Assembly: GCF_024499055.1 (NCBI RefSeq) | Contig: NZ_CP071249.1 | Location: 806,001-870,000 of the forward strand | Length of the DNA stretch: 64,000 bases | Direction: 5' to 3' | DNA from: Turicibacter bilis | Lineage (GTDB): Bacteria > Bacillota_I > Bacilli_A > MOL361 > Turicibacteraceae | In this document: piece after piece, positions 1 through 64,000 of the stretch | How positions within the stretch are numbered: the stretch's first letter is position 1 | Layout: each line of letters starts with the position of its first letter | Notes under the pieces: generated by a model | Seen by the model: only the letters and a program-made list of their open reading frames with translations | Told to the model about the DNA's origin: nothing | The model's database searches: none | Translations under genes and position numbers: made by a program

Positions 1-90
1 TTCTTCCACAATAGGTGCTCTCTTTATCGCATCTGCCCCGGTATTTGCACTATTAACTAACTCTTTTAAACTTATATAATTAAAACACAT
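1..90 (-). CDS. hsdS: HsdS, type I restriction specificity subunit (5' end only)
   Basis: The first 30 codons are visible; the gene runs off the left edge. The ATG at position 90 lies inside the last codons of hsdM (GGA TAT GTG TTT TAA), the tight overlap usual for hsdM-hsdS pairs. The visible N-terminus contains NTGADAIKRAPIV, which I recall as the opening of many type I S subunits, just before the first target-recognition domain. It would direct the M and R subunits to a bipartite DNA site. Because its partner hsdM is split by a 29-kb insertion, this subunit probably has no working methyltransferase unless it pairs with another HsdM. Confidence 0.75.
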   Translation of the reverse strand, partial: MCFNYISLKELVNSANTGADAIKRAPIVEE

Positions 91-997
91 ATCCAATTCC
101 TCCAAGTTGTTTTCTGATCTCCTCTTCCAACTCTTTAGATTTTTGGAATTGCTCTGCTAATTGTTGTGTTAAACGTTCCATTTTTTCTTCAAATGGTTCC
201 CCGTCATCGTCTGCCTCTTCAATCCCAACGTAGCGACCTGGTGTTAAAATGTAGTCATGTTCTCTAATTTCATCAAGATCTGCTACTTTACAGAATCCTT
301 GAATATCTTCATAGTTTTCATCATTTTTATAGTTAATATAAGTATCTGCAATTTTTCTAATTTCTTCGTCTGTTAATTCGCGTAAACGTCGTGTCACCAT
401 CGTACCAAGTTTACGACCATCGATAAACAACGTTTTCCCTTTATGAGATTTATTTCTATTCATGATCCAAATACAAACTGGAATTCCCGTCGAATAGAAT
501 AATTTATCTGGTAAAGCCACAATACAGTCCACTAAATCAGCCGTAATCATATTTTGACGGATAACCCCTTCATTTGACGTATTACTTGAAAGGGATCCAT
601 TCGCAAGAACCGTTGCTGCAATTCCGTTTTGATTTAACTTATCAACCATGTGTGATAACCAAGCATAGTTGGCATTTCCAGCAGGTGGAACACCCCATTT
701 CCAACGCGCATCGTTCTCAAGTAAAGCGCCTCCCCAATCACTATCATTAAATGGAGGGTTGGCCAAGACATAATCGGCTTTTAATGTTGGATGTAAATCT
801 TCACCAAACGTATCGGCATTTTTAGAACCTAAGTTATTTTCGATTCCACGAATCGCTAAGTTCATTTTTGCTAACTTCCAAGTCGTTGGATTCCACTCTT
901 GTCCATAAACCGAAATATCAAACGTATTTCCACTATGCTCTTTGACGAATTTATATGATTGAACAAACATTCCCCCACTACCACAAGCTGGGTCGAT
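80..997 (-). pseudogene. hsdM: hsdM 3' portion (N6-adenine methyltransferase), split from its 5' portion
   Basis: Reading the minus strand, coding similarity starts near 997 with IDPACGSGGMF (SAM-binding motif I) and continues through VLANPPFNDSDWG (catalytic motif IV, NPPF) to the stop at 80-82. Any ATG in this piece (for example at 970) falls after motif I, so an independent product would lack the SAM-binding loop. The matching N-terminal half ends at EGGEFYI at 30,346-30,858 on the same strand. Joined together, the two pieces give a normal HsdM, except that about 20-25 residues between GGEFYT and DPACGSGG are missing. The insertion was therefore accompanied by a small deletion. Confidence 0.9.
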
Positions 998-1069
998 GTT
1001 CCTACTGATTTTGATACAATAGAAAAAGCCCTCTCCGGAGCAAAAGCCACTGAAAAAGGCTTGAAATAA
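998..1069 (+). pseudogene. C-terminal relic of a mobile-element gene at the hsdM junction
   Basis: Immediately next to the hsdM fragment, the plus strand reads VPTDFDTIEKALSGAKATEK followed by GLK and a stop at 1067-1069, with no start codon. A terminator hairpin follows directly, as expected behind a real gene end. I read it as the last codons of a gene from the GC-rich element, cut off where the element meets hsdM. The parent gene cannot be identified from this length. Confidence 0.55.
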
Positions 1070-1104
1070 GGGCTTCCGAGGTCATGTGCTGACTTTGGAA
1101 GCCC
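1070..1104. terminator. Rho-independent terminator behind the truncated relic
   Basis: An 8-bp stem, GGGCTTCC paired with GGAAGCCC, is followed by TTGTTTTA. It follows the stop codon of the plus-strand relic by one base. Confidence 0.7.
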
Positions 1105-1253
1105 TTGTTTTATATGTTCAGTTATCCTGCTACCACTCGGCAATGTGGTGAGGTGTCAGCCTTGCGGTGTAGAGATTTTGGAATAATTAAAAGGTGAGGA
1201 AAAATTAAAAGGTTGTCATTACCCTCGTTTTTGGCTTACGAAAATAGCGTTAA

Positions 1254-1607
1254 TTATTCCGCAGTTTCTCTTGCCTTTTTCAAGCCTTGAGCCGTAGCTT
1301 CCATCACGATAAGCTCCTTTTCTTCCATATCATTCAACAGTACATCAACTTGTTTGCGGCGATTGTTGTCGCCATCTTCATTGCATGGAAAAAAGAACTG
1401 GTCTACAGAGATGTCAAGCAAGGTAGTAATGAGATAAAATTTGTTAAGCCTTGGGTGCTGCCCCCTGTTCTCTATATACATAATAGAGCGTGGCGTAAGG
1501 TCTACCAGTTGGGCAAGATATTCCTGTGTCCACCCTTTTGCTTCCCGAGCTTTTTTTATCGCTATACCTAACGGCTTAAAATCAAGTTTTCTTTCATCTT
1601 GGTACAT
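1254..1607 (-). CDS. XRE-family transcriptional regulator
   Basis: This 117-aa protein has a Cro/C1-type helix-turn-helix at about residues 13-68 (IKKAREAKGWTQEYLAQLVD, then TPRSIMYIENRGQHPRL). A short C-terminal helical tail rich in Glu/Lys follows. Small XRE repressors of this type commonly control conjugative or mobilizable elements. It is divergent from the MerR/excisionase-like gene at 1773, so the 165-bp gap between them is the likely control region. Target unknown. Confidence 0.75.
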   Translation of the reverse strand: MYQDERKLDFKPLGIAIKKAREAKGWTQEYLAQLVDLTPRSIMYIENRGQHPRLNKFYLITTLLDISVDQFFFPCNEDGDNNRRKQVDVLLNDMEEKELIVMEATAQGLKKARETAE

Positions 1608-1772
1608 TTTAATATCATCCTATATCATTGTACATTTCGGGTGATGATATTTGAACGAAGTATGATTTTATGTTTAGTAGTGTATAATTTCGTATTAGTG
1701 GAGAGAAACTTGCTATTATTCGTCATTCCGTATATAATAATTATATACTCTTTGCGAAAGGAAGTTGATATT

Positions 1773-1970
1773 ATGAATTACATTTCTGTGAAAGCCGCTT
1801 CTGAAAAATGGGGCATATCGGAAAGACGGATACAAAAATTATGTGAGGAAAATCGCATTGACGGAACTGAAAAATTTGGTCGTGCATGGATGATACCAAA
1901 AGATGCAGAAAAACCCGTTGATGGACGTATGAAAACAAGGAACAAACAGGAGGAGAATCATGGAATTTAA
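1773..1970 (+). CDS. Small MerR/excisionase-type helix-turn-helix protein
   Basis: The ATG at 1773 follows GAAAGGAAG at good spacing and encodes 65 residues. The fold signature is VKAASEKWGISERRIQKLCEE, then GRAWMIPKDAEKP: a winged-helix DNA-binding domain as in excisionases and helix_turn_helix_17 proteins. Its end overlaps the start of bcrR by 11 bp, so the two are translationally coupled. It may help control the resistance operon or element excision; the sequence does not decide between these. Confidence 0.7.
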   Translation: MNYISVKAASEKWGISERRIQKLCEENRIDGTEKFGRAWMIPKDAEKPVDGRMKTRNKQEENHGI

Positions 1971-2574
1971 TGAAAAGCTACAACAGCTTAGGACTGGAAA
2001 GAACTTAACGCAGGAACAACTTGCGGAGCAATTATATGTATCAAGAACAGCCATTTCAAAATGGGAAAGCGGCAAGGGTTACCCTAACATTGAGTCGCTC
2101 AAGTGTATTTCTAAATTCTTTTCTGTGACCATAGATGAACTGCTATCGGGCGAAGAACTGATTACACTTGCCGAAACTGAAAATCGTTCCAACTTGAAAA
2201 AAATTTACAGTTTCATTTATGGAATATTAGATATGATGGCGGTTACTTTTATACTTTTGCCGTTGTATGGTAACCTTGTTGACGGATATATTTATTCTGT
2301 CAATCTACTTTCATTTACAGACACTACCCCAATATATCTTGCAATCTATTGGATTGTTTTTATTGTTTTGATTGCACTTGGGATAGCGAAACTGATGTGT
2401 GTTTGTTTTGAAAAGGAATCATGGAGCAACATAATCACAAAATGCTCTCTCGTGCTGAGTACGCTTGTTATCTGCTTCTTCGCTGCGGCAAGACAACCCT
2501 ATGTAACCGCCCTTATGTTTCTGCTATTTGTTGCTAAAATATTTGTCTGGATAAAGCAAACCCAAACAAAGTAA
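1960..2574 (+). CDS. bcrR: BcrR-like membrane-bound one-component bacitracin sensor/regulator
   Basis: The 204-aa protein has an N-terminal XRE helix-turn-helix (residues 5-60; LRTGKNLTQEQLAEQLYVSR, AISKWESGKGYPN) followed by four predicted transmembrane helices (about 85-105, 118-140, 150-170, 178-198). This is the architecture and size of enterococcal BcrR, which senses bacitracin in the membrane and activates bcrABD directly. The assignment is strengthened by two exact BcrR-type operators downstream and by the bcrA, bcrB and bcrD homologues that follow. The ATG at 1960 is preceded by AGGAGGAGAATC. Confidence 0.88.
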   Translation: MEFNEKLQQLRTGKNLTQEQLAEQLYVSRTAISKWESGKGYPNIESLKCISKFFSVTIDELLSGEELITLAETENRSNLKKIYSFIYGILDMMAVTFILLPLYGNLVDGYIYSVNLLSFTDTTPIYLAIYWIVFIVLIALGIAKLMCVCFEKESWSNIITKCSLVLSTLVICFFAAARQPYVTALMFLLFVAKIFVWIKQTQTK

Positions 2575-2603
2575 AATGCCATAAACCCTTTAAAATAGGC
2601 TCT

Positions 2604-2618
2604 GACACGATAAGTGTC
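2604..2618. promoter_or_regulatory. BcrR operator 1 (GACA-N7-TGTC)
   Basis: GACA at 2604-2607, seven bases, then TGTC at 2615-2618. This matches the GACA(N)7TGTC inverted repeat reported for BcrR binding at the enterococcal bcrA promoter. It lies between bcrR and bcrA. Confidence 0.85.
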
Positions 2619-2635
2619 GGAGCTTTTTTCGTGCT

Positions 2636-2650
2636 GACATCTATTGTGTC
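2636..2650. promoter_or_regulatory. BcrR operator 2 (GACA-N7-TGTC)
   Basis: A second perfect GACA-N7-TGTC (2636-2639, 2647-2650) is centred 32 bp, about three helical turns, from operator 1. That places both on the same DNA face. The bcrA promoter is presumably just downstream. Confidence 0.85.
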
Positions 2651-2754
2651 GGCATTGTGACGGTAGATTTCTTGGCTTCTATGCAATACTCGTGGATAAT
2701 AAGATTGTGGTCAGCGAAAACAAGAACAGCAACCCACGGAAAGGAGAATCAAAT

Positions 2755-3672
2755 ATGGATTATATCATTGAAACAGAAAATCTTACGAAGCGATACGGAA
2801 CAGCCACCGTTGTCGATAAGGTAAATCTTCATGTGCCAAAGGGCAAAATTTATGGTTTGCTCGGCAGAAACGGAGCAGGCAAAACCACAGTAATGAAAAT
2901 GATGTTGCAGCTTGCTTTCCCAACGGAGGGAACGGTACGCTTGTTTGGCACAAACTATAAGGAAAATATCCATACCCTTTATAGCAAAGTAGGCTCTATT
3001 ATCGAAACACCGGGATTTTACAGTAATTTAACAGGGTATGAGAATTTGCAAATTCTCGCTAAACTGCGAGGGGGAGTATCTAAAAGTGGAGTAGAAAAAG
3101 CTCTTGAAGTTGTGGGGCTGCATAAGGAGAAAAGAAAAGTCTTTTCCGATTATTCCCTCGGAATGAAGCAACGGCTTGGTATTGCCGCCGCCATTATGCA
3201 CGAGCCGGAGCTTTTAATACTTGACGAACCGATTAACGGACTTGACCCCATTGGAATAGTTGAAATACGCTCATTTTTATCTGAACTTAGTCACAATCAT
3301 GGCATTACCATTTTTATCTCAAGCCATGTTTTAAGCGAGATTGAACAGATAGCAGATATTATCGGCGTTATGCACGAGGGGCATTTAGTAGAGGAAGTGA
3401 ATATATCCGAGCTTCACAAAAGGAATCGAAAATACATTCAATTTGATTTATCTGACAGTGAGATAGCCGGAAAGATTTTAGAAAACCACTACCACATGAC
3501 GGATTTTACAGTGCAGGACGGTACGGTGAGAATTTATGACTTTAGCCAAAGTGTTGGAGAAATCAATCGAGAATTTGCACGAAATGGACTGCTCGTGACA
3601 AGGATAAATGATAGTGAGGAAAACTTAGAGGACTACTTTTCTAAACTGATTGGAGGTGGCGGTATTGCTTAA
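2755..3672 (+). CDS. bcrA: BcrA-like bacitracin-resistance ABC transporter ATPase
   Basis: The ATG at 2755 follows AAAGGAGAATCAAAT and gives 305 residues; an earlier in-frame start lacks a ribosome binding site. Walker A is GRNGAGKTT, the signature is [13 protein letters not shown], and Walker B is [14 protein letters not shown]; the C-terminal regulatory tail is typical of BcrA/lantibiotic-immunity ATPases. It powers the BcrB permease in bacitracin resistance, probably by clearing the drug from, or protecting, undecaprenyl pyrophosphate at the membrane. It is second in the bcrR-A-B-D set and lies downstream of paired BcrR operators. Confidence 0.87.
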
Positions 3673-4414
3673 TCTTATTTCTTGTGAATTATTAAAACTA
3701 AAGCGTTCAAAAATGGTGCTAATTAGTGTGGCAGGGGTATTATCTACCCCACTTTTGATGTTAATAGAAGCCTTGCAAACACATTTTGATAAGCCGGAGA
3801 TTATCTTTACCTTGTCTGACATATACAGCGACAGTGTACTGTATATCATGCTGCTGGTAAACATTATGATATATGTGGCAATTGCAGCTTACTTGTTTAG
3901 CAGAGAGTACACAGAAAGCACCCTCAAAACCATATTGCCCATACCCATTTCAAGGACAAAACTATTAATTGGAAAATTTTGCACCCTGCTTCTTTGGATT
4001 GTTATGCTAACCCTTGTAACATGGGCAGGTATATTTATCGTTTGTGGGCTATATGACGCTGTCTTTACATTGGAGGGATATAGCTTACTAGTGGCAATAG
4101 TATGGCTCCCCAAGTTTTTGTTTGGCAGTATCCTGATGTTTTTAACAGTTTCTCCTTTTGTGTTTGTTGCTATGAAAACAAAAGGATTTGTCGCCCCGAT
4201 GATTGGCTCTGCCGTGATTGTCATGGGAAGTGCCGCACTTTCAAATCAAGAATGGGGAGCGTTGTATCCGTGGACAGCCACCTATTTCTTGGTGCAGGGT
4301 AAACTTCAGAGTACCGGCTATCCTACACTGCTGTCTGTATCTATTATTATTCTTGTATCAGCAGTTGGTTTTCTTATGACCTTTCATCATTTTAAAAAGG
4401 AGGATTTGAAATAA
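3665..4414 (+). CDS. bcrB: BcrB-like bacitracin-resistance ABC permease
   Basis: I choose the TTG at 3665 ([16 protein letters not shown]), seven bases after GGAGGTGG and overlapping the end of bcrA by 8 bp. The protein is 249 aa with six hydrophobic segments and the LKRSK N-terminal motif of ABC-2/BcrB permeases. It forms the membrane channel for the BcrA ATPase. The stop overlaps the start of bcrD (TAATG). Confidence 0.85.
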
Positions 4415-5241
4415 TGGTACTTGATTTTATAGAAATTTTAAAAGTTATTTTTCTTGGAATTGTTGAGGGTATTACTGAGTGGCTACCTATCAGCAGCACA
4501 GGACATATGATTCTTGTGGACGAATTTATCACACTTAATATGAGCGAAGCATTTAAAGAAATGTTTTTTGTTGTTATTCAACTTGGAGCTATACTCGCAG
4601 TGGTTGTAATGTTTTGGAACAAGATGTTTCCCTTTCAATTTAAGAACAAAGCACAGTCAATTGTTAAAAAGGATACTTTCTCGTTGTGGTTCAAGGTTGC
4701 GGTAGCTTGTGTACCGTCAGCTATTATGGGGATTCTATTTGATGATTATTTGGATGCTTACCTCCAAACCCCCATTGTGATTTCAATCATGTTAATCTTT
4801 TATGGTTTGTTATTCATTCTCATAGAAAATTGGAATAAAAAGCGTACTCCTACTACTATGGCACTTTCTGACATCAGCTATAAAACAGCAATCTTGATAG
4901 GGGCATTTCAAGTGTTATCACTTATACCCGGCACATCACGGTCGGGAGCAACGATTATAGGTGCTTTACTCATAGGAGTTTCACGAGTGGCAGCAGCAGA
5001 GTTTACTTTTTTCCTCGCAGTACCTACTATGCTTGGAGCAAGTGCTTTTAAGCTGTTAAAATTCGGGTTTGAATTTACAAGTGCAGAACTGCTCGCTCTT
5101 GTTCTCGGTATGGCTGTGGCATTTGCGGTATCTGTCTTAGTAATTAAATTCCTAATGAACTTTATCAAAAAACATGATTTTAAGGTGTTTGGTTGGTATC
5201 GAATTGTGCTTGGTATACTTGTTGTACTTATAAAATCTTAA
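4414..5241 (+). CDS. bcrD: UppP/BacA-type undecaprenyl-diphosphatase (bacitracin resistance, BcrD)
   Basis: The 275-aa polytopic membrane protein carries the two UppP hallmarks: an early [18 protein letters not shown] loop (residues 13-30) and [14 protein letters not shown] (about 169-182). UppP removes a phosphate from undecaprenyl pyrophosphate, the bacitracin target, regenerating the lipid carrier for wall synthesis. Its start overlaps the bcrB stop by one base, and a terminator follows at 5268. Chromosomal uppP genes share these motifs; position in the operon supports the bcrD reading. Confidence 0.88.
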
Positions 5242-5267
5242 TAATGCGTTTTCTTTGTGCGCGAATA

Positions 5268-5305
5268 AAAATGCCAGCTGGTCCTTAAGATCAGCTGGCA
5301 TTTTT
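5268..5305. terminator. Rho-independent terminator of the bcr operon
   Basis: AAAATGCCAGCTG pairs with CAGCTGGCATTTTT around an 11-base loop. The symmetrical A and T tracts suggest it can work in both directions. Confidence 0.85.
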
Positions 5306-5408
5306 GTTTCTGGGGATGGAAAACAACCCAGAGATTCTCGTTGTCGATCTCCTCCTGATTTTAGTTTGCATGGTGAATTTTGCAAATTGAATCTACAGGA
5401 GGTTAATA

Positions 5409-5729
5409 ATGGGATTTAATTATGGATATGAGAAAAAGAAGTTTGATAGTAGATGGAAGCGTTTAGAAGTTGAGTATTGTGATGCAGGGATGAGCGAAGA
5501 ACAGATTGCTGCCATGAAAGAATATGACTGGGCATGGTTTTGCAGTCAAAGGGTTTTTCAAAACCATACGCAACCAATACCTTGTGAACAATATGATGAA
5601 GTATGTGGTCAATCACAGCTGTTCCGAAAGTTTGCATCGTTATCTTATCAATGGGATGTTGATAAGATTGATCAAACGCGATATCGTCCAAGTTTTTCTT
5701 CTCGTTACATGCCTTTGAAAGTTTCCTGA
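5409..5729 (+). pseudogene. Degenerate sigma-like ORF of conjugative elements
   Basis: The first ~60 residues (MGFNYGYEKKKFDSRWKRLE, then GMSEEQIAAMKEYDWAWF) match, from memory, the N-terminus of the small sigma/ECF-like protein carried by many clostridial conjugative elements, usually 140-160 aa. Here homology fades after SQLFRKF and the frame stops at 106 aa, without the C-terminal region-4 helix-turn-helix. It looks frameshifted and truncated. The start follows AGGAGGTTAATA. Confidence 0.55.
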
Positions 5730-5818
5730 CAGTTGATTCTAACGAGAAAAGTGAAACACGTCTCCGTTGTATCGGGGTCCCTCTTTCGGTATAATAAGGC
5801 TACTGGGAGGTGAACAGG

Positions 5819-6937
5819 ATGAAAGAAATGAATCTTGGCCGGATTCTGATTGAAAACCGCCATAAACGGGGAATTACTCAGGAAGAACTGGCGACCCATA
5901 TTGGCGTTTCAAAAGGCGCGGTTTCTAAATGGGAGACAAACTCTTCCTTACCAGATATTTCGTTGTTGCCGCAGCTGGCTTCCTATTTTGATATCACCAT
6001 TGATGAACTGATCGGATATGAGCCGCAGATGGAAAAAGAGGAGATTAAGAAACTCTATCTCCGCCTTTCCAAGGACTTTTCCGTGTTGCCTTTTGACGAT
6101 GTTCTGGCTGAATGCCTGGAAACGGCAAAGAAGTATTACTCCTGCTATCCTCTGCTGTTTCAGTTGGGTACACTTTTAATCAATCACGCAGCGCAGGCTT
6201 CCAATTCGGAGCAGGTGACACAAATCATGGAAAAGGCCCTGGAATGGTGTCACCGCGTCAGGACCGAGGCGGACGAACCGAATCTCCAAAAAGAAGCGTT
6301 GTTAATGGAATCATTTTGCCTTCTTCAGCTCCAGCGTCCAGCGGAAGCCATCGATATTCTGGAGCCAGTTGAAATGCAGGCCGGTTCTCCGGAACCACTG
6401 CTGGCATCCGCATATCGAATGACCGGCAATGACCAGGAGGCAAAAAAGATCCTTCAGGCCGGAATATACAAAGAGATTATGGTCCTATTAGATTTGTTCC
6501 CTTCCTATCTAAACTTATGCCTGAATGATACGGAGCAGTTTGCAGAAGCCTGTGAACGGTTTTATCGCATAGCAGATATTTTTCAAATGAAAACGCTGCA
6601 CCCCAGCATCCTTTTTGGAGTTTATATCACGATTGCGCAGGACTGGATGGCACTTGGAAATACCGAACAGGCGCTGGATGTTCTCATGCAGTATACAGAG
6701 CTTGCCGTCAGCGATATTTACCCATTGCATTTGCATGGGGACAAATTTTTTAATCTTCTGGATGAGTGGCTGGAAGGCGAGCTTGTTTTAGGATCGTTTC
6801 CGCCAAGAGATGAAACGCTGATCCGGCACAGTATCACACAGGCTCTCAGTGAAAACCCCGCCTTTCTGCCCTTGGCAAATAACCCACGGTTTCAGGCGAT
6901 GGTTGACCGATTGAGGGCAAATGAGGAGGGAAAATAA
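5819..6937 (+). CDS. XRE regulator with C-terminal TPR-like repeat domain
   Basis: The ATG at 5819 lies nine bases after GGGAGG, giving 372 aa. An XRE helix-turn-helix at about residues 6-62 (GITQEELATHIGVSKGAVSK, WETNSSLPDISLLPQLASYF) is followed by about 300 residues of paired helices resembling TPRs. Such proteins often act as ligand-responsive regulators of a neighbouring transporter. The next gene, an ABC ATPase, starts immediately after the stop (6938), so it likely controls the 6938-8637 transporter. Confidence 0.75.
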   Translation: MKEMNLGRILIENRHKRGITQEELATHIGVSKGAVSKWETNSSLPDISLLPQLASYFDITIDELIGYEPQMEKEEIKKLYLRLSKDFSVLPFDDVLAECLETAKKYYSCYPLLFQLGTLLINHAAQASNSEQVTQIMEKALEWCHRVRTEADEPNLQKEALLMESFCLLQLQRPAEAIDILEPVEMQAGSPEPLLASAYRMTGNDQEAKKILQAGIYKEIMVLLDLFPSYLNLCLNDTEQFAEACERFYRIADIFQMKTLHPSILFGVYITIAQDWMALGNTEQALDVLMQYTELAVSDIYPLHLHGDKFFNLLDEWLEGELVLGSFPPRDETLIRHSITQALSENPAFLPLANNPRFQAMVDRLRANEEGK

Positions 6938-7855
6938 ATGGAGACTGTTACCATACAATCACTGTCTAAGACATATACCGGCGGGAAAGAAGCGTTAAAG
7001 CAGCTCTCCTTGTCGCTGAGTGCAGGGGAAGTATTCGGTTTTCTGGGTCCTAACGGCGCAGGGAAAACAACAACTGTAAAACTTCTTACCGGAGTCCTTA
7101 CCCCTTCTGGAGGTTCTTGTGAGATCTTGGGAGTCAATCCCCATACCCAGCCGGAGAAAGCACATTTGCTTTCAGGAATTGTGACAGAACACGCACAGAT
7201 GTATAACAACTTGACCGGTATCGAAAACCTGTTGTTCTATGCGACAGCCTTCGGATTAAAGCAAAAAGAAGGAGAGCAGCGGGGAGAATTGCTGCTGAGG
7301 GAATTAGATCTGATGGAGGCGAAGGATCGGAAACTGGCTACCTATTCTACCGGTATGAGACAGAGACTCTCTCTGGCACGGGCATTGCTGCATCGGCCCA
7401 AAGTTCTTTTTCTTGACGAGCCGACTTCCGGCCTTGATCCGGAAAGTGCGCAGAATGTCAACCAGATGATTCAAAATCTGGCCCGCAAAGAGGGAGTCAC
7501 CATTTTCCTCTGTACCCATCAGCTCAGGTATGCACAGGAGATTTGCACCCGTTACGGGTTGATCGAACAGGGATCACTTCTGGCTTCGGGCACCATGGAA
7601 GAATTACGCGCTCAGGTTTTTACGACGAAAACGCTTTGTGTCTGCGCGTCGGCTGTTCCGGACGGTTTGAACTTTATTAAGCGCGGAGCCAATGAATTTG
7701 AAGTCAATATACGGGATAAAAAAGAAATTCCGGGTTTGGTGCGAAAGATCGTGGAGGCTGGTGAAGATATCTATTCTGTCAATCTCATGGAACCCAGTCT
7801 GGAAGATATCTATTTTGCGCTGACTACCGGCAGAAAGGAGGACCGAGGGATATGA
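6938..7855 (+). CDS. ABC transporter ATP-binding protein
   Basis: This 305-aa ATPase has Walker A GPNGAGKTTT, signature YSTGMRQRLSLA, Walker B VLFLDEPTSGLDP and the H-loop CTHQLRYA. A C-terminal extension of about 80 residues is typical of drug/peptide or Na+ efflux (CcmA/NatA-like) ATPases. It begins directly after the XRE-TPR regulator and overlaps the permease start by 4 bp (ATGA), so the three form one operon. Substrate cannot be read from sequence. Confidence 0.85.
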   Translation: METVTIQSLSKTYTGGKEALKQLSLSLSAGEVFGFLGPNGAGKTTTVKLLTGVLTPSGGSCEILGVNPHTQPEKAHLLSGIVTEHAQMYNNLTGIENLLFYATAFGLKQKEGEQRGELLLRELDLMEAKDRKLATYSTGMRQRLSLARALLHRPKVLFLDEPTSGLDPESAQNVNQMIQNLARKEGVTIFLCTHQLRYAQEICTRYGLIEQGSLLASGTMEELRAQVFTTKTLCVCASAVPDGLNFIKRGANEFEVNIRDKKEIPGLVRKIVEAGEDIYSVNLMEPSLEDIYFALTTGRKEDRGI

Positions 7856-8637
7856 AAACTACAATGTATGCGATCATCAAAAAGGATTTTCGTGGTCTCG
7901 CGGCCAACCGCAGATTATTTATCGCTCTTTTAATCGTCCCTCTGATTCTGACCATTGTGCTACCCTCAATTTTTTTGATTACCATCCATTTCATACCGGA
8001 TGATCCGGATATTATGAGGCTGCTGGACCTGCTCCCCGAAACATCCCGCATGGACAGTTTGGAGCTTACGCTCTCCAGCATGATTCTGAATTATATCCTG
8101 CCGGTATTCTTTTTGGTCATTCCCATTATGACCGCTTCCATTATGGCGGCCAGTGCCTTTGTGGGAGAAAAAGAACGTCATACCCTTGAAACATTGCTCT
8201 ACTGCCCGCTTACTCTCAAGCAGATTTTTCGGGCAAAGGTATGGGCTTCTTTCCTTTTGAGTATGCTTGTCTCGCTGATCACATTCGTGGCTATGTTCCT
8301 GGTCATCGAAACAGAACTGTTTTTCCTTATGGGCAGATTATTACTTCCCAGTATCAGCTGGCTGGTGGTGTTGTTGCTGGTGTCTCCTGCGATCTCCCTG
8401 ATTGCCGTTACCCTTATCGTTCGGGGCTCTGCCAAGGCGCAAAGTGTGGAGGAATCTCAGCAGGTTGCCGTTTTCCTGCTCCTTCCGCTGCTTCTGCTGA
8501 TCGTGGGACAGTTTACCGGTGTTCTTCTTATGAATGTCTGGATTCTGCTGGGCCTTGGCGTGGTTTGTGCGGTACTCGCCTGGATTTTGCTGCAAAAATC
8601 TATGGGGCGGTTCACTTATGAAAAACTTCTACAATAA
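7852..8637 (+). CDS. ABC-2 type permease
   Basis: The 261-aa protein has six predicted membrane spans and the cytoplasmic EKERHTLETLLYCPLT segment shared by ABC-2 permeases such as NatB. It is partner of the ATPase encoded 4 bp upstream in overlap. A terminator follows at 8651. Confidence 0.82.
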   Translation: MKTTMYAIIKKDFRGLAANRRLFIALLIVPLILTIVLPSIFLITIHFIPDDPDIMRLLDLLPETSRMDSLELTLSSMILNYILPVFFLVIPIMTASIMAASAFVGEKERHTLETLLYCPLTLKQIFRAKVWASFLLSMLVSLITFVAMFLVIETELFFLMGRLLLPSISWLVVLLLVSPAISLIAVTLIVRGSAKAQSVEESQQVAVFLLLPLLLLIVGQFTGVLLMNVWILLGLGVVCAVLAWILLQKSMGRFTYEKLLQ

Positions 8638-8650
8638 AGAAAGGCTCGAT

Positions 8651-8680
8651 AAGGCTCGATACAGCGATGTATCGAGCCTT
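8651..8680. terminator. Rho-independent terminator after the second ABC cassette
   Basis: AAGGCTCGATAC pairs with GTATCGAGCCTT around a 6-base loop, followed by CCTTTTATT. A direct copy of AAGGCTCGAT lies just before it (8641-8650), allowing an alternative pairing. Confidence 0.85.
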
Positions 8681-8803
8681 CCTTTTATTCAACTTGTATC
8701 ACCTATTATACTTACGCAACCAAACATAACATTTTTTGCTTGCCATAGTTGGTAGAACTTTTGAAAAGTCAAGCGTATAATGAGAGTAGGAGGTGTGAAA
8801 AGT

Positions 8804-9283
8804 ATGAAAATGCAGAAAAGTAATATCGCCTATAATTTGACTACACTGCGTCAACTTAATAAATTTTCCCAAGAAGAAGTAGCCGAGCGAATTGGTGTTT
8901 CCCGGCAGGCTGTTGCAAAATGGGAAGCAGGCCAATCAGTACCCGATATCCTGAATTGTGACGCGCTGGCAAAACTATATGATGTGGAACTCGACGACCT
9001 GATCCATTACGACCAAGGGCAGACTGGCGAAAGCATACCGCCTAAGGGTAAGCACATATTCGGAACTGTTCGTGTGGGGGAACGCGGTCAGATTGTACTT
9101 CCCAAGCAGGCCAGAGACGTATTCAAAATTAAGCCCGGAGATATGTTAGTTGTTTTAGGGGATGAAGAACCGGAACATCCGGGAATTGCACTGATGAAAG
9201 AAGATTTTTTTCTGGGTATTGCTCAATTATTCAAAACTGCTTTGAATATGGCAGATACACAAGACGGAAAGGAGAAAAAATAA
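8804..9283 (+). CDS. XRE helix-turn-helix regulator fused to AbrB-like swapped-hairpin domain
   Basis: The ATG at 8804 follows AGGAGGTG. Residues 10-65 form an XRE domain (FSQEEVAERIGVSRQAVAKW); residues about 80-125 read GTVRVGERGQIVLPKQARDV and FKIKPGDMLVVLGD, an AbrB/SpoVT hairpin. Two DNA-binding folds in one 159-aa chain would let a dimer touch two sites. It overlaps the following ABC ATPase by one base (TAATG), so it is probably an autoregulator of that operon. Confidence 0.82.
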   Translation: MKMQKSNIAYNLTTLRQLNKFSQEEVAERIGVSRQAVAKWEAGQSVPDILNCDALAKLYDVELDDLIHYDQGQTGESIPPKGKHIFGTVRVGERGQIVLPKQARDVFKIKPGDMLVVLGDEEPEHPGIALMKEDFFLGIAQLFKTALNMADTQDGKEKK

Positions 9284-10044
9284 TGGAAGCTGTATTGAGC
9301 GTCCAGAGTATCAATAAGCACTACCCCGGATTTGCTCTGGAAAATGTCAGCTTTTCTCTTGCGCCTAACCGTATTATGGGGCTGATTGGTAAAAACGGAG
9401 CGGGGAAAAGTACAACCTTAAAGGCTATTCTCAACATGGTGTCGCCAGAAAGTGGGAATGTCACCATGTTCCAAAAGAATTTCTATCAGTATGAAAAAGA
9501 GTGCAAGCAACGCATAGGCGTTGTGTTTGGTGGGATTGACTTTTATCCGTTGAAGAAGCTCTCTACTATTACGGCTGTTACTCAAAAATTTTACACGGAC
9601 TGGGATGAGGAGCAGTATCAAAAATATATCAAGCGTTTTGCTTTGAATGAAAGTAAAAAATTCAAAGAACTTTCAAACGGAATGAAAGTAAAATACCTGC
9701 TTGCACTGGCATTGTCCCATCATGCCGAGTTACTGATTTTGGATGAACCGACTTCTGGTCTGGACCCGGTATCCCGTGAGGAATTGCTTCATATTTTTCG
9801 GCAAATTGTGAAAAACGAAAAATGTTCTATTCTGTTTTCTACACATATTACTTCTGATTTGGATAGATGTACAGATGATATTACCTATATTCAGAATGGG
9901 CGGGTATTGCAAAGCGCAGATAAAGATACATTTTTGCGTTCCTTTGAGCATTTGAAAACCCCAGATGATTCGGGGCCGCTCACTTTGGAAGAAATTATGC
10001 TGCGTACAGAAAGGAGTGAATGGGACGATGACATTACTGTATAA
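9283..10044 (+). CDS. ABC transporter ATP-binding protein (third cassette)
   Basis: The 253-aa ATPase has Walker A GKNGAGKST, signature LSNGMKVKYLLALA (a variant of LSGGQ) and Walker B LLILDEPTSGLDP. The short size and variant signature resemble BcrA/YtrB-type ATPases for peptide or cell-wall antibiotic responses. It is translationally coupled to the XRE-AbrB regulator upstream and overlaps the permease by 17 bp. Confidence 0.83.
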   Translation: MEAVLSVQSINKHYPGFALENVSFSLAPNRIMGLIGKNGAGKSTTLKAILNMVSPESGNVTMFQKNFYQYEKECKQRIGVVFGGIDFYPLKKLSTITAVTQKFYTDWDEEQYQKYIKRFALNESKKFKELSNGMKVKYLLALALSHHAELLILDEPTSGLDPVSREELLHIFRQIVKNEKCSILFSTHITSDLDRCTDDITYIQNGRVLQSADKDTFLRSFEHLKTPDDSGPLTLEEIMLRTERSEWDDDITV

Positions 10045-10666
10045 GGAAATGAGGCTTGTAGCCCATCCAACCTCAATTGTTTTTGCCTTTTTAGGCTGTC
10101 TTGTTCTGGTGCCATCCTATCCTTACAGTGTAATTTTTATGTTTGGCTGTTTAGCACCTTACATCACTTTTTTGAATGCGCGAGAAACAAATGATGTCTG
10201 GTACACAGCCGTTTTACCAGTAACAAAACGGGAAAGTGTTCTGGGGAAATGCCTGCTTGTCGTTTTCTTTCAGCTATTTCAACTGCTTTTCTCTATCCCG
10301 TTTGCACTTTTGCGAAATACCATGAATATAGCAAATAACCCCGTAGGTTTAGACGCAACCGTTGCATGGTATGGTTTTGGATTTATCTTATATGCGGTGT
10401 TCGACTTGGTATTTCTCACGGCATTTTATAAAAGCGGCTACAAAGTCGGAAAATCATTTATCCTTGCAGCAATTCCTATGGTTTTTCTCATGGTAGCGAT
10501 AGAAGCCACTTCCTACATCCCCGCGCTTGTTTGGATGGATAGCTACCAGCCAGAGCATTTGCTGATACAGTTGCCGATTTTAATAGTCGGGATTGTCTGC
10601 TATGGCGTATTTGTTCCATTAGCGTATCGAATTTCCGCAAAACGTTTTGAAAAAGTTGATTTGTAA
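10028..10666 (+). CDS. ABC-2 family permease (third cassette)
   Basis: The ATG at 10028 lies 13 bases after AAAGGAG and inside the end of the ATPase gene. The 212-aa product has six hydrophobic segments and a soluble NARETNDVWYTAVLPVTKRE loop found in ABC-2 permeases that partner short BcrA/YtrB-like ATPases. The upstream in-frame start at 9965 would overlap the ATPase by 80 bp and lacks a ribosome binding site. Confidence 0.78.
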   Translation: MTLLYKEMRLVAHPTSIVFAFLGCLVLVPSYPYSVIFMFGCLAPYITFLNARETNDVWYTAVLPVTKRESVLGKCLLVVFFQLFQLLFSIPFALLRNTMNIANNPVGLDATVAWYGFGFILYAVFDLVFLTAFYKSGYKVGKSFILAAIPMVFLMVAIEATSYIPALVWMDSYQPEHLLIQLPILIVGIVCYGVFVPLAYRISAKRFEKVDL

Positions 10667-10919
10667 AATCGAAATATTAGCAAAGCCAGCCGAGCCAGTC
10701 AACGGTCAAGATGAACGGCGCATATGCACCCGCCGTTGACAGCCCCGCCCGCCTTTGATGGCAGGCGATCAAAGGACGACAGCAATGAGTGCTGCTACAA
10801 CATATAAAATTTATGAAAAGTGCAATAAGATTCTGCAAAATCAAAATATGCAATTTAAATCGTTAAGCGGCGGCTTTGCAGAACACCTCAAAGTCGCCGC
10901 TTCTATATATCATATTCTT
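10667..10919. other. Non-coding GC-rich spacer ahead of the recombinases
   Basis: No gene is seen. The stretch has short inverted pieces (CAACGG repeated around GGCGCATATGCACCCGCC) of the kind found beside recombination or transfer genes of clostridial elements, and a terminator at 10865. It could hold part of the element's control or transfer DNA; nothing decides this. Confidence 0.3.
10865..10902. terminator. Bidirectional terminator between ABC cassette and recombinase
   Basis: AAGCGGCGGCTTTG pairs with CAAAGTCGCCGCTT around a 10-base loop. It sits between convergent genes, 17 bp beyond the recombinase stop. Confidence 0.75.
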
Positions 10920-12497
10920 TTATACCTGTATCTCCGTTCCATCCTTGAATGTCACTCGGATATCCTTCTCACTGTAAACCGTCACGAAATCCACCAGGCT
11001 TGACCACAGCCGCTCATCAAACTGTGTAACCGGCTCCTGTGTCTCCACCGTGTGCAGAAACTGCTCCAGCAGCTTCTTTCGGTCGGCTTTGTCGGCAATC
11101 GCCTGAGTCACTTCATCGAACCGCGTCTTGACCGTTTCATAACGGCTGACCAGCCCATTGTATCGCTCGGTATATTCATCCTGGTCGAGAGCCGTCCGGG
11201 CGTTCTCTGCCACGCACCGTTCCACCAGCCCCACCACAACCTCCAGTTCTTCCTTCAGTTCTGCCTGACGCTTTTCCAGTTCTGTGCTGTCGCACAGCAT
11301 GACAATGACCATCCGCGTATTGGCGGTCAGCTCATCTCTCTCTGACAGCAGGATATTGGTCGCCCGGACAAAAGCACCCTTGACCTGTTTCTCTGTGACG
11401 TGGGGCGTGCCGCAGGTCTTGCCGCCCTTATACTTATGGTTGCACTGATAGATAACTCGGCGGTATTTATCTGTGGAGTGCCATACCTTCGAGCCGTACC
11501 AACATCCGCATTCGCCGCATTTGATCTTGGAGGAAAACATACTCACGCCGCTGTAGCGGTGCTTATCCTTCATCCGCCGCGCCATCTCCGCCTGGACATA
11601 GTCGAAGGTGGCAGGATCGATGATGGCTTCGTGGTTGCCCTCCACATAGTACTGCGGGACCTCGCCCTCGTTCTTTTTTGTTTTCTTCTGGAGGAAGTCC
11701 ACCGTGAACTCCTTCTGCAGGAGCGCATCGCCTTTGTACTTTTCATTAGTAAGGATGCTGCGGACGGTGCTTTGGCTCCAGACTGCCTTGCCGCCCGGAG
11801 TCGGCAGTTTCCGCTCCGTCAGCTCCTTTGCGATGGCGTGGCAGGTCAGGCCATCCAGAAATAACTTGTAAATCAGCTTGACGGTCTTTGCCTGTTCCTG
11901 ATTGACCACAAAGCCGCCGTTGGGACCCCGGTCGTACCCCAGGAACCGCTTGTAAGCCACGCTTGCCTTGCCATCGGCGAACCGCTTCCGCTGACCCCAG
12001 GTGGTGTTCTCCGAAATGCTCCGGCTCTCCTCCTGGGCAAGGCTGGACATGATTGTGATGAGCAGTTCTCCCTTGGCATCCAGCGTCCAGATGTTTTCCT
12101 TCTCAAAGTAGATTTCCACACCCTTTTCCTTCAGCGTCCGCACGGTGGTCAGGCTGTCCACTGTATTTCTGGCAAATCGGCTGACACTTTTTGTTACTAT
12201 GAGGTCGATCTTCCCGGCAAGGGCATCCGCCACCATCGCCTTGAAGCCCTCGCGCCGCTTGGTATTGGTCGCAGAAATCCCTTCGTCCGTGTAGATAGCA
12301 ACAAACTCCCAATCGTCCCGCCCCTTGATGTAATTCGTGTAATAGTCCACCTGCGCTTCGTAGCTGGTGACCTGGTCTTCGTGGTCGGTGGAGACGCGGG
12401 CATAACCGGCGACACGGCGTTTCCGCTTGCTGCCAATAGGAACGGCAGTATATTTGGTGATGGTCGCCGGAATCGCCGTTACTTTTCTCTGCGCCAT
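10920..12497 (-). CDS. Large serine recombinase (downstream of a tandem pair)
   Basis: The 525-aa protein has the resolvase catalytic domain with the nucleophile in GYARVSTDHEDQ (about residues 28-40), the SRFARNTVDSL motif, a recombinase domain (about 165-270), a zinc ribbon (CGECGCW ... YQCNHKYKGGKTCGTPH, 320-375) and a C-terminal coiled coil. Large serine recombinases integrate and excise mobile elements without target repair. It overlaps its upstream partner by 19 bp, with its ribosome binding site (GGAGCGTGGAG) inside that gene. Confidence 0.9.
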   Translation of the reverse strand: MAQRKVTAIPATITKYTAVPIGSKRKRRVAGYARVSTDHEDQVTSYEAQVDYYTNYIKGRDDWEFVAIYTDEGISATNTKRREGFKAMVADALAGKIDLIVTKSVSRFARNTVDSLTTVRTLKEKGVEIYFEKENIWTLDAKGELLITIMSSLAQEESRSISENTTWGQRKRFADGKASVAYKRFLGYDRGPNGGFVVNQEQAKTVKLIYKLFLDGLTCHAIAKELTERKLPTPGGKAVWSQSTVRSILTNEKYKGDALLQKEFTVDFLQKKTKKNEGEVPQYYVEGNHEAIIDPATFDYVQAEMARRMKDKHRYSGVSMFSSKIKCGECGCWYGSKVWHSTDKYRRVIYQCNHKYKGGKTCGTPHVTEKQVKGAFVRATNILLSERDELTANTRMVIVMLCDSTELEKRQAELKEELEVVVGLVERCVAENARTALDQDEYTERYNGLVSRYETVKTRFDEVTQAIADKADRKKLLEQFLHTVETQEPVTQFDERLWSSLVDFVTVYSEKDIRVTFKDGTEIQV

Positions 12498-14257
12498 TTG
12501 TCTCCACGCTCCTTCCGTAATTGCTTCATGTGTTCGCTCATCTGCCGGCGCCGCTCTGGCGTATAGGCGCCCTTAATGGATTCCTTAAATTTTGCCCTCT
12601 GCTCCTCAGTCCAAGGCCGCCCCACGCGTTCCGGCGGCTGCCAGTTGCGGCTTACGGTTCTGCCATCCTTAAAACAGAAGCGGAGTTCTGAAGAGGAAAG
12701 CACCTCAACTCGGTCGATCTTCTCACGAAAAGCGGCGGCGTCAAACGCATCCAGCCCAAGTACCTCTGCGGCCATCTGTTCCAGCAAATCCTCCCGCAGG
12801 CTGGGGGAATCGCAACCGTTATGCTCTGCGCACCGCCAGTGGCTGACCTTGCTGCCATCTTTGCAGTTCCGTGTTGCCTTGCGGAAATTACAGCCGCAGG
12901 ATACGCACTTTATCTTCCCCGTGAAGCAGGATGCACCGATGGGATTCGTGCCGTTCTTGCGCCGTTTCATGGACACTTCAGCACGCCGCTCCGGTGTCCA
13001 GCAGTCCCGATGCCCCGTGTTCAGGCAGTCCTTTGTTACCACATTGCCGTCCGCCATGTGAAACTCCAGCGTATAGCGTTCTGGCACATCGATATGGTCC
13101 ACCTTTTCCAAAAAGATAGCTTCATCAAATTCATCAAGCCCCAGAACTTCCGTACAGACTTTAACCATGTTTTTGTGGTTGATGGTGCCGCCCACAGGAC
13201 AGCCGGTTCCTTTCTTCTTTTTCTTCTTGCTGCCACAGTTCCAGAACTCCATATCGCCACGGTCTGTCCGCTTGTTGTGCATATAGCTCTGACCGCAGTA
13301 TGGGCATTTGATTTTTCCTGTAAAGCAGGATGTGTTCAGACTCTTATTTGCCAGTGCGCCAAGTTCCCTGCGCCTTGCCATCTCCTCCTGCACAAAGTCA
13401 AAAGTGGCCTTGTCGATTATGGCAGGATGGGTGTCCTCCACATAGTACTGCGGAAGTTCCCCTCGGTTCTTTTTCCGCTGCTTGGAGATTGGGTCGGAGA
13501 TAAACTCCTTTTGCAGGAGCAGGTTCCCCGTGTAGGTCACATTGGTCAGTACCACCTTGATGTTGGAATCTACCCAACGGCAGCCGTCCCTGGTTGTGAT
13601 GCCCTCGGCAGCAAGCTCCCGCTCGGTTTCCAGCCTGGATTTCCCGTCCAGGAAGTTCCGGAAGATTCTCTTTACAACCTCCGCTTCCTCTGGCACGATG
13701 ACCAGTTCATCGCCCTCCCATCGATAACCGTAGATGCGGAAGTGGCCGTTTGGGATGCCGTTTTGCATCCTTTTTCGGATGCCCCATTTCACATTGTCGG
13801 AAATGCTGCGGCTCTCCTCCTGGGCAAAGGACGCCAGGATGGTCAGCATCAGTTCGCCGTCCCCATCCATCGAGCGTATGCGTTCTTTCTCGAACTGCAC
13901 CTCAACGCCTAAATCCTTCAAATGCCGCACCGTTTCCAGAAGATCCACCGTATTCCTGGCAAACCGTGAAATGCTCTTTGTCAGGATGATGTCTATCTTG
14001 CCTGCCTCGCAGTCGGCAAGCATCCGTTTGAACTCATCGCGCTTTACCGTGTTGGTACCGGAAATAAAATCATCTGCATAGACCCCGGCATACTCCCAGT
14101 CTGGGTTCTTCTGGATCAGCCCGCTGTAGTAGCTCACCTGTGCGGAAAGGGAGTGGAGCATCCGTTCCGACTGCATGGACACTCTGGCGTAAGCGGCTAC
14201 CTTCTTCTTTTCCCGGATGGCGGGTACAGCCGCTTCGATTTTTCTTAAATTCGGCAT
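12479..14257 (-). CDS. Large serine recombinase with two zinc ribbons
   Basis: The ATG at 14257 follows AAAGGAG; a longer reading lacks a ribosome binding site. The 592-aa protein has the catalytic Ser in AAYARVSMQSERM, SRFARNTVDLL, a recombinase domain, then two separate zinc ribbons (CPYCGQSY ... NCGSKK..., and CVSCGCNF ... RCAEHNGC) and a basic C-terminus. A duplicated ribbon with an intervening spacer is longer than the usual single unit and may extend DNA contact. It is the first gene of the pair and is translationally coupled to the second. Confidence 0.88.
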   Translation of the reverse strand: MPNLRKIEAAVPAIREKKKVAAYARVSMQSERMLHSLSAQVSYYSGLIQKNPDWEYAGVYADDFISGTNTVKRDEFKRMLADCEAGKIDIILTKSISRFARNTVDLLETVRHLKDLGVEVQFEKERIRSMDGDGELMLTILASFAQEESRSISDNVKWGIRKRMQNGIPNGHFRIYGYRWEGDELVIVPEEAEVVKRIFRNFLDGKSRLETERELAAEGITTRDGCRWVDSNIKVVLTNVTYTGNLLLQKEFISDPISKQRKKNRGELPQYYVEDTHPAIIDKATFDFVQEEMARRRELGALANKSLNTSCFTGKIKCPYCGQSYMHNKRTDRGDMEFWNCGSKKKKKKGTGCPVGGTINHKNMVKVCTEVLGLDEFDEAIFLEKVDHIDVPERYTLEFHMADGNVVTKDCLNTGHRDCWTPERRAEVSMKRRKNGTNPIGASCFTGKIKCVSCGCNFRKATRNCKDGSKVSHWRCAEHNGCDSPSLREDLLEQMAAEVLGLDAFDAAAFREKIDRVEVLSSSELRFCFKDGRTVSRNWQPPERVGRPWTEEQRAKFKESIKGAYTPERRRQMSEHMKQLRKERGDKWRREK

Positions 14258-14307
14258 GAAATCACGCTCCTTTCCGCTACTATACATCACTCTAAAAGGC
14301 TGTAAAG

Positions 14308-14478
14308 TCAACAGATTTCAGAGAATAATGTGCCGAAAAGAGGGCGGTATTTTGCCAGGAACATTGTATCAATCTGACGGTACTCTTCCTCGGTGATAAG
14401 CCCCTCCGCAAGCATCTTTCTGACCATGCTCATGGTCGCCTGGTAGAGCTTTTCCTGTCTCATCTGCTCCTTACTCAT
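14308..14478 (-). CDS. Small SHOCT-like helical protein
   Basis: A 56-aa protein starts at ATG 14478, overlapping the stop of the zinc-finger gene by 8 bp. Its core MVRKMLAEGLITEEEYRQID resembles the SHOCT (short C-terminal) helical module, a likely protein-interaction element. It is often found beside tandem serine recombinases; it lies 50 bp upstream of the 592-aa recombinase and may assist it. Confidence 0.65.
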   Translation of the reverse strand: MSKEQMRQEKLYQATMSMVRKMLAEGLITEEEYRQIDTMFLAKYRPLFGTLFSEIC

Positions 14479-14878
14479 CCGCGCCACCTCCGAACCGGTG
14501 CCGGATGTAGCACGCATGGCTGCAGTACTTCCTCGCCGCCTGTCCATAGACAGAAAAAGTCTTACCGCAGCCGGCACAGGTGACCTCCCGAATCACCCTG
14601 CGGTCAACCTTATCCAGATGGGCGTTCCACCATTTGTTCCTGCACTTGTCAGAGCAGAACTTCTTTTCCTTCCGGCCGGCGTTCTGCGCCACAGGCGTTC
14701 CGCAGCAAAGGCACTGATGCTCGTCCGCTCCAGTGACCGGCTTATCCTCTTTCTGTGCGTTCCTGCGGCAGAAGGATTTTACTGTATTTTCTGAGATCCC
14801 GACTTTCCGGGCGATTGCTCCATAGCCCATGCCCTGCGCCCGGAGAGAGGACACGATCATTCTCTGTTCGTTCGTCAC
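14471..14878 (-). CDS. Helix-turn-helix protein with two zinc-binding clusters
   Basis: I choose GTG at 14878, preceded by GGAGGGACAGCG. The 135-aa protein begins with a resolvase/sigma-like helix-turn-helix (GMGYGAIARKVGISENTVKS), followed by two Cys-rich modules: CLCCGTP ... FCSDKCRNKWW and CAGCGKTFSV ... YCSHACYIRHR. It heads the set leading to the recombinases and is probably a control or accessory DNA-binding factor for the element. Confidence 0.65.
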   Translation of the reverse strand: MTNEQRMIVSSLRAQGMGYGAIARKVGISENTVKSFCRRNAQKEDKPVTGADEHQCLCCGTPVAQNAGRKEKKFCSDKCRNKWWNAHLDKVDRRVIREVTCAGCGKTFSVYGQAARKYCSHACYIRHRFGGGADE

Positions 14879-14942
14879 CGCTGTCCCTCCAATCTGTAAC
14901 CTTCTATTTCTGAAAGGACAGAAACCGGGAATTTCAGCGGAT

Positions 14943-14998
14943 AAAAAAAGACCCGTGCGCAGCCGACCATAGAGAGCCGATTGCACACGGGTTTTTTT
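14943..14998. terminator. Terminator between amidase and recombinase set
   Basis: ACCCGTGCGCA pairs with TGCACACGGGT (one wobble), flanked by A7 and T7 tracts. It ends the amidase transcript on the minus strand. Confidence 0.8.
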
Positions 14999-15004
14999 GT
15001 TTCC

Positions 15005-15994
15005 TTATTCGGTTTTCACTGCATAGTCCAGAGAAATCCATCCCGCGCCGGACTTCAGCCGTCCCCAGCCAGCAGAGGACCCCTGGCCGGACTGAACCTC
15101 CACAATGGTAAACACGCCCTTGCCGGTAAACTTACCGGTCTTGGCATAGTCCGTCCCTGGCCCTTTGCGGATGTTCAAATCGGAGATACTGACCTTGACG
15201 GTAAACGGCACATCCGGTGCCGTCTGCGTTGATGTGTTCGGTGTGTAGATGTTTACACCGTTATTATCGAACACGCTATATCCCGGATTGGCATCAGCGC
15301 ACTTCTTGGCATTAGAGAGGATTTTGTATGCGCCTTTCTGCGATTTGCTGTCAGACCATGCCTTACGGACACGGTAATAGCCCTCTGTCAGCTTTTCAGG
15401 ATACTCAGTCTCGGTGCCCTCGGATGCCCCGCCGCCAAGCTGTGCTGTGACCTTTGCGGCAAGATCACCCATCCGGGCATACATCCAACTGCCCGGACAG
15501 GACTTGTTGGCAAACCAGCGATGAACAGTCAGCACCATCTCATCAGACTTCGGCTCATAACTGAGTGTCTTATCCTTATCACCCAGCCAGAGGAGCTTTT
15601 TCTTGCCGTTGCGCTTGCAGATATCCACGCAGAGCTTAATGAGCGTCTGGTAGACCACATCCTTAAAGGCATACGGCTCTGTGGTATCGGACGCGCACTC
15701 GATGGTGACCGCCCGCTGGTCGTTGGCGCTGGAGGAGGAACACCAGGAGCGGTTTTTCTCCTCCACATACATTCCCACACGACCGTCCACGCCGATGCCA
15801 TAGTTGCAGCTTGCCTGTCTGGAAGTCGGCAAGAAGATATTGCCCAGCGTCTCCACCGAGCATTGCCCCACCACGCAGTGGGGCGTAATGCGGTCGATAG
15901 AAGTATAATAAATATATGATTTGTTCAACATTAGGCAAACCATTGATATTATTAGATTTACAATAAGATAATTCAAAAATTCCAAGTTGAACAC
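15005..15994 (-). CDS. Endolysin-type N-acetylmuramoyl-L-alanine amidase with SH3 domain, 5' end replaced
   Basis: From SIDRITPHCVVGQCSVETLG onward this is an amidase_2 protein: zinc ligands in TPHCVV and TVHRWFANKSCPG, ending in a bacterial SH3 wall-binding domain (about residues 255-329). It cleaves the stem peptide from muramic acid. The first ~33 residues are hydrophobic, AT-rich coding unlike any amidase start. They are encoded beyond position 15,903, inside the end of the adjacent transposon, so the native N-terminus is lost. Whether the chimera is translated is doubtful; no clear ribosome binding site precedes it. Confidence 0.75.
   Translation of the reverse strand: MFNLEFLNYLIVNLIISMVCLMLNKSYIYYTSIDRITPHCVVGQCSVETLGNIFLPTSRQASCNYGIGVDGRVGMYVEEKNRSWCSSSSANDQRAVTIECASDTTEPYAFKDVVYQTLIKLCVDICKRNGKKKLLWLGDKDKTLSYEPKSDEMVLTVHRWFANKSCPGSWMYARMGDLAAKVTAQLGGGASEGTETEYPEKLTEGYYRVRKAWSDSKSQKGAYKILSNAKKCADANPGYSVFDNNGVNIYTPNTSTQTAPDVPFTVKVSISDLNIRKGPGTDYAKTGKFTGKGVFTIVEVQSGQGSSAGWGRLKSGAGWISLDYAVKTE
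15904..15927 (+). repeat. Left inverted end of the transposon
   Basis: TATAATAAA at 15904-15912, N10, GTTCA at 15923-15927. Further copies of the GTTCAAC core (either orientation) follow at 15986 and about 16043, with a variant GTACAAC near 16111; they may be recombinase binding sites. Confidence 0.65.
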
Positions 15995-16138
15995 TCATCA
16001 GTAAAATATTTTTTTCATTATTAATATTATAAATTTCATTTTTGTTCAACCTCAAACGTATCTTTAACAAAAAATTGGTTATGATATTAATATGATAAAA
16101 TTTTATATTGTACAACATTTTCAAAGTGGAGCGATTCT

Positions 16139-17497
16139 ATGATTGTAGTAAAAGAAAGAAAATACAGTAATGAAATATATTTCGAGACTGAAGTCTATGA
16201 AGACAATAATCTTATCTGCACCAATTCCATTAATTATAAATCGGTTATTCGAGAAACAAATGAAATAACCTATTTGCTTCTTTATACACCTCAGATGGAA
16301 CCTGTTTCTGAAGTATTTGGTTTCTTAAATTCAAATAAAATCAATCAATCTATTAATTCAAGAATTAAGTCGTTACAAGCCTTAAAACTACTATACTGTT
16401 ATCAAAGTATCATTTCGAAAGAATTGAAAGATTTTGACACCTCAGATATAAACGGATTAAAAATCTTCTTGAAAGGCCTCTCTCCTAAAGGTAGTTTTAT
16501 TAAATTTGAATTAACTACTTCAAGAAATAATGAAACAGTTAATGGATATTTATCTGTTTATAGACAGTTTTTAGAGTATCTTGATTTCGAAAATAAAGCT
16601 TTATTTCAAAAAAGTAATCGTAAAACATTAGTCTCTCTTCCTGATTGGGAAGTCGACTATTCTGTCAATAAATTTCAGTCCAATGAAAGAATTCCAAGAA
16701 AGATGGTAGAAGTTCCAAGATATATCTCGGTCGAGGAGTTTCAAAAAATCATCGCTGAAATACGATCTAATTATGGAAAAAAAGAAGAAATTATTGTCCG
16801 TTTAATGTATCAATGTGGTTGTCGAATCGGTGAAGTTTTAGGCGCTACTGGGGATGACTTTGTTGTTGAAAAAATCAAAGATGAGTATGTTACTACTTTT
16901 TATATCCGCAATCGTTTTTCAGATAAAAAATTTCAATTAGCGAAAACATGTATGAAGATTGTTGATAAAAAACAGTATCATTTAAAAGATTACAAGTCAC
17001 CTGGGTATGGTTATCAAAAAGTGATTATCCCTGAAGATCTTTATGATCTTATCAATGAATACATTGAAGAAGCACATTCAATGGCAAGAGAATTGAAATA
17101 TGATAATTATTACAAAAACACAATTGCAGATCGAGTATCTTCATCTGATGATTATGAGGATGAGAACTATTATGTCTTTATCAACTCTCAAGGAAGACCC
17201 CTTTCGCAAACTCTATGGAACAATACTCTGAGAAAAATTTGTACCACTGTCGGGATTGAATTGGATAAAGATACTAAAGAGCATAACCTAAACCATAGAT
17301 TTCGGCATGGATTCGCTATGTTTAATGTCCAATATCTCAATTGTAAAGCATTAGAATTAAAGGAAAGAATGCGCCATAGCAATCTTTTATCTGTAAGTCG
17401 ATATTTCCGCCCTACTCTTTCTGATCAAATTCAAATTAAAACTGATTTCGCCCATAGCTTGTATGAAGTCATCCCAGAATTAAAACTAAAGGAGTGA
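16139..17497 (+). CDS. Tyrosine recombinase 1 (TnpA-like)
   Basis: The 452-aa site-specific recombinase starts at ATG 16139 after GTGGAG. The catalytic set is complete: Arg in CGCRIGEVLG (about residue 229), HRFRHGF (about 385-391), His in RMRHSNL (about 411) and Tyr in SVSRYFRP (about 421). An N-terminal SAM-like core-binding domain precedes it. It cuts and rejoins DNA through a phosphotyrosine intermediate. It is the first of four genes packed within 5 bp or overlapping, like tnpA of Tn554-type transposons. Confidence 0.85.
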   Translation: MIVVKERKYSNEIYFETEVYEDNNLICTNSINYKSVIRETNEITYLLLYTPQMEPVSEVFGFLNSNKINQSINSRIKSLQALKLLYCYQSIISKELKDFDTSDINGLKIFLKGLSPKGSFIKFELTTSRNNETVNGYLSVYRQFLEYLDFENKALFQKSNRKTLVSLPDWEVDYSVNKFQSNERIPRKMVEVPRYISVEEFQKIIAEIRSNYGKKEEIIVRLMYQCGCRIGEVLGATGDDFVVEKIKDEYVTTFYIRNRFSDKKFQLAKTCMKIVDKKQYHLKDYKSPGYGYQKVIIPEDLYDLINEYIEEAHSMARELKYDNYYKNTIADRVSSSDDYEDENYYVFINSQGRPLSQTLWNNTLRKICTTVGIELDKDTKEHNLNHRFRHGFAMFNVQYLNCKALELKERMRHSNLLSVSRYFRPTLSDQIQIKTDFAHSLYEVIPELKLKE

Positions 17498-17502
17498 GTT
17501 GA

Positions 17503-20175
17503 ATGACAACCATGTATGAAAATTTAAACGCTGATGTATTTTTAGATTACAATACCTATGAAGTAGTTCAGTTATTCTGTCACTATCTATACAATACATC
17601 AGGATACTACTCATCTAAGGCATCTAAATTAGCAAGTTGGCAAGGGAATAAAGAAGCTATTTTAAATTATCTTACTTCATTAAAACTAAATACACTCTCA
17701 TCGGAATTTATCATTAATCTTTATAGCAAGGGAGGCTTTAAAACTGGAGAATGCTTATTTTTAAATCGATTCTGGGTTTATCTCGTTGAGAATAATTACA
17801 CGAATGATGAAAAAATTAAGCGACTGATTACCTTTAAACAACGCATTACAACAAAAGCTAACGAAAAAGATGTTCTCAGAATTTTAACTTACGGACCATT
17901 TGAGCAATATCTAAGTGAAAATCCACTTCACGAACCAAAAGCCGATAAATTATTTTTCTGTACATTACCTGATATACCCTTTGTTGATCCCACTATGAAG
18001 GAACTTTCTGAAGAATATATAGAGCACATTAAATTCAACTCCAGCTCTACTCAAGGAAGTAGATTAAATGAATGCTTTAATTTTTTTGTTATCGTCAAAA
18101 ATATTTTAAATGAGCTAACACTTCAACATCTGACACTTCCTAAATTGTACTCTTCACTAAACTCCATCTCGTCAAGTATGAATAATGGTGTAACACTACA
18201 ACTGTCAAGATTTCTGCTATTTTTAGAAGAAAAAGGATTAATTTTCAATGAAGATATCTCATCATTTTTAAAATTAAAAGCTTACCTGTTAGTAGGTGTT
18301 AAAAAGGAAACTTACCTTGAGTTGCTATCTTCCTCAAAAATAAATCAATACACTTTACTGCCAGTTTGCAAAAAGAATAAAACATACAATTATTTGGCGT
18401 TTATTAATATTGAATGTCAAGAAGTGTTCGATATTTGGTTAGATTATGCAAAGAAAAGCACATATAGAACTGTTGGTTTTTTAACAGTATGCCGAGAGTT
18501 TGATACATCTCTGCAAGGGATTAAACTAAATTCATTATCAGATTTATCTTTTGAAACTTATCAGACACAACTCAAATATTTTGAAAAGTATAATTGTGTT
18601 AATTATATTGCCCCAATCACAGCTTTTTATTTACACATTGCTCTGAATTACAATAATCGGCTTTTTGAGAGTTCAGGCATAGATACAAAATTATTACAAA
18701 GACAACGAATCTCCCAAGAACTATTGGAAGGTTATGAAATTATTTCATACAATCCTATTGAACCTGTACCTGAAGCAGATAAATGGCTATTATCTTACAC
18801 AGGAATGGAAGATACCAACACGTCAATTATCACAACATCTTCTCAAACTATTGATTTTTCAACAATCAAATCTGAAACTTATCGTCAATGGTTTAAACAT
18901 TATGTTTGGACAAATAATACCAGCCTGTATAATAAGTTTAAAAGTTTTTCTACTATCAGGTATTTCTTTAATTATATTACGGCATTAAAGTCAGGATTTG
19001 AATTATCCATCTATACTTCAAAAAATGATAATGAAGATATTACTGCAAATGAAATTTTCGCCTATAAAAACCACATCTTAAATATACATGAGAATAACAG
19101 AACAAGAAATTCCTACATTTATATCCCTCGTTCTATTTTAAATCATGTTAACGATAATAATCTTGCGACATTTGAAAGTGCGATTTTCTATCATTTAAGT
19201 TATAAGTTAAGCAGTAACTATGATAACGCACTCGCTATTCCAGATTCAGAGCTACAAAAACTTTCTAACTTAATGAAAGAAAATGCGCTGAAATCTCCAA
19301 TTTATGCTGTTTATTATTCTATTTTCTATATTGCTTTAGAAACAGAATTTAGAAGTTCTCAAATTTTAACTTTAACTATTGATTGTGTACAAGAAACTGC
19401 GAAAAAAAATCAATATGTTATCATGTCAAAAACAAAAGTTAGTGCTGGAAGCATGATGGAACAACCGATTACCACATATGTGAAGAAACATATCGATGAG
19501 ATTATAAAACTAACAAATACCTTTCGAGCTGACTGTTCAATCACTGAATTAAAAAACTATCTCTTCTTGGTTCCTGCATCTAAAAGTGGTACTTATAAGA
19601 TTTTAGACAGAGATAGTTTCAATAAATATCTCAAACTATGTTGTAAGGAATTAAATATCCCAGAGTATACCCTCAGCAACCTTAGAGATACTCATATGAC
19701 AAAAGCTGAAGAATTCATAATTAGAAATTCAATGTCTGAAGTTGAGCAAAGTATATTATCAGGACATAAATCATCAATTACTACTTCTAAGCATTATATT
19801 GATACGCCTTTAAGAGATTTATTAGAATCTGTACATGGTGTAATAATTGGAAATGTTGATATTAAAGGACAAATTATTAAAAACTTACCTTCTGAACTTG
19901 CCACTAATGAAAATAAAGTCTCAAATGGCTGTGGGTATTGTAACAGTTCAAGTTGTCATAACCTAACTTATTTAGATTGTCTGCTATGTAATGATTTTGT
20001 TACAACACTTGATCGAATCCCATATTTTCAAGAGCAAATAAAGATTATTGATAAAAAACTCGAAACTGTACATGTTCAACACGATAAAGAAGATTTGATT
20101 AATGTAAAAAGGCTCTTAGTGAGTTATCTGAGCAGATTATTACAACTACAGGAGGCTATTACTAATAATGAATAA
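17503..20175 (+). CDS. Tyrosine recombinase 2, oversized, with C-terminal Cys cluster
   Basis: At 890 aa this is far longer than usual integrases. The catalytic domain lies near the C-terminus: Arg in ETEFRSSQIL (about 617), LRDTH (about 728-732), GHKSS (about 754) and Tyr in SKHYID (about 765). It is followed by a probable zinc cluster GCGYCNSSSCHN ... DCLLCND (808-840). The first ~450 residues have no motif I recognise and are predicted helical. It starts 5 bp after recombinase 1 and overlaps recombinase 3 by 8 bp. Confidence 0.78.
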   Translation: MTTMYENLNADVFLDYNTYEVVQLFCHYLYNTSGYYSSKASKLASWQGNKEAILNYLTSLKLNTLSSEFIINLYSKGGFKTGECLFLNRFWVYLVENNYTNDEKIKRLITFKQRITTKANEKDVLRILTYGPFEQYLSENPLHEPKADKLFFCTLPDIPFVDPTMKELSEEYIEHIKFNSSSTQGSRLNECFNFFVIVKNILNELTLQHLTLPKLYSSLNSISSSMNNGVTLQLSRFLLFLEEKGLIFNEDISSFLKLKAYLLVGVKKETYLELLSSSKINQYTLLPVCKKNKTYNYLAFINIECQEVFDIWLDYAKKSTYRTVGFLTVCREFDTSLQGIKLNSLSDLSFETYQTQLKYFEKYNCVNYIAPITAFYLHIALNYNNRLFESSGIDTKLLQRQRISQELLEGYEIISYNPIEPVPEADKWLLSYTGMEDTNTSIITTSSQTIDFSTIKSETYRQWFKHYVWTNNTSLYNKFKSFSTIRYFFNYITALKSGFELSIYTSKNDNEDITANEIFAYKNHILNIHENNRTRNSYIYIPRSILNHVNDNNLATFESAIFYHLSYKLSSNYDNALAIPDSELQKLSNLMKENALKSPIYAVYYSIFYIALETEFRSSQILTLTIDCVQETAKKNQYVIMSKTKVSAGSMMEQPITTYVKKHIDEIIKLTNTFRADCSITELKNYLFLVPASKSGTYKILDRDSFNKYLKLCCKELNIPEYTLSNLRDTHMTKAEEFIIRNSMSEVEQSILSGHKSSITTSKHYIDTPLRDLLESVHGVIIGNVDIKGQIIKNLPSELATNENKVSNGCGYCNSSSCHNLTYLDCLLCNDFVTTLDRIPYFQEQIKIIDKKLETVHVQHDKEDLINVKRLLVSYLSRLLQLQEAITNNE

Positions 20176-22048
20176 CGTAATTACACTTGCTGAATTAGAT
20201 TTAGAATATGAGGTACCTGCTGATTATGCCATCAATACAAATGCTACAAAATCCTATCTCAACCAACTAAAAGAAATTAATCGACTTCCTTTCAACAAGG
20301 GCACATTTTACTACTCTGATAAGGTATGGAATTTTGCAGACTATACTTCTTTAAATGTTAGTAAACGGAAAATGAAATTTAATTTTGATAAGGTGTGTCA
20401 AACTTTTAAAGATGATATGAAGAATTATGTTTTAATAAAAATTCTTGAAAATGATTTAAAAGTTCAAAGCATCCATCGTTCTTTCGGGATACTAAATCGT
20501 TTTTTTAAATTTGTAGAAGCTAAAGGATTTTATTATGTAGAAGATATCTCAATAAACGTTATTAAAGAGTTTTTATCAGGAGAAGCAGCAAAGTCTCCTG
20601 ATGCACTTAGACGCGCTAAAAGCACTCTTAAAAGCTTTTATGACTATTATTCTTCGAATTTTAACGATTTAATAACAACAGAATTGATGGATACATTAAG
20701 TTTAGGAGATTTTCGAGCGTACAAAGCATTGAAGGAGCAAAGCAAGACCCCTGATATCCCTAAAGATTATTTTGATAATTTTTTAAGTGCTGTAATATCG
20801 ATTATTGATGATGAAAATGCTCCTTTAAGTATTCGAGCAACTGCCTGTTTGTATTTAATCTTAAGCCAAACAGGTCTACGAATTAGTGAAGTCCTTTCCT
20901 TAGAAGTAGAGGCATTAGACTCAATCAAAATATTCAACGGAGAAGAAGCACATTATCTAAAATATAAAACTTGGAAATCTGAAGATGGTAATAATTCTTA
21001 TAGAATAATCAAAATTTATGTTAATGAATTAACTAAAAAGGGATATAGCACACTTTTTAAACTTCACGAATCAAAAAGAAATGAACTGAAGTTACCCTAT
21101 CTTTACATGGGGGGACCATTAATGAAAAAACCAAGTCAATTTCCAGTTGAGATTGACGCTTTTTCGAAATTACAAAAAAGATTTTATGTGTATTTAAACT
21201 CCTACTTTCCTACCATTAATGTTCCAAAAACAACTTATCCAGAACTGACATACGCTAAAGTTGATAAAAATAAAGCTATTATTGCTGCACATCCAGATGC
21301 TAAAACGTTGACTTATCCTTCTAACCATCAATTTAGAGTTCACGTCTGTACAGAACTTTATAATAAAGGTGTTCCTCTTAAGTATATTCAAAAGTTTATG
21401 GCTCATCTCTCATCAGATATGGAAGGTTATTATGTGAGACCAACTAAAAAAGATCCTCAGGAGGATATGAATTTCTCCTTAACTACACTTGAAAAAATTG
21501 TAACTGGAGAAATAAAACCTCTTGGTGGCGATAGCGGTCTATCTGAGAAGATTCAAGAGTTTATTGAGGCTAATAAGTACAATGTTAAAACCGATTTAAA
21601 GGAAATTTGTAATGAATTAGCACAAAAAATTCCGATTAGACAGAAAACAGGTGGAGTTTGCATTAAATCCTCTATGCTTAGGGAATGCTCGAAAGATGCT
21701 AAAACGAATGAGTTTTATTGTGCATACGGCGTTTGCCCTAATATTTTTCACTTCTATTATATGGCTGATGTTTCCTATCGCCAAACTAAAGAATTAGCTG
21801 AAACAATCACCATTAATCGAGAACGAGGTCTTTTAAAACAGGTTCAAAAAGAGTTAAATATGTTAAATACTATTCTTCATAGTAAGTTACTTCCTGAATT
21901 AGATGAGTTAAAGAGTGTGATAAGCGAAAAAGGTGCTTTAACTATTCTAAAAGAGTATCCCGACTTAAAAGATATTATTGAAAACTTAGAGCAAATAGAT
22001 GAGGAGGTCATTACATGGAAATCCATGATTGCATCAAAGAAAAAATAG
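20168..22048 (+). CDS. Tyrosine recombinase 3 (TnpB-like)
   Basis: The 626-aa protein, close to the length of Tn554 TnpB, has Arg in QTGLRISEVL (about 238), HQFRVH (about 385-390), AHLSSD (about 411) and Tyr in EGYYVRP (about 420). The long C-terminus has a Cys-rich segment (GGVCIKSSMLREC ... YCAYGVCP) and a coiled coil. In Tn554-type elements TnpA and TnpB act together. It overlaps neighbours on both sides, so expression is coupled. Confidence 0.85.
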   Translation: MNNVITLAELDLEYEVPADYAINTNATKSYLNQLKEINRLPFNKGTFYYSDKVWNFADYTSLNVSKRKMKFNFDKVCQTFKDDMKNYVLIKILENDLKVQSIHRSFGILNRFFKFVEAKGFYYVEDISINVIKEFLSGEAAKSPDALRRAKSTLKSFYDYYSSNFNDLITTELMDTLSLGDFRAYKALKEQSKTPDIPKDYFDNFLSAVISIIDDENAPLSIRATACLYLILSQTGLRISEVLSLEVEALDSIKIFNGEEAHYLKYKTWKSEDGNNSYRIIKIYVNELTKKGYSTLFKLHESKRNELKLPYLYMGGPLMKKPSQFPVEIDAFSKLQKRFYVYLNSYFPTINVPKTTYPELTYAKVDKNKAIIAAHPDAKTLTYPSNHQFRVHVCTELYNKGVPLKYIQKFMAHLSSDMEGYYVRPTKKDPQEDMNFSLTTLEKIVTGEIKPLGGDSGLSEKIQEFIEANKYNVKTDLKEICNELAQKIPIRQKTGGVCIKSSMLRECSKDAKTNEFYCAYGVCPNIFHFYYMADVSYRQTKELAETITINRERGLLKQVQKELNMLNTILHSKLLPELDELKSVISEKGALTILKEYPDLKDIIENLEQIDEEVITWKSMIASKKK

Positions 22049-22548
22049 AGGCCATTGGTGAAGATTATGATTCACTCAAACCTTTCATGCAGGAATATCT
22101 TCAAAAAATAGAAGCCATCATTGCAGAAAAAACACAAACCAAAGAAGCCGCCATTAACACATTAAAAAGCAATTCTTTTTCTGTTTCTTCAATCTCTAAA
22201 GAATTAGGTTGTTCACGAACGACGCTATACAATCACAATCAGCTCCTAAAACGCTATATAGAGCATTCTATGGACGTTTTCGAACAAGATAACCCATTTA
22301 CCCTAAACGATGTCTTATCCGCCTCTAAGAGCCGATTACAAGAGCAAATCAACCTTATGATTGATCGAGACATCTCAATTGAGGTTCTTAAACAGGAAAA
22401 ATCAGAACTTACCAAATTACTTAAAGAAAAAAATAAAGAAATATCTCGATTACAAGCCCGTGTAAATGAACTTTCAGTTCAACTTCATCAAATTAATATT
22501 TCTGGTAAAAATAATAATGGACAAATTATTCCTATCAAAAGCAAATAA
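22015..22548 (+). CDS. TnpC-like accessory protein (DUF6262-type)
   Basis: This 177-aa protein starts at ATG 22015 inside the end of recombinase 3, after GAGGAGGTC. It has a helix-turn-helix (FSVSSISKELGCSRTTLYNH, about 60-80) and a C-terminal leucine/glutamate-rich coiled coil (about 120-165). This architecture and gene position match TnpC of Tn554, which assists transposition and orientation. A terminator follows immediately. Confidence 0.75.
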   Translation: MEIHDCIKEKIEAIGEDYDSLKPFMQEYLQKIEAIIAEKTQTKEAAINTLKSNSFSVSSISKELGCSRTTLYNHNQLLKRYIEHSMDVFEQDNPFTLNDVLSASKSRLQEQINLMIDRDISIEVLKQEKSELTKLLKEKNKEISRLQARVNELSVQLHQINISGKNNNGQIIPIKSK

Positions 22549-22584
22549 AAAAATGAGTTAAGCTAAATTGCTTAACTCATTTTT
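22549..22584. terminator. Bidirectional terminator between recombinases and hsdS
   Basis: AAAAATGAGTTAAG pairs with CTTAACTCATTTTT around an 8-base loop, between convergent genes only 41 bp apart. Confidence 0.9.
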
Positions 22585-22589
22585 ATTAC

Positions 22590-24065
22590 TTAACACTCTT
22601 CAATATCAGGCATGAACGCCTCTTTTAAACTTGCTTCAAACAAGCGCGTAGTGTAAGTCTTCATTTCTTCTGCTTTTCCCTCTAACTGATCACAATTAGC
22701 CATTAATTCATCTAATTTAGCGACAATACGTTCTTGTTCAGTTAAAGGTGGGAGTGCAAATACATAGTTTTTTAAGAATTCAGCATTAACACGTTGTTGT
22801 CCTGCTGTTCCTAAGTATGTTAACTTTCCTCCATTTATAAATTCAGGAGAATTAACAAGGGCGAGTAAATATCCTGGAAGTATAGTATTATTATAACTTC
22901 TTAATGTAATAACCTCAGTTGTGCCTGAACCTATTCCATTTGGCAAATCTTTTACAATTGTAGATTTTCTATTTTCAAAACAAGGTGTAATCTTAGCGAA
23001 TATTACATCATCATTAGCAAAATGAGTATAGCCCGATTTTACTTGCTCCCATTTTCGCGTTTCAAAAGTATGATTATTAGCGAACCCATCGCTGATCAGT
23101 GTCATAGGAATAAATCCAACTAACGAATCATTATCAGCTTTATTTCTTGGATTAAATTGGGCAACATTCCCTAACCTTACCCACTCCCATCCCTCAGGTA
23201 ATTCATAAGGTTTTTCTTCATCTGTAATCGGTGGTAATTCCTTTTGTTTTTTAATAACTTTTTCCTTAATTAATCGCTCTTTTTCAGCCTTAATTTGTTC
23301 TAATAAAATGGAAGCTGGTTCATCATTTTCATCTTGTGGGACTAATTCTCCACGGATCGCTTCTTGTAACAAAGCTTCACGCATTTTTTTCGTATAGTTC
23401 AATTGAGATTCGGCATGAGAAAGTAACGAATCTTTTGTTTCAGACAATTGTTCTAATTTTTGAACGATTTGATCTTGAATGTAAAGTGGTGGGAGAGGGA
23501 TAATTTTGTTTAATAATTCTTCTTGTGTAATTCCCTTAACAGTAGTCCCTGTTCCCTCTATTGATAAAGTTTTTATTGCATAGTATAAATATTCAATAGA
23601 ACAATTGTTAATTAAGGAAATAGCTTTTAAATCTTGATTAATAGTTGTTTTAATTTTATTTATAAGCACTTTTCCTAAACCAACACGCGTACAAACAATT
23701 AATTGATTCTCGGGAATTAGCTTAATGTTTGTATTTTCAAGAGCGTGTTCAGTAATCCGATCAATTGTATTTTCTAAGTATTTGTAGTCCTTCAAATCCT
23801 TCACACTCGCCCATGGAATAGAACCATTCCAAAATAAATCATTTTGTTTGGAAGGAGTAGAACCGCCGGAGATATCTTTTATATATTCGCCTAACCTTAC
23901 CCACTCCCATCCCTCAGGTAAGTCATAAGGTTTTTCTTCTTCTGTAATAGGTGGAAGTGGCTTAGATTTCTTAATGGCTTTTTCTTTAATTAAACGTTCT
24001 TTTTCAGCTTGAATATGTTTTAAAAGTTCACTTGCCGGAAGGTAATATAATTCTTCGTTTGTCAT
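22590..24065 (-). CDS. hsdS: HsdS, type I restriction specificity subunit
   Basis: The 491-aa protein has two target-recognition domains, each introduced by the conserved segment LPEGWEWVRLG (residues ~51-61 and ~293-303) and closed by helical spacers (YTKKMREALLQEAIRGELVP; the C-terminal helix). The two TRDs read the halves of a split recognition site for HsdM and HsdR. It lies 12 bp after hsdM in the same operon. An internal direct DNA repeat precedes each TRD. Being transposon cargo, its target site may differ from that of the chromosomal system. Confidence 0.9.
   Translation of the reverse strand: MTNEELYYLPASELLKHIQAEKERLIKEKAIKKSKPLPPITEEEKPYDLPEGWEWVRLGEYIKDISGGSTPSKQNDLFWNGSIPWASVKDLKDYKYLENTIDRITEHALENTNIKLIPENQLIVCTRVGLGKVLINKIKTTINQDLKAISLINNCSIEYLYYAIKTLSIEGTGTTVKGITQEELLNKIIPLPPLYIQDQIVQKLEQLSETKDSLLSHAESQLNYTKKMREALLQEAIRGELVPQDENDEPASILLEQIKAEKERLIKEKVIKKQKELPPITDEEKPYELPEGWEWVRLGNVAQFNPRNKADNDSLVGFIPMTLISDGFANNHTFETRKWEQVKSGYTHFANDDVIFAKITPCFENRKSTIVKDLPNGIGSGTTEVITLRSYNNTILPGYLLALVNSPEFINGGKLTYLGTAGQQRVNAEFLKNYVFALPPLTEQERIVAKLDELMANCDQLEGKAEEMKTYTTRLFEASLKEAFMPDIEEC
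23170..23310 (-). repeat. hsdS internal repeat, copy preceding TRD2
   Basis: About 140 bp nearly identical to 23,890-24,030, encoding the KAEKERLIKEK ... PEGWEWVRLG linker. The most conserved stretch reads CCTAACCTTACCCACTCCCA on the plus strand. Confidence 0.85.
23890..24030 (-). repeat. hsdS internal repeat, copy preceding TRD1
   Basis: This is the mate of 23,170-23,310 in direct orientation. Recombination between such repeats can delete or exchange one TRD and change specificity. Confidence 0.85.
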
Positions 24066-24077
24066 GCTATTTCCCCC

Positions 24078-25517
24078 CTATGCTTTAAGTGCTGCTTCTA
24101 ATTTTTGAACTAAATCATTAGATTCTTTAATAGCTTCTTTTAAGCGTTCAACATACTCTTCTGAGCTTAATAACGCTTCTTCTTGTGCTTTAGAAGGATT
24201 TTTAAAGTCTAAATTGAAGTTATTGGCAATGATTTCATCCATTGAAACTTTCCAAGCGACTTCATTTTCTTCACGATTATTCCACCACTCACGTTCATTT
24301 TTAAAATCATTGTGGCGAATAGGCTTTGTTTTTGAGTAAGTCTTTGTTCCATAACCCACTTGATGCTCATAATACCAAGTTTCTTGTGTTGGACCTGATT
24401 TATCGAAGAATAAAATGTTTGTTGAAATTGACGTATATGGAGCGAATACCCCACCAGGTAAACGAATAATCGTATGTAAATTACATTCTTCTAAAAGTTT
24501 TTTCTTAATCGCAACTTTAGCGTTATCTGTTCCAAATAAGAAACCATCAGGTAAGATAACCCCACAGCGACCATTTTGTTTTAAACGATAAATAATTAAA
24601 GCCATGAATAAATCAGCAGTTTCACTTGTACGAAGCTCAACTGGGAAGTTATTTTGAATTGAGGACTCTTCAACACCACCGTAAGGCGGATTCATAATAA
24701 TCACATCAAAACGATCAGATTCCTTATAATCACGAACTGATTTTCCTAACGAGTTATCATGATCAATACGAGGCGTATCGATATCATGTAAAATCATATT
24801 TGTCGTTGCTAAAAGATAAGGTAATGGTTTTTTTTCAATTCCATATAAGCCATTTTGAAGTTTATCCATATCTTCAGTTGATTTAACATGCTCTCTCATA
24901 TGATTAATAGCCGAAATCAAGAACCCACCTGTTCCACATGCAAAGTCAGCAACTTTTTCACCGATTTTAGGTTCTAACATCTCAACAATAAAATCTGTAC
25001 ATGGACGTGGCGAGTAGAACTCCCCTGAATTTCCTGCGCTTTGTAAGTCTTTTAAAATCAACTCATAAACATCATTAAAGCTATGACGATCATCATACTC
25101 CGTGAAGTCTACTTCATTTAAAATATTGATAATTTGACGTAACAACACTCCATTTTTCATGAAGTTGTTCGCATCTTGGAAAATATCTTTAACAACAGCA
25201 GCACGACGAGCTGTATTTTCATTTACTTCTAAGTTTTTTAAGGTTGGAAACAGCTTATTGTTGATAAAATGAAGCAATTCTTCACCCGTTAGTGCTTTAC
25301 CATCTTTGTGATCAACCGCCCAATTACGCCACTTAAACTCTTCTGGAATGATTGATTCATAATCATCCTCTTCAAACTCCCAAAATTCTTCTTTTGCATC
25401 ATATATCTTTAAAAATAGCATCCAAACTAATTGCTCGATACGTTGAGCATCGCCATTAATCCCTGCATCTTGACGTGTAATGTCTTGGATACGTTTAATC
25501 ATACTCTCAATTGTCAT
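24078..25517 (-). CDS. hsdM: HsdM, type I DNA N6-adenine methyltransferase
   Basis: The 479-aa protein has an N-terminal helical HsdM_N domain (1-130), SAM motif I KVADFACGTGGFLI (about 187-200) and catalytic motif IV IIMNPPYGG (about 272-280). It transfers methyl groups from SAM to adenine in the sequence chosen by HsdS, protecting self DNA. Its family differs from the broken chromosomal hsdM (30,858/80). It starts at ATG 25517; hsdR lies upstream behind a terminator, so hsdMS probably has its own promoter. Confidence 0.92.
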   Translation of the reverse strand: MTIESMIKRIQDITRQDAGINGDAQRIEQLVWMLFLKIYDAKEEFWEFEEDDYESIIPEEFKWRNWAVDHKDGKALTGEELLHFINNKLFPTLKNLEVNENTARRAAVVKDIFQDANNFMKNGVLLRQIINILNEVDFTEYDDRHSFNDVYELILKDLQSAGNSGEFYSPRPCTDFIVEMLEPKIGEKVADFACGTGGFLISAINHMREHVKSTEDMDKLQNGLYGIEKKPLPYLLATTNMILHDIDTPRIDHDNSLGKSVRDYKESDRFDVIIMNPPYGGVEESSIQNNFPVELRTSETADLFMALIIYRLKQNGRCGVILPDGFLFGTDNAKVAIKKKLLEECNLHTIIRLPGGVFAPYTSISTNILFFDKSGPTQETWYYEHQVGYGTKTYSKTKPIRHNDFKNEREWWNNREENEVAWKVSMDEIIANNFNLDFKNPSKAQEEALLSSEEYVERLKEAIKESNDLVQKLEAALKA

Positions 25518-25567
25518 AGCACTACCTCATTTCATTTTTTATAGCTCTATTATACAACAAAAACAAA

Positions 25568-25595
25568 CTACTATTATAGCAACAATAATAGTAGT
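25568..25595. terminator. Terminator after hsdR
   Basis: ACTACTATTAT pairs with ATAATAGTAGT, followed on the minus strand by TTTGTTTTTG, just downstream of the hsdR stop. It separates hsdR expression from hsdM-hsdS. Confidence 0.75.
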
Positions 25596-25604
25596 CTTTT
25601 AGTA

Positions 25605-27938
25605 TTAAGCATACAAATGTTTTTCTAACTCTTTAATCGCTTCAAAATATTTAACTTTCCCACCGAATTCCTTTGCGATTTTCATTGGATTCCCAAATTC
25701 GGTGAACGGTTCTAACTTTAAAATTTTTACATCATCAAAATCTTTAATTCCATCATTTGCATATTTATCAATTAAAGCCTCAATAACTTTTTTTGCAACA
25801 TCAGAATATTGCTCAAAATAGTGACTTTGCTTCACTTTTTTAGCACGTTCAGAACGTGTTAAAGGCTTCTGATCATAGGCAATATGACAAATCAAATCAA
25901 AGTCATCTAAATCTTTAGCAGCTTCTCCAACTTCTTCACGTAAAGCATCAAGTAACACACCATGCTCCACTAATTCATTAATAATAGCTTCTTTTTTAAG
26001 CTCAGAGTTCCATTTAATCAGGAAAGCATCTAAATTATCATACTCCTTTAGAATATTTTTTCGCGAGTAATCTTTTAAACTTTCAGTGATTAATTTACCG
26101 TCCTGATCGTAATACTGTACACGTTCATTTAACACACACACATCTGCATTTTTGACATAGTATTTGCGTGGTTGTTCATCAATTTCTCCGTTCCCTGAAT
26201 TTTCATTAGACTCTGCACCTCTATCTGTGTCGCCAGTGTTGATCTCATTAAAATTAGGTAAATTGCCATCATTAGATTCTAAAACTTGAACTGGATCTCC
26301 ATCAAAGTCAGGGTCAGCAAATTTACGGGAATTGTTCCTAAAATCCATAATTGTAAAATACTCTTTGCCATAGTCAGGATTTAAACGTGTTCCACGTCCG
26401 ATAATCTGCTTAAATTCTGTCATTGAACCGATATTGGCATCTAAAACAATGAGTTTACACGTTTTACAGTCAACCCCTGTTGTTAATAATTTAGATGTCG
26501 TTACAATCGTTGGGTATAGACTTTCGACATCGATAAAGTTATCTAATTGAGCCTTTCCTTCTTTATTGTCACCTGTAATTTGCATGACATAGCGGCTATC
26601 CTGTGCAACCAAATCCTTATTTTCATTGACTAAAGCTTGACGCATTCGCTCTGCGTGATCGATGTCAGTACAAAAGACAATCGTTTTTGCGAATCTGTCA
26701 GTTTTCTTTAAAAATTCAGTCACTTTTTTAGCAACTAACTCTGTACGTTTTTCCAGCACAAGCGTTTTATCAAAGTCAGTTAGATTATACTCACGATCTT
26801 CGATTAGATAGCCATATTTATCATATTCGCCTTTAGTTGGACGATAACCTTCTAAGTCGCGATCAATACTGATACGAATAACCTTATATGGAGCTAAGAA
26901 ACCATCATCAATCCCTTGTTTTAATGAGTAAGTATAAACAGGATCTCCAAAGTAAGCAATGTTTGAAGTGTCTTTCGTTTCCTTAGGGGTAGCTGTAAGC
27001 CCAATTTGAATCGCACTATCAAAATAATTTAATACTCGTCGCCAGTTAGATTCCTCTTTGGCAGAACCTCGATGGCACTCATCAACGATAATTAAATCAA
27101 AGAAATCAGGACTGAATTGTTTGAAAACATCCTCCTCTGAATTACCACTTGTAAGCTGCTGATAAAGCGCCATGTAAACCTCATAAGAACTATCAAGCTT
27201 TCGATTTTGAACCTTAGTTATGACATTTTGGAAAGGTTTAAAGTCGTTATCAATGGTCTGGTCGACTAAAATGTTTCGGTCCGCTAAAAATAAAATCTTC
27301 TTAGCAACCCCACTCTTTTTCAAACGCCACATGATTTGAAACGCTGTAAAAGTCTTACCAGTACCAGTAGCCATAACTAATAACACACGTCTTTGCCCTT
27401 TGGCGATCGCCTCAATCGTACGATTAATCGCATTAAGTTGATAATAGCGAGGTCTTTTCGCCCCACTTGTAAAGTGATAAGGCTCAGTTAATAACTGTGC
27501 CTGTTCGTCTGTGATATCATTTTCACCTTTGTAGCGTTGCCACAACTCTTCTGGACTTGGAAATTCATCCAATCCTAATTCTCGCTCTGCCCCTGTTAAC
27601 CTATCATGTTCTATAAATCCATCACCATTTGAAGAATAAACAAAGGGAACTTGAAGGATATCTCCATAGTTAATCGCTTGCTGCAAGCCTGCCCCAATTG
27701 TATGTTTATTATCCTTAGCTTCAACAATGGCAATAGGTAAATTTGCTTTATAAGATAATAAATAATCAGCTCGTTTACTCTTCCCACGAGTAGTTAAATT
27801 ACCACGTACTATCACACGCCCATCTGTAAACGTGTACTCTTCACGCATCTGATTCTTGATATCCCAACCTGCATTTTGAATAGCAGGCGTAATAAACTTA
27901 GTACAAATATCACGTTCAGATAATTGTTTTTTGTTCAT
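25605..27938 (-). CDS. hsdR: HsdR, type I restriction endonuclease subunit
   Basis: The 777-aa protein has an N-terminal PD-(D/E)xK nuclease (D58, then IVEAKD with E73 and K75), a DEAD-like translocase (Walker A MATGTGKT about 187-194, DECH box about 288, motif VI IGRGTR) and a C-terminal EcoEI/HsdR_C-type domain for docking to HsdM/HsdS. It pulls and cuts unmethylated DNA. A strong ribosome binding site (AAGGAGG) precedes ATG 27938. All key residues are present, so the transposon's restriction system looks intact. Confidence 0.92.
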   Translation of the reverse strand: MNKKQLSERDICTKFITPAIQNAGWDIKNQMREEYTFTDGRVIVRGNLTTRGKSKRADYLLSYKANLPIAIVEAKDNKHTIGAGLQQAINYGDILQVPFVYSSNGDGFIEHDRLTGAERELGLDEFPSPEELWQRYKGENDITDEQAQLLTEPYHFTSGAKRPRYYQLNAINRTIEAIAKGQRRVLLVMATGTGKTFTAFQIMWRLKKSGVAKKILFLADRNILVDQTIDNDFKPFQNVITKVQNRKLDSSYEVYMALYQQLTSGNSEEDVFKQFSPDFFDLIIVDECHRGSAKEESNWRRVLNYFDSAIQIGLTATPKETKDTSNIAYFGDPVYTYSLKQGIDDGFLAPYKVIRISIDRDLEGYRPTKGEYDKYGYLIEDREYNLTDFDKTLVLEKRTELVAKKVTEFLKKTDRFAKTIVFCTDIDHAERMRQALVNENKDLVAQDSRYVMQITGDNKEGKAQLDNFIDVESLYPTIVTTSKLLTTGVDCKTCKLIVLDANIGSMTEFKQIIGRGTRLNPDYGKEYFTIMDFRNNSRKFADPDFDGDPVQVLESNDGNLPNFNEINTGDTDRGAESNENSGNGEIDEQPRKYYVKNADVCVLNERVQYYDQDGKLITESLKDYSRKNILKEYDNLDAFLIKWNSELKKEAIINELVEHGVLLDALREEVGEAAKDLDDFDLICHIAYDQKPLTRSERAKKVKQSHYFEQYSDVAKKVIEALIDKYANDGIKDFDDVKILKLEPFTEFGNPMKIAKEFGGKVKYFEAIKELEKHLYA

Positions 27939-28107
27939 GTTTCCCTTCCTCCTTAACTAAATAATTTTAAATAGTAAGCTTATACTTTTATAATAGTTTA
28001 ACTTCTAAAAAACTAATATTTTTACATTATTAAACTATAGAAATAACTAAGAACATTTGAGATTCGTAGTGCTATACTGCTTACTACTAAATTTAATAGA
28101 TAGTATA

Positions 28108-29430
28108 TTAATAAATCGATTGAGAAATCGGAACAATGATACGAGATCGAGCAACACACACACCATTTTGGATAATATAACACTCAACAAAGTGCTTTCC
28201 TTTAAAAGTACTGTGTTCGATTTGTTTATAGGAATTAGTCCTCTCTATTTGCCCCCTTAAACAGTTTCGTTGATAAGCTACTTCTCCTTCATTTTTAACT
28301 TTCCAATAGATATCGAATGATGAAGGGTTTTCTTTTAATTCACTGTCCATCTCATCAATATAAAATTCTAATTTTTTCTGAGGTAATAGTGGTAATTTCT
28401 CTCGTAGCATCTGTTTTAATCTTCGCGTTTGAAAACCATTTTGTATCACTGTACAATCAATACTAATACTATATTTAATATCAATTGGGTATAAGTCCTC
28501 AATAAATTGTTCTGTCTGTTTCACATCAGAATAACCAAAATTACGATTTTCTTCTGTTAACTTTTTGGGGAACTTACTTCCAAATACATTCCTTAACTTA
28601 TTGTTGATAGAGGAGGAACTTTCAGTTAATTCCTTCAAAATGTCATAAGCTTCTTGAGCTTTAGTAACGAATTTTCCATTTTCACAATTATAAACTTTTT
28701 GATTACTTCCTAAAGCAAACCAATAACTCTGCTCTTGATTCAAATCTTTTAAAAAGTTGAAAAGCTCTAAAGTCATATCAAAATACTGATCAAATCCAAT
28801 ATACCAATATTGAGTGTGTTCATTTAAAAATTTATAAGTTAGAGTATCAATTAATAATCCCCCAAACTTAAATCCTTGTTTATTTTTCCACGCTCTCATC
28901 ATATTAGCAATATGCTTAAAATTTTGATTTGTTTTAGTCATCATCGAATGGCTTTCTTCCATCTCAGGTAAGGGATCAGTATATTTCCAACTCCCCCCAT
29001 CATTTGTATCAGGATATTTAAAGCGATTATCCGATTGTTTGAATCCAGGTACTAACTCAACCGTATATTTATCAAATTCAATTACTACCACTTGGCCATC
29101 ACCCGAGATATCCGTTTTAGGATAACGCTCTTTCAAAACTCGTCTAATCTCTTGAAGAAGTGAGGTTTGTTTTAATGTTTTATATGAATCAAAACGCTTA
29201 AATACTTCATCTGGCAAATCAAATAAAATATCTAAATCACTAATCCCTTTAATACACGTTCCTCTGCCTACTGAACCAACAATATACATATGAGAAGCAT
29301 CATCACCCGTTAATCCATAATACTCATTATTTAACTTTTTTGCTATTTCTCCAACCGTTGTTTCCATTTCACTCAATTTATCAGGTTCTAAAGCCTCAAT
29401 AAATACTTTAAAATCTTCTGTTAACCCCAT
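28108..29430 (-). CDS. CD-NTase (SMODS nucleotidyltransferase) with AGS-C sensor domain
   Basis: From ATG 29430 the protein is 440 aa. Residues 1-200 are a polymerase-beta-like SMODS domain: GSVGRGT (52-58), DLD (65-67), and a third acidic residue in YTVELVP (E125, where Asp is more usual). The C-terminal ~120 residues (from KYSISID through FDIYWKVKNEGE, RGQIERT to CYIIQNGVCVARSRI) match the AGS-C nucleotide sensor fused to these enzymes. It should make a cyclic oligonucleotide upon infection. The SLATT gene upstream overlaps by TAATG, the CBASS-like enzyme-effector arrangement. Confidence 0.85.
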   Translation of the reverse strand: MGLTEDFKVFIEALEPDKLSEMETTVGEIAKKLNNEYYGLTGDDASHMYIVGSVGRGTCIKGISDLDILFDLPDEVFKRFDSYKTLKQTSLLQEIRRVLKERYPKTDISGDGQVVVIEFDKYTVELVPGFKQSDNRFKYPDTNDGGSWKYTDPLPEMEESHSMMTKTNQNFKHIANMMRAWKNKQGFKFGGLLIDTLTYKFLNEHTQYWYIGFDQYFDMTLELFNFLKDLNQEQSYWFALGSNQKVYNCENGKFVTKAQEAYDILKELTESSSSINNKLRNVFGSKFPKKLTEENRNFGYSDVKQTEQFIEDLYPIDIKYSISIDCTVIQNGFQTRRLKQMLREKLPLLPQKKLEFYIDEMDSELKENPSSFDIYWKVKNEGEVAYQRNCLRGQIERTNSYKQIEHSTFKGKHFVECYIIQNGVCVARSRIIVPISQSIY

Positions 29431-30047
29431 TATCTCACATTCTCCTGCTTTAATTTTTTTGCTTCCGATGGTAGACAACTATCAATTTCTTCATCAGAGA
29501 AAGTATTATCTTTTCTCATCTTTAAACATTGTGAAGCCTGATCAACTGCTTCTTTACTGGCATCAGGTGTTCGCTTAGACAATTCCAATTTTCTATTCAG
29601 TAATTCGTCACGTTTACTTAATAACTCTTCATATGTATAACGTTCCATTCTAATATCACATAAGATTGAAACAAAATCTTCTCGAAGTTCTAACCACTCT
29701 AATTCGACTTCTTTGTGTTTTTTATGCAATGTTCCTAAATCATACTGTTTACAATACGCAGTTATAAATAAAGATACTCCAGATGCTAAAGCACTCAGTA
29801 TTTTCACACATGTTTCATCCCAGAAAACCGCTGTTATAATCCCCGATGTGGATAATACTGATGCAATAATTTGAATAAGTTCACACATATTCTTTCGCCA
29901 CAGATAGATATCTCCCTGTTGTGCTTGAATCTTATGTGTCCATACCACACTCATAAATACCTGTCTTAAATGACTTTCTATTACATTGATTCTTGTAATG
30001 ATGCCCACTCCCTTTTCATGCTTAATCTTTATTTTGGTTTTCTCCAT
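29430..30047 (-). CDS. SLATT-domain 2TM effector
   Basis: The 205-aa protein has two transmembrane helices (about 50-70 and 78-100; IIASVLSTSGIITAVFW, ILSALASGVSLFITAY) and a long helical C-terminus with the SLATT signature YTYEELLSKRDELLNRKLEL ... TPDASKEA. SLATT proteins are predicted pore-forming effectors activated by nucleotide second messengers. It is first in the two-gene unit with the CD-NTase. No clear ribosome binding site precedes ATG 30047, so the true start may be a little downstream. Confidence 0.8.
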   Translation of the reverse strand: MEKTKIKIKHEKGVGIITRINVIESHLRQVFMSVVWTHKIQAQQGDIYLWRKNMCELIQIIASVLSTSGIITAVFWDETCVKILSALASGVSLFITAYCKQYDLGTLHKKHKEVELEWLELREDFVSILCDIRMERYTYEELLSKRDELLNRKLELSKRTPDASKEAVDQASQCLKMRKDNTFSDEEIDSCLPSEAKKLKQENVR

Positions 30048-30326
30048 TAATTACTTTTTTTACTACTATTTATTATTAATTTTATCATATATTCAACTTT
30101 TACCAAAAGAGTCTTAAATATTAGAAATCCCTAAAAAATCTCAATCTACTATTCTTATGAAATTTAATAATTTACATTTTTAATGATAGAAACAATATTA
30201 ATTAAACTCCTACTATCCTTAAAAATATAAATTACTGTTCAACTCTTAGAACACTTGATCTGCACTAATATTAGATAACACTAATCCTCTTTGTACACTA
30301 ATTTAATATTTTTCAATAAATTATTA
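30048..30326. other. Non-coding right arm of the transposon
   Basis: No gene is seen. The stretch is very AT-rich and holds GTTCAAC at 30,237-30,243 and related short copies, matching the subterminal motifs at the left arm, plus the promoter region for the SLATT/CD-NTase pair. Confidence 0.45.
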
Positions 30327-30350
30327 TGAACACTCTTGACTTTTATTATA
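30327..30350 (-). repeat. Right inverted end of the transposon
   Basis: On the minus strand this reads TATAATAAA, N10, GTTCA, with the same spacing as the left end. It interrupts hsdM directly after the codons for GGEFY. Confidence 0.65.
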
Positions 30351-30858
30351 TATAGAATTCTCCACCTTCATTCGCTCCGAATTTCCCTAAGAAATATTCA
30401 TAAACACGACCTAAGACGTCTTTATCACGAGCGTCTTCACCACCCACATTAATATTGGTAAATAAGTCGATGATTTCACCTAAAATACGTTTATCAAGTT
30501 CTGGGCGTGAATAATTTTTAGGAAGCACCCCACGTAATGAGTCATTCTCTTTTTCAATTGAATCAAGAGCCTGATCCACTATCTGACCGATTTCAGGTTG
30601 TTTAGAATGGTCAGAAATATAACTCCAACGCGCATGTTCTGGAACCCAGAACACACCTTCAGAAATATATTCGTCACGATCTTCAGCAAACTCTGGATCA
30701 TCTGCTAATAACTCTACATAACGCTCATTAAACGTATCCGACACATATTTTAAGAAAATCAACCCAAGTACCACGTGCTGATACTCCGATGGATTCATAT
30801 TATTACGTAATTTATCTGCTGCCTGCCACAGCTTCTCTTCAAAACCAATTGTAGCCAT
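30346..30858 (-). pseudogene. hsdM: hsdM 5' portion, interrupted by the transposon end
   Basis: ATG 30858 begins a standard HsdM N-terminal helical domain (LWQAADKLRNNMNPSEYQHV, LGLIFLKYVSD), running to KFGANEGGEFYI and then an immediate stop supplied by the transposon end. Intact HsdM continues TPxxVV ... DPACGSGG; that continuation is found, minus 20-25 residues, at 997-80. The fragment could still be translated as a 170-aa N-domain but cannot methylate DNA. Confidence 0.92.
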
Positions 30859-30974
30859 TCTATTTTCCTCCTAATGCGATACCTAGTATAACTATTATTT
30901 TAAACTTATTGAATTTGGATTACAATAAGGAACAAATTACAACGATAACTTTTAAAAATCTGTATGATTTAATT

Positions 30975-33467
30975 CTATTTGTCGTATTCAACTTTAACTT
31001 CTATACCTCTTATACCCGCAGGGATATGGACATCAAATTCGACCTCAAATACTTGAAATTTATTTTGAATATATTCTTTAATTTGACTTTCAGTAAATGT
31101 CAGATACAGATTATTCGCCACATTGACACGATATACATCGTCTACTAAATACTTTTTAGCTTCAGTTAGAATTTCATGATCTGTTAAATATCGAATCCCA
31201 ACATTCTTAATCTTAATTCCAATATATTCATTATTCATATCTAGGTAATAGGTATACTGATTATGGATATAGTCATCAATGCTACTTAGTGAATCCTCAA
31301 AATCATCAAATAACTTAATTGCTTCGTCGGATTCATTTGATTTAAAGAACCAATTTTCTAATAAAGACGCATTTAATCGTAAACTAGGTTTTAATCCCTG
31401 CTGATCAAAAAGAGCCAATAAACTTTTAACCTTTTCTATTTGAGAATAATTTATTTGATAGTCAATTAATTTATCTTTCAATTGATTAATAATAGACCTA
31501 TTAAATTTATCTATCATCAATTGCTCAAATGTTGTTCCCGTTAAAGGAATCTGCTCAGTTAAAACAGAATTTAAAATTAAAAATGCTGATTGAAATGATG
31601 TAATCGATGATTCCATGTCATCATTTATTTTATATATGGCTGAGTTATCACTTAAAAGTTTATTAAACGCACTAATTAATTTATTACGATACATACACAT
31701 TTTTGGATTAGCAGAATAAGATTTTTCTTGTAGAATTTCTTGTAACACTTTTTTATCACTCAAAAATTGATAAAAATCTTTCGCATTATCTCTACCTCTC
31801 GCTTTATCCTTTAAATATATCTTTTTAAAAGTTTGTAATTGCTTTTCCATTGATGGCTTTAACTCTCCATCTTTATTATAAAATTCTAGCATATCTAGTA
31901 GCAACTTCTTATTCTTTAATAAATCATATATCTTTTCTAGCTCATAGCTTCGAACAAAGCAAATCGTATATAAGAAATAAAACTCAGAAATAGCTGATTC
32001 CATGCACATCCACTTTGCCTTACCATAGGGCATATACTCCCAACTAGTGAGACTTTTCTCTAAAATTTCATATTGTCTCCAGCATTTATAGTCTATTATA
32101 GGAATAAAGGCACTTAAACTAAATACCTCTTTTGTTCCATCATCATCCATCACCAATAAGAATTGTTCAATTTTATTTTTCGTAGCATCTGTAAAGTAGT
32201 CTTCTTTTGCTATAGCATAATAACAATAAATATTTAACTGCATCAAAATTAAATATACTTTTAGATTTTCGAATTCCCCGTGGCTAATGCTAAATGAATT
32301 AGATTTATAAAGTTCTTGTAATACTTTAGTAAAACTTCCTACATCATTACAATCAAATAATAATTTAGATAGCCTTAATACTGTACTGTATCTAACATCA
32401 GTTAGATAATCATCTCTTCTATCTATCTCATGAATCATAATATGACGGATAAAATCATTTAAAACTTCATCCTCTTGTGCACTATGCAGGATATTTCGGT
32501 ATCTTCCGTAATAGGCTCTAACAAGGTAATACGACATCTCTTTTGAAGGAATTATTTCAGATACACTATCTTCTTTTATCAAATCAATCAATAAAAAGTT
32601 CATAATCTCTTTATATTCTGACTCATTAAGAGATTCATGACAAAACTCACTCAGGTTATCAATTTGCATATCAATAAAATGTGCTATTAATGTTTGAGTA
32701 CATCGTTCTAAACTCAAAAAGCTTTTAAGTGTTTGAATATATAGTCCTTGAAAGCGACTTTTAAGTAACTGTTTCATTAATTCCTCATAAACAGATAAAA
32801 TTTCTTTGAGTACTGATTCATTATTTTCAATATTTGATATTCGTTTTAAAAATAAGAATAAGCATTCCAAATTTTCTTGAATAACTAATATATTATTCGT
32901 ATAAATAGCTAATTGTGTCTCTTCCAACAAATTCTTAAGCAGTTCTATAAAGCGTGAAGGTTTATTTTCTACCTTTAGCATCAATTCAGACTGTAAGTAT
33001 TCCCCACTCATTTGAATATATTGTTCTTCCTTAGTTAATACATCATACGTCTTCAATAATATATAACCTAACAAAATAAGATTAATAATAAAAAATAACA
33101 TCGTTGCTGGCAATGAGACATGAATAACCGAAAAAATATTTATCCCTGCTAAAATGACTACAAGTCCAATACATTCAAAATAAGTAAGCTTAAAATAGCT
33201 TTTTTTATGAATAGCAAGTAAATCACTTATCTTTAACCCGTATAATTTCCTATCCATCTTTCCAACAATAATTGACACAAGAGTTATAGATACTAGTGAG
33301 ATAGTAACTTGTATCCCCCAAATTGTATTAACCAAACTCTCTATATCTCTATTTGTTCCATCAATGTAGAAGAAGGAAGGGAAAAAACCTTGATCTATAA
33401 CAACTGTATATACAAAAATAACTATTGAAATTAAAAAAGTAAAAATACCTATTTTTATTACATTCAT
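30975..33467 (-). CDS. Unknown 830-aa protein with N-terminal membrane domain
   Basis: I do not recognise this protein. Four hydrophobic helices lie within the first ~165 residues (about 5-25, 48-68, 98-118, 122-142), followed by ~660 residues of charged, mostly helical sequence with no motif I can name and a beta-rich C-terminal end (IKEYIQNKFQVFEVEFDVHI). It starts at ATG 33467 after GGAGAG. It lies between the HsdM-like gene (33,634) and the broken hsdM, all on one strand. It may be a membrane-anchored component of the neighbouring defence-like cluster. Confidence 0.6.
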   Translation of the reverse strand: MNVIKIGIFTFLISIVIFVYTVVIDQGFFPSFFYIDGTNRDIESLVNTIWGIQVTISLVSITLVSIIVGKMDRKLYGLKISDLLAIHKKSYFKLTYFECIGLVVILAGINIFSVIHVSLPATMLFFIINLILLGYILLKTYDVLTKEEQYIQMSGEYLQSELMLKVENKPSRFIELLKNLLEETQLAIYTNNILVIQENLECLFLFLKRISNIENNESVLKEILSVYEELMKQLLKSRFQGLYIQTLKSFLSLERCTQTLIAHFIDMQIDNLSEFCHESLNESEYKEIMNFLLIDLIKEDSVSEIIPSKEMSYYLVRAYYGRYRNILHSAQEDEVLNDFIRHIMIHEIDRRDDYLTDVRYSTVLRLSKLLFDCNDVGSFTKVLQELYKSNSFSISHGEFENLKVYLILMQLNIYCYYAIAKEDYFTDATKNKIEQFLLVMDDDGTKEVFSLSAFIPIIDYKCWRQYEILEKSLTSWEYMPYGKAKWMCMESAISEFYFLYTICFVRSYELEKIYDLLKNKKLLLDMLEFYNKDGELKPSMEKQLQTFKKIYLKDKARGRDNAKDFYQFLSDKKVLQEILQEKSYSANPKMCMYRNKLISAFNKLLSDNSAIYKINDDMESSITSFQSAFLILNSVLTEQIPLTGTTFEQLMIDKFNRSIINQLKDKLIDYQINYSQIEKVKSLLALFDQQGLKPSLRLNASLLENWFFKSNESDEAIKLFDDFEDSLSSIDDYIHNQYTYYLDMNNEYIGIKIKNVGIRYLTDHEILTEAKKYLVDDVYRVNVANNLYLTFTESQIKEYIQNKFQVFEVEFDVHIPAGIRGIEVKVEYDK

Positions 33468-33633
33468 CTTTCACTCTCCATTAAATATTTATAAATTTCT
33501 TAATCTATTTATCTTCATGTTTCTCCATTCCGTACATCACTAAATTATTTCTCTAAAATGATCTTCTAAATAAACATAATCCTGATTGAAATAACTACGA
33601 AACCATCACTGAATAGTGCTGAAAAAGTCAGTA

Positions 33634-34956
33634 TTATCCTAATATTTCTTGTAATTGATGCTGGATTATCATCAACTGTTTATTTAATTTTTCATGTTCA
33701 GCTTTTAAAGCCTCTACATCAAACTTCTCTTGTTTTACTTTTGGTGTGACATAGCGTTCCACCATTAAGTTATAACGGTTTTCTTGAACTTGTTCTAAAG
33801 ATACTAACTTAGATACTTCTTGTCGTTCTTCACGAGTATGATATAGTTGTCCGATTTCCTTGATCGATTGCTCTAACAATGTATTTAACGTACGATTTTT
33901 CTCAACAAATGACGTTGCGTTCATAAAGAAAATATCATTTGTTTTCTTTTGTTTATCAAAGATAACAATATTAACGGGTAACGCCGTTCCATATAGCATA
34001 TTCCCAGGCAAAGAAATAACCGTTTCAACTAAATTTTCTTCGATTAATTGTTTTCGAATGTCTCCTTCACGTGATTCTCGGAATAAAACACCTGATGGTA
34101 CAATCATCACTGCTTTTCCCGTCTCATTTAAGCTTTCAACAACTTGTGTTATGAAAGCAAAGTCTGCACTTGATCGTGGTGGAACCCCACGGTGAAAACG
34201 AGCATCATCCATCACCTGCTCCATTCCCCAGTCCTTTAATCCAAATGGTGGCTGACAAACGATGCAATCAAACTTTTGAAGCGTTGTTCCTTCTACATGC
34301 TTAGGATCAATCAATGTATGTCCCTCTTTTAAATAAGCCAATTCGTGAATACGTCCTGTTAAAGTCAGTAACATTCTGCATTGATTTAAGGCTTGACGAT
34401 TGATTTCTTGACCATAAATGAGCACATCTTGATGACCTTGACTCACTTCATAAGCTAAACTCCCTGAGCCAATTGCCGGATCATATAGTGTTTCAAATGA
34501 AGTATTAGTTAATAACTCCTTTGATAACAAAGCAAGCGATGCTGGCGTTTCAAAACTAAAACGATCTTGTAAACTTAAATAAAATGAACATTTTTGAAAT
34601 ACTTCTATAGAAGATTGTTCAAACGAAACCGAATTTAAAAAATCAATGACTTGTTTAAAAAGTTTATCATTATCTAAACGGTCAATATCGGAGAAGCTAT
34701 CTTGTAACCAATTCAGTTCAGCATTTTGATCAATAAATGACTTTAAGGACTGAATCATCTCATCCTTACAAGTTGCTTCTTTCAAATCAAAACACCCTTG
34801 TAGTTGTGATGTGAATACTTCATTTTCCTCCAATAATTCTCTTTCTAATTGATGAAGAAAAGTAAATGTTCGAATGAGTTGACCAGCAGAGCTTGAATCA
34901 AAACTTCCTCTTAATAAATCACTGAATTTGTATGCATAATTTTGAATGTTCTTCAT
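33634..34956 (-). CDS. HsdM-like DNA methyltransferase with altered motif IV (QPPF)
   Basis: The 440-aa protein has an HsdM-type N-domain, motif I as DPAIGSGSLAYE (about 159-170) and motif IV as CIVCQPPFGLKDWG (about 232-245). The first residue of motif IV, normally N, D or S, is Q235, and motif I lacks the usual ACGSGG. The fold is kept, but activity may be altered or lost. The half-size HsdS ends 12 bp upstream, and a strong promoter drives both; no matching hsdR is seen nearby. Confidence 0.8.
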   Translation of the reverse strand: MKNIQNYAYKFSDLLRGSFDSSSAGQLIRTFTFLHQLERELLEENEVFTSQLQGCFDLKEATCKDEMIQSLKSFIDQNAELNWLQDSFSDIDRLDNDKLFKQVIDFLNSVSFEQSSIEVFQKCSFYLSLQDRFSFETPASLALLSKELLTNTSFETLYDPAIGSGSLAYEVSQGHQDVLIYGQEINRQALNQCRMLLTLTGRIHELAYLKEGHTLIDPKHVEGTTLQKFDCIVCQPPFGLKDWGMEQVMDDARFHRGVPPRSSADFAFITQVVESLNETGKAVMIVPSGVLFRESREGDIRKQLIEENLVETVISLPGNMLYGTALPVNIVIFDKQKKTNDIFFMNATSFVEKNRTLNTLLEQSIKEIGQLYHTREERQEVSKLVSLEQVQENRYNLMVERYVTPKVKQEKFDVEALKAEHEKLNKQLMIIQHQLQEILG

Positions 34957-34967
34957 TTTTCCATCCC

Positions 34968-35522
34968 CTATCCTAGTAAATTTTGTAAATACGCCTTAAA
35001 TTGTTTTTCACGATTTTGAATTAGCTGTTCCATCACTGCTCTTTCATCTTTCAGCAATTGATAAGCTTTTGCTACTTCACGTTGTTTTTCAATCGTGGGG
35101 AGTTTCACATCTAATTCCTCTAACGTCGATAGCCGAATCATCGGCACCGTTACCCCTTGAGCATTTATTTTAAAATATGATTGGGCAAAATCTGAATTCA
35201 AATACATAGCTAAATAAGCTGGATCAACTTGATTTACATTATTCACCGTTAACACTAAGAAGTGAGAAGTTGCAACCGTATCAGCTAAGTCCTCTTCAAT
35301 AAGAGCTGCTGAATTCTCTGCACATTTCGCTTTAAAAATAATATCATTCTTCTTTAGAAAGAAACGCTCATTCACATTTTGAGATTCAAACTCGGTTAAC
35401 TGATCAAATAAAATAATTCCTTCCTTAGTTACATCCTTTAACTTAATCTGCTTATAAGTCTTTCCTTCAGAAGATCTTCCTTGAAAACCACTTTTTACTC
35501 TACATAAATCTGATAACTTCAT
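34968..35522 (-). CDS. Half-size HsdS-like specificity protein (single TRD)
   Basis: At 184 aa this has one target-recognition domain followed by one helical spacer (TIEKQREVAKAYQLLKDERA), half of a normal HsdS. Half-S proteins can work as head-to-tail dimers recognising palindromic bipartite sites. It is the first gene of the pair with the HsdM-like protein (12 bp apart). The start at 35522 follows GGAGGAA and a near-consensus promoter at 35,582-35,610. Confidence 0.8.
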   Translation of the reverse strand: MKLSDLCRVKSGFQGRSSEGKTYKQIKLKDVTKEGIILFDQLTEFESQNVNERFFLKKNDIIFKAKCAENSAALIEEDLADTVATSHFLVLTVNNVNQVDPAYLAMYLNSDFAQSYFKINAQGVTVPMIRLSTLEELDVKLPTIEKQREVAKAYQLLKDERAVMEQLIQNREKQFKAYLQNLLG

Positions 35523-35581
35523 TTAATATTCCTCCATTCATCACAAGAGAATTTATCAAGGCATCCTCTCGCTTTGCTTCA

Positions 35582-35610
35582 ATTATACAGCATCCTTTCG
35601 CCTTGGTCAA
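35582..35610 (-). promoter_or_regulatory. Near-consensus sigma-A promoter for half-hsdS/hsdM-like operon
   Basis: On the minus strand, TTGACC (35,610-35,605), a 17-bp spacer and a perfect TATAAT (35,587-35,582), 60 bp before the start codon. Confidence 0.8.
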
Positions 35611-35640
35611 CTTTTTTGTTAAGCATTTTTTCGCCTTGGT
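35596..35640 (-). promoter_or_regulatory. Paired direct repeats overlapping the -35 box (candidate operator)
   Basis: ACCAAGGCGAAA occurs twice on the minus strand, at 35,640-35,629 and 35,607-35,596, 33 bp apart (about three helical turns). The second overlaps the -35 element and spacer. Such placement suggests a repressor that keeps the methyltransferase operon in check; its identity is unknown. Confidence 0.6.
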
Positions 35641-35658
35641 ATTGATGATTTAAAAACA

Positions 35659-35679
35659 GAGGGCTCGAATTGAGCCCTC
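35659..35679 (-). terminator. Terminator after the 312-aa gene
   Basis: GAGGGCTC/GAGCCCTC hairpin with a 5-base loop, followed on the minus strand by TGTTTTTA. Confidence 0.8.
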
Positions 35680-35732
35680 AAAGTATTTAAGAGTAAAATT
35701 GGCCATTTTATAATATTCCATTTGTACGCTAC

Positions 35733-36668
35733 CTAATATATTCTATATTGGTTCATTTTTTTATATATTAACTTTTTATTTTTTTGATTATAAATGACTT
35801 CTCCATTATTAATTTTTTCATTTAAATTTTCTATATATATTATTTTAGGATTACTCATTAAATTTTCGACGATATATAAATCTAACTTTTCATTATATCG
35901 ACTATATTGTTGAAATTCATTGGTAACAATTGAAACTTGATCCTCATTCGCTAATCGTACCATTTGATAGTGTCCTGATTCTGTATGGTAAAGCTGTATA
36001 AATGGATGATTAGCTGGACTAGTAATTCTTCTTACTAAATTTGATTTTTCTTTTTTCTCCAATAATTGAATTAATTCAATGGCAATTTCTAATTGCTCTA
36101 TTTCTTCTGTAGATATTGAACCTACAGAATTCGTTGACAATAATTCTTGCTCATCTTCCTCAAGATTATTTTGTTTTACGTCTTTTTGAATAGCATCATT
36201 ATCTGGCTGTAGATCCCAATAGTCTTGTAAAGTTCTCAACTGCTTGAGTAGTCGTAGCGTTTCTAAATTCCTAATAATGTTCTCACGTTCACGTAAGGTC
36301 GGAGTTAAAACATTTCCTAACAAGATTGAATACGTCTCTTGTAAGGCAGAATTTCTAATCATCTGTTCAAAAAGCCTTTCTATACAAGTGACAAAAACTC
36401 TGTCTTTACTAATAGATTTACCGGATACTTCAAAATGTTTTTTCATTCGTTCAAAAATGATCTCATACATCTTATAAACTAATAATTCTTTTGTTTTATA
36501 ATTGACTTTAATCTCACCAATAATTTCTTTCATATATCTAGATCCATCTACAGTATCATCCACCGTAAAACACTTTGCTTGTTCATCAAATTGAATAGTT
36601 GGCAAATAAATTGTAAATATACTACTTATATCTAAAAACCATTCCTCATAAAGTACCTTTCCATTCAC
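35733..36668 (-). CDS. Unknown 312-aa protein
   Basis: I choose GTG 36668, five bases after GGAGAGAG; a longer frame has no ribosome binding site. No family is recognised. The N-terminal half is helical; an acidic stretch (NNLEEDEQELLSTN, about 190-205) precedes a helix and a beta-rich end. It is divergent from the HelD-like helicase, with 113 bp between starts. That suggests shared control and possibly a shared role. Confidence 0.55.
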   Translation of the reverse strand: MNGKVLYEEWFLDISSIFTIYLPTIQFDEQAKCFTVDDTVDGSRYMKEIIGEIKVNYKTKELLVYKMYEIIFERMKKHFEVSGKSISKDRVFVTCIERLFEQMIRNSALQETYSILLGNVLTPTLRERENIIRNLETLRLLKQLRTLQDYWDLQPDNDAIQKDVKQNNLEEDEQELLSTNSVGSISTEEIEQLEIAIELIQLLEKKEKSNLVRRITSPANHPFIQLYHTESGHYQMVRLANEDQVSIVTNEFQQYSRYNEKLDLYIVENLMSNPKIIYIENLNEKINNGEVIYNQKNKKLIYKKMNQYRIY

Positions 36669-36781
36669 ATTTCTCTCTCCCTTTTCTATCCTCTGGTTGT
36701 TTTTTACAGAATATTGTATAATTTTATCATAACAAATCATTTCTTGAATGAAAAGAGTAGAAAATATTGGGGGCAAATCAC

Positions 36782-39514
36782 ATGCAAATCGGTAATTCAG
36801 TCTATACGATGGAAAATGGGAAACGAAAAGTTGGTACCATCACCTCTATCATTGATTCTAACTATTATATTATAAAGTTTCCTAATAAAGCGACAGACAT
36901 TAGCGTCCATAAGGATAAATTTGGCGTAAGCTATTTTTTATATGAGGGGGCGCCCCTTCCAGCAGAAAATTTAAATCAATCTTCTACTAAATTATATTTC
37001 AAATCGGCAGAGGAAGAAGAGCAACACTATGCGAATCAAATTATTGAACATTTTGGTTATGAGATTGAGGAGTTAAAAAATATTTATTTTCAGCGAAACA
37101 ATAAATATCAAATTGAAGCTTTTGAATCTGCTGAAAGTATTAAACGTAAAAGTAAGTTATACGAAAAAATTATGAATGATCCATTTAAATATCATCTCTT
37201 CTACGAGATAAAAGGGCAACCCAACAGTGTTCGGCTAGGAGCCTACGATGTTCATATTACTGAAGAGCAAATAGTACACTCTGTTAACTCACCACTTTAT
37301 GGTCAACTACTTATGCAGAATCGTCTAGCTGCTAGTCAAATCTTAATCGGAAACGATAAATACTTTATTCAAAAACGTCGAGATATTCATTTTAATAGCA
37401 GTACTAAGAAAATTACTAATCTAAATGAAGTAGAATTTAGTAGAGAGATGTCTCAAATGACTACTGAAAATATGGACAAATATTTAATTGATTCCCTATC
37501 AGAAGATGAACTTTACCAAACACGACTAAAAACGAATAGTTCAGAATTACAAGAAATTTTCTGGACCATGACCGGAACTCAACATCAAATTGTACGAGAA
37601 GATGTGAATACTCCACTCTTCATTCAAGGAGGAGCTGGAACTGGAAAAACTTCCGTCGGGATTCATCGTATCTCATATCTTCTATATAATAAATTGATTC
37701 ATGAAGCAATTGCTTTAGGGCCAAATGAACATTTTGCACACTACATTGAAGATTCTTTAGCTAATATGGGGATTGAAAGTCACCAAAAAGTACAAACACT
37801 ATCCCGCCTTAATTTCTATATCAATTATTTAGATCAAATTAACCAATATGTAACCACACTTACAACTAGAATTAATGATCAACTCGATTTATTAAACCTA
37901 GACCAATTACAATTGAACAATCATCTAACAGCCGACGAATACAAATTATCTCCAGTTTCAAGTACAGTCAAATCAATGACACAGACGATTATCAATTCTG
38001 TTCCATGGAATCAACTAAAAAGCGAAGTAAAAAAATTAAAAAACCTTTTTCAATTAAATCTTATAGATGAATTCAACAATTTCGAAACGTTTCTTTCTTC
38101 TTTTACATCGGTACTTGAAAAGTTTAGTGAAAGCATAGAATATAGACAACTTCAAGACAGTATTAAAGAAAAGGAAAATCTTTTAGAAGAATTAGCGATT
38201 ATCATTAATAAAAAACAAAATGAAATCTATAACCTTAAACTGTTAACTAACGACCTTCAAATTCAACACGACCTTGTTTTGACACAAGTAAATGAAATAG
38301 AAGAGCACCACTTACCAATCAAGCAAACTTATGAAACGTATAAACAGCAGCTTGAGGAAACAGTTACATTTCACGAACAACTCCTTAATCAGATTGATAG
38401 TGATCATGAGTACCAAAATCAAGTCAACCTTTCTCTTAAACTAAAAGAAACAACGCAAGCATTTCTTGATTATATAAGTGATGACTACAATAAAGGTGAA
38501 AAAAAATACAATCAACTATTGGAAAAATACATTACATTACATGACGAATTAGAAATATCCGAATCTCGTTTATCTGAGTTATCAAAAGAAATCAAACAAT
38601 TAGTAAGAACACAAACGTCTACTAAATTCAATTATCAAAACGATCAGCAACGATTTAAACAACTTCAAAATAAAGTGAATTTTAATGATAAAAAAGTTGA
38701 ACAAATCAACACTACTATTAATACTATTGTACAACTATTAAATAACCTCACACCCAATCATTTAATAAGCACTGAAGCAGATAACATCCTACTTTGGATT
38801 CATTATTACTTTACACTTTATCCAAACACCTCGGAATTTTATAAAGATACTTATTTCTTTATTGATGAAGCACAAGATATTCCTGCGTTTGAATTCGTCT
38901 TATTCCATGCTATTAATTCACAACGTGTCCTATTTGTAGGGGACGTTAATCAAAATATCTTTGGTTATAACAATTTTAGAAGTTGGGAAAAACATTGTCA
39001 GTTATATAAAGCAAAATTCTATGAGTTACAATATAATTGGCGTTCAACAAAACCAATTGTCAAAGAAGCACAACAATATATCATTAACTACGACTATAAA
39101 AATTTAGGCGTTGTTTCAGGCTATCCAATTAAGCAACAAATGATTTCCTCTTTAAAAGAATTAACAACACTAATCAATGACAATTGGATTCAAGAAAAAG
39201 TCAAATTCCTTCCTTCAAACAAATCATGTGCCATCATTGCCCTTAATAAAGTTCAATTTACACTTCTTCAAATCCTATTAAAATCACAAATTGAACGTGG
39301 ACTAATTGATATATTCGATGGAAACAGAACAATCAAACCACAAAAACTAACACTAACCTCAATTGATTACGTTAAAGGCCTTGAATTCTTTAGTACAATC
39401 ATCCCACTTCCCCACACAGATAATTTTGATCAGTTCGAAAAAGCACGGGTCTATACTGCTCTAACCCGTGCAACAGATGATTTAACTGTATTCTTAATAG
39501 ATGAACAAAAATAA
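36782..39514 (+). CDS. HelD-like superfamily 1 (UvrD/Rep-type) helicase
   Basis: From ATG 36782 (after GGGGG) the protein has 910 residues. Walker A GGAGTGKTSVGIHRISYLLY (about 283-302) matches the HelD/helicase IV class, and motif II is FFIDEAQD (about 691-698); motif VI-like YTALTRAT is near the C-terminus. Between motifs I and II sits ~390 residues with a long coiled coil (about 455-640). HelD uses ATP to remove RNA polymerase from DNA. This protein is much longer than HelD (about 775 aa) and lies inside a defence-like cluster, so a phage-related role is inferred. Confidence 0.78.
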   Translation: MQIGNSVYTMENGKRKVGTITSIIDSNYYIIKFPNKATDISVHKDKFGVSYFLYEGAPLPAENLNQSSTKLYFKSAEEEEQHYANQIIEHFGYEIEELKNIYFQRNNKYQIEAFESAESIKRKSKLYEKIMNDPFKYHLFYEIKGQPNSVRLGAYDVHITEEQIVHSVNSPLYGQLLMQNRLAASQILIGNDKYFIQKRRDIHFNSSTKKITNLNEVEFSREMSQMTTENMDKYLIDSLSEDELYQTRLKTNSSELQEIFWTMTGTQHQIVREDVNTPLFIQGGAGTGKTSVGIHRISYLLYNKLIHEAIALGPNEHFAHYIEDSLANMGIESHQKVQTLSRLNFYINYLDQINQYVTTLTTRINDQLDLLNLDQLQLNNHLTADEYKLSPVSSTVKSMTQTIINSVPWNQLKSEVKKLKNLFQLNLIDEFNNFETFLSSFTSVLEKFSESIEYRQLQDSIKEKENLLEELAIIINKKQNEIYNLKLLTNDLQIQHDLVLTQVNEIEEHHLPIKQTYETYKQQLEETVTFHEQLLNQIDSDHEYQNQVNLSLKLKETTQAFLDYISDDYNKGEKKYNQLLEKYITLHDELEISESRLSELSKEIKQLVRTQTSTKFNYQNDQQRFKQLQNKVNFNDKKVEQINTTINTIVQLLNNLTPNHLISTEADNILLWIHYYFTLYPNTSEFYKDTYFFIDEAQDIPAFEFVLFHAINSQRVLFVGDVNQNIFGYNNFRSWEKHCQLYKAKFYELQYNWRSTKPIVKEAQQYIINYDYKNLGVVSGYPIKQQMISSLKELTTLINDNWIQEKVKFLPSNKSCAIIALNKVQFTLLQILLKSQIERGLIDIFDGNRTIKPQKLTLTSIDYVKGLEFFSTIIPLPHTDNFDQFEKARVYTALTRATDDLTVFLIDEQK

Positions 39515-39518
39515 AAAA

Positions 39519-39573
39519 ATTGACCTCCTTTTCCTTGATAGCTTCATTTTAGCTCAAAGTTGGAGGTCAAAAT
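39519..39573. terminator. Long hairpin after the helicase gene
   Basis: ATTGACCTCC and GGAGGTCAAAAT pair across a 33-base loop, directly after the helicase stop. Confidence 0.5.
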
Positions 39574-39598
39574 AGACAGGTTTATATTACCTGCTTAC

Positions 39599-39624
39599 AA
39601 AGATAGCATAATTTGCTATCTTTT
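39599..39624. terminator. Terminator between convergent genes
   Basis: AAAGATAGCA pairs with TGCTATCTTT and is followed by TT. It lies beside the stop of the 150-aa gene and can serve both strands. Confidence 0.75.
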
Positions 39625-39632
39625 TATTTTGA

Positions 39633-40085
39633 TTAAAATGGAACAGTTGTTGCTTGATCATTAATATACATTAAAACATCTACATCATAATCGGTATATG
39701 TTTCATCTAAATAATGACCATCAAAACGGGATTTAAACACAGACTCTACCAAAATACTCATTCCACCTTCAGCATAAAACTGAATTTTCTTACGAGCCAT
39801 TGAAATAAACCCTGGATCACTAAATGCTTCTAAGTCTCGCCCAAGTTCATTATCACATAACACCATCGTGTAAAATGATACTTTTTGCTTCGTATTAAAG
39901 TAGTTCGTACGGAACTCACGTCCTTTTTTAGTGAACGCTTCTAAACGATTATTTTTAAATCCAATTGTTGCACATAATAAGAAAAATTCATGATATTTAA
40001 TTCCATATGCTTCATTAAAGTGGAAATAAATATTTTCATATCTTTGGCTAGAATATAGTAACGCTTGCTCTTGTAAAAAATCCAT
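39633..40085 (-). CDS. Unknown 150-aa protein coupled to the DndD-like ATPase
   Basis: No family is recognised. It is a mixed alpha/beta protein with aromatic-rich N-terminus (NEAYGIKYHEFFLLCATIGF). It starts 6 bp after the ATPase stop with its ribosome binding site (GGGGG) overlapping that end, so the pair is made together. In position it recalls DndE after DndD and the small middle components of ABC three-component systems, but I see no sequence match to either. Confidence 0.6.
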   Translation of the reverse strand: MDFLQEQALLYSSQRYENIYFHFNEAYGIKYHEFFLLCATIGFKNNRLEAFTKKGREFRTNYFNTKQKVSFYTMVLCDNELGRDLEAFSDPGFISMARKKIQFYAEGGMSILVESVFKSRFDGHYLDETYTDYDVDVLMYINDQATTVPF

Positions 40086-40091
40086 TTACTC

Positions 40092-42113
40092 TTACCCCCT
40101 TGTCGACATCGTGGCATTCAGACTAAGTTCAACAATTTGTGAATGACCTTTTGAAATTTGTTCTAGTTTATACCATCGTCCTAATTTTTTAGTTTCTTTA
40201 AATTTCTCTTCTTCTACACGCGATAATTCTGTATCTGTTAAAAGAAGAATCCATTGTGATGTTAAACCAGGGATATTTTCAATTAGATGATCTCGGTTAT
40301 TTCCACTAATACGTCCAAATGGGGTATCCATAAACAATGGGAAATCGATAGTGACTTCATCTCCAGCAGCTACCTTAGCTAAAGCCGTGATAAATGATAA
40401 AGCAACAACCTGTCGTTGCCCCTGAGAAATATCTTGGGTAATATTAATATTATCCCACCCCATTAACTCAATTTCATATTTCTCATTAATCTCAATCTTA
40501 TTTATTAAATCAACATCCTTTTTATCAATTAACTTTTTGAAAATTTTTGTTGTTTCAGCTGTTAATTTAGAACGCATATCCACACTATACTCATTAAAAA
40601 TTTGATCTAATTTTTCTTTCAATTTAGAAATATGCTCTAACATTTTGTACTCTACTTTTAAGCTCTCATTTTCACGTAATAAGTTGTTAAATTCTTTTTC
40701 TAATTCGTGAATATCTTTTTGTGTTTGATCTACTTGTAAGTTTAATAAATTGATATTCTGTTCCAATTTACTTAACTCATGCTGTTTTTGTTTTAAATCT
40801 TGTTCACATTTCTTTAAATCTTCTTGTCCTTGTGCTTTTTCACTTATCTCTTGATTTAAAACTTCAATCTTATATTCAATCTCTTGCTGTTCACTTTTAA
40901 GCTGTTTATACTTAGTTATCTTCTCTGCTAAAATTTGAAGTGATTCTTGTTCTTGTATTGAAAAATCATGCATAACAGAAGTCATTTGAGAAATAACTGG
41001 AGTTAATTCTGTACGTTTATAATTACTCTTTAATTCTTCAATGACTTCTAAAGCTTTCGATCCTATTTCAAGAGGTGTTTGACAACATGCACATAGTTTA
41101 TCTTGTAATGATTTTTCAATAATTTGAATTGAAATTAAATCTTCTTGCTTTATTACAAGTTGGTCCAGATAAGTCTTAGCAGACATAAAATAATCTTTTA
41201 GCATGACTTGATGGCTACTATTCACTAATTCTCTTCTAAGAATCTGCTTTACTTCTTCAAGAGTATTTTGTGTTAATTGCTGTTTAAGTTTCTCAGTCTT
41301 ACATTTATCTTGTAAATCCTTCACATCTTTATTTAAACTAAGAAAATCTTCTAGTTTCTCAATAACTTGCTTACACTGATTTTTACTTTTCTCTGTTTCA
41401 GTAATCTCAATTTTTAATTGTTTCAACTTTTCTTTTGCTTGATCAATTTTATTTTCTTTTGTTGTTAGATCAAGATTTTGAGCAGATGATAAAATTCTCT
41501 TTCGTTCTGTTGTATACATTTTAGATAAAATATTGATGGCCATTTCTAATTTATCAATATCTAATAATTTGACAATCCCTGTCTTTACTTCTTCTTTTAC
41601 AGAGGCATCTGTCTTAGTTAAAGTATCAATCTTCTCTGCATCAAATAAGAAGAAATCTTTAATCTTTTCATCAATAATATTATTAATTTCCTGACTAACT
41701 TCTAACTCATCTTTTGTAACTTTTAACACATTTCCATCATAAGCAATAGTTAAACTTACCAAACCAGTTTTCTCTTGGATTTTCGAATCTCTTTTTAATC
41801 CTTTTAAACTACGTGATAATGTATATTGTTTTCCCTTATGCTCGAACTCAACTTCAACTAAGGCTTCCACAGGTAGTCCTAATTGTTCTTCGAGTTTTAA
41901 CAGATTGACCAAATGTATAGTTTCTTTAGGATCATCTTGTTGGAGATGTGTGCTTCCAAATAAACAATACATCAACGCTCTAAAAATCCCTGTCTTCCCT
42001 TTTCCATTTTCTCCAAAAATAATTGTTATATTTTCATTATCTTGCGCAAATATAATTTGCTGTTCCCCATAAAATTGGCGGAAATTTTTTATTCTCATTT
42101 GTTGTAATTTCAT
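40092..42113 (-). CDS. DndD/Rad50-like SMC-type ATPase with zinc hook
   Basis: The 673-aa protein has Walker A FGENGKGKTGIFRAL (about 33-47), two long coiled-coil arms (about 200-330 and 370-520) around a CACC zinc hook (about 340-343), the signature DISQGQRQVVALSF (about 558-571) and Walker B FPLFMDTPFG (about 592-601). This is the layout of DndD and Rad50-type ATPases that clamp DNA in repair or defence. DndA-C/E genes are absent, so it is not an ordinary phosphorothioation locus. Its start is flush with the 55-aa gene upstream (TAGATG). Confidence 0.8.
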   Translation of the reverse strand: MKLQQMRIKNFRQFYGEQQIIFAQDNENITIIFGENGKGKTGIFRALMYCLFGSTHLQQDDPKETIHLVNLLKLEEQLGLPVEALVEVEFEHKGKQYTLSRSLKGLKRDSKIQEKTGLVSLTIAYDGNVLKVTKDELEVSQEINNIIDEKIKDFFLFDAEKIDTLTKTDASVKEEVKTGIVKLLDIDKLEMAINILSKMYTTERKRILSSAQNLDLTTKENKIDQAKEKLKQLKIEITETEKSKNQCKQVIEKLEDFLSLNKDVKDLQDKCKTEKLKQQLTQNTLEEVKQILRRELVNSSHQVMLKDYFMSAKTYLDQLVIKQEDLISIQIIEKSLQDKLCACCQTPLEIGSKALEVIEELKSNYKRTELTPVISQMTSVMHDFSIQEQESLQILAEKITKYKQLKSEQQEIEYKIEVLNQEISEKAQGQEDLKKCEQDLKQKQHELSKLEQNINLLNLQVDQTQKDIHELEKEFNNLLRENESLKVEYKMLEHISKLKEKLDQIFNEYSVDMRSKLTAETTKIFKKLIDKKDVDLINKIEINEKYEIELMGWDNINITQDISQGQRQVVALSFITALAKVAAGDEVTIDFPLFMDTPFGRISGNNRDHLIENIPGLTSQWILLLTDTELSRVEEEKFKETKKLGRWYKLEQISKGHSQIVELSLNATMSTRG

Positions 42114-42281
42114 CTATTCTAACTCCTCTGAAATAAGCTGTTTTATTTCTTGTTTTAAATCCTCTATAATTTGAGTTTGAGTTTTATTTCCCTTTGAAAC
42201 CTGTACAAGCAAATAATTTGCTAAATATGCATAATCTTGAGGTAACTTCTTTATTTTTTGATGTAAGTCTTCATTAATCAC
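42114..42281 (-). CDS. Unknown 55-aa protein upstream of the ATPase
   Basis: A GTG start at 42281, behind AGAGGATGAG, opens a 55-codon frame whose TAG touches the ATPase ATG. The product is helical and charged (MINEDLHQKIKKLPQDYAYL at the start; IIEDLKQEIKQLISEELE at the end). Tight spacing on both sides argues that it is a real, small subunit or adaptor of the ATPase. Confidence 0.6.
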   Translation of the reverse strand: MINEDLHQKIKKLPQDYAYLANYLLVQVSKGNKTQTQIIEDLKQEIKQLISEELE

Positions 42282-42317
42282 GTCGTCTCATCCTCTCTTT
42301 ATTAACCAATAATAATC

Positions 42318-45300
42318 TTAAGTTAATTTAACATTTCCTAGTTCATCAATTTTTATTTTTTGACTCATTTTTATTTCATATGGAAAGACTTTTTCTCCTC
42401 CATCTTTTATGCGTAACAATCCTTTTGCAATAAGATAATCACAAATATCATACATATGCATATTTCCTTTATACTCATTATTTAGAACATCTATAATTAA
42501 ATCTTCATATGTTTCAATTAAAGAATTTGATTTCACAATAATAACAGGATCGTATCTCCAATCTGAATATATTTTATTTATTGCTTTAAATCCAAACTTA
42601 ATCGCAATACTTTTTAGTAAATGAGGTGTCCATTGATATTCAATAATTGGAAGACTTCTTCGATATCCTATCAGTTTGGATAAACTCATATACGTACTAT
42701 CGTGCATTACTTCTTTTAAGTAGTCTACAACAATCTTTTCATCTTCCACACACATTGAATAATAATCACTTGAAATCAATTCATCACGACTCAATTCAAC
42801 TAATTTATATGATTCAATAAGATTATTAATCATCCTCCCATATCGTTGCTCTGAATAACCGAATCGATTGAGTAATTCTTTTAACTGTATTCGAGTTGTC
42901 GGTTGTGATAATGTATGACAGATATATTCTTCAATATTTTTAAAAGGACTTTCTTCATTGTATAGGAAGTTGGCATGACCTTTAATTTTTGGATTTAAGA
43001 CTTTAATATAGTTTGCTAAATTAATTGGATCATTTAGCTCCTTCTCTTGTGTAAAAATCGTAGCAATATTTGAATCAAAAGACATTTCATCGATAATCAT
43101 ATTTGCGGAAGTGTATCCTAAACTCATACAATTTGAAACAAGTTCATTGATGTAACTACTTTGTTCCTCAGTAATTTTTAAATCTGTGATTAATCGGATT
43201 TTATCACGGCTCCATAAAAGGATTTCCGGACTATCTGCCACACGCTGAACTACTCGATATTCTGGCCACTTTAATTCATTCATTAGAAACTCTTTGTCAA
43301 TACATCCTCCAGCTTGCTTTACATAATTAACTAGCAATGAATTAATAGTATTCTTTGATTGTTCATTTTTAAAAATCATTAATGAATTTCTAGATCCAAT
43401 TTTATATTCAGAATCAAAGAAATAACGAATAATTGAATATAGATGTAATTTATTATGGATACTGTAGCGTGCAACACGATCACTAAACTGATCAAATATT
43501 TGATCAGCATTAATATGACCATGTACTTCAAGTATTTGATCAATAAATACTTTTATTTCTCTTAACAAACTATCTTCAAACTTACCATCGAACCATGAAA
43601 ATGTTAATGAATCAACTAAGATAATATTTCGACTATCACGAATACGTGCTTCTATACTTCGATCAGCACCTTCTAAATCAAAGTTTAAATATAATTTCGA
43701 CAATCTTCTTAATTCGCTTATTCCTTGTTCGTCACAACGAATTGATTGACTTATCTTGTATTTAAATAAATACTCTAATGCTGTTAACTGATATAGGCGG
43801 AATCGAGAACACAATTCTCCATATCTTCTTATTTTATAATAAGTTAATAACTTTTCAATTAATTCTTCAGATGGTCCTTTAATCCCGAGTAATTCAAAAA
43901 CATCTTCAAACTCTGGTAAATATTCATAATAACGGAAACTATCAGGTAATTGTTCAAAATACTCATCAATAAATGAAGCATCTAAGTGATTCTTATTACA
44001 ATAAAATAGATCTAATGGTTCATAATAATGAATTATATCGTTTCCTTCTTTTAATACTGAAATAATATATTGATTTTCATTCGTTAATCTATTCTGTAAT
44101 TCAAGCTTTGAAATATACCTCTTTCCTTTAGTCTCCATGAAAATAGCTAAAAGAAAATCATTTTTTACTAGATATCCTCTAATTTTTTGGACTACTTTAA
44201 CTAAAACTTGTCGAATACGTTCACGTGAGACATCCATTTGATCTCCAACTTCTTGCAATGTCAAACCTTCTTTGTAACGTAACAATAAGAATTCATATTC
44301 ACGTTCTTTTAAGATACCTTGAATTCCACTTACAATTGAATTTAACGATCGAATACTATCTATTTTATCCATTAATTTAATAAGTTTAAACGGATCATAT
44401 TTTGCTTTTAAATCAAGTAGTTTCTCCCCGTTAATATCCTTAAGCTTGGTAGATTTCTCTTCAACTTCACCTAAAGAAAACACATCAAAAATCTCAGTGA
44501 CAGATAAATCTAATAAAAATTCACCCTCTTCTTTAATAACTAACGCTTTGTCTAAATATTTATTTATATCGTCAATTGCATATGACTTTAAGGCTATCAT
44601 AATTTTTTGAAATTTGGCTTTTCCAACACCTTTTTGCTGTGAGTATTGACTTAAAAACTTTGAATCTAAGTCACTTATTATTTCTTTTCCATGGCCTTTA
44701 CAAAATTCTCTGAAATGAAGATAGGTCCTTTCCGCGAAAATATCTTCAATCAACACATCTCCAACATAAGTAATTTCACAGCTCGTTATTTTATTAATTG
44801 AATCTGGATTAACATCTAAACATTGATCCATAAGGAACTGTATCAATTGCTCAAATTTTCCAATACCCACTCCAGGGGATTTTAGAAAATTCACTAAATG
44901 TTGTTTAGTTAATTGATATAAAACAGTAATTTGATTAGTATTGCAATACCTTTTAATTGCATTAAATTTATTTTCATTGAACAATATATCAACACTTATA
45001 TTCTTTAGTTCATCAGGATATACGAAAGAAATTGGAAGTTGTAAATTCGTTCGTATACCAAGCATGTCTTCGACTTCAATAACTATTATTTCTTCATCAC
45101 AAAGAGAGGTACTTGCTTTTCGTTGAATTTCTTCTTTATAACACGAATTACTTCTTACTACTGGTAAACCCAACTCTTTTATTTGTTCAGTATTTATAAA
45201 TTTAAAACCGTTCTTTTCAAACTCGTTTTTTAAACCGAGAATATTAAGGTTTGCATTTAAGCAAGTAAATTGCTCAATTGCAATATAATTAAAAAATTTA

Positions 45301-45650
45301 TCCGATTTTATATTGAACCTTTCATTCAAACGGGATAGACCATATTGATCAAATGGAATCTTTAAAAAGTTCATTTCATTACTTTCACAAAAAATTACTT
45401 GTGTTGGTTCAACTAAAACTTCATGAAATAAATTTGTGGCTTTTTGAGTTTCTACACGATATCCTCTTAATCCAAGTTCATCTATTAATCTCATAAATAG
45501 TTTTCTATCACTGACATAATACTCTCTTAATTTTTCTAACTTAAAACAAGTTGGATCAGTATCATCTCTAATTAAAACAGTACTTAATAAATCACTAACA
45601 TTATCTTCAATATTTAATAAATATTTTGGTTTTCTAATACAATCACTCAT
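42318..45650 (-). CDS. 1110-aa protein with alphaCTD-like HhH segments and sigma region-4 helix-turn-helix
   Basis: Seen in sequence: two helix-hairpin-helix segments resembling the RNA polymerase alpha C-terminal domain (about 240-275, LVNFLKSPGVGIGKFEQLIQ; about 330-355, YSQQKGVGKAKFQKIMIALK), then a canonical sigma-70 region-4 helix-turn-helix (about 448-492, REYEFLLLRYKEGLTLQEVG, then MDVSRERIRQVL). The remaining ~600 residues look helical, possibly repeated winged-helix modules, and are unrecognised. No catalytic motif is seen. It heads the minus-strand operon with the 55-aa protein, DndD-like ATPase and 150-aa protein. A DNA- or promoter-recognising role is inferred. Confidence 0.65.
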   Translation of the reverse strand: MSDCIRKPKYLLNIEDNVSDLLSTVLIRDDTDPTCFKLEKLREYYVSDRKLFMRLIDELGLRGYRVETQKATNLFHEVLVEPTQVIFCESNEMNFLKIPFDQYGLSRLNERFNIKSDKFFNYIAIEQFTCLNANLNILGLKNEFEKNGFKFINTEQIKELGLPVVRSNSCYKEEIQRKASTSLCDEEIIVIEVEDMLGIRTNLQLPISFVYPDELKNISVDILFNENKFNAIKRYCNTNQITVLYQLTKQHLVNFLKSPGVGIGKFEQLIQFLMDQCLDVNPDSINKITSCEITYVGDVLIEDIFAERTYLHFREFCKGHGKEIISDLDSKFLSQYSQQKGVGKAKFQKIMIALKSYAIDDINKYLDKALVIKEEGEFLLDLSVTEIFDVFSLGEVEEKSTKLKDINGEKLLDLKAKYDPFKLIKLMDKIDSIRSLNSIVSGIQGILKEREYEFLLLRYKEGLTLQEVGDQMDVSRERIRQVLVKVVQKIRGYLVKNDFLLAIFMETKGKRYISKLELQNRLTNENQYIISVLKEGNDIIHYYEPLDLFYCNKNHLDASFIDEYFEQLPDSFRYYEYLPEFEDVFELLGIKGPSEELIEKLLTYYKIRRYGELCSRFRLYQLTALEYLFKYKISQSIRCDEQGISELRRLSKLYLNFDLEGADRSIEARIRDSRNIILVDSLTFSWFDGKFEDSLLREIKVFIDQILEVHGHINADQIFDQFSDRVARYSIHNKLHLYSIIRYFFDSEYKIGSRNSLMIFKNEQSKNTINSLLVNYVKQAGGCIDKEFLMNELKWPEYRVVQRVADSPEILLWSRDKIRLITDLKITEEQSSYINELVSNCMSLGYTSANMIIDEMSFDSNIATIFTQEKELNDPINLANYIKVLNPKIKGHANFLYNEESPFKNIEEYICHTLSQPTTRIQLKELLNRFGYSEQRYGRMINNLIESYKLVELSRDELISSDYYSMCVEDEKIVVDYLKEVMHDSTYMSLSKLIGYRRSLPIIEYQWTPHLLKSIAIKFGFKAINKIYSDWRYDPVIIVKSNSLIETYEDLIIDVLNNEYKGNMHMYDICDYLIAKGLLRIKDGGEKVFPYEIKMSQKIKIDELGNVKLT

Positions 45651-45751
45651 TGAATGTCATCTCCCTAGAATCATACTTCTAAATTCATTCTAATTCATTC
45701 AACAAAAAAATTCAATTTATTACATTGCTATACAAACTGGTAATTAAAATA

Positions 45752-45883
45752 AGGCTTTGTTAGACGAAATTGTTGTTATTAGTTATTTTTCTACTCGTGG
45801 TAGAGAAAATCTTTAAAAATAATAAGTAAAAATCATTGATAGTAATCATTTTTACTTATCAATAAAATTGTCTAACACAGCGT
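45752..45883. repeat. MITE-like palindromic element
   Basis: About 130 bp between the large gene and the GIY-YIG remnant has inverted ends built on TTGTTAGAC...AAATT versus its imperfect complement at about 45,862-45,880. An inner pair (AATAAGTAAAAAT / ATTTTTACTTAT) is also present. No coding capacity. It resembles a miniature inverted-repeat element or an insertion-sequence scar. Nothing else is seen in 45,651-46,000. Confidence 0.5.
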
Positions 45884-46000
45884 AAATTTAACATTACTTT
45901 AAATACAGAAATATAAGAGTTTAAGAATTAATTAAACGGGAATTCTTCTATTCAAATAAAATATTCAAAATTTGATAAAAACTATTTAATTCACTGCATA

Positions 46001-46027
46001 AAAAGGTGGTTCTTCCGAACCACCTTT
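46001..46027. terminator. Terminator after the GIY-YIG gene
   Basis: AAAAGGTGGTTC pairs with GAACCACCTTT around a 4-base loop, just below the stop codon on the minus strand. Confidence 0.85.
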
Positions 46028-46031
46028 GAAT

Positions 46032-46911
46032 TTATTCTCTTAATTTCTCTAGACTTTTTCCCTCTTTATTTTTCCATTCTTTCCATCCATTTGTAGCTCC
46101 TAAATAGATAAGATCGGATGCTCCTGAGGGGCTATTAAAGATGTGAGTTTGATTAAATTGATAGTATCCATCAATTTCTTGTAACACTCCTTGTTTCTTT
46201 AAGCGTTCTAAGTTTGTAGCTGCACTTATCTCTTTAAAACTATTTGCCGCTTTTTCAATAGAAGCTGTTTTTGAACCTTTTAAAACAACAAACTTTTTTC
46301 CTTCTCCGAGCAGATAGCCTTTGGCGTCTGCTCCTTTTTGGGTCATATAAAATGTTTCTTTTTCAAGTTCATCAAGTTGCTGCTGTAGATGATTAATTTT
46401 CTCTTTTGTTTCATTGACTTCTAATTGAAGATCGACTTTTTTGAATGGAAAGAGATTAAACGCTCCCCCTAAAATAAATTCAATCGTTTTAAACATGTCC
46501 ATCAGTTCACTTTGACGAATGTCATGAACATGACTTTCTTTTGGAATACTTGCATTTTCTAATTTATAACGACCCGCTTCTTTAATTGCTTGATAAATTT
46601 TAGACTCTAAAAACTTAACATCCGCTTTATTCAGGTTATGGGTATTACTAAAGAAGAAATAAGCATAATCCCAAAACTCTTTTTTCTTATCATGATTCAG
46701 TAAGCGTATTGCTGCTTCTTCTGTTTCTCCCACATAAATGAGATCTCCTTGTTCCTCATCACTTCCTATTAATAAATAAACAGCGACATAATCAGATTTA
46801 AACGTTGAGACTTTGTGTCTTGGAACATACTCACAACGAATACTTTACCGATGCAGTCTTTTTTCCATCGATTTCTTCATCATTTAATAATATTTGTAAG
46901 GCAATACTCAT
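46032..46911 (-). pseudogene. GIY-YIG nuclease family protein with DUF4357-like tail, frameshifted
   Basis: ATG 46911 follows GAGG and encodes MSIALQILLNDEEIDGKK, then TASVKYSL and a stop (TGA near 46,833). In the next frame the protein resumes as RCEYVPRHKVSTFKSDYVAV, YLLIGSDEEQGDLIYVGETE and continues to 46,032. YLLIG...IYVGET is the GIY-YIG core. One small indel thus separates a normal start from the remainder. A shorter product from an internal GTG would lack the first catalytic strand. The family's cellular role is unclear; some act on DNA. Confidence 0.8.
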
Positions 46912-47103
46912 CTAAAATTCCTCTTTCTTTAAATGCTTCATTAAGTGGTTGCTCAACTCTCTTAGTTGTAAGTACTCTATTTGATATAATATTTTGATAT
47001 CATCATAGGCCATCTCATACAATGGCTGCTTTGATTTTTTACTATGTATAACAAATTTCCCATACAAATGCAACACGTACTTCTGAAATAGCTTAAATAC
47101 TTT
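46912..47103 (-). pseudogene. Open fragment upstream of GIY-YIG gene
   Basis: A 63-codon frame without ATG ends with TAG directly before the GIY-YIG ATG. The translation (LYGKFVIHSKKSKQPLYEMA, then IEYLQLRELSNHLMKHLKKE) looks like real protein sequence. It is probably the 3' end of a gene whose 5' part is lost; identity unknown. Confidence 0.4.
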
Positions 47104-47180
47104 TTATTACCCCAAAATGTTATCACATAAAAAAATCTCCTTAGTAAACAAAGCTGTAAGAAGACTTTTATCTTTATTAA

Positions 47181-47397
47181 TTACATACCTAATTCACTTC
47201 TTAATGTTTTAATTACTTCTACTGATAGCTCTGTTGTTTCTAAAATAAAATCATCATCACAACCACGTTTAATTAACTTTTGAGCGAAGCGAATACGCTC
47301 TTCATTTCTCGCCTCCTCACGGTTCTTTTCATCACGCTCAAGTAAAGTCATATATTCTACCTCCGTTCGTTTACCTTCTGAACTTAAATTTCTTCTA
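47181..47397 (-). pseudogene. Tandem partial copy of the Rpn-type nuclease gene (3' end)
   Basis: Directly after the stop of the intact gene, about 70 codons repeat its C-terminus: RTEVEYMTLLERDEKNREEA, GCDDDFILETTELSVEVIKT, versus RTEVEYMTLLERDERNREEG and DEFVFETTNLSLDEIKK in the intact gene. An ATG at 47351 behind GGAGG could express a 56-aa tail. Divergence between copies shows the duplication is not recent. Confidence 0.75.
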
Positions 47398-48213
47398 TTA
47401 ATTAAGCTCCAATTCCTGTCTTAATTTCTTAATCTCATCCAGAGATAAGTTAGTTGTTTCAAAAACAAATTCATCGTCCAAACCTCTTTGAAGTAAATTT
47501 TTAGCAACAGAGCGCCTTTCCTCATTTCTACCCTCTTCACGATTTCTTTCATCACGCTCAAGTAATGTCATATATTCTACCTCCGTTCGTTTATCTTCTT
47601 TGATTGATTGTACTTTCTCATTAATTTTATGAACCAATTGACTTTTAGATTCAGACGCTACTTTGTCAGTTGAGTTCTTAATATAAGCTAAAAATTCTAA
47701 CATTTCCTGATCAACATCATCAAGTATCCCACACGTTGTCAAAAATACTTTAGTCGTTTCATCACCTAGAACTAACCTCGGATCCTCATTACATCGATTT
47801 TCAAAGGTATATAAATGTCTGCCTTGTTTAAATGGATCAAAAGTCGTACAAATAAAGATGATGAAACATTTTCGTAACTCATTGTATTTCTTCCCCTTCG
47901 TTATCATATTAATATCAATATTCCCTTGATAATAGCGGCTTCTTTTAGGAAGATTGGTATCTGTTCCCTTTTGCATCTCGATATTGTACACTGTATTTTG
48001 ATCATCATTTACATAGATGTCGAGTCTAACTCCCTTATTTTCAGCAAGAATATTAATAACCTTTTGTTCTTCTGGCATTTTTACTTCTTTAATTTCAATG
48101 TTCAATATTTTTTCTAAAACTATTTTACAAATAGACTCATCGGTCATGACTTTTGCAAATAAAAAGTCATCCTCTAAATTTAATTCTTTAACTGATTTAA
48201 CACCTGATTTCAC
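47398..48213 (-). CDS. Rpn-family PD-(D/E)xK nuclease / putative transposase
   Basis: A GTG start after GAAGGAGTATCC gives 271 aa. The N-terminus (LNLEDDFLFAKVMTDESICK) and the nuclease core (RLDIYVNDDQNTVYNIEMQK, with D and E-x-Q of the PDDEXK_2 family) identify the recombination-promoting nuclease/transposase-like group. The C-terminus is the rapidly varying tail duplicated downstream. E. coli Rpn proteins promote RecA-independent recombination. Many copies per genome are common in this group of bacteria. Confidence 0.8.
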   Translation of the reverse strand: MKSGVKSVKELNLEDDFLFAKVMTDESICKIVLEKILNIEIKEVKMPEEQKVINILAENKGVRLDIYVNDDQNTVYNIEMQKGTDTNLPKRSRYYQGNIDINMITKGKKYNELRKCFIIFICTTFDPFKQGRHLYTFENRCNEDPRLVLGDETTKVFLTTCGILDDVDQEMLEFLAYIKNSTDKVASESKSQLVHKINEKVQSIKEDKRTEVEYMTLLERDERNREEGRNEERRSVAKNLLQRGLDDEFVFETTNLSLDEIKKLRQELELN

Positions 48214-48414
48214 GATAGGATACTCCTTCTGAAATCGATTCTGCTTATATGCTTATATTATAATCGATTTCCTTTATTTTTAAAATATTGGATAACTAAA
48301 AGAATTAGCGTTATATCCCGTTATACACCACCATTCAACTTAACTTTCCCCCATTCTTAAATACGTTAAGTCTGATGAAATACCTTTAATTTGATTTAAA
48401 GCTAACCTATAGTT

Positions 48415-48447
48415 AAAGGGACTCCCTCGATACGAGATAGTCCCTTT
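48415..48447. terminator. Hairpin terminator
   Basis: AAAGGGACT pairs with AGTCCCTTT, with an inner CTCGATACGAG stem. It sits beside the remnant GIY-YIG tail exactly as the terminator at 46,001 sits beside the longer copy. Confidence 0.75.
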
Positions 48448-48450
48448 AAT

Positions 48451-48517
48451 CTTTTATTTCTTCTCTTAACTTCTCCAAACTTTCTTACATTGATTTTTTT
48501 ATTCTCTCCCAATCATT
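48451..48517 (-). pseudogene. Remnant of a second GIY-YIG/DUF4357 C-terminus
   Basis: The minus strand reads NDWERIKKSM, stop, ESLEKLREEIK, matching the end of the 46,032 gene (NGWKEWKNKEGKSLEKLRE). Only the last ~25 codons remain, with an in-frame stop. Confidence 0.55.
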
Positions 48518-48715
48518 CATTAATCATAAATATATAAATCACAATAAAAAGTTTCATCATGACTTATAAAAATGAAATTAGCTCTGAGCTTCTTTCCTCC
48601 TCTTTAAATCTATTGTCCAATGATCGCTATTTTACACTTTTATCCATAACATTCTATTTTTTACCTTATTATGTTAAAATGGAAAATAATATTTAGATTA
48701 AAAGGGGAGCATAGA

Positions 48716-50140
48716 ATGAAAAGAATACAAACAAATGATTTAGCCTCTATGATTTTAGAGGCGTTAGGGGGAAGTAGCAACATTTTCAGTTTGTCGCATT
48801 GTATGACGCGCTTACGTTTAGATGTGAAAAATCTGGATGTCGTGAAGGTTAATCAATTAAAAACATTAGATGGCGTGATTAATGTAGTGCTTCAACAGAC
48901 GAAAATTCAAATTGTCATTGGACCAAAAGTTCAACAAGTGTATGAACAATTAGAACGCTTACGGGATCAGTCTACTCCGTCTATGGTCATCTCCTCTCAT
49001 CAACGTAAAACATCATTGATTTCTCGAATACTTGATACGATTTCTCGTATTTTTACGCCTGTGATTGGTGCAATTGCTGGTGCCGGGATGATTAAAGCGT
49101 TACTCGCGTTATTAGTAGCAGCCAATCTGATTGATAAAACAGGACAAAATTACTATGTTTTAAACTTTATTGGAGATGCAGCCTTTTATTTTATGCCGAT
49201 TTTACTCGCGATGTCGGCTGCTAAGCAATTTAAATGTAATGCCTATCTAGCCGTCGTATTAGCAGGTATCTTACTTCATCCTCACCTCATCGAACTAAAA
49301 TCAGCCGGTGAGGCCGTTACCTTTTTAGGAATCCCAATGGTTCTCGCTACTTATTCGGCATCCGTTGTTCCGATGATTTTAATTACATGGGTCATGTCTT
49401 TCGTTGAGAAAACCGTCAAACGTTACACACCAAAATCAATTGAAATCTTTTTCGTTCCAATGGTTGTTCTTCTCGTGATGGCGCCGCTTGCTTTACTTGC
49501 CATTGGCCCACTGGGAACGATGGCGGGTGATTTATTAGCCAGTCTATTTAAGATCTTGGACCAAAAAGTTGGATGGATTTTACCGATTATGATGGGCATG
49601 ATTTGTCCGTTACTTGTCATGACAGGGATGCACTACAGTTTACTACCGATTCAACTCGCTCAGTATGCCACACTTGGTTATGCAACGTTAATGGGATTAC
49701 CAATGTTTGCTTCAAATATGGCGCAGGCTGCTGCAACGTTTGCGATTTATTGTCAAACAAAAGATCGTTCATTAAAAGCGATTGCTGGACCTAGTAGCTT
49801 AACCGCCTTTATGGGGATTACAGAGCCTGCCATGTATGGCGTGACATTACGATTAAAATATCCGCTTGTTGCGGCTATGATTGGTGGAGGTTGTGCTGGA
49901 ATTTGGGCTGGATTAACCAATGTCAGAACTTATGTTTCAGCAACTTCTGGGATTTTATCATTACCAGTTTACATTGGGGAGGATGGATTATCTAACCTAA
50001 TCAATGCGATCATCTGTATTATTATTTCAATGACGGTTTCATTTAGCTTAACCTTTTTCTGGACCTTGAAGAAACAACGTGAAGAAGCATGTGTCGTGTC
50101 TCAAAGTCCATCTATCTTAAAAACATCGTTAGAAAACTAA
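48716..50140 (+). CDS. PTS sugar transporter, EIIBC subunit (glucose/sucrose-type)
   Basis: ATG 48716 follows AAAAGGGGAGC and gives 474 aa. The EIIB domain (1-85) has the phosphorylated Cys29 in SLSHCMTRLRL; the EIIC domain (about 105-465) has ~10 membrane spans and the motif GITEPAMYGVTLRLKYP. It imports and phosphorylates a sugar; no EIIA is fused or adjacent, so one must act in trans. Family members take sucrose, trehalose, beta-glucosides or N-acetylmuramic acid; I cannot choose. It is monocistronic, ending in a strong terminator. Confidence 0.87.
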   Translation: MKRIQTNDLASMILEALGGSSNIFSLSHCMTRLRLDVKNLDVVKVNQLKTLDGVINVVLQQTKIQIVIGPKVQQVYEQLERLRDQSTPSMVISSHQRKTSLISRILDTISRIFTPVIGAIAGAGMIKALLALLVAANLIDKTGQNYYVLNFIGDAAFYFMPILLAMSAAKQFKCNAYLAVVLAGILLHPHLIELKSAGEAVTFLGIPMVLATYSASVVPMILITWVMSFVEKTVKRYTPKSIEIFFVPMVVLLVMAPLALLAIGPLGTMAGDLLASLFKILDQKVGWILPIMMGMICPLLVMTGMHYSLLPIQLAQYATLGYATLMGLPMFASNMAQAAATFAIYCQTKDRSLKAIAGPSSLTAFMGITEPAMYGVTLRLKYPLVAAMIGGGCAGIWAGLTNVRTYVSATSGILSLPVYIGEDGLSNLINAIICIIISMTVSFSLTFFWTLKKQREEACVVSQSPSILKTSLEN

Positions 50141-50146
50141 TTCATC

Positions 50147-50183
50147 AAAAAAGTGACCTTCCTAATAGGAAAAGTCACTTTTT
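50147..50183 (+). terminator. Terminator of the PTS gene
   Basis: AAAAAAGTGACCTTCC pairs with GGAAAAGTCACTTTTT (one bulge) around a 5-base loop. Confidence 0.88.
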
Positions 50184-50367
50184 ACTTATTTTTGTTTAAA
50201 TTTTATCCATTTTGAACTTCAATCTCATCAATCAATTAAAATAGAACACAGAATTGAAGCATGATATGAATACGTTGTGATAATTTTCATTTAATGGAGT
50301 CAAAGAAAGCTGACTTTAACAGGCTTCAACCTTTTAATACACTCCATTTATTCTTGTTAGTTTAGTC

Positions 50368-50425
50368 ACTATATAAGTCCAGATAAGTTTTTTACATCGT
50401 AAAAACTTTTAGCTGGACTATAGTC
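50368..50425. repeat. Long imperfect palindrome
   Basis: ACTATA-AGTCCAG and GTTTTTTAC arms mirror GTAAAAACTT and CTGGACTATAGT around a tiny loop, giving arms of about 25 bases. It lies in the 450-bp gap between convergent PTS and TPM genes, which otherwise holds only terminators. It could be a repeat family member or an RNA hairpin. Confidence 0.5.
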
Positions 50426-50502
50426 TGCCTTGCACGGCATAACCATCTCATATTTCGGTTGCTGTATTAAATGTAGAAAACATTTCTGTTTGTATATAGA
50501 AC

Positions 50503-50533
50503 AGGAGCTATCTTCGCCAAAGATAGCTCCTTT
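50503..50533. terminator. Terminator of the lemA-TPM operon
   Basis: AGGAGCTATCTT pairs with AAGATAGCTCCT around a 5-base loop. On the minus strand it follows the TPM gene. Confidence 0.8.
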
Positions 50534-50586
50534 CATTTACTCTGTTTAATCGTTTCATAAGTAAAAAACTGATTTTAATTTATTTT

Positions 50587-51387
50587 TTAAAAGTTTCGTG
50601 AGGCACCGCCACCTCCAGATCGGCCGCCTCCACCTTTTGATTGATGTGATGATGAAGAATGATTTGACCCTTGTGAAAGAAGGTTAATCAGTAAGATTAG
50701 CGCATCAACTGAGTTAATCCCAATCACTCGGCAGACGATAAAATAAACAACAATGACACCAATAATCATCCCAAAAATAGGTAACTCATTCATTTCTTCG
50801 GATTCAACTTTAGGAACGGTCCCGTTAAAGACATCTTCATACCCATATTCATCTTGAATAACTAAAACAATTTGATTAAAGATATCTTCAATCGCCTGCG
50901 AGTAATGACCTGATGCTAAGTTTTCCATAGACGCATCGAGAATTCGGCCAACTTTTCCATCAGGTAAAGCCCCTTCAAGTCCATAACCAACCTCGACTCT
51001 GATTTCCCTATCTTCCGTTGCTAGTAAAATAAGAACCCCATTGTCATATTTTTCATTCCCTATTTTCATTTTCTCAAACTGCTTAACCGCATAGGTTTCA
51101 ATATCACTGCCATCCAGTGTTGGAATGATGACAACTGCAATTTGTGGCCGTTCCTTTGTTTTTTCAAACACATAGTTAATCTCTAAAATATGTTCTTTTG
51201 TTTGATGAGTTAAGACGTGACTTTTATCGGTGACATAAAAACTTTGATCTGGATTCACAACTGCTTGTATGTCTAACGAACTCAGATTAAAAAGACTAAC
51301 CAATGTTACGATCAATAAAAATAACTTCGGTAACAACGTAAACTTTATTTTCTTATATCCTCTACACTTCTTTATGACTTGTTCCAT
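50587..51387 (-). CDS. TPM-domain (YgcG family) membrane protein
   Basis: From ATG 51387 (after AAAGGGTG) the protein is 266 aa: an N-terminal signal/membrane helix (about 20-42), an extracellular TPM domain (about 50-170; VIIPTLDGSDIETYAVKQFE, NGVLILLATEDREIRVEVGY, LEGALPD), a second membrane helix (about 195-215) and a Gly/Ser-rich tail ending GGGGRSGGGGASRNF. TPM proteins pair with LemA in many bacteria and are linked to membrane stress; the reaction is uncertain. It follows lemA by 61 bp. Confidence 0.85.
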   Translation of the reverse strand: MEQVIKKCRGYKKIKFTLLPKLFLLIVTLVSLFNLSSLDIQAVVNPDQSFYVTDKSHVLTHQTKEHILEINYVFEKTKERPQIAVVIIPTLDGSDIETYAVKQFEKMKIGNEKYDNGVLILLATEDREIRVEVGYGLEGALPDGKVGRILDASMENLASGHYSQAIEDIFNQIVLVIQDEYGYEDVFNGTVPKVESEEMNELPIFGMIIGVIVVYFIVCRVIGINSVDALILLINLLSQGSNHSSSSHQSKGGGGRSGGGGASRNF

Positions 51388-51448
51388 ACTTTTCACCCTT
51401 TTAAATATTGAAAAAGGCTGCAAACCTCGCAACCCTTTCCTTTATCTC

Positions 51449-52012
51449 TTAAAAATTAACACTTGGTGCTTGATCTGCACCTGCTTGAGCTTCAAAATAA
51501 TCGCGTTTTTCAACACCCATTATACTTGCAATAAAGCTAGTTGGGAACTTACGGATTTTTGCATTGAACGTTTGAACAGATTCATTATATCGATTACGCT
51601 CTGTTGCAATACGATTTTCAGTTCCAGCTAGTTCATCCATTAGGGCTGTAAATTGCGTGTCAGCTTTTAATTCTGGATAATTTTCTACTACCATTAATAA
51701 ACGAGATAACGCTCCTTCTAATTCATTAGACGCTTCAACTTTATCATTGACAGTTGTCGCTCCCGCTAATTTTGAACGTGCATCAGCAATAGCTGTGAAT
51801 ACGTCTTTTTCATGTTGCATATAACCTTGTGTCGCACTGACTAAGTTAGGAATCAAATCAAAACGGCGTTGTAATTGTGTCTCAACTTTTGCAAACTGAG
51901 CATCAACGTCCTCTTCAGCTGCAACAATTCCGTTATAACTAGAAATAAAATAACCTGCAATTAATAGAATAATCACAAAAACTCCAATTAAAATAGTAGT
52001 TGTTTTTTTCAT
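51449..52012 (-). CDS. lemA: LemA family protein
   Basis: The 187-aa protein has one N-terminal membrane helix (about 5-25) and the LemA helical bundle (YNGIVAAEEDVDAQFAKVET, QLQRRFDLIPNLVSATQGYM, ending KRDYFEAQAGADQAPSVNF). The function of LemA is not settled; it is membrane-bound with the soluble part outside. It forms a two-gene unit with the TPM protein downstream. Confidence 0.9.
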   Translation of the reverse strand: MKKTTTILIGVFVIILLIAGYFISSYNGIVAAEEDVDAQFAKVETQLQRRFDLIPNLVSATQGYMQHEKDVFTAIADARSKLAGATTVNDKVEASNELEGALSRLLMVVENYPELKADTQFTALMDELAGTENRIATERNRYNESVQTFNAKIRKFPTSFIASIMGVEKRDYFEAQAGADQAPSVNF

Positions 52013-52117
52013 TCATTTTACCCCTTTATTTTCTTTTTAATACATTTATTATAGCATAAATTTGGTAAACAATACTGTTTTTAACCGCATCAATTGTTTT
52101 TTATCACCTATCTAAAA

Positions 52118-52138
52118 GGCTGTCCACAAAAGACAGCC
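52118..52138. terminator. Hairpin GGCTGTC/GACAGCC
   Basis: A 7-bp stem with a 7-base loop, flanked by A- and T-rich tracts. It lies just beyond the stop of a minus-strand remnant. Confidence 0.55.
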
Positions 52139-52141
52139 ACT

Positions 52142-52285
52142 TTAAAAGATGAAGTATCGAGTCACAGTTTCTACTCTGCGTTCTTCGTTCATCGTTAAAC
52201 GTATGATTTTTAAATATAACCATTTAGCGCAACTACCTTGAACAATTCTTGGTGTTCCCTGAACTTCAATCCATTCATTCTCTTT
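52142..52285 (-). pseudogene. C-terminal gene remnant
   Basis: A 47-codon frame with no start reads EWIEVQGTPRIVQGSCAKWL, then YLKIIRLTMNEERRVETVTR and YFIF before a stop and hairpin. It looks like the tail of a lost gene. The rest of 52,013-52,459 shows nothing else coding. Confidence 0.4.
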
Positions 52286-52459
52286 TTAGCCTCTCATCAT
52301 CATTTAGGAAGAATCATCCTCACCCCTCATTTTCACACCAACTAAGTCCAAATCGATATCCCACATGAGATGCTTCTACTAAGATGAGATCAGCCTAGAC
52401 ATGCCTTCTACTTCTAACGTATTGCCCTTCAGTTTTACTGAAGAATCAAACCATTTAAA

Positions 52460-52490
52460 AAGTGACTTCCTTAATAAGAAAAGTCACTTG
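52460..52490 (-). terminator. Terminator of the GT2/YwaF operon
   Basis: AAGTGACTT pairs with AAGTCACTT across a short loop, followed on the minus strand by a T-run; it overlaps the last codons of the YwaF-like gene. Confidence 0.75.
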
Positions 52491-53262
52491 TTTGGTTATT
52501 TACTTTTTTTGCTTTCAACCAAGCACTTATTCCAAACGCAAATAATCCTGGTCCGATGAGATAAGCTAACGTGGCTAAACACGTGTAAGCCATTTGACTT
52601 TGAGCTTTAATCTCCTGAATAAATTGAAATGGAACGTTATAAGGTTCACGAAGAATCATGAGATTAGAGTCATAAATCGTATTTAATCCAATACAAATTA
52701 AAGCTGAAATTAAGAAATACACACTAAAATAAACATACGTGTAACGATTGATCGGCACGCGACGATGCCAAAGGTATAAAACACTTAGATAAATCATCAA
52801 CATATGGAAAAGCAAACTATATAAACATAAGAAATGCCAGATTGGATATCGCATCAGTGAGGTGGTTGGTACTAATAAGAAACCAATTCCGCCGAGTAAA
52901 CAGCCCATCACAATAAAGGCATCCCCTACTTTTTTAATCCATCCTTTTCCAAAGCCACTCATCCATGTGGCGTAAATGAATAACGAGCAAAATGATAATG
53001 GAAACCACGCATCTAACCATGTATAACCATAGTAGAAGTTATAGGCGATTTTCACCCCTTCTAAAATCGTCACAACAATGGCTATCACACGTGTCAGTTT
53101 CATCACTTGCTCCCATGATTTCTTTAACGAGGCTTTTAAAGCCACTAATACGATGATTAAACAAACAACGAGTGAAATTAAATGTGGGGTTGTAAACATC
53201 CCCGCTGCGGGATAAGCATCTAACGGAGCAAAAAATAATGATCCCAACTGACTCATCATCAT
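52471..53262 (-). CDS. YwaF/TIGR02206-family integral membrane protein
   Basis: The 263-aa protein has seven predicted membrane helices and the FFAPLDAYPAAGMFTTPHLI N-terminus, WLDAWFPLSFCSLFIYATWM and SLLFHMLMIYLSV segments of the YwaF family. Function is unknown. It starts 6 bp after the GT2 gene, so the pair is probably one envelope-related operon. Confidence 0.75.
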   Translation of the reverse strand: MMMSQLGSLFFAPLDAYPAAGMFTTPHLISLVVCLIIVLVALKASLKKSWEQVMKLTRVIAIVVTILEGVKIAYNFYYGYTWLDAWFPLSFCSLFIYATWMSGFGKGWIKKVGDAFIVMGCLLGGIGFLLVPTTSLMRYPIWHFLCLYSLLFHMLMIYLSVLYLWHRRVPINRYTYVYFSVYFLISALICIGLNTIYDSNLMILREPYNVPFQFIQEIKAQSQMAYTCLATLAYLIGPGLFAFGISAWLKAKKVNNQTSDFSY

Positions 53263-53268
53263 CTACGC

Positions 53269-54510
53269 CTACCCTTCTTTAATCTCAGCCAATGTTTTCG
53301 CACGGCTATGTTCAATCGGTTGCCACTCCACTTTTTTAAAGAACGCTACAATCGTAATAGGAATATACGTAAACATGAAGAATGGGAACGTGAAAATGTA
53401 AGCTAATTTCTTAAAGCTTGTGGTATGAATATTTTTCCATTGTGTGGCTGTCGTTACCGTCGCGATAAAGACTAACATCAAATACATATTTAAAATCATA
53501 CGTCCCATCATCATCATAATTAAATCGTCTTGATAAGTCGTATAATCTCCAAATAAAATCATACTCCCATTAAAAATAAGCGTAAAAAGCGTTAAAATAA
53601 TCGCCGGCATGATGACCATTAACATGTCATAACAAGAGGTATTACGTTGCAAAGAACCTTTAAATAAATCTAGTCCATAACGATGAAAAACTTGAAAGAA
53701 TCCTTTCGCCCAGCGCATACGTTGTCTGAACGATTGTTGGAATTTTACCGGTTGCTCATCATAAAGCATAGCTTGGCGACAATAACCAATTTTTTCACCA
53801 CTTAAGACATTATCCACTGTAAATTGAATATCTTCTGTTAATAAAAAGAATTTCCAACCGCCGTATTTCTCAATGATACGTCGACTAAAGAAAAAACCAG
53901 TTCCCGAAACCGCACAACTTGTACCTAGTAACATACGACCTCGATTTAAAAACTCCGATTCCCATAAAAACCAGATGGCATATCCGGAAGAAATCCAGTT
54001 GTCCCCATAGTTCTTTGAATTTCGGTAGCTGGTGATGATGTCATAACCATCCGAAAATGTCTTATTCATTTCTAAAATATAATTTTGATCTAAGACATTA
54101 TCGGCATCAAACACGAAATAACCATCAAATGGTGCATAATCTTTTTCCATTTGATTGAGTAAGAACTCCATGGCATGCCCTTTTCCAATTTTTGTTTGAT
54201 CAAATCGCTCATAGACAATAGCCCCCATCTTTCGAGCACATGCTGCCGTTTGATCCGTACAATTATCGGCGACAACAAAAACCGTGACCTCTCCTTGATC
54301 ATACGTCTGTGTATTAATACTATCTATTAAATGATTAATGACTGTCTCTTCATTACGGGCTGCGATTAACACAGCAAAACGATGTGCTTTCGTCTCTTGA
54401 TGAGGTTTATCTTTTTTCATCAAAGACACGATGACATACAAAAATTGATAACTATAGCAGATACAAAAAATAATGGCAATCACTAAGTTAATCAAAATAA
54501 TCTTTTCCAT
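53269..54510 (-). CDS. Membrane-bound family 2 glycosyltransferase
   Basis: ATG 54510 follows AAGGAGAG and gives 413 aa. One N-terminal membrane helix is followed by a GT-A domain with VADNCTDQTA, FVFDADN (metal-binding D-x-D-like), GTGFFFSR, EDIQFT and QRMRWAKG (Q-x-x-R-W), then three C-terminal helices. Q-x-x-R-W marks processive transferases such as poly-GlcNAc, hyaluronan or cellulose synthases. It probably makes a surface polysaccharide or glycolipid; the sugar is unknown. Confidence 0.87.
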   Translation of the reverse strand: MEKIILINLVIAIIFCICYSYQFLYVIVSLMKKDKPHQETKAHRFAVLIAARNEETVINHLIDSINTQTYDQGEVTVFVVADNCTDQTAACARKMGAIVYERFDQTKIGKGHAMEFLLNQMEKDYAPFDGYFVFDADNVLDQNYILEMNKTFSDGYDIITSYRNSKNYGDNWISSGYAIWFLWESEFLNRGRMLLGTSCAVSGTGFFFSRRIIEKYGGWKFFLLTEDIQFTVDNVLSGEKIGYCRQAMLYDEQPVKFQQSFRQRMRWAKGFFQVFHRYGLDLFKGSLQRNTSCYDMLMVIMPAIILTLFTLIFNGSMILFGDYTTYQDDLIMMMMGRMILNMYLMLVFIATVTTATQWKNIHTTSFKKLAYIFTFPFFMFTYIPITIVAFFKKVEWQPIEHSRAKTLAEIKEG

Positions 54511-55133
54511 AGTACTCTCCTTAATTGACCTAGCAGTCATTATAATACTTTTTAGAACTCACTCATTCACTTTCTTATGACTTAAAGACAACCTTTTTGT
54601 CTTTCAATTCATTTCAACAAAACAACATTATACCAGGATTTTTAGAATTTGACACTTTTTTTAAACCTGATGACATGCTTGTCACGGATAAAATGCTCTC
54701 TTTATTCTGGTCAATTTAACCACCACTCATTATGGTTTGCCATTTCATGGTTAACTAACCATCGTTAATTGGCCTCATTCTTAAATCTTCTCTTCTATAT
54801 TTAAAAAGATACGACTCTTTTTATCAAGTCATCGTCACATATCTATACAAAAACTCCATCTTCTTTAGATTTTTTTCACACTAAATCCATAGTTTTTTCG
54901 ACAAAAGGGACACAGTTATTTGATATTTAAAAGTAGGGGACTGATATGTGAGAATGTCTAATTAGGATATCAGATTGTCAATAATTCCCGTTATCTAATT
55001 CGACTTTTTTCTATCTTTTTTGCTCGAATTGCTTTAAAATAAGAAAGTATCAATTAAGTTAAACGTTCGAAATGGGACTCGCACATCTGTTGCGGTCCTT
55101 CTATTTTTTATCATAAGGGAGGGAATAATAATC
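54511..55133. other. Long intergenic leader upstream of the LtaS-like gene
   Basis: The 620-bp gap separates divergent envelope genes. No intact gene is seen except a possible 14-codon leader at 55,072-55,116 that overlaps a terminator-like hairpin. The rest is AT-rich and probably holds both promoters. Confidence 0.45.
55072..55116 (+). promoter_or_regulatory. Candidate leader peptide overlapping an attenuator hairpin
   Basis: ATG 55072 opens a 14-residue frame (MGLAHLLRSFYFLS) ending at 55,116, 17 bases before the LtaS-like start. Within it, GGAC-T-CGCA (55,075-55,083) pairs with TGCGGTCC (55,091-55,098) and is followed by CTATTTTTTA, a terminator shape. The ribosome binding site for the leader is weak, so it may be fortuitous. 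Confidence 0.4.
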
Positions 55134-57842
55134 ATGAAAAATAATACATTACTAAGGATCCTAATCGGCTGTCTGACCACCTATGGAATCCTCTCTTGGG
55201 TCAATAGCCAAACAGAGTATTTACTAATAGCCATCATCGCTTCGATTGGTTGGCTTGTTATTTACTATTATCTGATTAAAAGGGAGACGTTTAAAACGGT
55301 GTTTAACTTTAAACAGCCGCTTCAATTGATTACCCTTTTAGTTACAGTTGTCGTCTTAGGCTGGACTAATCTGACAATTGATCGACCACTTTCTTTTTTA
55401 ACGTCACCTTATTCAATTCATCTTGTTCCAAATGAAGAAGCTAATTCAATCGAAATCAATCAGATTAGTGTCAATAATGAAAGTATCGCATTAGAGACTT
55501 TTAATGATTCAACGGATTGGTCTTATAAAGAAACACTATCAACCACCTCGACCTCACCGCTGACGTTAGCTAATCTAACCAATGAATCGGTAAGTATCTC
55601 TTTTTTAAAAACGAATACTTCAGGAAAAGTTTCAATTTACCGAAATGAACGTCTTATTAAAACTGTTGATTTGTTCAGTACAACGGAGCAAGAAATTAAA
55701 ATCAAAGTTTCTCGTGATCATCTTCTACTATTAATTCCAGCCTATATCGGGATGATTGGAAGTGTTTATCTTTCTTTATTAACATTAATCAATAGCCTCA
55801 TTCGTAAAAAACAAGTTAAACTTCCAGGTTCAACTTTAAACTCAATGACCATTCTCTATTTTAGTTTACCAGCTTTATTCATTGCCTTATTTAAATGGAT
55901 TGGGCTAGCCAATGTCAGCATCCGACCTCAGCTATTGGCTGGATTCTTTGTGTTGATCACGACTAGTGAAATATATTTATTTAAAAAATGTCACACAGAT
56001 AACCATCAACAAGCCCGCAACTGGTGTCGCACCATCTTTTATCTTCTATTATGGTCGATACTTATGCTCATAATGATGCAAGTGATCTATTTCTTCCCAA
56101 ACCTTGATGTAACGATGACTTGGATCGCTCATCACGTGAATTTAATGTTTTTAGCCTCAACGATTATTTTAGGGGTTAGTGTGCTTTTCTTCTGCTTCTT
56201 TAACAACTTAATTCTAGCGATTAGCCTCTCTTCTCTCGTGATGTTGATCGTGGCTATCGCCAACTATTATAAAATGTTAGTCGTTGGGGAACCGATTTAT
56301 CCATCAGATCTATCGATGATTTCAAATATAGATGAGATTATTGGCTACGTAAAAAACCTCTTATCACCGACACTCATCATCGGACTCATCGTCGTCATTG
56401 CTTTACTTGTCGTCCTATCCTTCATTTGTCGCAAAGGCTTTAAATTGACGATGAAGCTAAGAGTCATTTTCTTCGCGATTTTTATCGCCTACTTAGCCTC
56501 AATTTTCTATTATGAAAAGTCACCACTTAAGCCTTTAGTTAACAGTACCGTTTACTTTACGAAGTGGAATCAGCTAAATAATTACCAACAAAATGGATTC
56601 TTATTTGGATTTATTACAAATCTTCAAAACGATTTAATGATCAAAAATGACCATTATACTGAAGCAAACCTACAAGAGATCATGGATTACTATACGAAGA
56701 AAGCCGAAGACTATAATGAATCAGCTGATTTAAGTCAACAACCTAACATCATTACCATTGTGAGTGAATCGTTAAGTGATCCAACCGTCTTCAACCAATT
56801 AACATTTAGTGAAGACCCGCTTCCTAATCTTCGTCAGTATCTAGAGACTTATTCGTCTGGTCATTTCTTATCACCGTTTAAAGGAAATCGAACAGCAAAT
56901 GTTGAATTTGAATATTTAGTTGGGTTCACCAATTCGCTCTTACTTGAAGGAACCATTCCATTCCAACAAGCACTCAGCTCAAAACCTGAAATCCCATCCT
57001 TTATTTCATTTATGGATCAATTGGGCTACACCTCGGTTGCCATTCATCCGAATAATGCAGCCTTCTATAAACGCAGTCAAGTTTATCCAGCTTTAGGATT
57101 TGATGAATTCTTATCCATTGATAAAATGAAACATCTCGACTACATCGATAGTCAGAAGTATGTCTCAGATCAATCAGTCTTTGATGAGCTTTATGCCGAG
57201 TTAGAAGCAGCCGATCGCCCCATCTTTGCTTACGGATTAACCATGGCCAATCATATTGCCATTTTTGATAAAAAGTTTGGTGAAAATACGATTGAAGTCC
57301 TTGATGCTAATGGGGAACACAATACTGAAATGGAAACTTACGCAGAAGGGCTAAAGCAAACGGATCTTGCATTAAAAGAGTTTATCACTAAAATTGAAAA
57401 CTACGATGAACCAACCTTAGTCATCTTCTTTGGCGATCATCTGATTAACTTCCAGTCGGACATTCATGAACAACATGGCTACATTGAAAAAGATACAGAT
57501 GCTTTGCGTGCCAAACTGTTCTTTGAAACGCCACTGTTAATCATGTCGAATATGGATGATTTTCAAATTGAAAATATCGATGATGTCAGTCCAATTTTTA
57601 TTGCACCCTTAATTTTACGTGAATTAAACTTACCCTTATCACCGTTCTATGTCTTCTTGTTAGATTTATATGAAGAATTTAGCGTCTTACATAACAATTT
57701 CAAATTAGATGCTAATCAAAACCAAGTGGATGAACTCACAGAGCATCAAGAGCAACTCTTATTAATACTTGAACTTATTCAATATGATATCCTTGAAGGA
57801 AAAGAATATACCTTATCTTCATTCTTTACCATCCCTGAATAA
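55134..57842 (+). CDS. LtaS-like phosphoglycerol transferase / sulfatase-family membrane protein
   Basis: The 902-aa protein starts after GGGAGGG. N-terminal hydrophobic helices alternate with an extracytoplasmic loop (about 95-190), then further helices to ~465. The C-terminal sulfatase domain (about 535-800) has metal and nucleophile motifs IVSESL, FKGNRTANVEFE (candidate Thr nucleophile) and FFGDHL. LtaS enzymes add glycerol phosphate to lipoteichoic acid. At 902 aa it is longer than canonical LtaS (about 650), resembling large LtaS-like paralogues, so the exact acceptor is uncertain. Confidence 0.82.
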   Translation: MKNNTLLRILIGCLTTYGILSWVNSQTEYLLIAIIASIGWLVIYYYLIKRETFKTVFNFKQPLQLITLLVTVVVLGWTNLTIDRPLSFLTSPYSIHLVPNEEANSIEINQISVNNESIALETFNDSTDWSYKETLSTTSTSPLTLANLTNESVSISFLKTNTSGKVSIYRNERLIKTVDLFSTTEQEIKIKVSRDHLLLLIPAYIGMIGSVYLSLLTLINSLIRKKQVKLPGSTLNSMTILYFSLPALFIALFKWIGLANVSIRPQLLAGFFVLITTSEIYLFKKCHTDNHQQARNWCRTIFYLLLWSILMLIMMQVIYFFPNLDVTMTWIAHHVNLMFLASTIILGVSVLFFCFFNNLILAISLSSLVMLIVAIANYYKMLVVGEPIYPSDLSMISNIDEIIGYVKNLLSPTLIIGLIVVIALLVVLSFICRKGFKLTMKLRVIFFAIFIAYLASIFYYEKSPLKPLVNSTVYFTKWNQLNNYQQNGFLFGFITNLQNDLMIKNDHYTEANLQEIMDYYTKKAEDYNESADLSQQPNIITIVSESLSDPTVFNQLTFSEDPLPNLRQYLETYSSGHFLSPFKGNRTANVEFEYLVGFTNSLLLEGTIPFQQALSSKPEIPSFISFMDQLGYTSVAIHPNNAAFYKRSQVYPALGFDEFLSIDKMKHLDYIDSQKYVSDQSVFDELYAELEAADRPIFAYGLTMANHIAIFDKKFGENTIEVLDANGEHNTEMETYAEGLKQTDLALKEFITKIENYDEPTLVIFFGDHLINFQSDIHEQHGYIEKDTDALRAKLFFETPLLIMSNMDDFQIENIDDVSPIFIAPLILRELNLPLSPFYVFLLDLYEEFSVLHNNFKLDANQNQVDELTEHQEQLLLILELIQYDILEGKEYTLSSFFTIPE

Positions 57843-57877
57843 AAAAATCGGAGCGCCAACCGGCCTCCGATTTTTTT
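57841..57877 (+). terminator. Terminator of the LtaS-like gene
   Basis: AAATCGGAG pairs with CTCCGATTT, bounded by A7 and T7. It starts at the stop codon. Confidence 0.85.
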
Positions 57878-58176
57878 ATTGATTGAAACTACCATTGACA
57901 GTTTTCTTCATCTTCATGTAACGAAAGTGGATGCCTTTGATGAACGATTCTTATTAAACACGAACTTGACGCTTCAAACGACTTATGATAAGACCCCTTT
58001 TAAAAAATGATACTAAAAAAATCTCCACTAACATTATCTCTGGTTAACTCAACAGAACATTTGGCACTAAAAGTCAGAACTTTGTTTTTTACTCTCTTTT
58101 TCTACAAATCTCACACCTTTAATGTTCTATAATTTCTTCAACAAGGTAGGTCATGAATAATAAAGGGGCGATCAAA
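57878..58176. other. Intergenic, no gene seen
   Basis: About 300 bp without a convincing frame or hairpin; presumably the promoter of the next small gene. Confidence 0.4.
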
Positions 58177-58494
58177 ATGATATGGATGATTCATTTATTT
58201 TTCTTTACCATCGGAATTTCTCTCATCCTCATTGGAACAGGGATGATTTTATTAAATTGGGTTCCGAAGAAATCCTCTCAACTTAAAGAGTTAAGCGAGC
58301 GATATGAGCATTCGATTGATGAAGATGAACTTTGCCTCTTTGAAGGTGGCTATCGGATCGCACTTGGAATCTGTTCAACCATTGCTGCAATGGTCCTCCC
58401 CTATCACCCTAATCCAATCCTTATTTATCTGATCATCCTTATGTGTTTCATGATATTCTATTGTCCAATCAAATATTTATTTTTTAATCCGTAA
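58177..58494 (+). CDS. Small membrane protein, unknown
   Basis: ATG 58177 follows AAAGGGGCG at good spacing (an in-frame ATG at 58153 is possible), giving 105 aa. Three hydrophobic helices (about 3-25, 62-78, 82-100) surround a charged loop (KKSSQLKELSERYEHSIDED). It resembles small DUF3784-like membrane proteins in layout only. No operon partner. Confidence 0.6.
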   Translation: MIWMIHLFFFTIGISLILIGTGMILLNWVPKKSSQLKELSERYEHSIDEDELCLFEGGYRIALGICSTIAAMVLPYHPNPILIYLIILMCFMIFYCPIKYLFFNP

Positions 58495-58695
58495 AGGAAT
58501 AGCTTTCAGTCGGAAGGACTCTCTCTTAATCTTAACCTCCTTTCCGTTTACTCAACATTCACTTAATCCTCGCCACTCACTGAAACTTCCTTGCACTGAG
58601 ATCAAAAAGGCTCTCTCAAAATCATCAGTATTTACAATTTAATAAACTATTAAATCACTCCATCTTTATGGTCCCATTTTGGTAAATCCTGATTA

Positions 58696-58736
58696 AAAAG
58701 GGGGACTCTCTCATTTTGAGACAGTCCCCCTTTTTT
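58696..58736. terminator. Terminator between convergent small genes
   Basis: AAAAAGGGGGACT pairs with AGTCCCCCTTTTTT, with an inner CTC/GAG pair. On the minus strand it ends the 92-aa gene. Confidence 0.85.
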
Positions 58737-58737
58737 G

Positions 58738-59016
58738 TTAGCTATTTGGTCGCGCTTCATATTGTGTACGCATCGTTAGAATAAGGTGTTGATGGATTTG
58801 ATGATTGAATGGGGTGAGTGGTTTATACGTCATTTTTTTGTAAAATAAAGCATCATTTCGTTGACGACAAGTCGATTTTAAATAACTTATAAAATCTGGG
58901 TGTGGCATCTCTTCAAGTCGATTTTTTCGTTCACTTGATTTCCCGTTCATAGTGACCGCGTATTTCCCCCCTGAAAACACATCGATTTCTAAATTCCCCG
59001 CTTGTTTATCAATCAT
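58738..59016 (-). CDS. Unknown 92-aa protein
   Basis: No family is recognised. It has a beta-rich start (NLEIDVFSGGKYAVTMNG) and basic helical rest. The start follows GGGAGAGATT and a terminator follows at once, so it appears to be a real short gene. Confidence 0.5.
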   Translation of the reverse strand: MIDKQAGNLEIDVFSGGKYAVTMNGKSSERKNRLEEMPHPDFISYLKSTCRQRNDALFYKKMTYKPLTPFNHQIHQHLILTMRTQYEARPNS

Positions 59017-59100
59017 TCTACAATCTCTCCCTTCGTCCTATTAATAGTATACGTTGAAGAGAATTAAATTATTTTTAAACTTTTGTAAAATAACGGTTAA

Positions 59101-59583
59101 TTAACAAACTTGATTATTTACTACATGATTAACAATACGATGTGGTTTTAATCCTTCTTTATCTAAGTGACGCTTAATATTTTCAATTCCGTTATTCACC
59201 ATATCTTGATGAAGATTCTTCTTAATGATGCCATCCACATCTAATCCTGTATAAAGGTAAGCAATAGCACAGAACATTCCAACAAGTTTTGTATGAGCCT
59301 TTACATTAATTTTTTCCACATCAAACTCGAGTAATAATTCACTATCATCTTTATCATGAATTAAACGTTTAAACTCTAACAGTTTTTGTTCTAATTCTTC
59401 TAATGAGCATGTTTCACTTTCTAGCATCCAATGACGTGCCATCTTTAAATCCGGATCACGTTCCAAACGGCTTAAAATTAAGAAAATCGCACGTAAAATT
59501 TGGTCATCATTTAATGCATTTTGTTGGCAAACAATTGAATCATTATTCATCGTTAAATAAAAATAAGAATTTAACATAGTCAT
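59101..59583 (-). CDS. Unknown 160-aa helical protein
   Basis: No family is recognised. The sequence is largely helical (DDQILRAIFLILSRLERDPD, EELEQKLLEFKRLIHDK) with a hydrophobic stretch (KLVGMFCAIAYLYTGLDVDG). An in-frame ATG two codons later, better placed behind AAGGGATGG, is an alternative start. It stands alone, 85 bp from the 92-aa gene on the same strand. Confidence 0.5.
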   Translation of the reverse strand: MTMLNSYFYLTMNNDSIVCQQNALNDDQILRAIFLILSRLERDPDLKMARHWMLESETCSLEELEQKLLEFKRLIHDKDDSELLLEFDVEKINVKAHTKLVGMFCAIAYLYTGLDVDGIIKKNLHQDMVNNGIENIKRHLDKEGLKPHRIVNHVVNNQVC

Positions 59584-59865
59584 CCATCCCTTCTTGATTA
59601 CTACTTATCAATCTCGCACAGCGTGGCACATTCTCTTTTCTCCCCAATATATCGTACCTTTCTCCTGATTCTGATTACTTAAAATTATACCAAACAATTG
59701 CTCAAACTCCTACACCCATCTGGAATAAAACAACCATTTCTTTTTCAAGAAGTGATGATTTCAAGTAGTCTGTTTAAATGATATCCCCCCTGATAAAGGA
59801 GAAAGATACCTCGTGAAAAAGAGTCTCAAACAGTTTAAAAAAGATGAAGGTACAAGAGGCATCTG

Positions 59866-60319
59866 ATGCGGTTCTCTTTATTGAGTTTATTTCTATTGTT
59901 TAGTTTAATTAGTTTATCATTCATCTTCTCAATACTTAAATCTATGGATATTATGCTACAACTCCCCTTATTGAAGGGCAATTCAGAGATATCTATCTCC
60001 TTGAAACGAAAAATCAAAGACTAACAAATCTAGATATTCAACCTGATTTCATTGTATTTAATAATGAGTTTAATAACTGATATTCCCTTAACTTGAATAA
60101 GGATCATCTCAACATTACAGTTACCAAAATATTATCATCATAGCCAACCCATTTCAAATGGATTCAACCTTAACTCCGATGAATGATCCACTCATCTTGT
60201 TCAGAGGCTATCACTACTATATCAATGAATCAAATCAGGTTATCATTTACACTCCTAAAAACAAACACCTTGAATTTGAACTAGACCATTCTATTGAAGC
60301 TATTTATCTGTTTTATTAA
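59866..60319 (+). pseudogene. Decayed gene for a signal-peptide or membrane-anchored protein
   Basis: ATG 59866 begins a hydrophobic leader (MRFSLLSLFLLFSLISLSFI). The continuing protein is spread over frames: YATTPLIEGQFRDIYLLETK, NLDIQPDFIVFNNEFNN then a stop, and later ANPFQMDSTLTPMNDPLILF, RGYHYYINESNQVIIYTPKN, ending LDHSIEAIYLFY before TAA at 60,317-60,319. At least one frameshift and one stop break it. A terminator follows, so it was once a normal gene. Confidence 0.65.
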
Positions 60320-60329
60320 TTGAACAATC

Positions 60330-60360
60330 AAAAGACTCCTTAATCTTTAGGAGTCTTTTA
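60330..60360 (+). terminator. Terminator of the decayed gene
   Basis: AAAAGACTCC pairs with GGAGTCTTTT around a 10-base loop. Confidence 0.8.
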
Positions 60361-60380
60361 ATCGTTCATTGTCATAAAAA

Positions 60381-60428
60381 TAAAGCCTGTCACAAGGATC
60401 ATTCTATGACTCACTCTGACAGACTTTA
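60381..60428 (-). terminator. Hairpin downstream of tRNA-Cys
   Basis: TAAAGCCTGTCA pairs with TGACAGACTTTA, followed on the minus strand by TTTTTA. It would end the tRNA transcript. Confidence 0.7.
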
Positions 60429-60452
60429 TGATCATTTGTAGTCTAAGAAAAA

Positions 60453-60526
60453 TGGAGGCGCCAATCGGATTTGAACCGATGATCAGGGAGTTGCAGTCCC
60501 TTGCCTTACCGCTTGGCTATAGCGCC
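60453..60526 (-). tRNA. tRNA-Cys (GCA)
   Basis: The 74-nt minus-strand gene has acceptor GGCGCTA/TGGCGCC, a D arm, anticodon stem AGGGA/TCCCT with loop reading CTGCAAC (anticodon GCA), T-arm GGTTCAAATCC, and an encoded CCA. No variable-loop anomaly is seen. Confidence 0.95.
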
Positions 60527-60596
60527 CGATGTTTCGTTTTCTTCCCTTACATCATATTCTATGCGCCTAGGTATTAAATGATGACTATAACCTTTA

Positions 60597-60633
60597 AAAG
60601 AATGAAGCTTCTTTTATGAAAGACTTCATTCTT
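60597..60633 (-). terminator. Terminator of the SIR2-domain gene
   Basis: AAAGAATGAAG pairs with CTTCATTCTTT across 15 bases, 30-60 bp after the stop. Confidence 0.75.
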
Positions 60634-60660
60634 TAGGATTGATTCCATTTCAACGACTAA

Positions 60661-63303
60661 CTAATGATGATATAAGTCAAAATATAAGTCAATCAGCTCA
60701 GGAGCTGCAACCTTTGTTCGGATTTTTTGAATTAATGCTTGTTTAATGGCTTGGTAGTGATGTGTCTTGGCTAGGCGTTGATGAATGTCTCTTGATAACT
60801 GCCAAAACCAATCTGATTCTAAAGGGGCTTGCTCTATTTGTTCATAATGAGTTAAAAAATAAGCACATGAATCTTGGTTCATGAAAAATTCAAAGCTATT
60901 CCTATCGAGGACACCACACGCAATAAGCTCACCAACTGCACATAAATCCTTTGGATGATGAGTGATATGTGCTTTAATTTGCTGCTCAAATTCATCATAA
61001 GCTAGCTCTAGTTTAAACTCAAAGGCTTGTCTAAGTAACTTGAAATTAAATTCTTTTTTTAATCGTCTTGTTAATGCCTCACTGACTTTCATTTGAAGTT
61101 CCTCATCAATAACTGGAGTTAAGGTTACTAATTCAAAGCTATCAATCTGTGTCAAATAAAGGTCAATCAATGGGCGTAATTTTTCTACCGGTTGACTTAA
61201 GAATGACGTGAACTGAATGTAGCAAGACTCAATCTCCTCATTTAATAAATATTTCTTAATAAATTGATGAGTGAGCTGTTCTTCTATTAAGTTCTCCACT
61301 GCTTTTGGAAACTGAGAAGATTGATTGAGTTGAGCTCTCAAAAAGTTGAGACAATCCGTTATCAAAATCATAGATGAACCATCATTAAACAACAACTGTA
61401 ACATACTTAGTAGCTCTTCTTCCTTCAATTGAATTACTGAAAGAAGAGCTAAAGTGATCTTCACCATCTTTTGAACATGGACTTTCATCAGTGTCGTAAG
61501 ATTAGGTTGGGTTAAGACTGCTAAAAGCTGTTTATAATAAAGAATTAACTCATTGACATGAGGGGTTTGAAACTGTTTTCGATTGAGGCGTTTCATGAGA
61601 TGCTTGAGTTCTTCTTCACCCATATATTTAATAATCAAATGCACGGTAAAGGAGTCTAACTCCTCACTATTATGATACAAACGTGCTTCAATATAACTTT
61701 TATACAAGTGCGAAACTTCTAAATATTGATCAATCACGAGTTGATTTTCATGCATAAATTCAAATAATTCTTGTGCCTTAAAATTTAACCTCGCGAACGC
61801 TTGGTCTTGATTCGGCAATTCATTAATGAGTTGAATCATATCATTTAAGTATTTATAAATAAAATAAAAGTTACTCAAATCCGCTAAAAAGGCATATTTT
61901 CGTTTAAACGAGGCAGGTAGATGATGATACATCAACTCTAAATTCAATTGACGAATTTCATCCACAATCTGCTGTGATTGCTCACTGCTTAACAATCGTT
62001 GAATCGTGCGACCGGTCCAATAACGATTAAACTGAGCAAGAAAATGAAGTAAATAATGTTTACATTTAAACGCCTCTACCGCTGTTTTCTTATACAAATC
62101 ATAGGCTAACAATAAATTCCCATGCTTAAATTGATAGTAGGCACGGTGATAATGTTGCCAAATCCCATCTCCTTGGTTCATGCACTCGGTTAAGACACTC
62201 GTATACGGTGGCAGCAAATAATTTTTATCATCATTTTGAATAGAATGCACCGATCCATCTGGAAATTTAACCGTCCTAATCCCTGCTTTGTTAAGTTGCC
62301 AACACGTCCGTTCATCTAGAACATAAGGTTTAGATAAGTTTAAGACTCCCATTTCAGTCACTTCTTCTTTGATTAGATGCCTTAAATCATTTAAGCGGAC
62401 TCGATTTAATTCATCAAGAGGCGTGAGTCGCTCACCAAGCTCATTATCATCGCTAGAATAGCGATATAATTCATCAAGATTTAGTTTTGAAAGTGCCTGA
62501 AAAAATGTTAAATAGCGTTGTTCATACGTTGCATCATCCACATTCGATAAAAGATGGTTCACATCAATCACATGGATGCCTTGTGACTTATAATAATCAA
62601 AGTTATTTTGATCCAACGTTTGCTCTAAATATAATAGATAAACGGGTTGAAAACTACTTCCCTGTAATTCTTTCACCCAATTTAAAATAAGTTTCATATT
62701 TCGATCGTTTAATGAGTATCCAATAAAAAGTGTAATATTTGAGGCGATAATGGATTTCACCATCGTTTCAATGAGACGAAACTGACTACTATAAGAGAGA
62801 TAGTCATTCTCTTTTAAGACCACATTTTGATGTTTCACATCGCCATGCATTTTAATGAGGAATTTCTTAGTTCGCGTTTGCGATACTTCTTCATCTTTTG
62901 CAATGACATCATAAAAAAGTCCTCGCGCATAAATCGCTTGCTCAAGTAAATCATCGTAATTCGTTGTAATGAGATGAATCGGATTTAAGTTTAAGATTTC
63001 ATCATGAATTTTATTACTTTGTAAATCGAGATCAAAAATATCTCGTAATAAATCATAATACTCTTTATGTCCACGCAGGTTATAATATTTTTGTGGAATT
63101 CGTAAGTATTCATTTTGCGAATAGCGTTCTTTTTGTTCTGAAAATGGACCAGAAAATCGATCAATGACTTCTTTCCATGATGGAAAATTAGATAACATCG
63201 AAACACCTGCTCCAACAACGATGACTAGCTTGTTATCTTCTGATGCCTTTTTGATAATCCGTAAACTTTCTTGCGTAAAGGACTTCACCTCCCTCACCTC
63301 CAT
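60661..63303 (-). CDS. Large SIR2-like domain protein, possible NADase-type defence factor
   Basis: From ATG 63303 the protein is 880 aa. Residues ~20-260 form a SIR2-like Rossmann domain: VVGAGVSMLSNFPSW (29-43), ITTNYDDLLE with Asn115, KMHGD with His153, and LFIGYSLND. These are the Asn/His pair needed for NAD+ cleavage in SIR2 defence proteins. The remaining ~600 residues are helical repeats, probably a sensor. Size and layout resemble DSR-type and other SIR2 abortive-infection proteins. It stands alone with its own terminator. Host-function deacylase is unlikely given the absent zinc cluster. Confidence 0.72.
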   Translation of the reverse strand: MEVREVKSFTQESLRIIKKASEDNKLVIVVGAGVSMLSNFPSWKEVIDRFSGPFSEQKERYSQNEYLRIPQKYYNLRGHKEYYDLLRDIFDLDLQSNKIHDEILNLNPIHLITTNYDDLLEQAIYARGLFYDVIAKDEEVSQTRTKKFLIKMHGDVKHQNVVLKENDYLSYSSQFRLIETMVKSIIASNITLFIGYSLNDRNMKLILNWVKELQGSSFQPVYLLYLEQTLDQNNFDYYKSQGIHVIDVNHLLSNVDDATYEQRYLTFFQALSKLNLDELYRYSSDDNELGERLTPLDELNRVRLNDLRHLIKEEVTEMGVLNLSKPYVLDERTCWQLNKAGIRTVKFPDGSVHSIQNDDKNYLLPPYTSVLTECMNQGDGIWQHYHRAYYQFKHGNLLLAYDLYKKTAVEAFKCKHYLLHFLAQFNRYWTGRTIQRLLSSEQSQQIVDEIRQLNLELMYHHLPASFKRKYAFLADLSNFYFIYKYLNDMIQLINELPNQDQAFARLNFKAQELFEFMHENQLVIDQYLEVSHLYKSYIEARLYHNSEELDSFTVHLIIKYMGEEELKHLMKRLNRKQFQTPHVNELILYYKQLLAVLTQPNLTTLMKVHVQKMVKITLALLSVIQLKEEELLSMLQLLFNDGSSMILITDCLNFLRAQLNQSSQFPKAVENLIEEQLTHQFIKKYLLNEEIESCYIQFTSFLSQPVEKLRPLIDLYLTQIDSFELVTLTPVIDEELQMKVSEALTRRLKKEFNFKLLRQAFEFKLELAYDEFEQQIKAHITHHPKDLCAVGELIACGVLDRNSFEFFMNQDSCAYFLTHYEQIEQAPLESDWFWQLSRDIHQRLAKTHHYQAIKQALIQKIRTKVAAPELIDLYFDLYHH

Positions 63304-63544
63304 TATTACCAATTTATGTAATTTCCGATAATTACATACTCCAATTCATCTCTGAATTTACAATAAAATCAGATTTAGAAACGTTCAAAATTAAAATCGT
63401 ACTTAGGGTTTAAACAGTTAAATAATCCTTTAGCCTTCATTATGGTCCGTTCACACACCTCTCTTAGCCAAAATATCTATTTCTCCTGATAAAAGCATCT
63501 CATTAGGATAAACTAAATTTAGATTAATACTGGGAGTGATTGAA

Positions 63545-63829
63545 ATGAGTTTAAAAGAGACATACGAAGATTTACAACAAAAGGCTTCTAAAATCAAACA
63601 TGAACTAGCATCACTAAAAACTGAAATGACCCTATTAGAAGAAAATATTCATGGGATTGAACTTAATCCAAATTTTTTAGAAACAGACGTACAGCCTCTT
63701 TATGAATCGCTTTGGAATTTGCAAATGGCTTATAAAAAGCGTCAAACGGAATTAAATACTGTAACACTTCAACTGAATCAACTTGATCACATTCTTGAAG
63801 GTATCATGGAAACTGATCAAATGATCTAA
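63545..63829 (+). CDS. Small coiled-coil protein
   Basis: ATG 63545 follows GGGAG and gives 94 aa. It is almost entirely heptad-like helix (LKETYEDLQQKASKIKHELA, LKTEMTLLEENIHGIE), likely an antiparallel coiled coil. No family is recognised. A strong terminator follows the stop. Confidence 0.6.
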   Translation: MSLKETYEDLQQKASKIKHELASLKTEMTLLEENIHGIELNPNFLETDVQPLYESLWNLQMAYKKRQTELNTVTLQLNQLDHILEGIMETDQMI

Positions 63830-63863
63830 AAAAAACCACCAGTAGAACTGGTGGTTTTTTTTT
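63829..63863. terminator. Bidirectional terminator
   Basis: AAAAAACCACCAGT pairs with ACTGGTGGTTTTTT around a 3-base loop, between convergent genes. Confidence 0.9.
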
Positions 63864-64000
63864 ATTCGAAATAAATGGGATGATAACTAATAATATAACT
63901 TTCATTTCCATCATGTTGAAGGGTTACACTTGCCACCCCAACTTGATGACACTCAATAGATTGATGCCAATTTTTAATTAAAGAGATGGGTTCTATCACT
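63862..64000 (-). CDS. Unknown protein, C-terminal 45 residues only
   Basis: A minus-strand frame enters from the right edge and stops at 63,862-63,864. The end reads VIEPISLIKNWHQSIECHQV, GVASVTLQHDGNESYIISYH, PIYFE. The convergent terminator supports a real gene end. Identity cannot be judged. Confidence 0.55.
   Translation of the reverse strand, partial: VIEPISLIKNWHQSIECHQVGVASVTLQHDGNESYIISYHPIYFE

What the first reader, a model, noticed from the sequence alone, without database searches (positions are those of the whole stretch)
42318..45650. 1110-aa protein combining alphaCTD-like HhH segments with a sigma region-4 helix-turn-helix
Two G-x-G-centred HhH segments and a textbook R-E-R-I-R-Q-V sigma-4 helix occur in one chain, i.e. 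both promoter-contact modules of RNA polymerase. It heads an operon with a DNA-clamping ATPase, not with transcription genes. This suggests recognition of promoter-like or transcribed DNA in defence, or control of RNA polymerase.
Basis: partly seen in the sequence, partly recalled or inferred. Interest (0 to 1): 0.6.

Follow-up and report, generated by a model that had tools for sequence, protein, structure and literature searches.

The report
Promoter-reader-like protein in antiviral operon
A large bacterial protein made almost only of DNA-binding modules, including copies of the two that RNA polymerase uses to recognise promoters, proves to be a conserved but apparently undescribed extra gene of a known family of antiviral operons, where it may replace the chemical DNA marking normally used to tell self from invader.

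Summary
The 1110-aa protein (42318-45650, minus strand) carries two alphaCTD-like HhH repeats and one housekeeping-type sigma region 4, but no sigma region 2. In the models most of the rest is a chain of winged helices; no catalytic domain was recognised.

The operon is identifiable: pbeB-, pbeC- (CxC/DndD-type ABC ATPase; PADLOC PbeC, E=7e-238) and pbeD-like genes follow. This is the core of the PbeABCD / "CxC-DndE" antiviral systems. PbeA (HKD nuclease + SF2 helicase) and dndC are missing from this genome.

In all 18 Bacillota relatives found through PbeC, and in plasmid systems of Lactiplantibacillus, Ruegeria, Pontibrevibacter and Rhizobium, a related sigma-4 protein lies directly upstream of pbeA. 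It diverges in step with PbeC (r=0.97).

Pbe loci without it all have sulfur-modification or methyltransferase genes adjacent (17/17); loci with it mostly do not (3/24).

Best reading: the DNA-reading subunit of a modification-independent Pbe variant. Specific recognition of -35 promoter DNA is possible but unproven; control of RNA polymerase is not supported. No readable paper describes this gene as a Pbe component.

The parts
42318..45650 (-). sigma-4/HhH/winged-helix protein, 1110 aa, first gene of the operon
   Evidence: orthologues directly upstream of pbeA in 18 Bacillota loci
45171..45650 (-). N-terminal region, residues 1-160, with a conserved LR-lY ... DEL-lRG motif; fold not assigned
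   Evidence: family alignment; model pLDDT 41-85
44814..44981 (-). alphaCTD-like HhH repeat 1, residues 224-279
44577..44741 (-). alphaCTD-like HhH repeat 2, residues 304-358
44148..44351 (-). sigma-70 region 4, residues 434-501
   Evidence: Pfam 1.5e-12; VIA-align to -35-bound Taq sigma-A region 4, 1ku7: Z 7.2, 2.2 A, 69 residues, 30% identity
44205..44225 (-). recognition-helix motif RERIRQV, residues 476-482
   Evidence: sequence; most conserved HTH positions of the family
42321..44129 (-). chain of winged-helix-like units, residues 508-1110
   Evidence: secondary structure of the AF2 model; matches to tandem winged helices of UFL1 and SelB
42114..42281 (-). pbeB-like small protein, 55 aa, GTG start, ends next to the pbeC start
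   Evidence: phmmer to L110-L118 PbeB-position ORFs 9e-9 to 5e-10
40092..42113 (-). PbeC, CxC-type ABC ATPase, 673 aa
   Evidence: PADLOC PbeC 6.8e-238; Walker A and hook cysteines conserved
41082..41093 (-). zinc-hook motif CACC of PbeC (residues 341-344)
   Evidence: C341 and C344 invariant in Bacillota PbeC
39633..40085 (-). PbeD-like protein, 150 aa
   Evidence: family profile matches archaeal and other PbeD at 97% probability
39599..39623 (.). terminator-like hairpin just after the operon
   Evidence: pattern scan, listed on the + strand; not evidence of function
45687..45715 (-). promoter-like site TTGAAT-17-TAGAAT upstream of the sigma-4 gene
   Evidence: such sites are not more frequent than in shuffles

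Best explanation
The protein is the DNA-reading subunit of a variant of the PbeABCD / CxC-DndE antiviral system. Shown by sequence: it is a recurrent gene directly upstream of pbeA (upstream of pbeB here, where pbeA is missing), translationally close to it, and it diverges in step with PbeC. Shown by profiles and models: apart from an N-terminal region of unassigned fold it consists of DNA-binding-type folds (HhH repeats of variable number, a -35-type sigma-4 helix-turn-helix, a chain of winged helices); no enzyme was recognised. Inferred: it works with the PbeC-PbeD ATPase pair and supplies target recognition in systems that have no self-marking modification, so that the complex is loaded on, and blocks, invading DNA. 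PbeA adds helicase and nuclease action where present but is partly or wholly lost in several lineages, including this one. Least certain is what the protein reads; promoter-like -35/UP DNA is the most specific candidate.
For: Partners: PbeC 6.8e-238, PbeD profile match 97%, PbeB-like ORF. Conserved order: 18 of 18 Bacillota loci found by a PbeC query, not by the sigma protein, have it upstream of pbeA, with gaps of -29 to +9 bp; also plasmids of Lactiplantibacillus, Ruegeria, Pontibrevibacter, Rhizobium. Distance matrices sigma-PbeC r=0.974, sigma-PbeD 0.938, PbeC-PbeD 0.965, none of 5000 permutations reaches them. Modification genes adjacent in 17/17 loci without it and 3/24 with it; dndC absent from the window genome and 16 of 16 tested sigma+ Bacillota genomes, present in all 4 archaeal sigma- genomes. 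HKD domain of PbeA lost in L110, L122-L124, L126, L127 and L. plantarum, whole PbeA lost here, sigma gene retained. Recognition-helix conservation. A relative heads two candidate defence loci of another type, PDC-M33.
Against: No activity data exist for any sigma+ system. Three sigma+ loci do have phosphorothioation genes, so replacement is not strict. The sigma+ Bacillota loci are one PbeC clade, so presence and absence are not independent events (family-collapsed Fisher p=7e-4, with rough family assignment). The window copy lacks PbeA and could be a remnant. More distant PbeC loci mostly lack the gene (12 of 13).
Confidence: 0.55

Rival explanations
1. Structural scaffold: the winged-helix chain acts like the tandem winged-helix (KITE-type) partners of SMC-like ATPases, and the HhH and sigma-4 units merely hold DNA without sequence preference.
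For: Long winged-helix chain beside a Rad50-like ATPase. HhH copy number varies from 1 to 5 among relatives, as expected of non-specific grip. At the position of the alphaCTD UP-element residue R265 the two window repeats have N and R (alignment by eye).
Against: The sigma-4 helix-turn-helix is the most conserved stretch of the protein (mean 2.44 bits against 1.3-2.0 elsewhere), at positions that contact bases in sigma-A.
Confidence: 0.22
2. Operon regulator: it controls transcription of the pbe genes, binding a -35-like site in its own promoter.
For: It is the first gene, has DNA-binding domains throughout, and a TTGAAT-17-TAGAAT site lies upstream.
Against: Size of 0.9-1.9 kb of coding aa (915-1900 residues) with a long conserved C-terminal array is out of proportion for a repressor; a tight one-to-one divergence with PbeC fits a complex subunit; the promoter-like site is not above chance.
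Confidence: 0.12
3. RNA polymerase-directed effector: the alphaCTD- and sigma-like modules bind RNA polymerase and shut off or redirect transcription during infection.
For: Fold and sequence resemblance to the two promoter-contact modules of the polymerase.
Against: No region 2. Sigma4/beta-flap chimeras (7kug_D, 8d5v_D) align over 88 of 94-96 residues to model 434-541, against 69 for sigma-4 alone (1ku7), which suggests that the beta-flap groove is occupied by the protein's own following segment (inference from ranges, Z about 8).
Confidence: 0.06
4. The window copy is a decaying remnant: loss of pbeA left a silent operon.
For: PbeA has no orthologue in the genome; the nearest hits are type I/III-like helicases. 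No other sampled locus lacks pbeA altogether.
Against: All four remaining ORFs are intact, with a clean 36-bp junction between the sigma gene and pbeB and conserved motifs. In the haloarchaeal system pbeA deletion leaves weak protection (PMC6459918).
Confidence: 0.2

Closest known systems
PbeABCD (Xiong et al. 2019, PMC6459918)
   Same: PbeB, PbeC, PbeD counterparts in the same order; blocks viral DNA replication without detectable cleavage
   Different: Known system is four genes, needs DndCDEA phosphorothioation; here a fifth, sigma-4 gene is added, PbeA is lost in the window, and no dndC exists in the genome
CxC ABC-ATPase/DndE-centred systems (Rakesh et al. 2024, PMC10853773)
   Same: CxC ATPase, clade-2 DndE (PbeD), small disordered protein, HKD-SF2 helicase
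   Different: The main text lists methylases, MTaX1 and nucleases as partners but no sigma-4/HhH protein; its only sigma domain is an insert in some DndH proteins. Supplement and the 2020 precursor paper could not be read
MzaA of the MZA system (NCBIfam NF041931)
   Same: large protein with a sigma-4 domain in a defence operon
   Different: similarity confined to sigma-4 (31 bits against a cut-off of 800); partners differ
PDC-M33A/B candidate defence system (PADLOC)
   Same: in L187 and L190 a sigma-4 relative is the first gene of the run
   Different: different downstream genes; the sigma gene is not among the two PDC-M33 proteins the PADLOC names imply
RNA polymerase alphaCTD and sigma-A region 4
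   Same: folds; sigma recognition helix near-identical to the host RpoD
   Different: not attached to sigma region 2 or to RpoA; alphaCTD DNA-contact residues not kept as a set

Membership tests
PbeABCD / CxC-DndE antiviral system | PbeC: DndD-related ABC ATPase with zinc-hook cysteines | tested here: met
   PADLOC PbeC 6.8e-238; CACC hook and Walker A
PbeABCD / CxC-DndE antiviral system | PbeD (DndE cognate) | tested here: met
   profile match to other PbeD 97%. Relation to canonical DndE not detectable by sequence here (2.7%)
PbeABCD / CxC-DndE antiviral system | PbeB small protein between PbeA and PbeC | tested here: met
   55-aa ORF at the expected place, similar to relatives'; short, so evidence is modest
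PbeABCD / CxC-DndE antiviral system | PbeA, HKD nuclease fused to SF2 helicase | tested here: not met
   absent from the window and its genome; present or reduced to the helicase in relatives. So the window locus is filed as a PbeA-less derivative, not as a PbeABCD system
PbeABCD / CxC-DndE antiviral system | partner phosphorothioation genes (dndC) | tested here: not met
   no dndC in the genome
PbeABCD / CxC-DndE antiviral system | protects against virus | not testable with these tools
   needs a plaque assay
sigma-70 factor | region 4 with -35 recognition helix | tested here: met
sigma-70 factor | region 2 (-10 and core binding) | tested here: not met
   only the region-4 end of sigma models matches
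RpoA alphaCTD-like domain | alphaCTD fold and sequence profile | tested here: inconclusive
   profile 90% against shuffles at most 3.5%; structural Z 7.1 tied with RAD51 and SAM-like HhH domains
MzaA (MZA system) | full-length MzaA match and MZA partner genes | tested here: not met
   31 bits against 800; no MZA partner among the neighbours scanned

The most novel reading that the evidence does not exclude
A modification-independent antiviral system in which a protein carrying alphaCTD-like and sigma-4 modules reads promoter-type DNA (-35/UP-like) on the invader and loads a Rad50-like clamp there, i.e. defence guided by promoter recognition instead of DNA modification.
Probability: 0.22. Interest if true: 0.88.

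Novelty: new variant of a known kind. Interest (0 to 1): 0.62.

Why it matters
About 58% of catalogued PbeAC pairs lacked nearby dnd genes in the original survey (PMC6459918: 320 of 553) and it was unclear how such solitary systems could work without a self mark. The sigma-4/HhH protein is a candidate answer: it occupies loci that have no modification module and is missing where one is present. It gives a directly testable five-gene unit, and a possible case of the cell's promoter-reading modules being reused to find foreign DNA. Defence-finding tools do not have a model for this gene, so the systems are annotated incompletely.

Tried and rejected
Single-sequence scan of genome contigs with the sigma protein: nothing; solved by searching with PbeC. 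Viral contigs with sigma alignments gave only ordinary sigma-4 hits or nothing; a PbeC scan of viral contigs gave 3 weak ATPase hits; phage records gave none. L040 was dropped from the counts: its PbeC hit sits in a canonical dndC-D-E-A run. First alphaCTD comparison used wrong-strand sequences and was redone. True sigma factor: rejected, no region 2. MzaA membership: rejected. The whole-model structure search is dominated by sigma-4 and single winged helices, so it does not exclude other folds elsewhere. A methyltransferase screen by motif found unlinked or more distant MTases in 5 or so sigma+ loci (L042, L115, L119, L122, L125); none is directly adjacent, the nearest being L119 about 1.5 kb downstream.

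Full report
1. The observation. The ORF is real and lies on the minus strand. Sigma region 4 is unambiguous (Pfam 1.5e-12; 18 of 19 relatives; closest solved sequences are RpoD/SigA). Its recognition helix (VSRERIRQV) is close to that of the host's own RpoD (VTRERIRQI). Numbering by the 1ku7 alignment puts R476, E477 and Q481 at Taq sigma-A R409, E410 and Q414; that these contact the -35 element is from my own knowledge of that structure. The helix-turn-helix (464-492) has mean column information 2.44 bits; all other sections of the protein lie between 1.26 and 1.99. The HhH segments are repeats. Iterated searches find 2 in the window, 2-5 in close relatives and 1 in some distant ones. A repeat profile matches RpoA alphaCTD (90% against at most 3.5% in 200 shuffles), and a separate model of the region matches alphaCTD structures over 62 residues at 2.3 A. 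Z is only 7.1 and other HhH/SAM-like folds tie, so 'alphaCTD-like' rests on the sequence profile plus the fold together.

2. The rest of the protein. The AF2 model (19 sequences, mean pLDDT 78.7, pTM 0.41) shows after sigma-4 a long succession of helix-helix-strand-strand units. Structural matches are winged helices and tandem winged helices (UFL1, SelB, ESCRT-II). About nine units can be counted from the secondary structure; the count is mine. No enzyme family matched in Pfam, NCBIfam or PADLOC.

3. The operon. Downstream, same strand: a 55-aa ORF (42114-42281), a 673-aa ATPase (40092-42113) and a 150-aa protein (39633-40085). The ATPase is PbeC by PADLOC (6.8e-238). [quoted passage not shown] The 150-aa family matches other PbeD profiles at 97%. 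PbeA is not in the genome: the best PbeA-model hits are a type I HsdR-like protein inside the window and generic helicases.

4. Recurrence. A scan of genome contigs with a PbeC alignment, blind to the sigma gene, gave 23 loci. All 18 Bacillota loci with readable upstream sequence have the sigma protein directly upstream of pbeA, gap -29 to +9 bp. The four archaeal loci do not. In plasmid records the gene sits in the same place in L. plantarum, Ruegeria, Pontibrevibacter and Rhizobium NXC14, where the Rhizobium small protein is annotated 'CxC ATPase DNA modification system associated small protein'. Among 13 more distant PbeC-like loci one has it. The sigma, PbeC and PbeD distance matrices correlate at 0.94-0.97 (17 operons). 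This shows joint inheritance; it does not prove physical contact.

5. Loss of PbeA. Full PbeA keeps the HKD residues (HEKFG...D and GSxNET). The HKD half is missing in Neobacillus (L110), in Lactobacillales, in Lagierella and in the L. plantarum plasmids, and the whole gene in the window, while the sigma gene, pbeB, pbeC and pbeD stay. Xiong et al. reported that SNJ1 DNA is not cleaved and that deleting pbeA leaves weak protection (PMC6459918). Together this makes the nuclease look dispensable and the sigma protein with PbeBCD the core of this branch (inference).

6. Modification genes. In the 17 pbe loci without the sigma gene, phosphorothioation-type genes (dndC, cysteine desulfurase, or a DUF4007 + ~1140-aa ATPase set) or a methyltransferase adjoin the operon. 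In 24 sigma+ loci with usable flanks, three do (G078, Ruegeria, Pontibrevibacter). Fisher p=7.5e-9 by locus, 7e-4 when collapsed to rough families. Genome-wide, dndC is absent in the window genome and in 16 of 16 sigma+ Bacillota genomes and present in all 4 archaeal genomes. Limits: relatedness among loci, methyltransferase detection by three queries plus a motif screen, and flanks of 10 kb at most.

7. Mechanism. Steps shown: gene association, domain content, loss pattern. Steps inferred: complex with PbeC-PbeD; target recognition by the sigma protein; block of invader DNA. The promoter-specific version rests on the conserved recognition helix and on the pairing of sigma-4 with alphaCTD-like units, the two modules that bind -35 and UP DNA side by side in the polymerase. 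Against polymerase control: no region 2, and sigma4/beta-flap chimeras align through model residue 541 (88 residues against 69 for sigma-4 alone), which suggests an occupied docking groove.

8. Wider family. A profile of the C-terminal array alone finds relatives in 9 other genomes of 392. In two of them a sigma-4 protein precedes PDC-M33A, a candidate defence protein, which supports the idea of a movable front-end module.

9. Known or new. Neither the PbeABCD paper nor the main text of the 2024 reappraisal describes this gene as a component; a 2025 review adds nothing; NCBI names it generically 'sigma factor-like helix-turn-helix DNA-binding protein'; PADLOC has no specific model. The reappraisal's supplement and its 2020 precursor were not readable, so prior notice there cannot be excluded. 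I file it as a new variant of a known kind.

Noticed in passing
window 28108-30047 (-): Nucleotidyltransferase of CBASS type followed by a small two-helix membrane-like protein, by eye a CBASS-like pair
   Followed up: no
window 60661-63312 (-): 883-aa protein with a SIR2-like N-terminus, typical of NAD-depleting defence proteins, by eye
   Followed up: no
window 36767-39514 (+) and 35733-36776 (-): HelD/GajB-like SF1 helicase (NCBIfam HelD 8e-21, PADLOC GajB 5e-19) with an unassigned 347-aa neighbour on the other strand
   Followed up: partly
window 46032-46733 (-): PDC-S14 / DUF4357 candidate defence protein next to the sigma-4 gene (PADLOC 2e-53)
   Followed up: partly
window 22590-27938 (-), 33634-35522 (-), 80-970 (-): Type I restriction-modification genes and further HsdM/HsdS-like pieces: the window is a defence island
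   Followed up: no
window 16139-22548 (+): Three consecutive recombinase-like genes plus a small protein, a likely mobile-element integration module
   Followed up: no
window 47181-48213 (-): Rpn-type PD-(D/E)XK recombination-promoting nuclease and a second fragment of its C-terminal end
   Followed up: no
L187 5910-14140, L190 6291-13577: Sigma-4 relative heads a run with PDC-M33A (and PDC-M33B in L187), followed by a CD-NTase cyclase in L187 and a D12-class methyltransferase in L190
   Followed up: partly
L029-L032, L034, L045: Pbe operons without the sigma gene joined to a DUF4007 + ~1140-aa ATPase + cysteine desulfurase (PAPS reductase in L045) set, possibly a distinct sulfur-modification module
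   Followed up: partly
L011 9950-14757 (Cetobacterium plasmid): 611-aa sigma-4/HhH relative outside any pbe operon, next to a UvrD-type helicase
   Followed up: partly
L127 2766-8468 (Ligilactobacillus): 1900-aa version of the sigma-4 protein with about 500 extra residues in the HhH region, too divergent for the repeat profile
   Followed up: no
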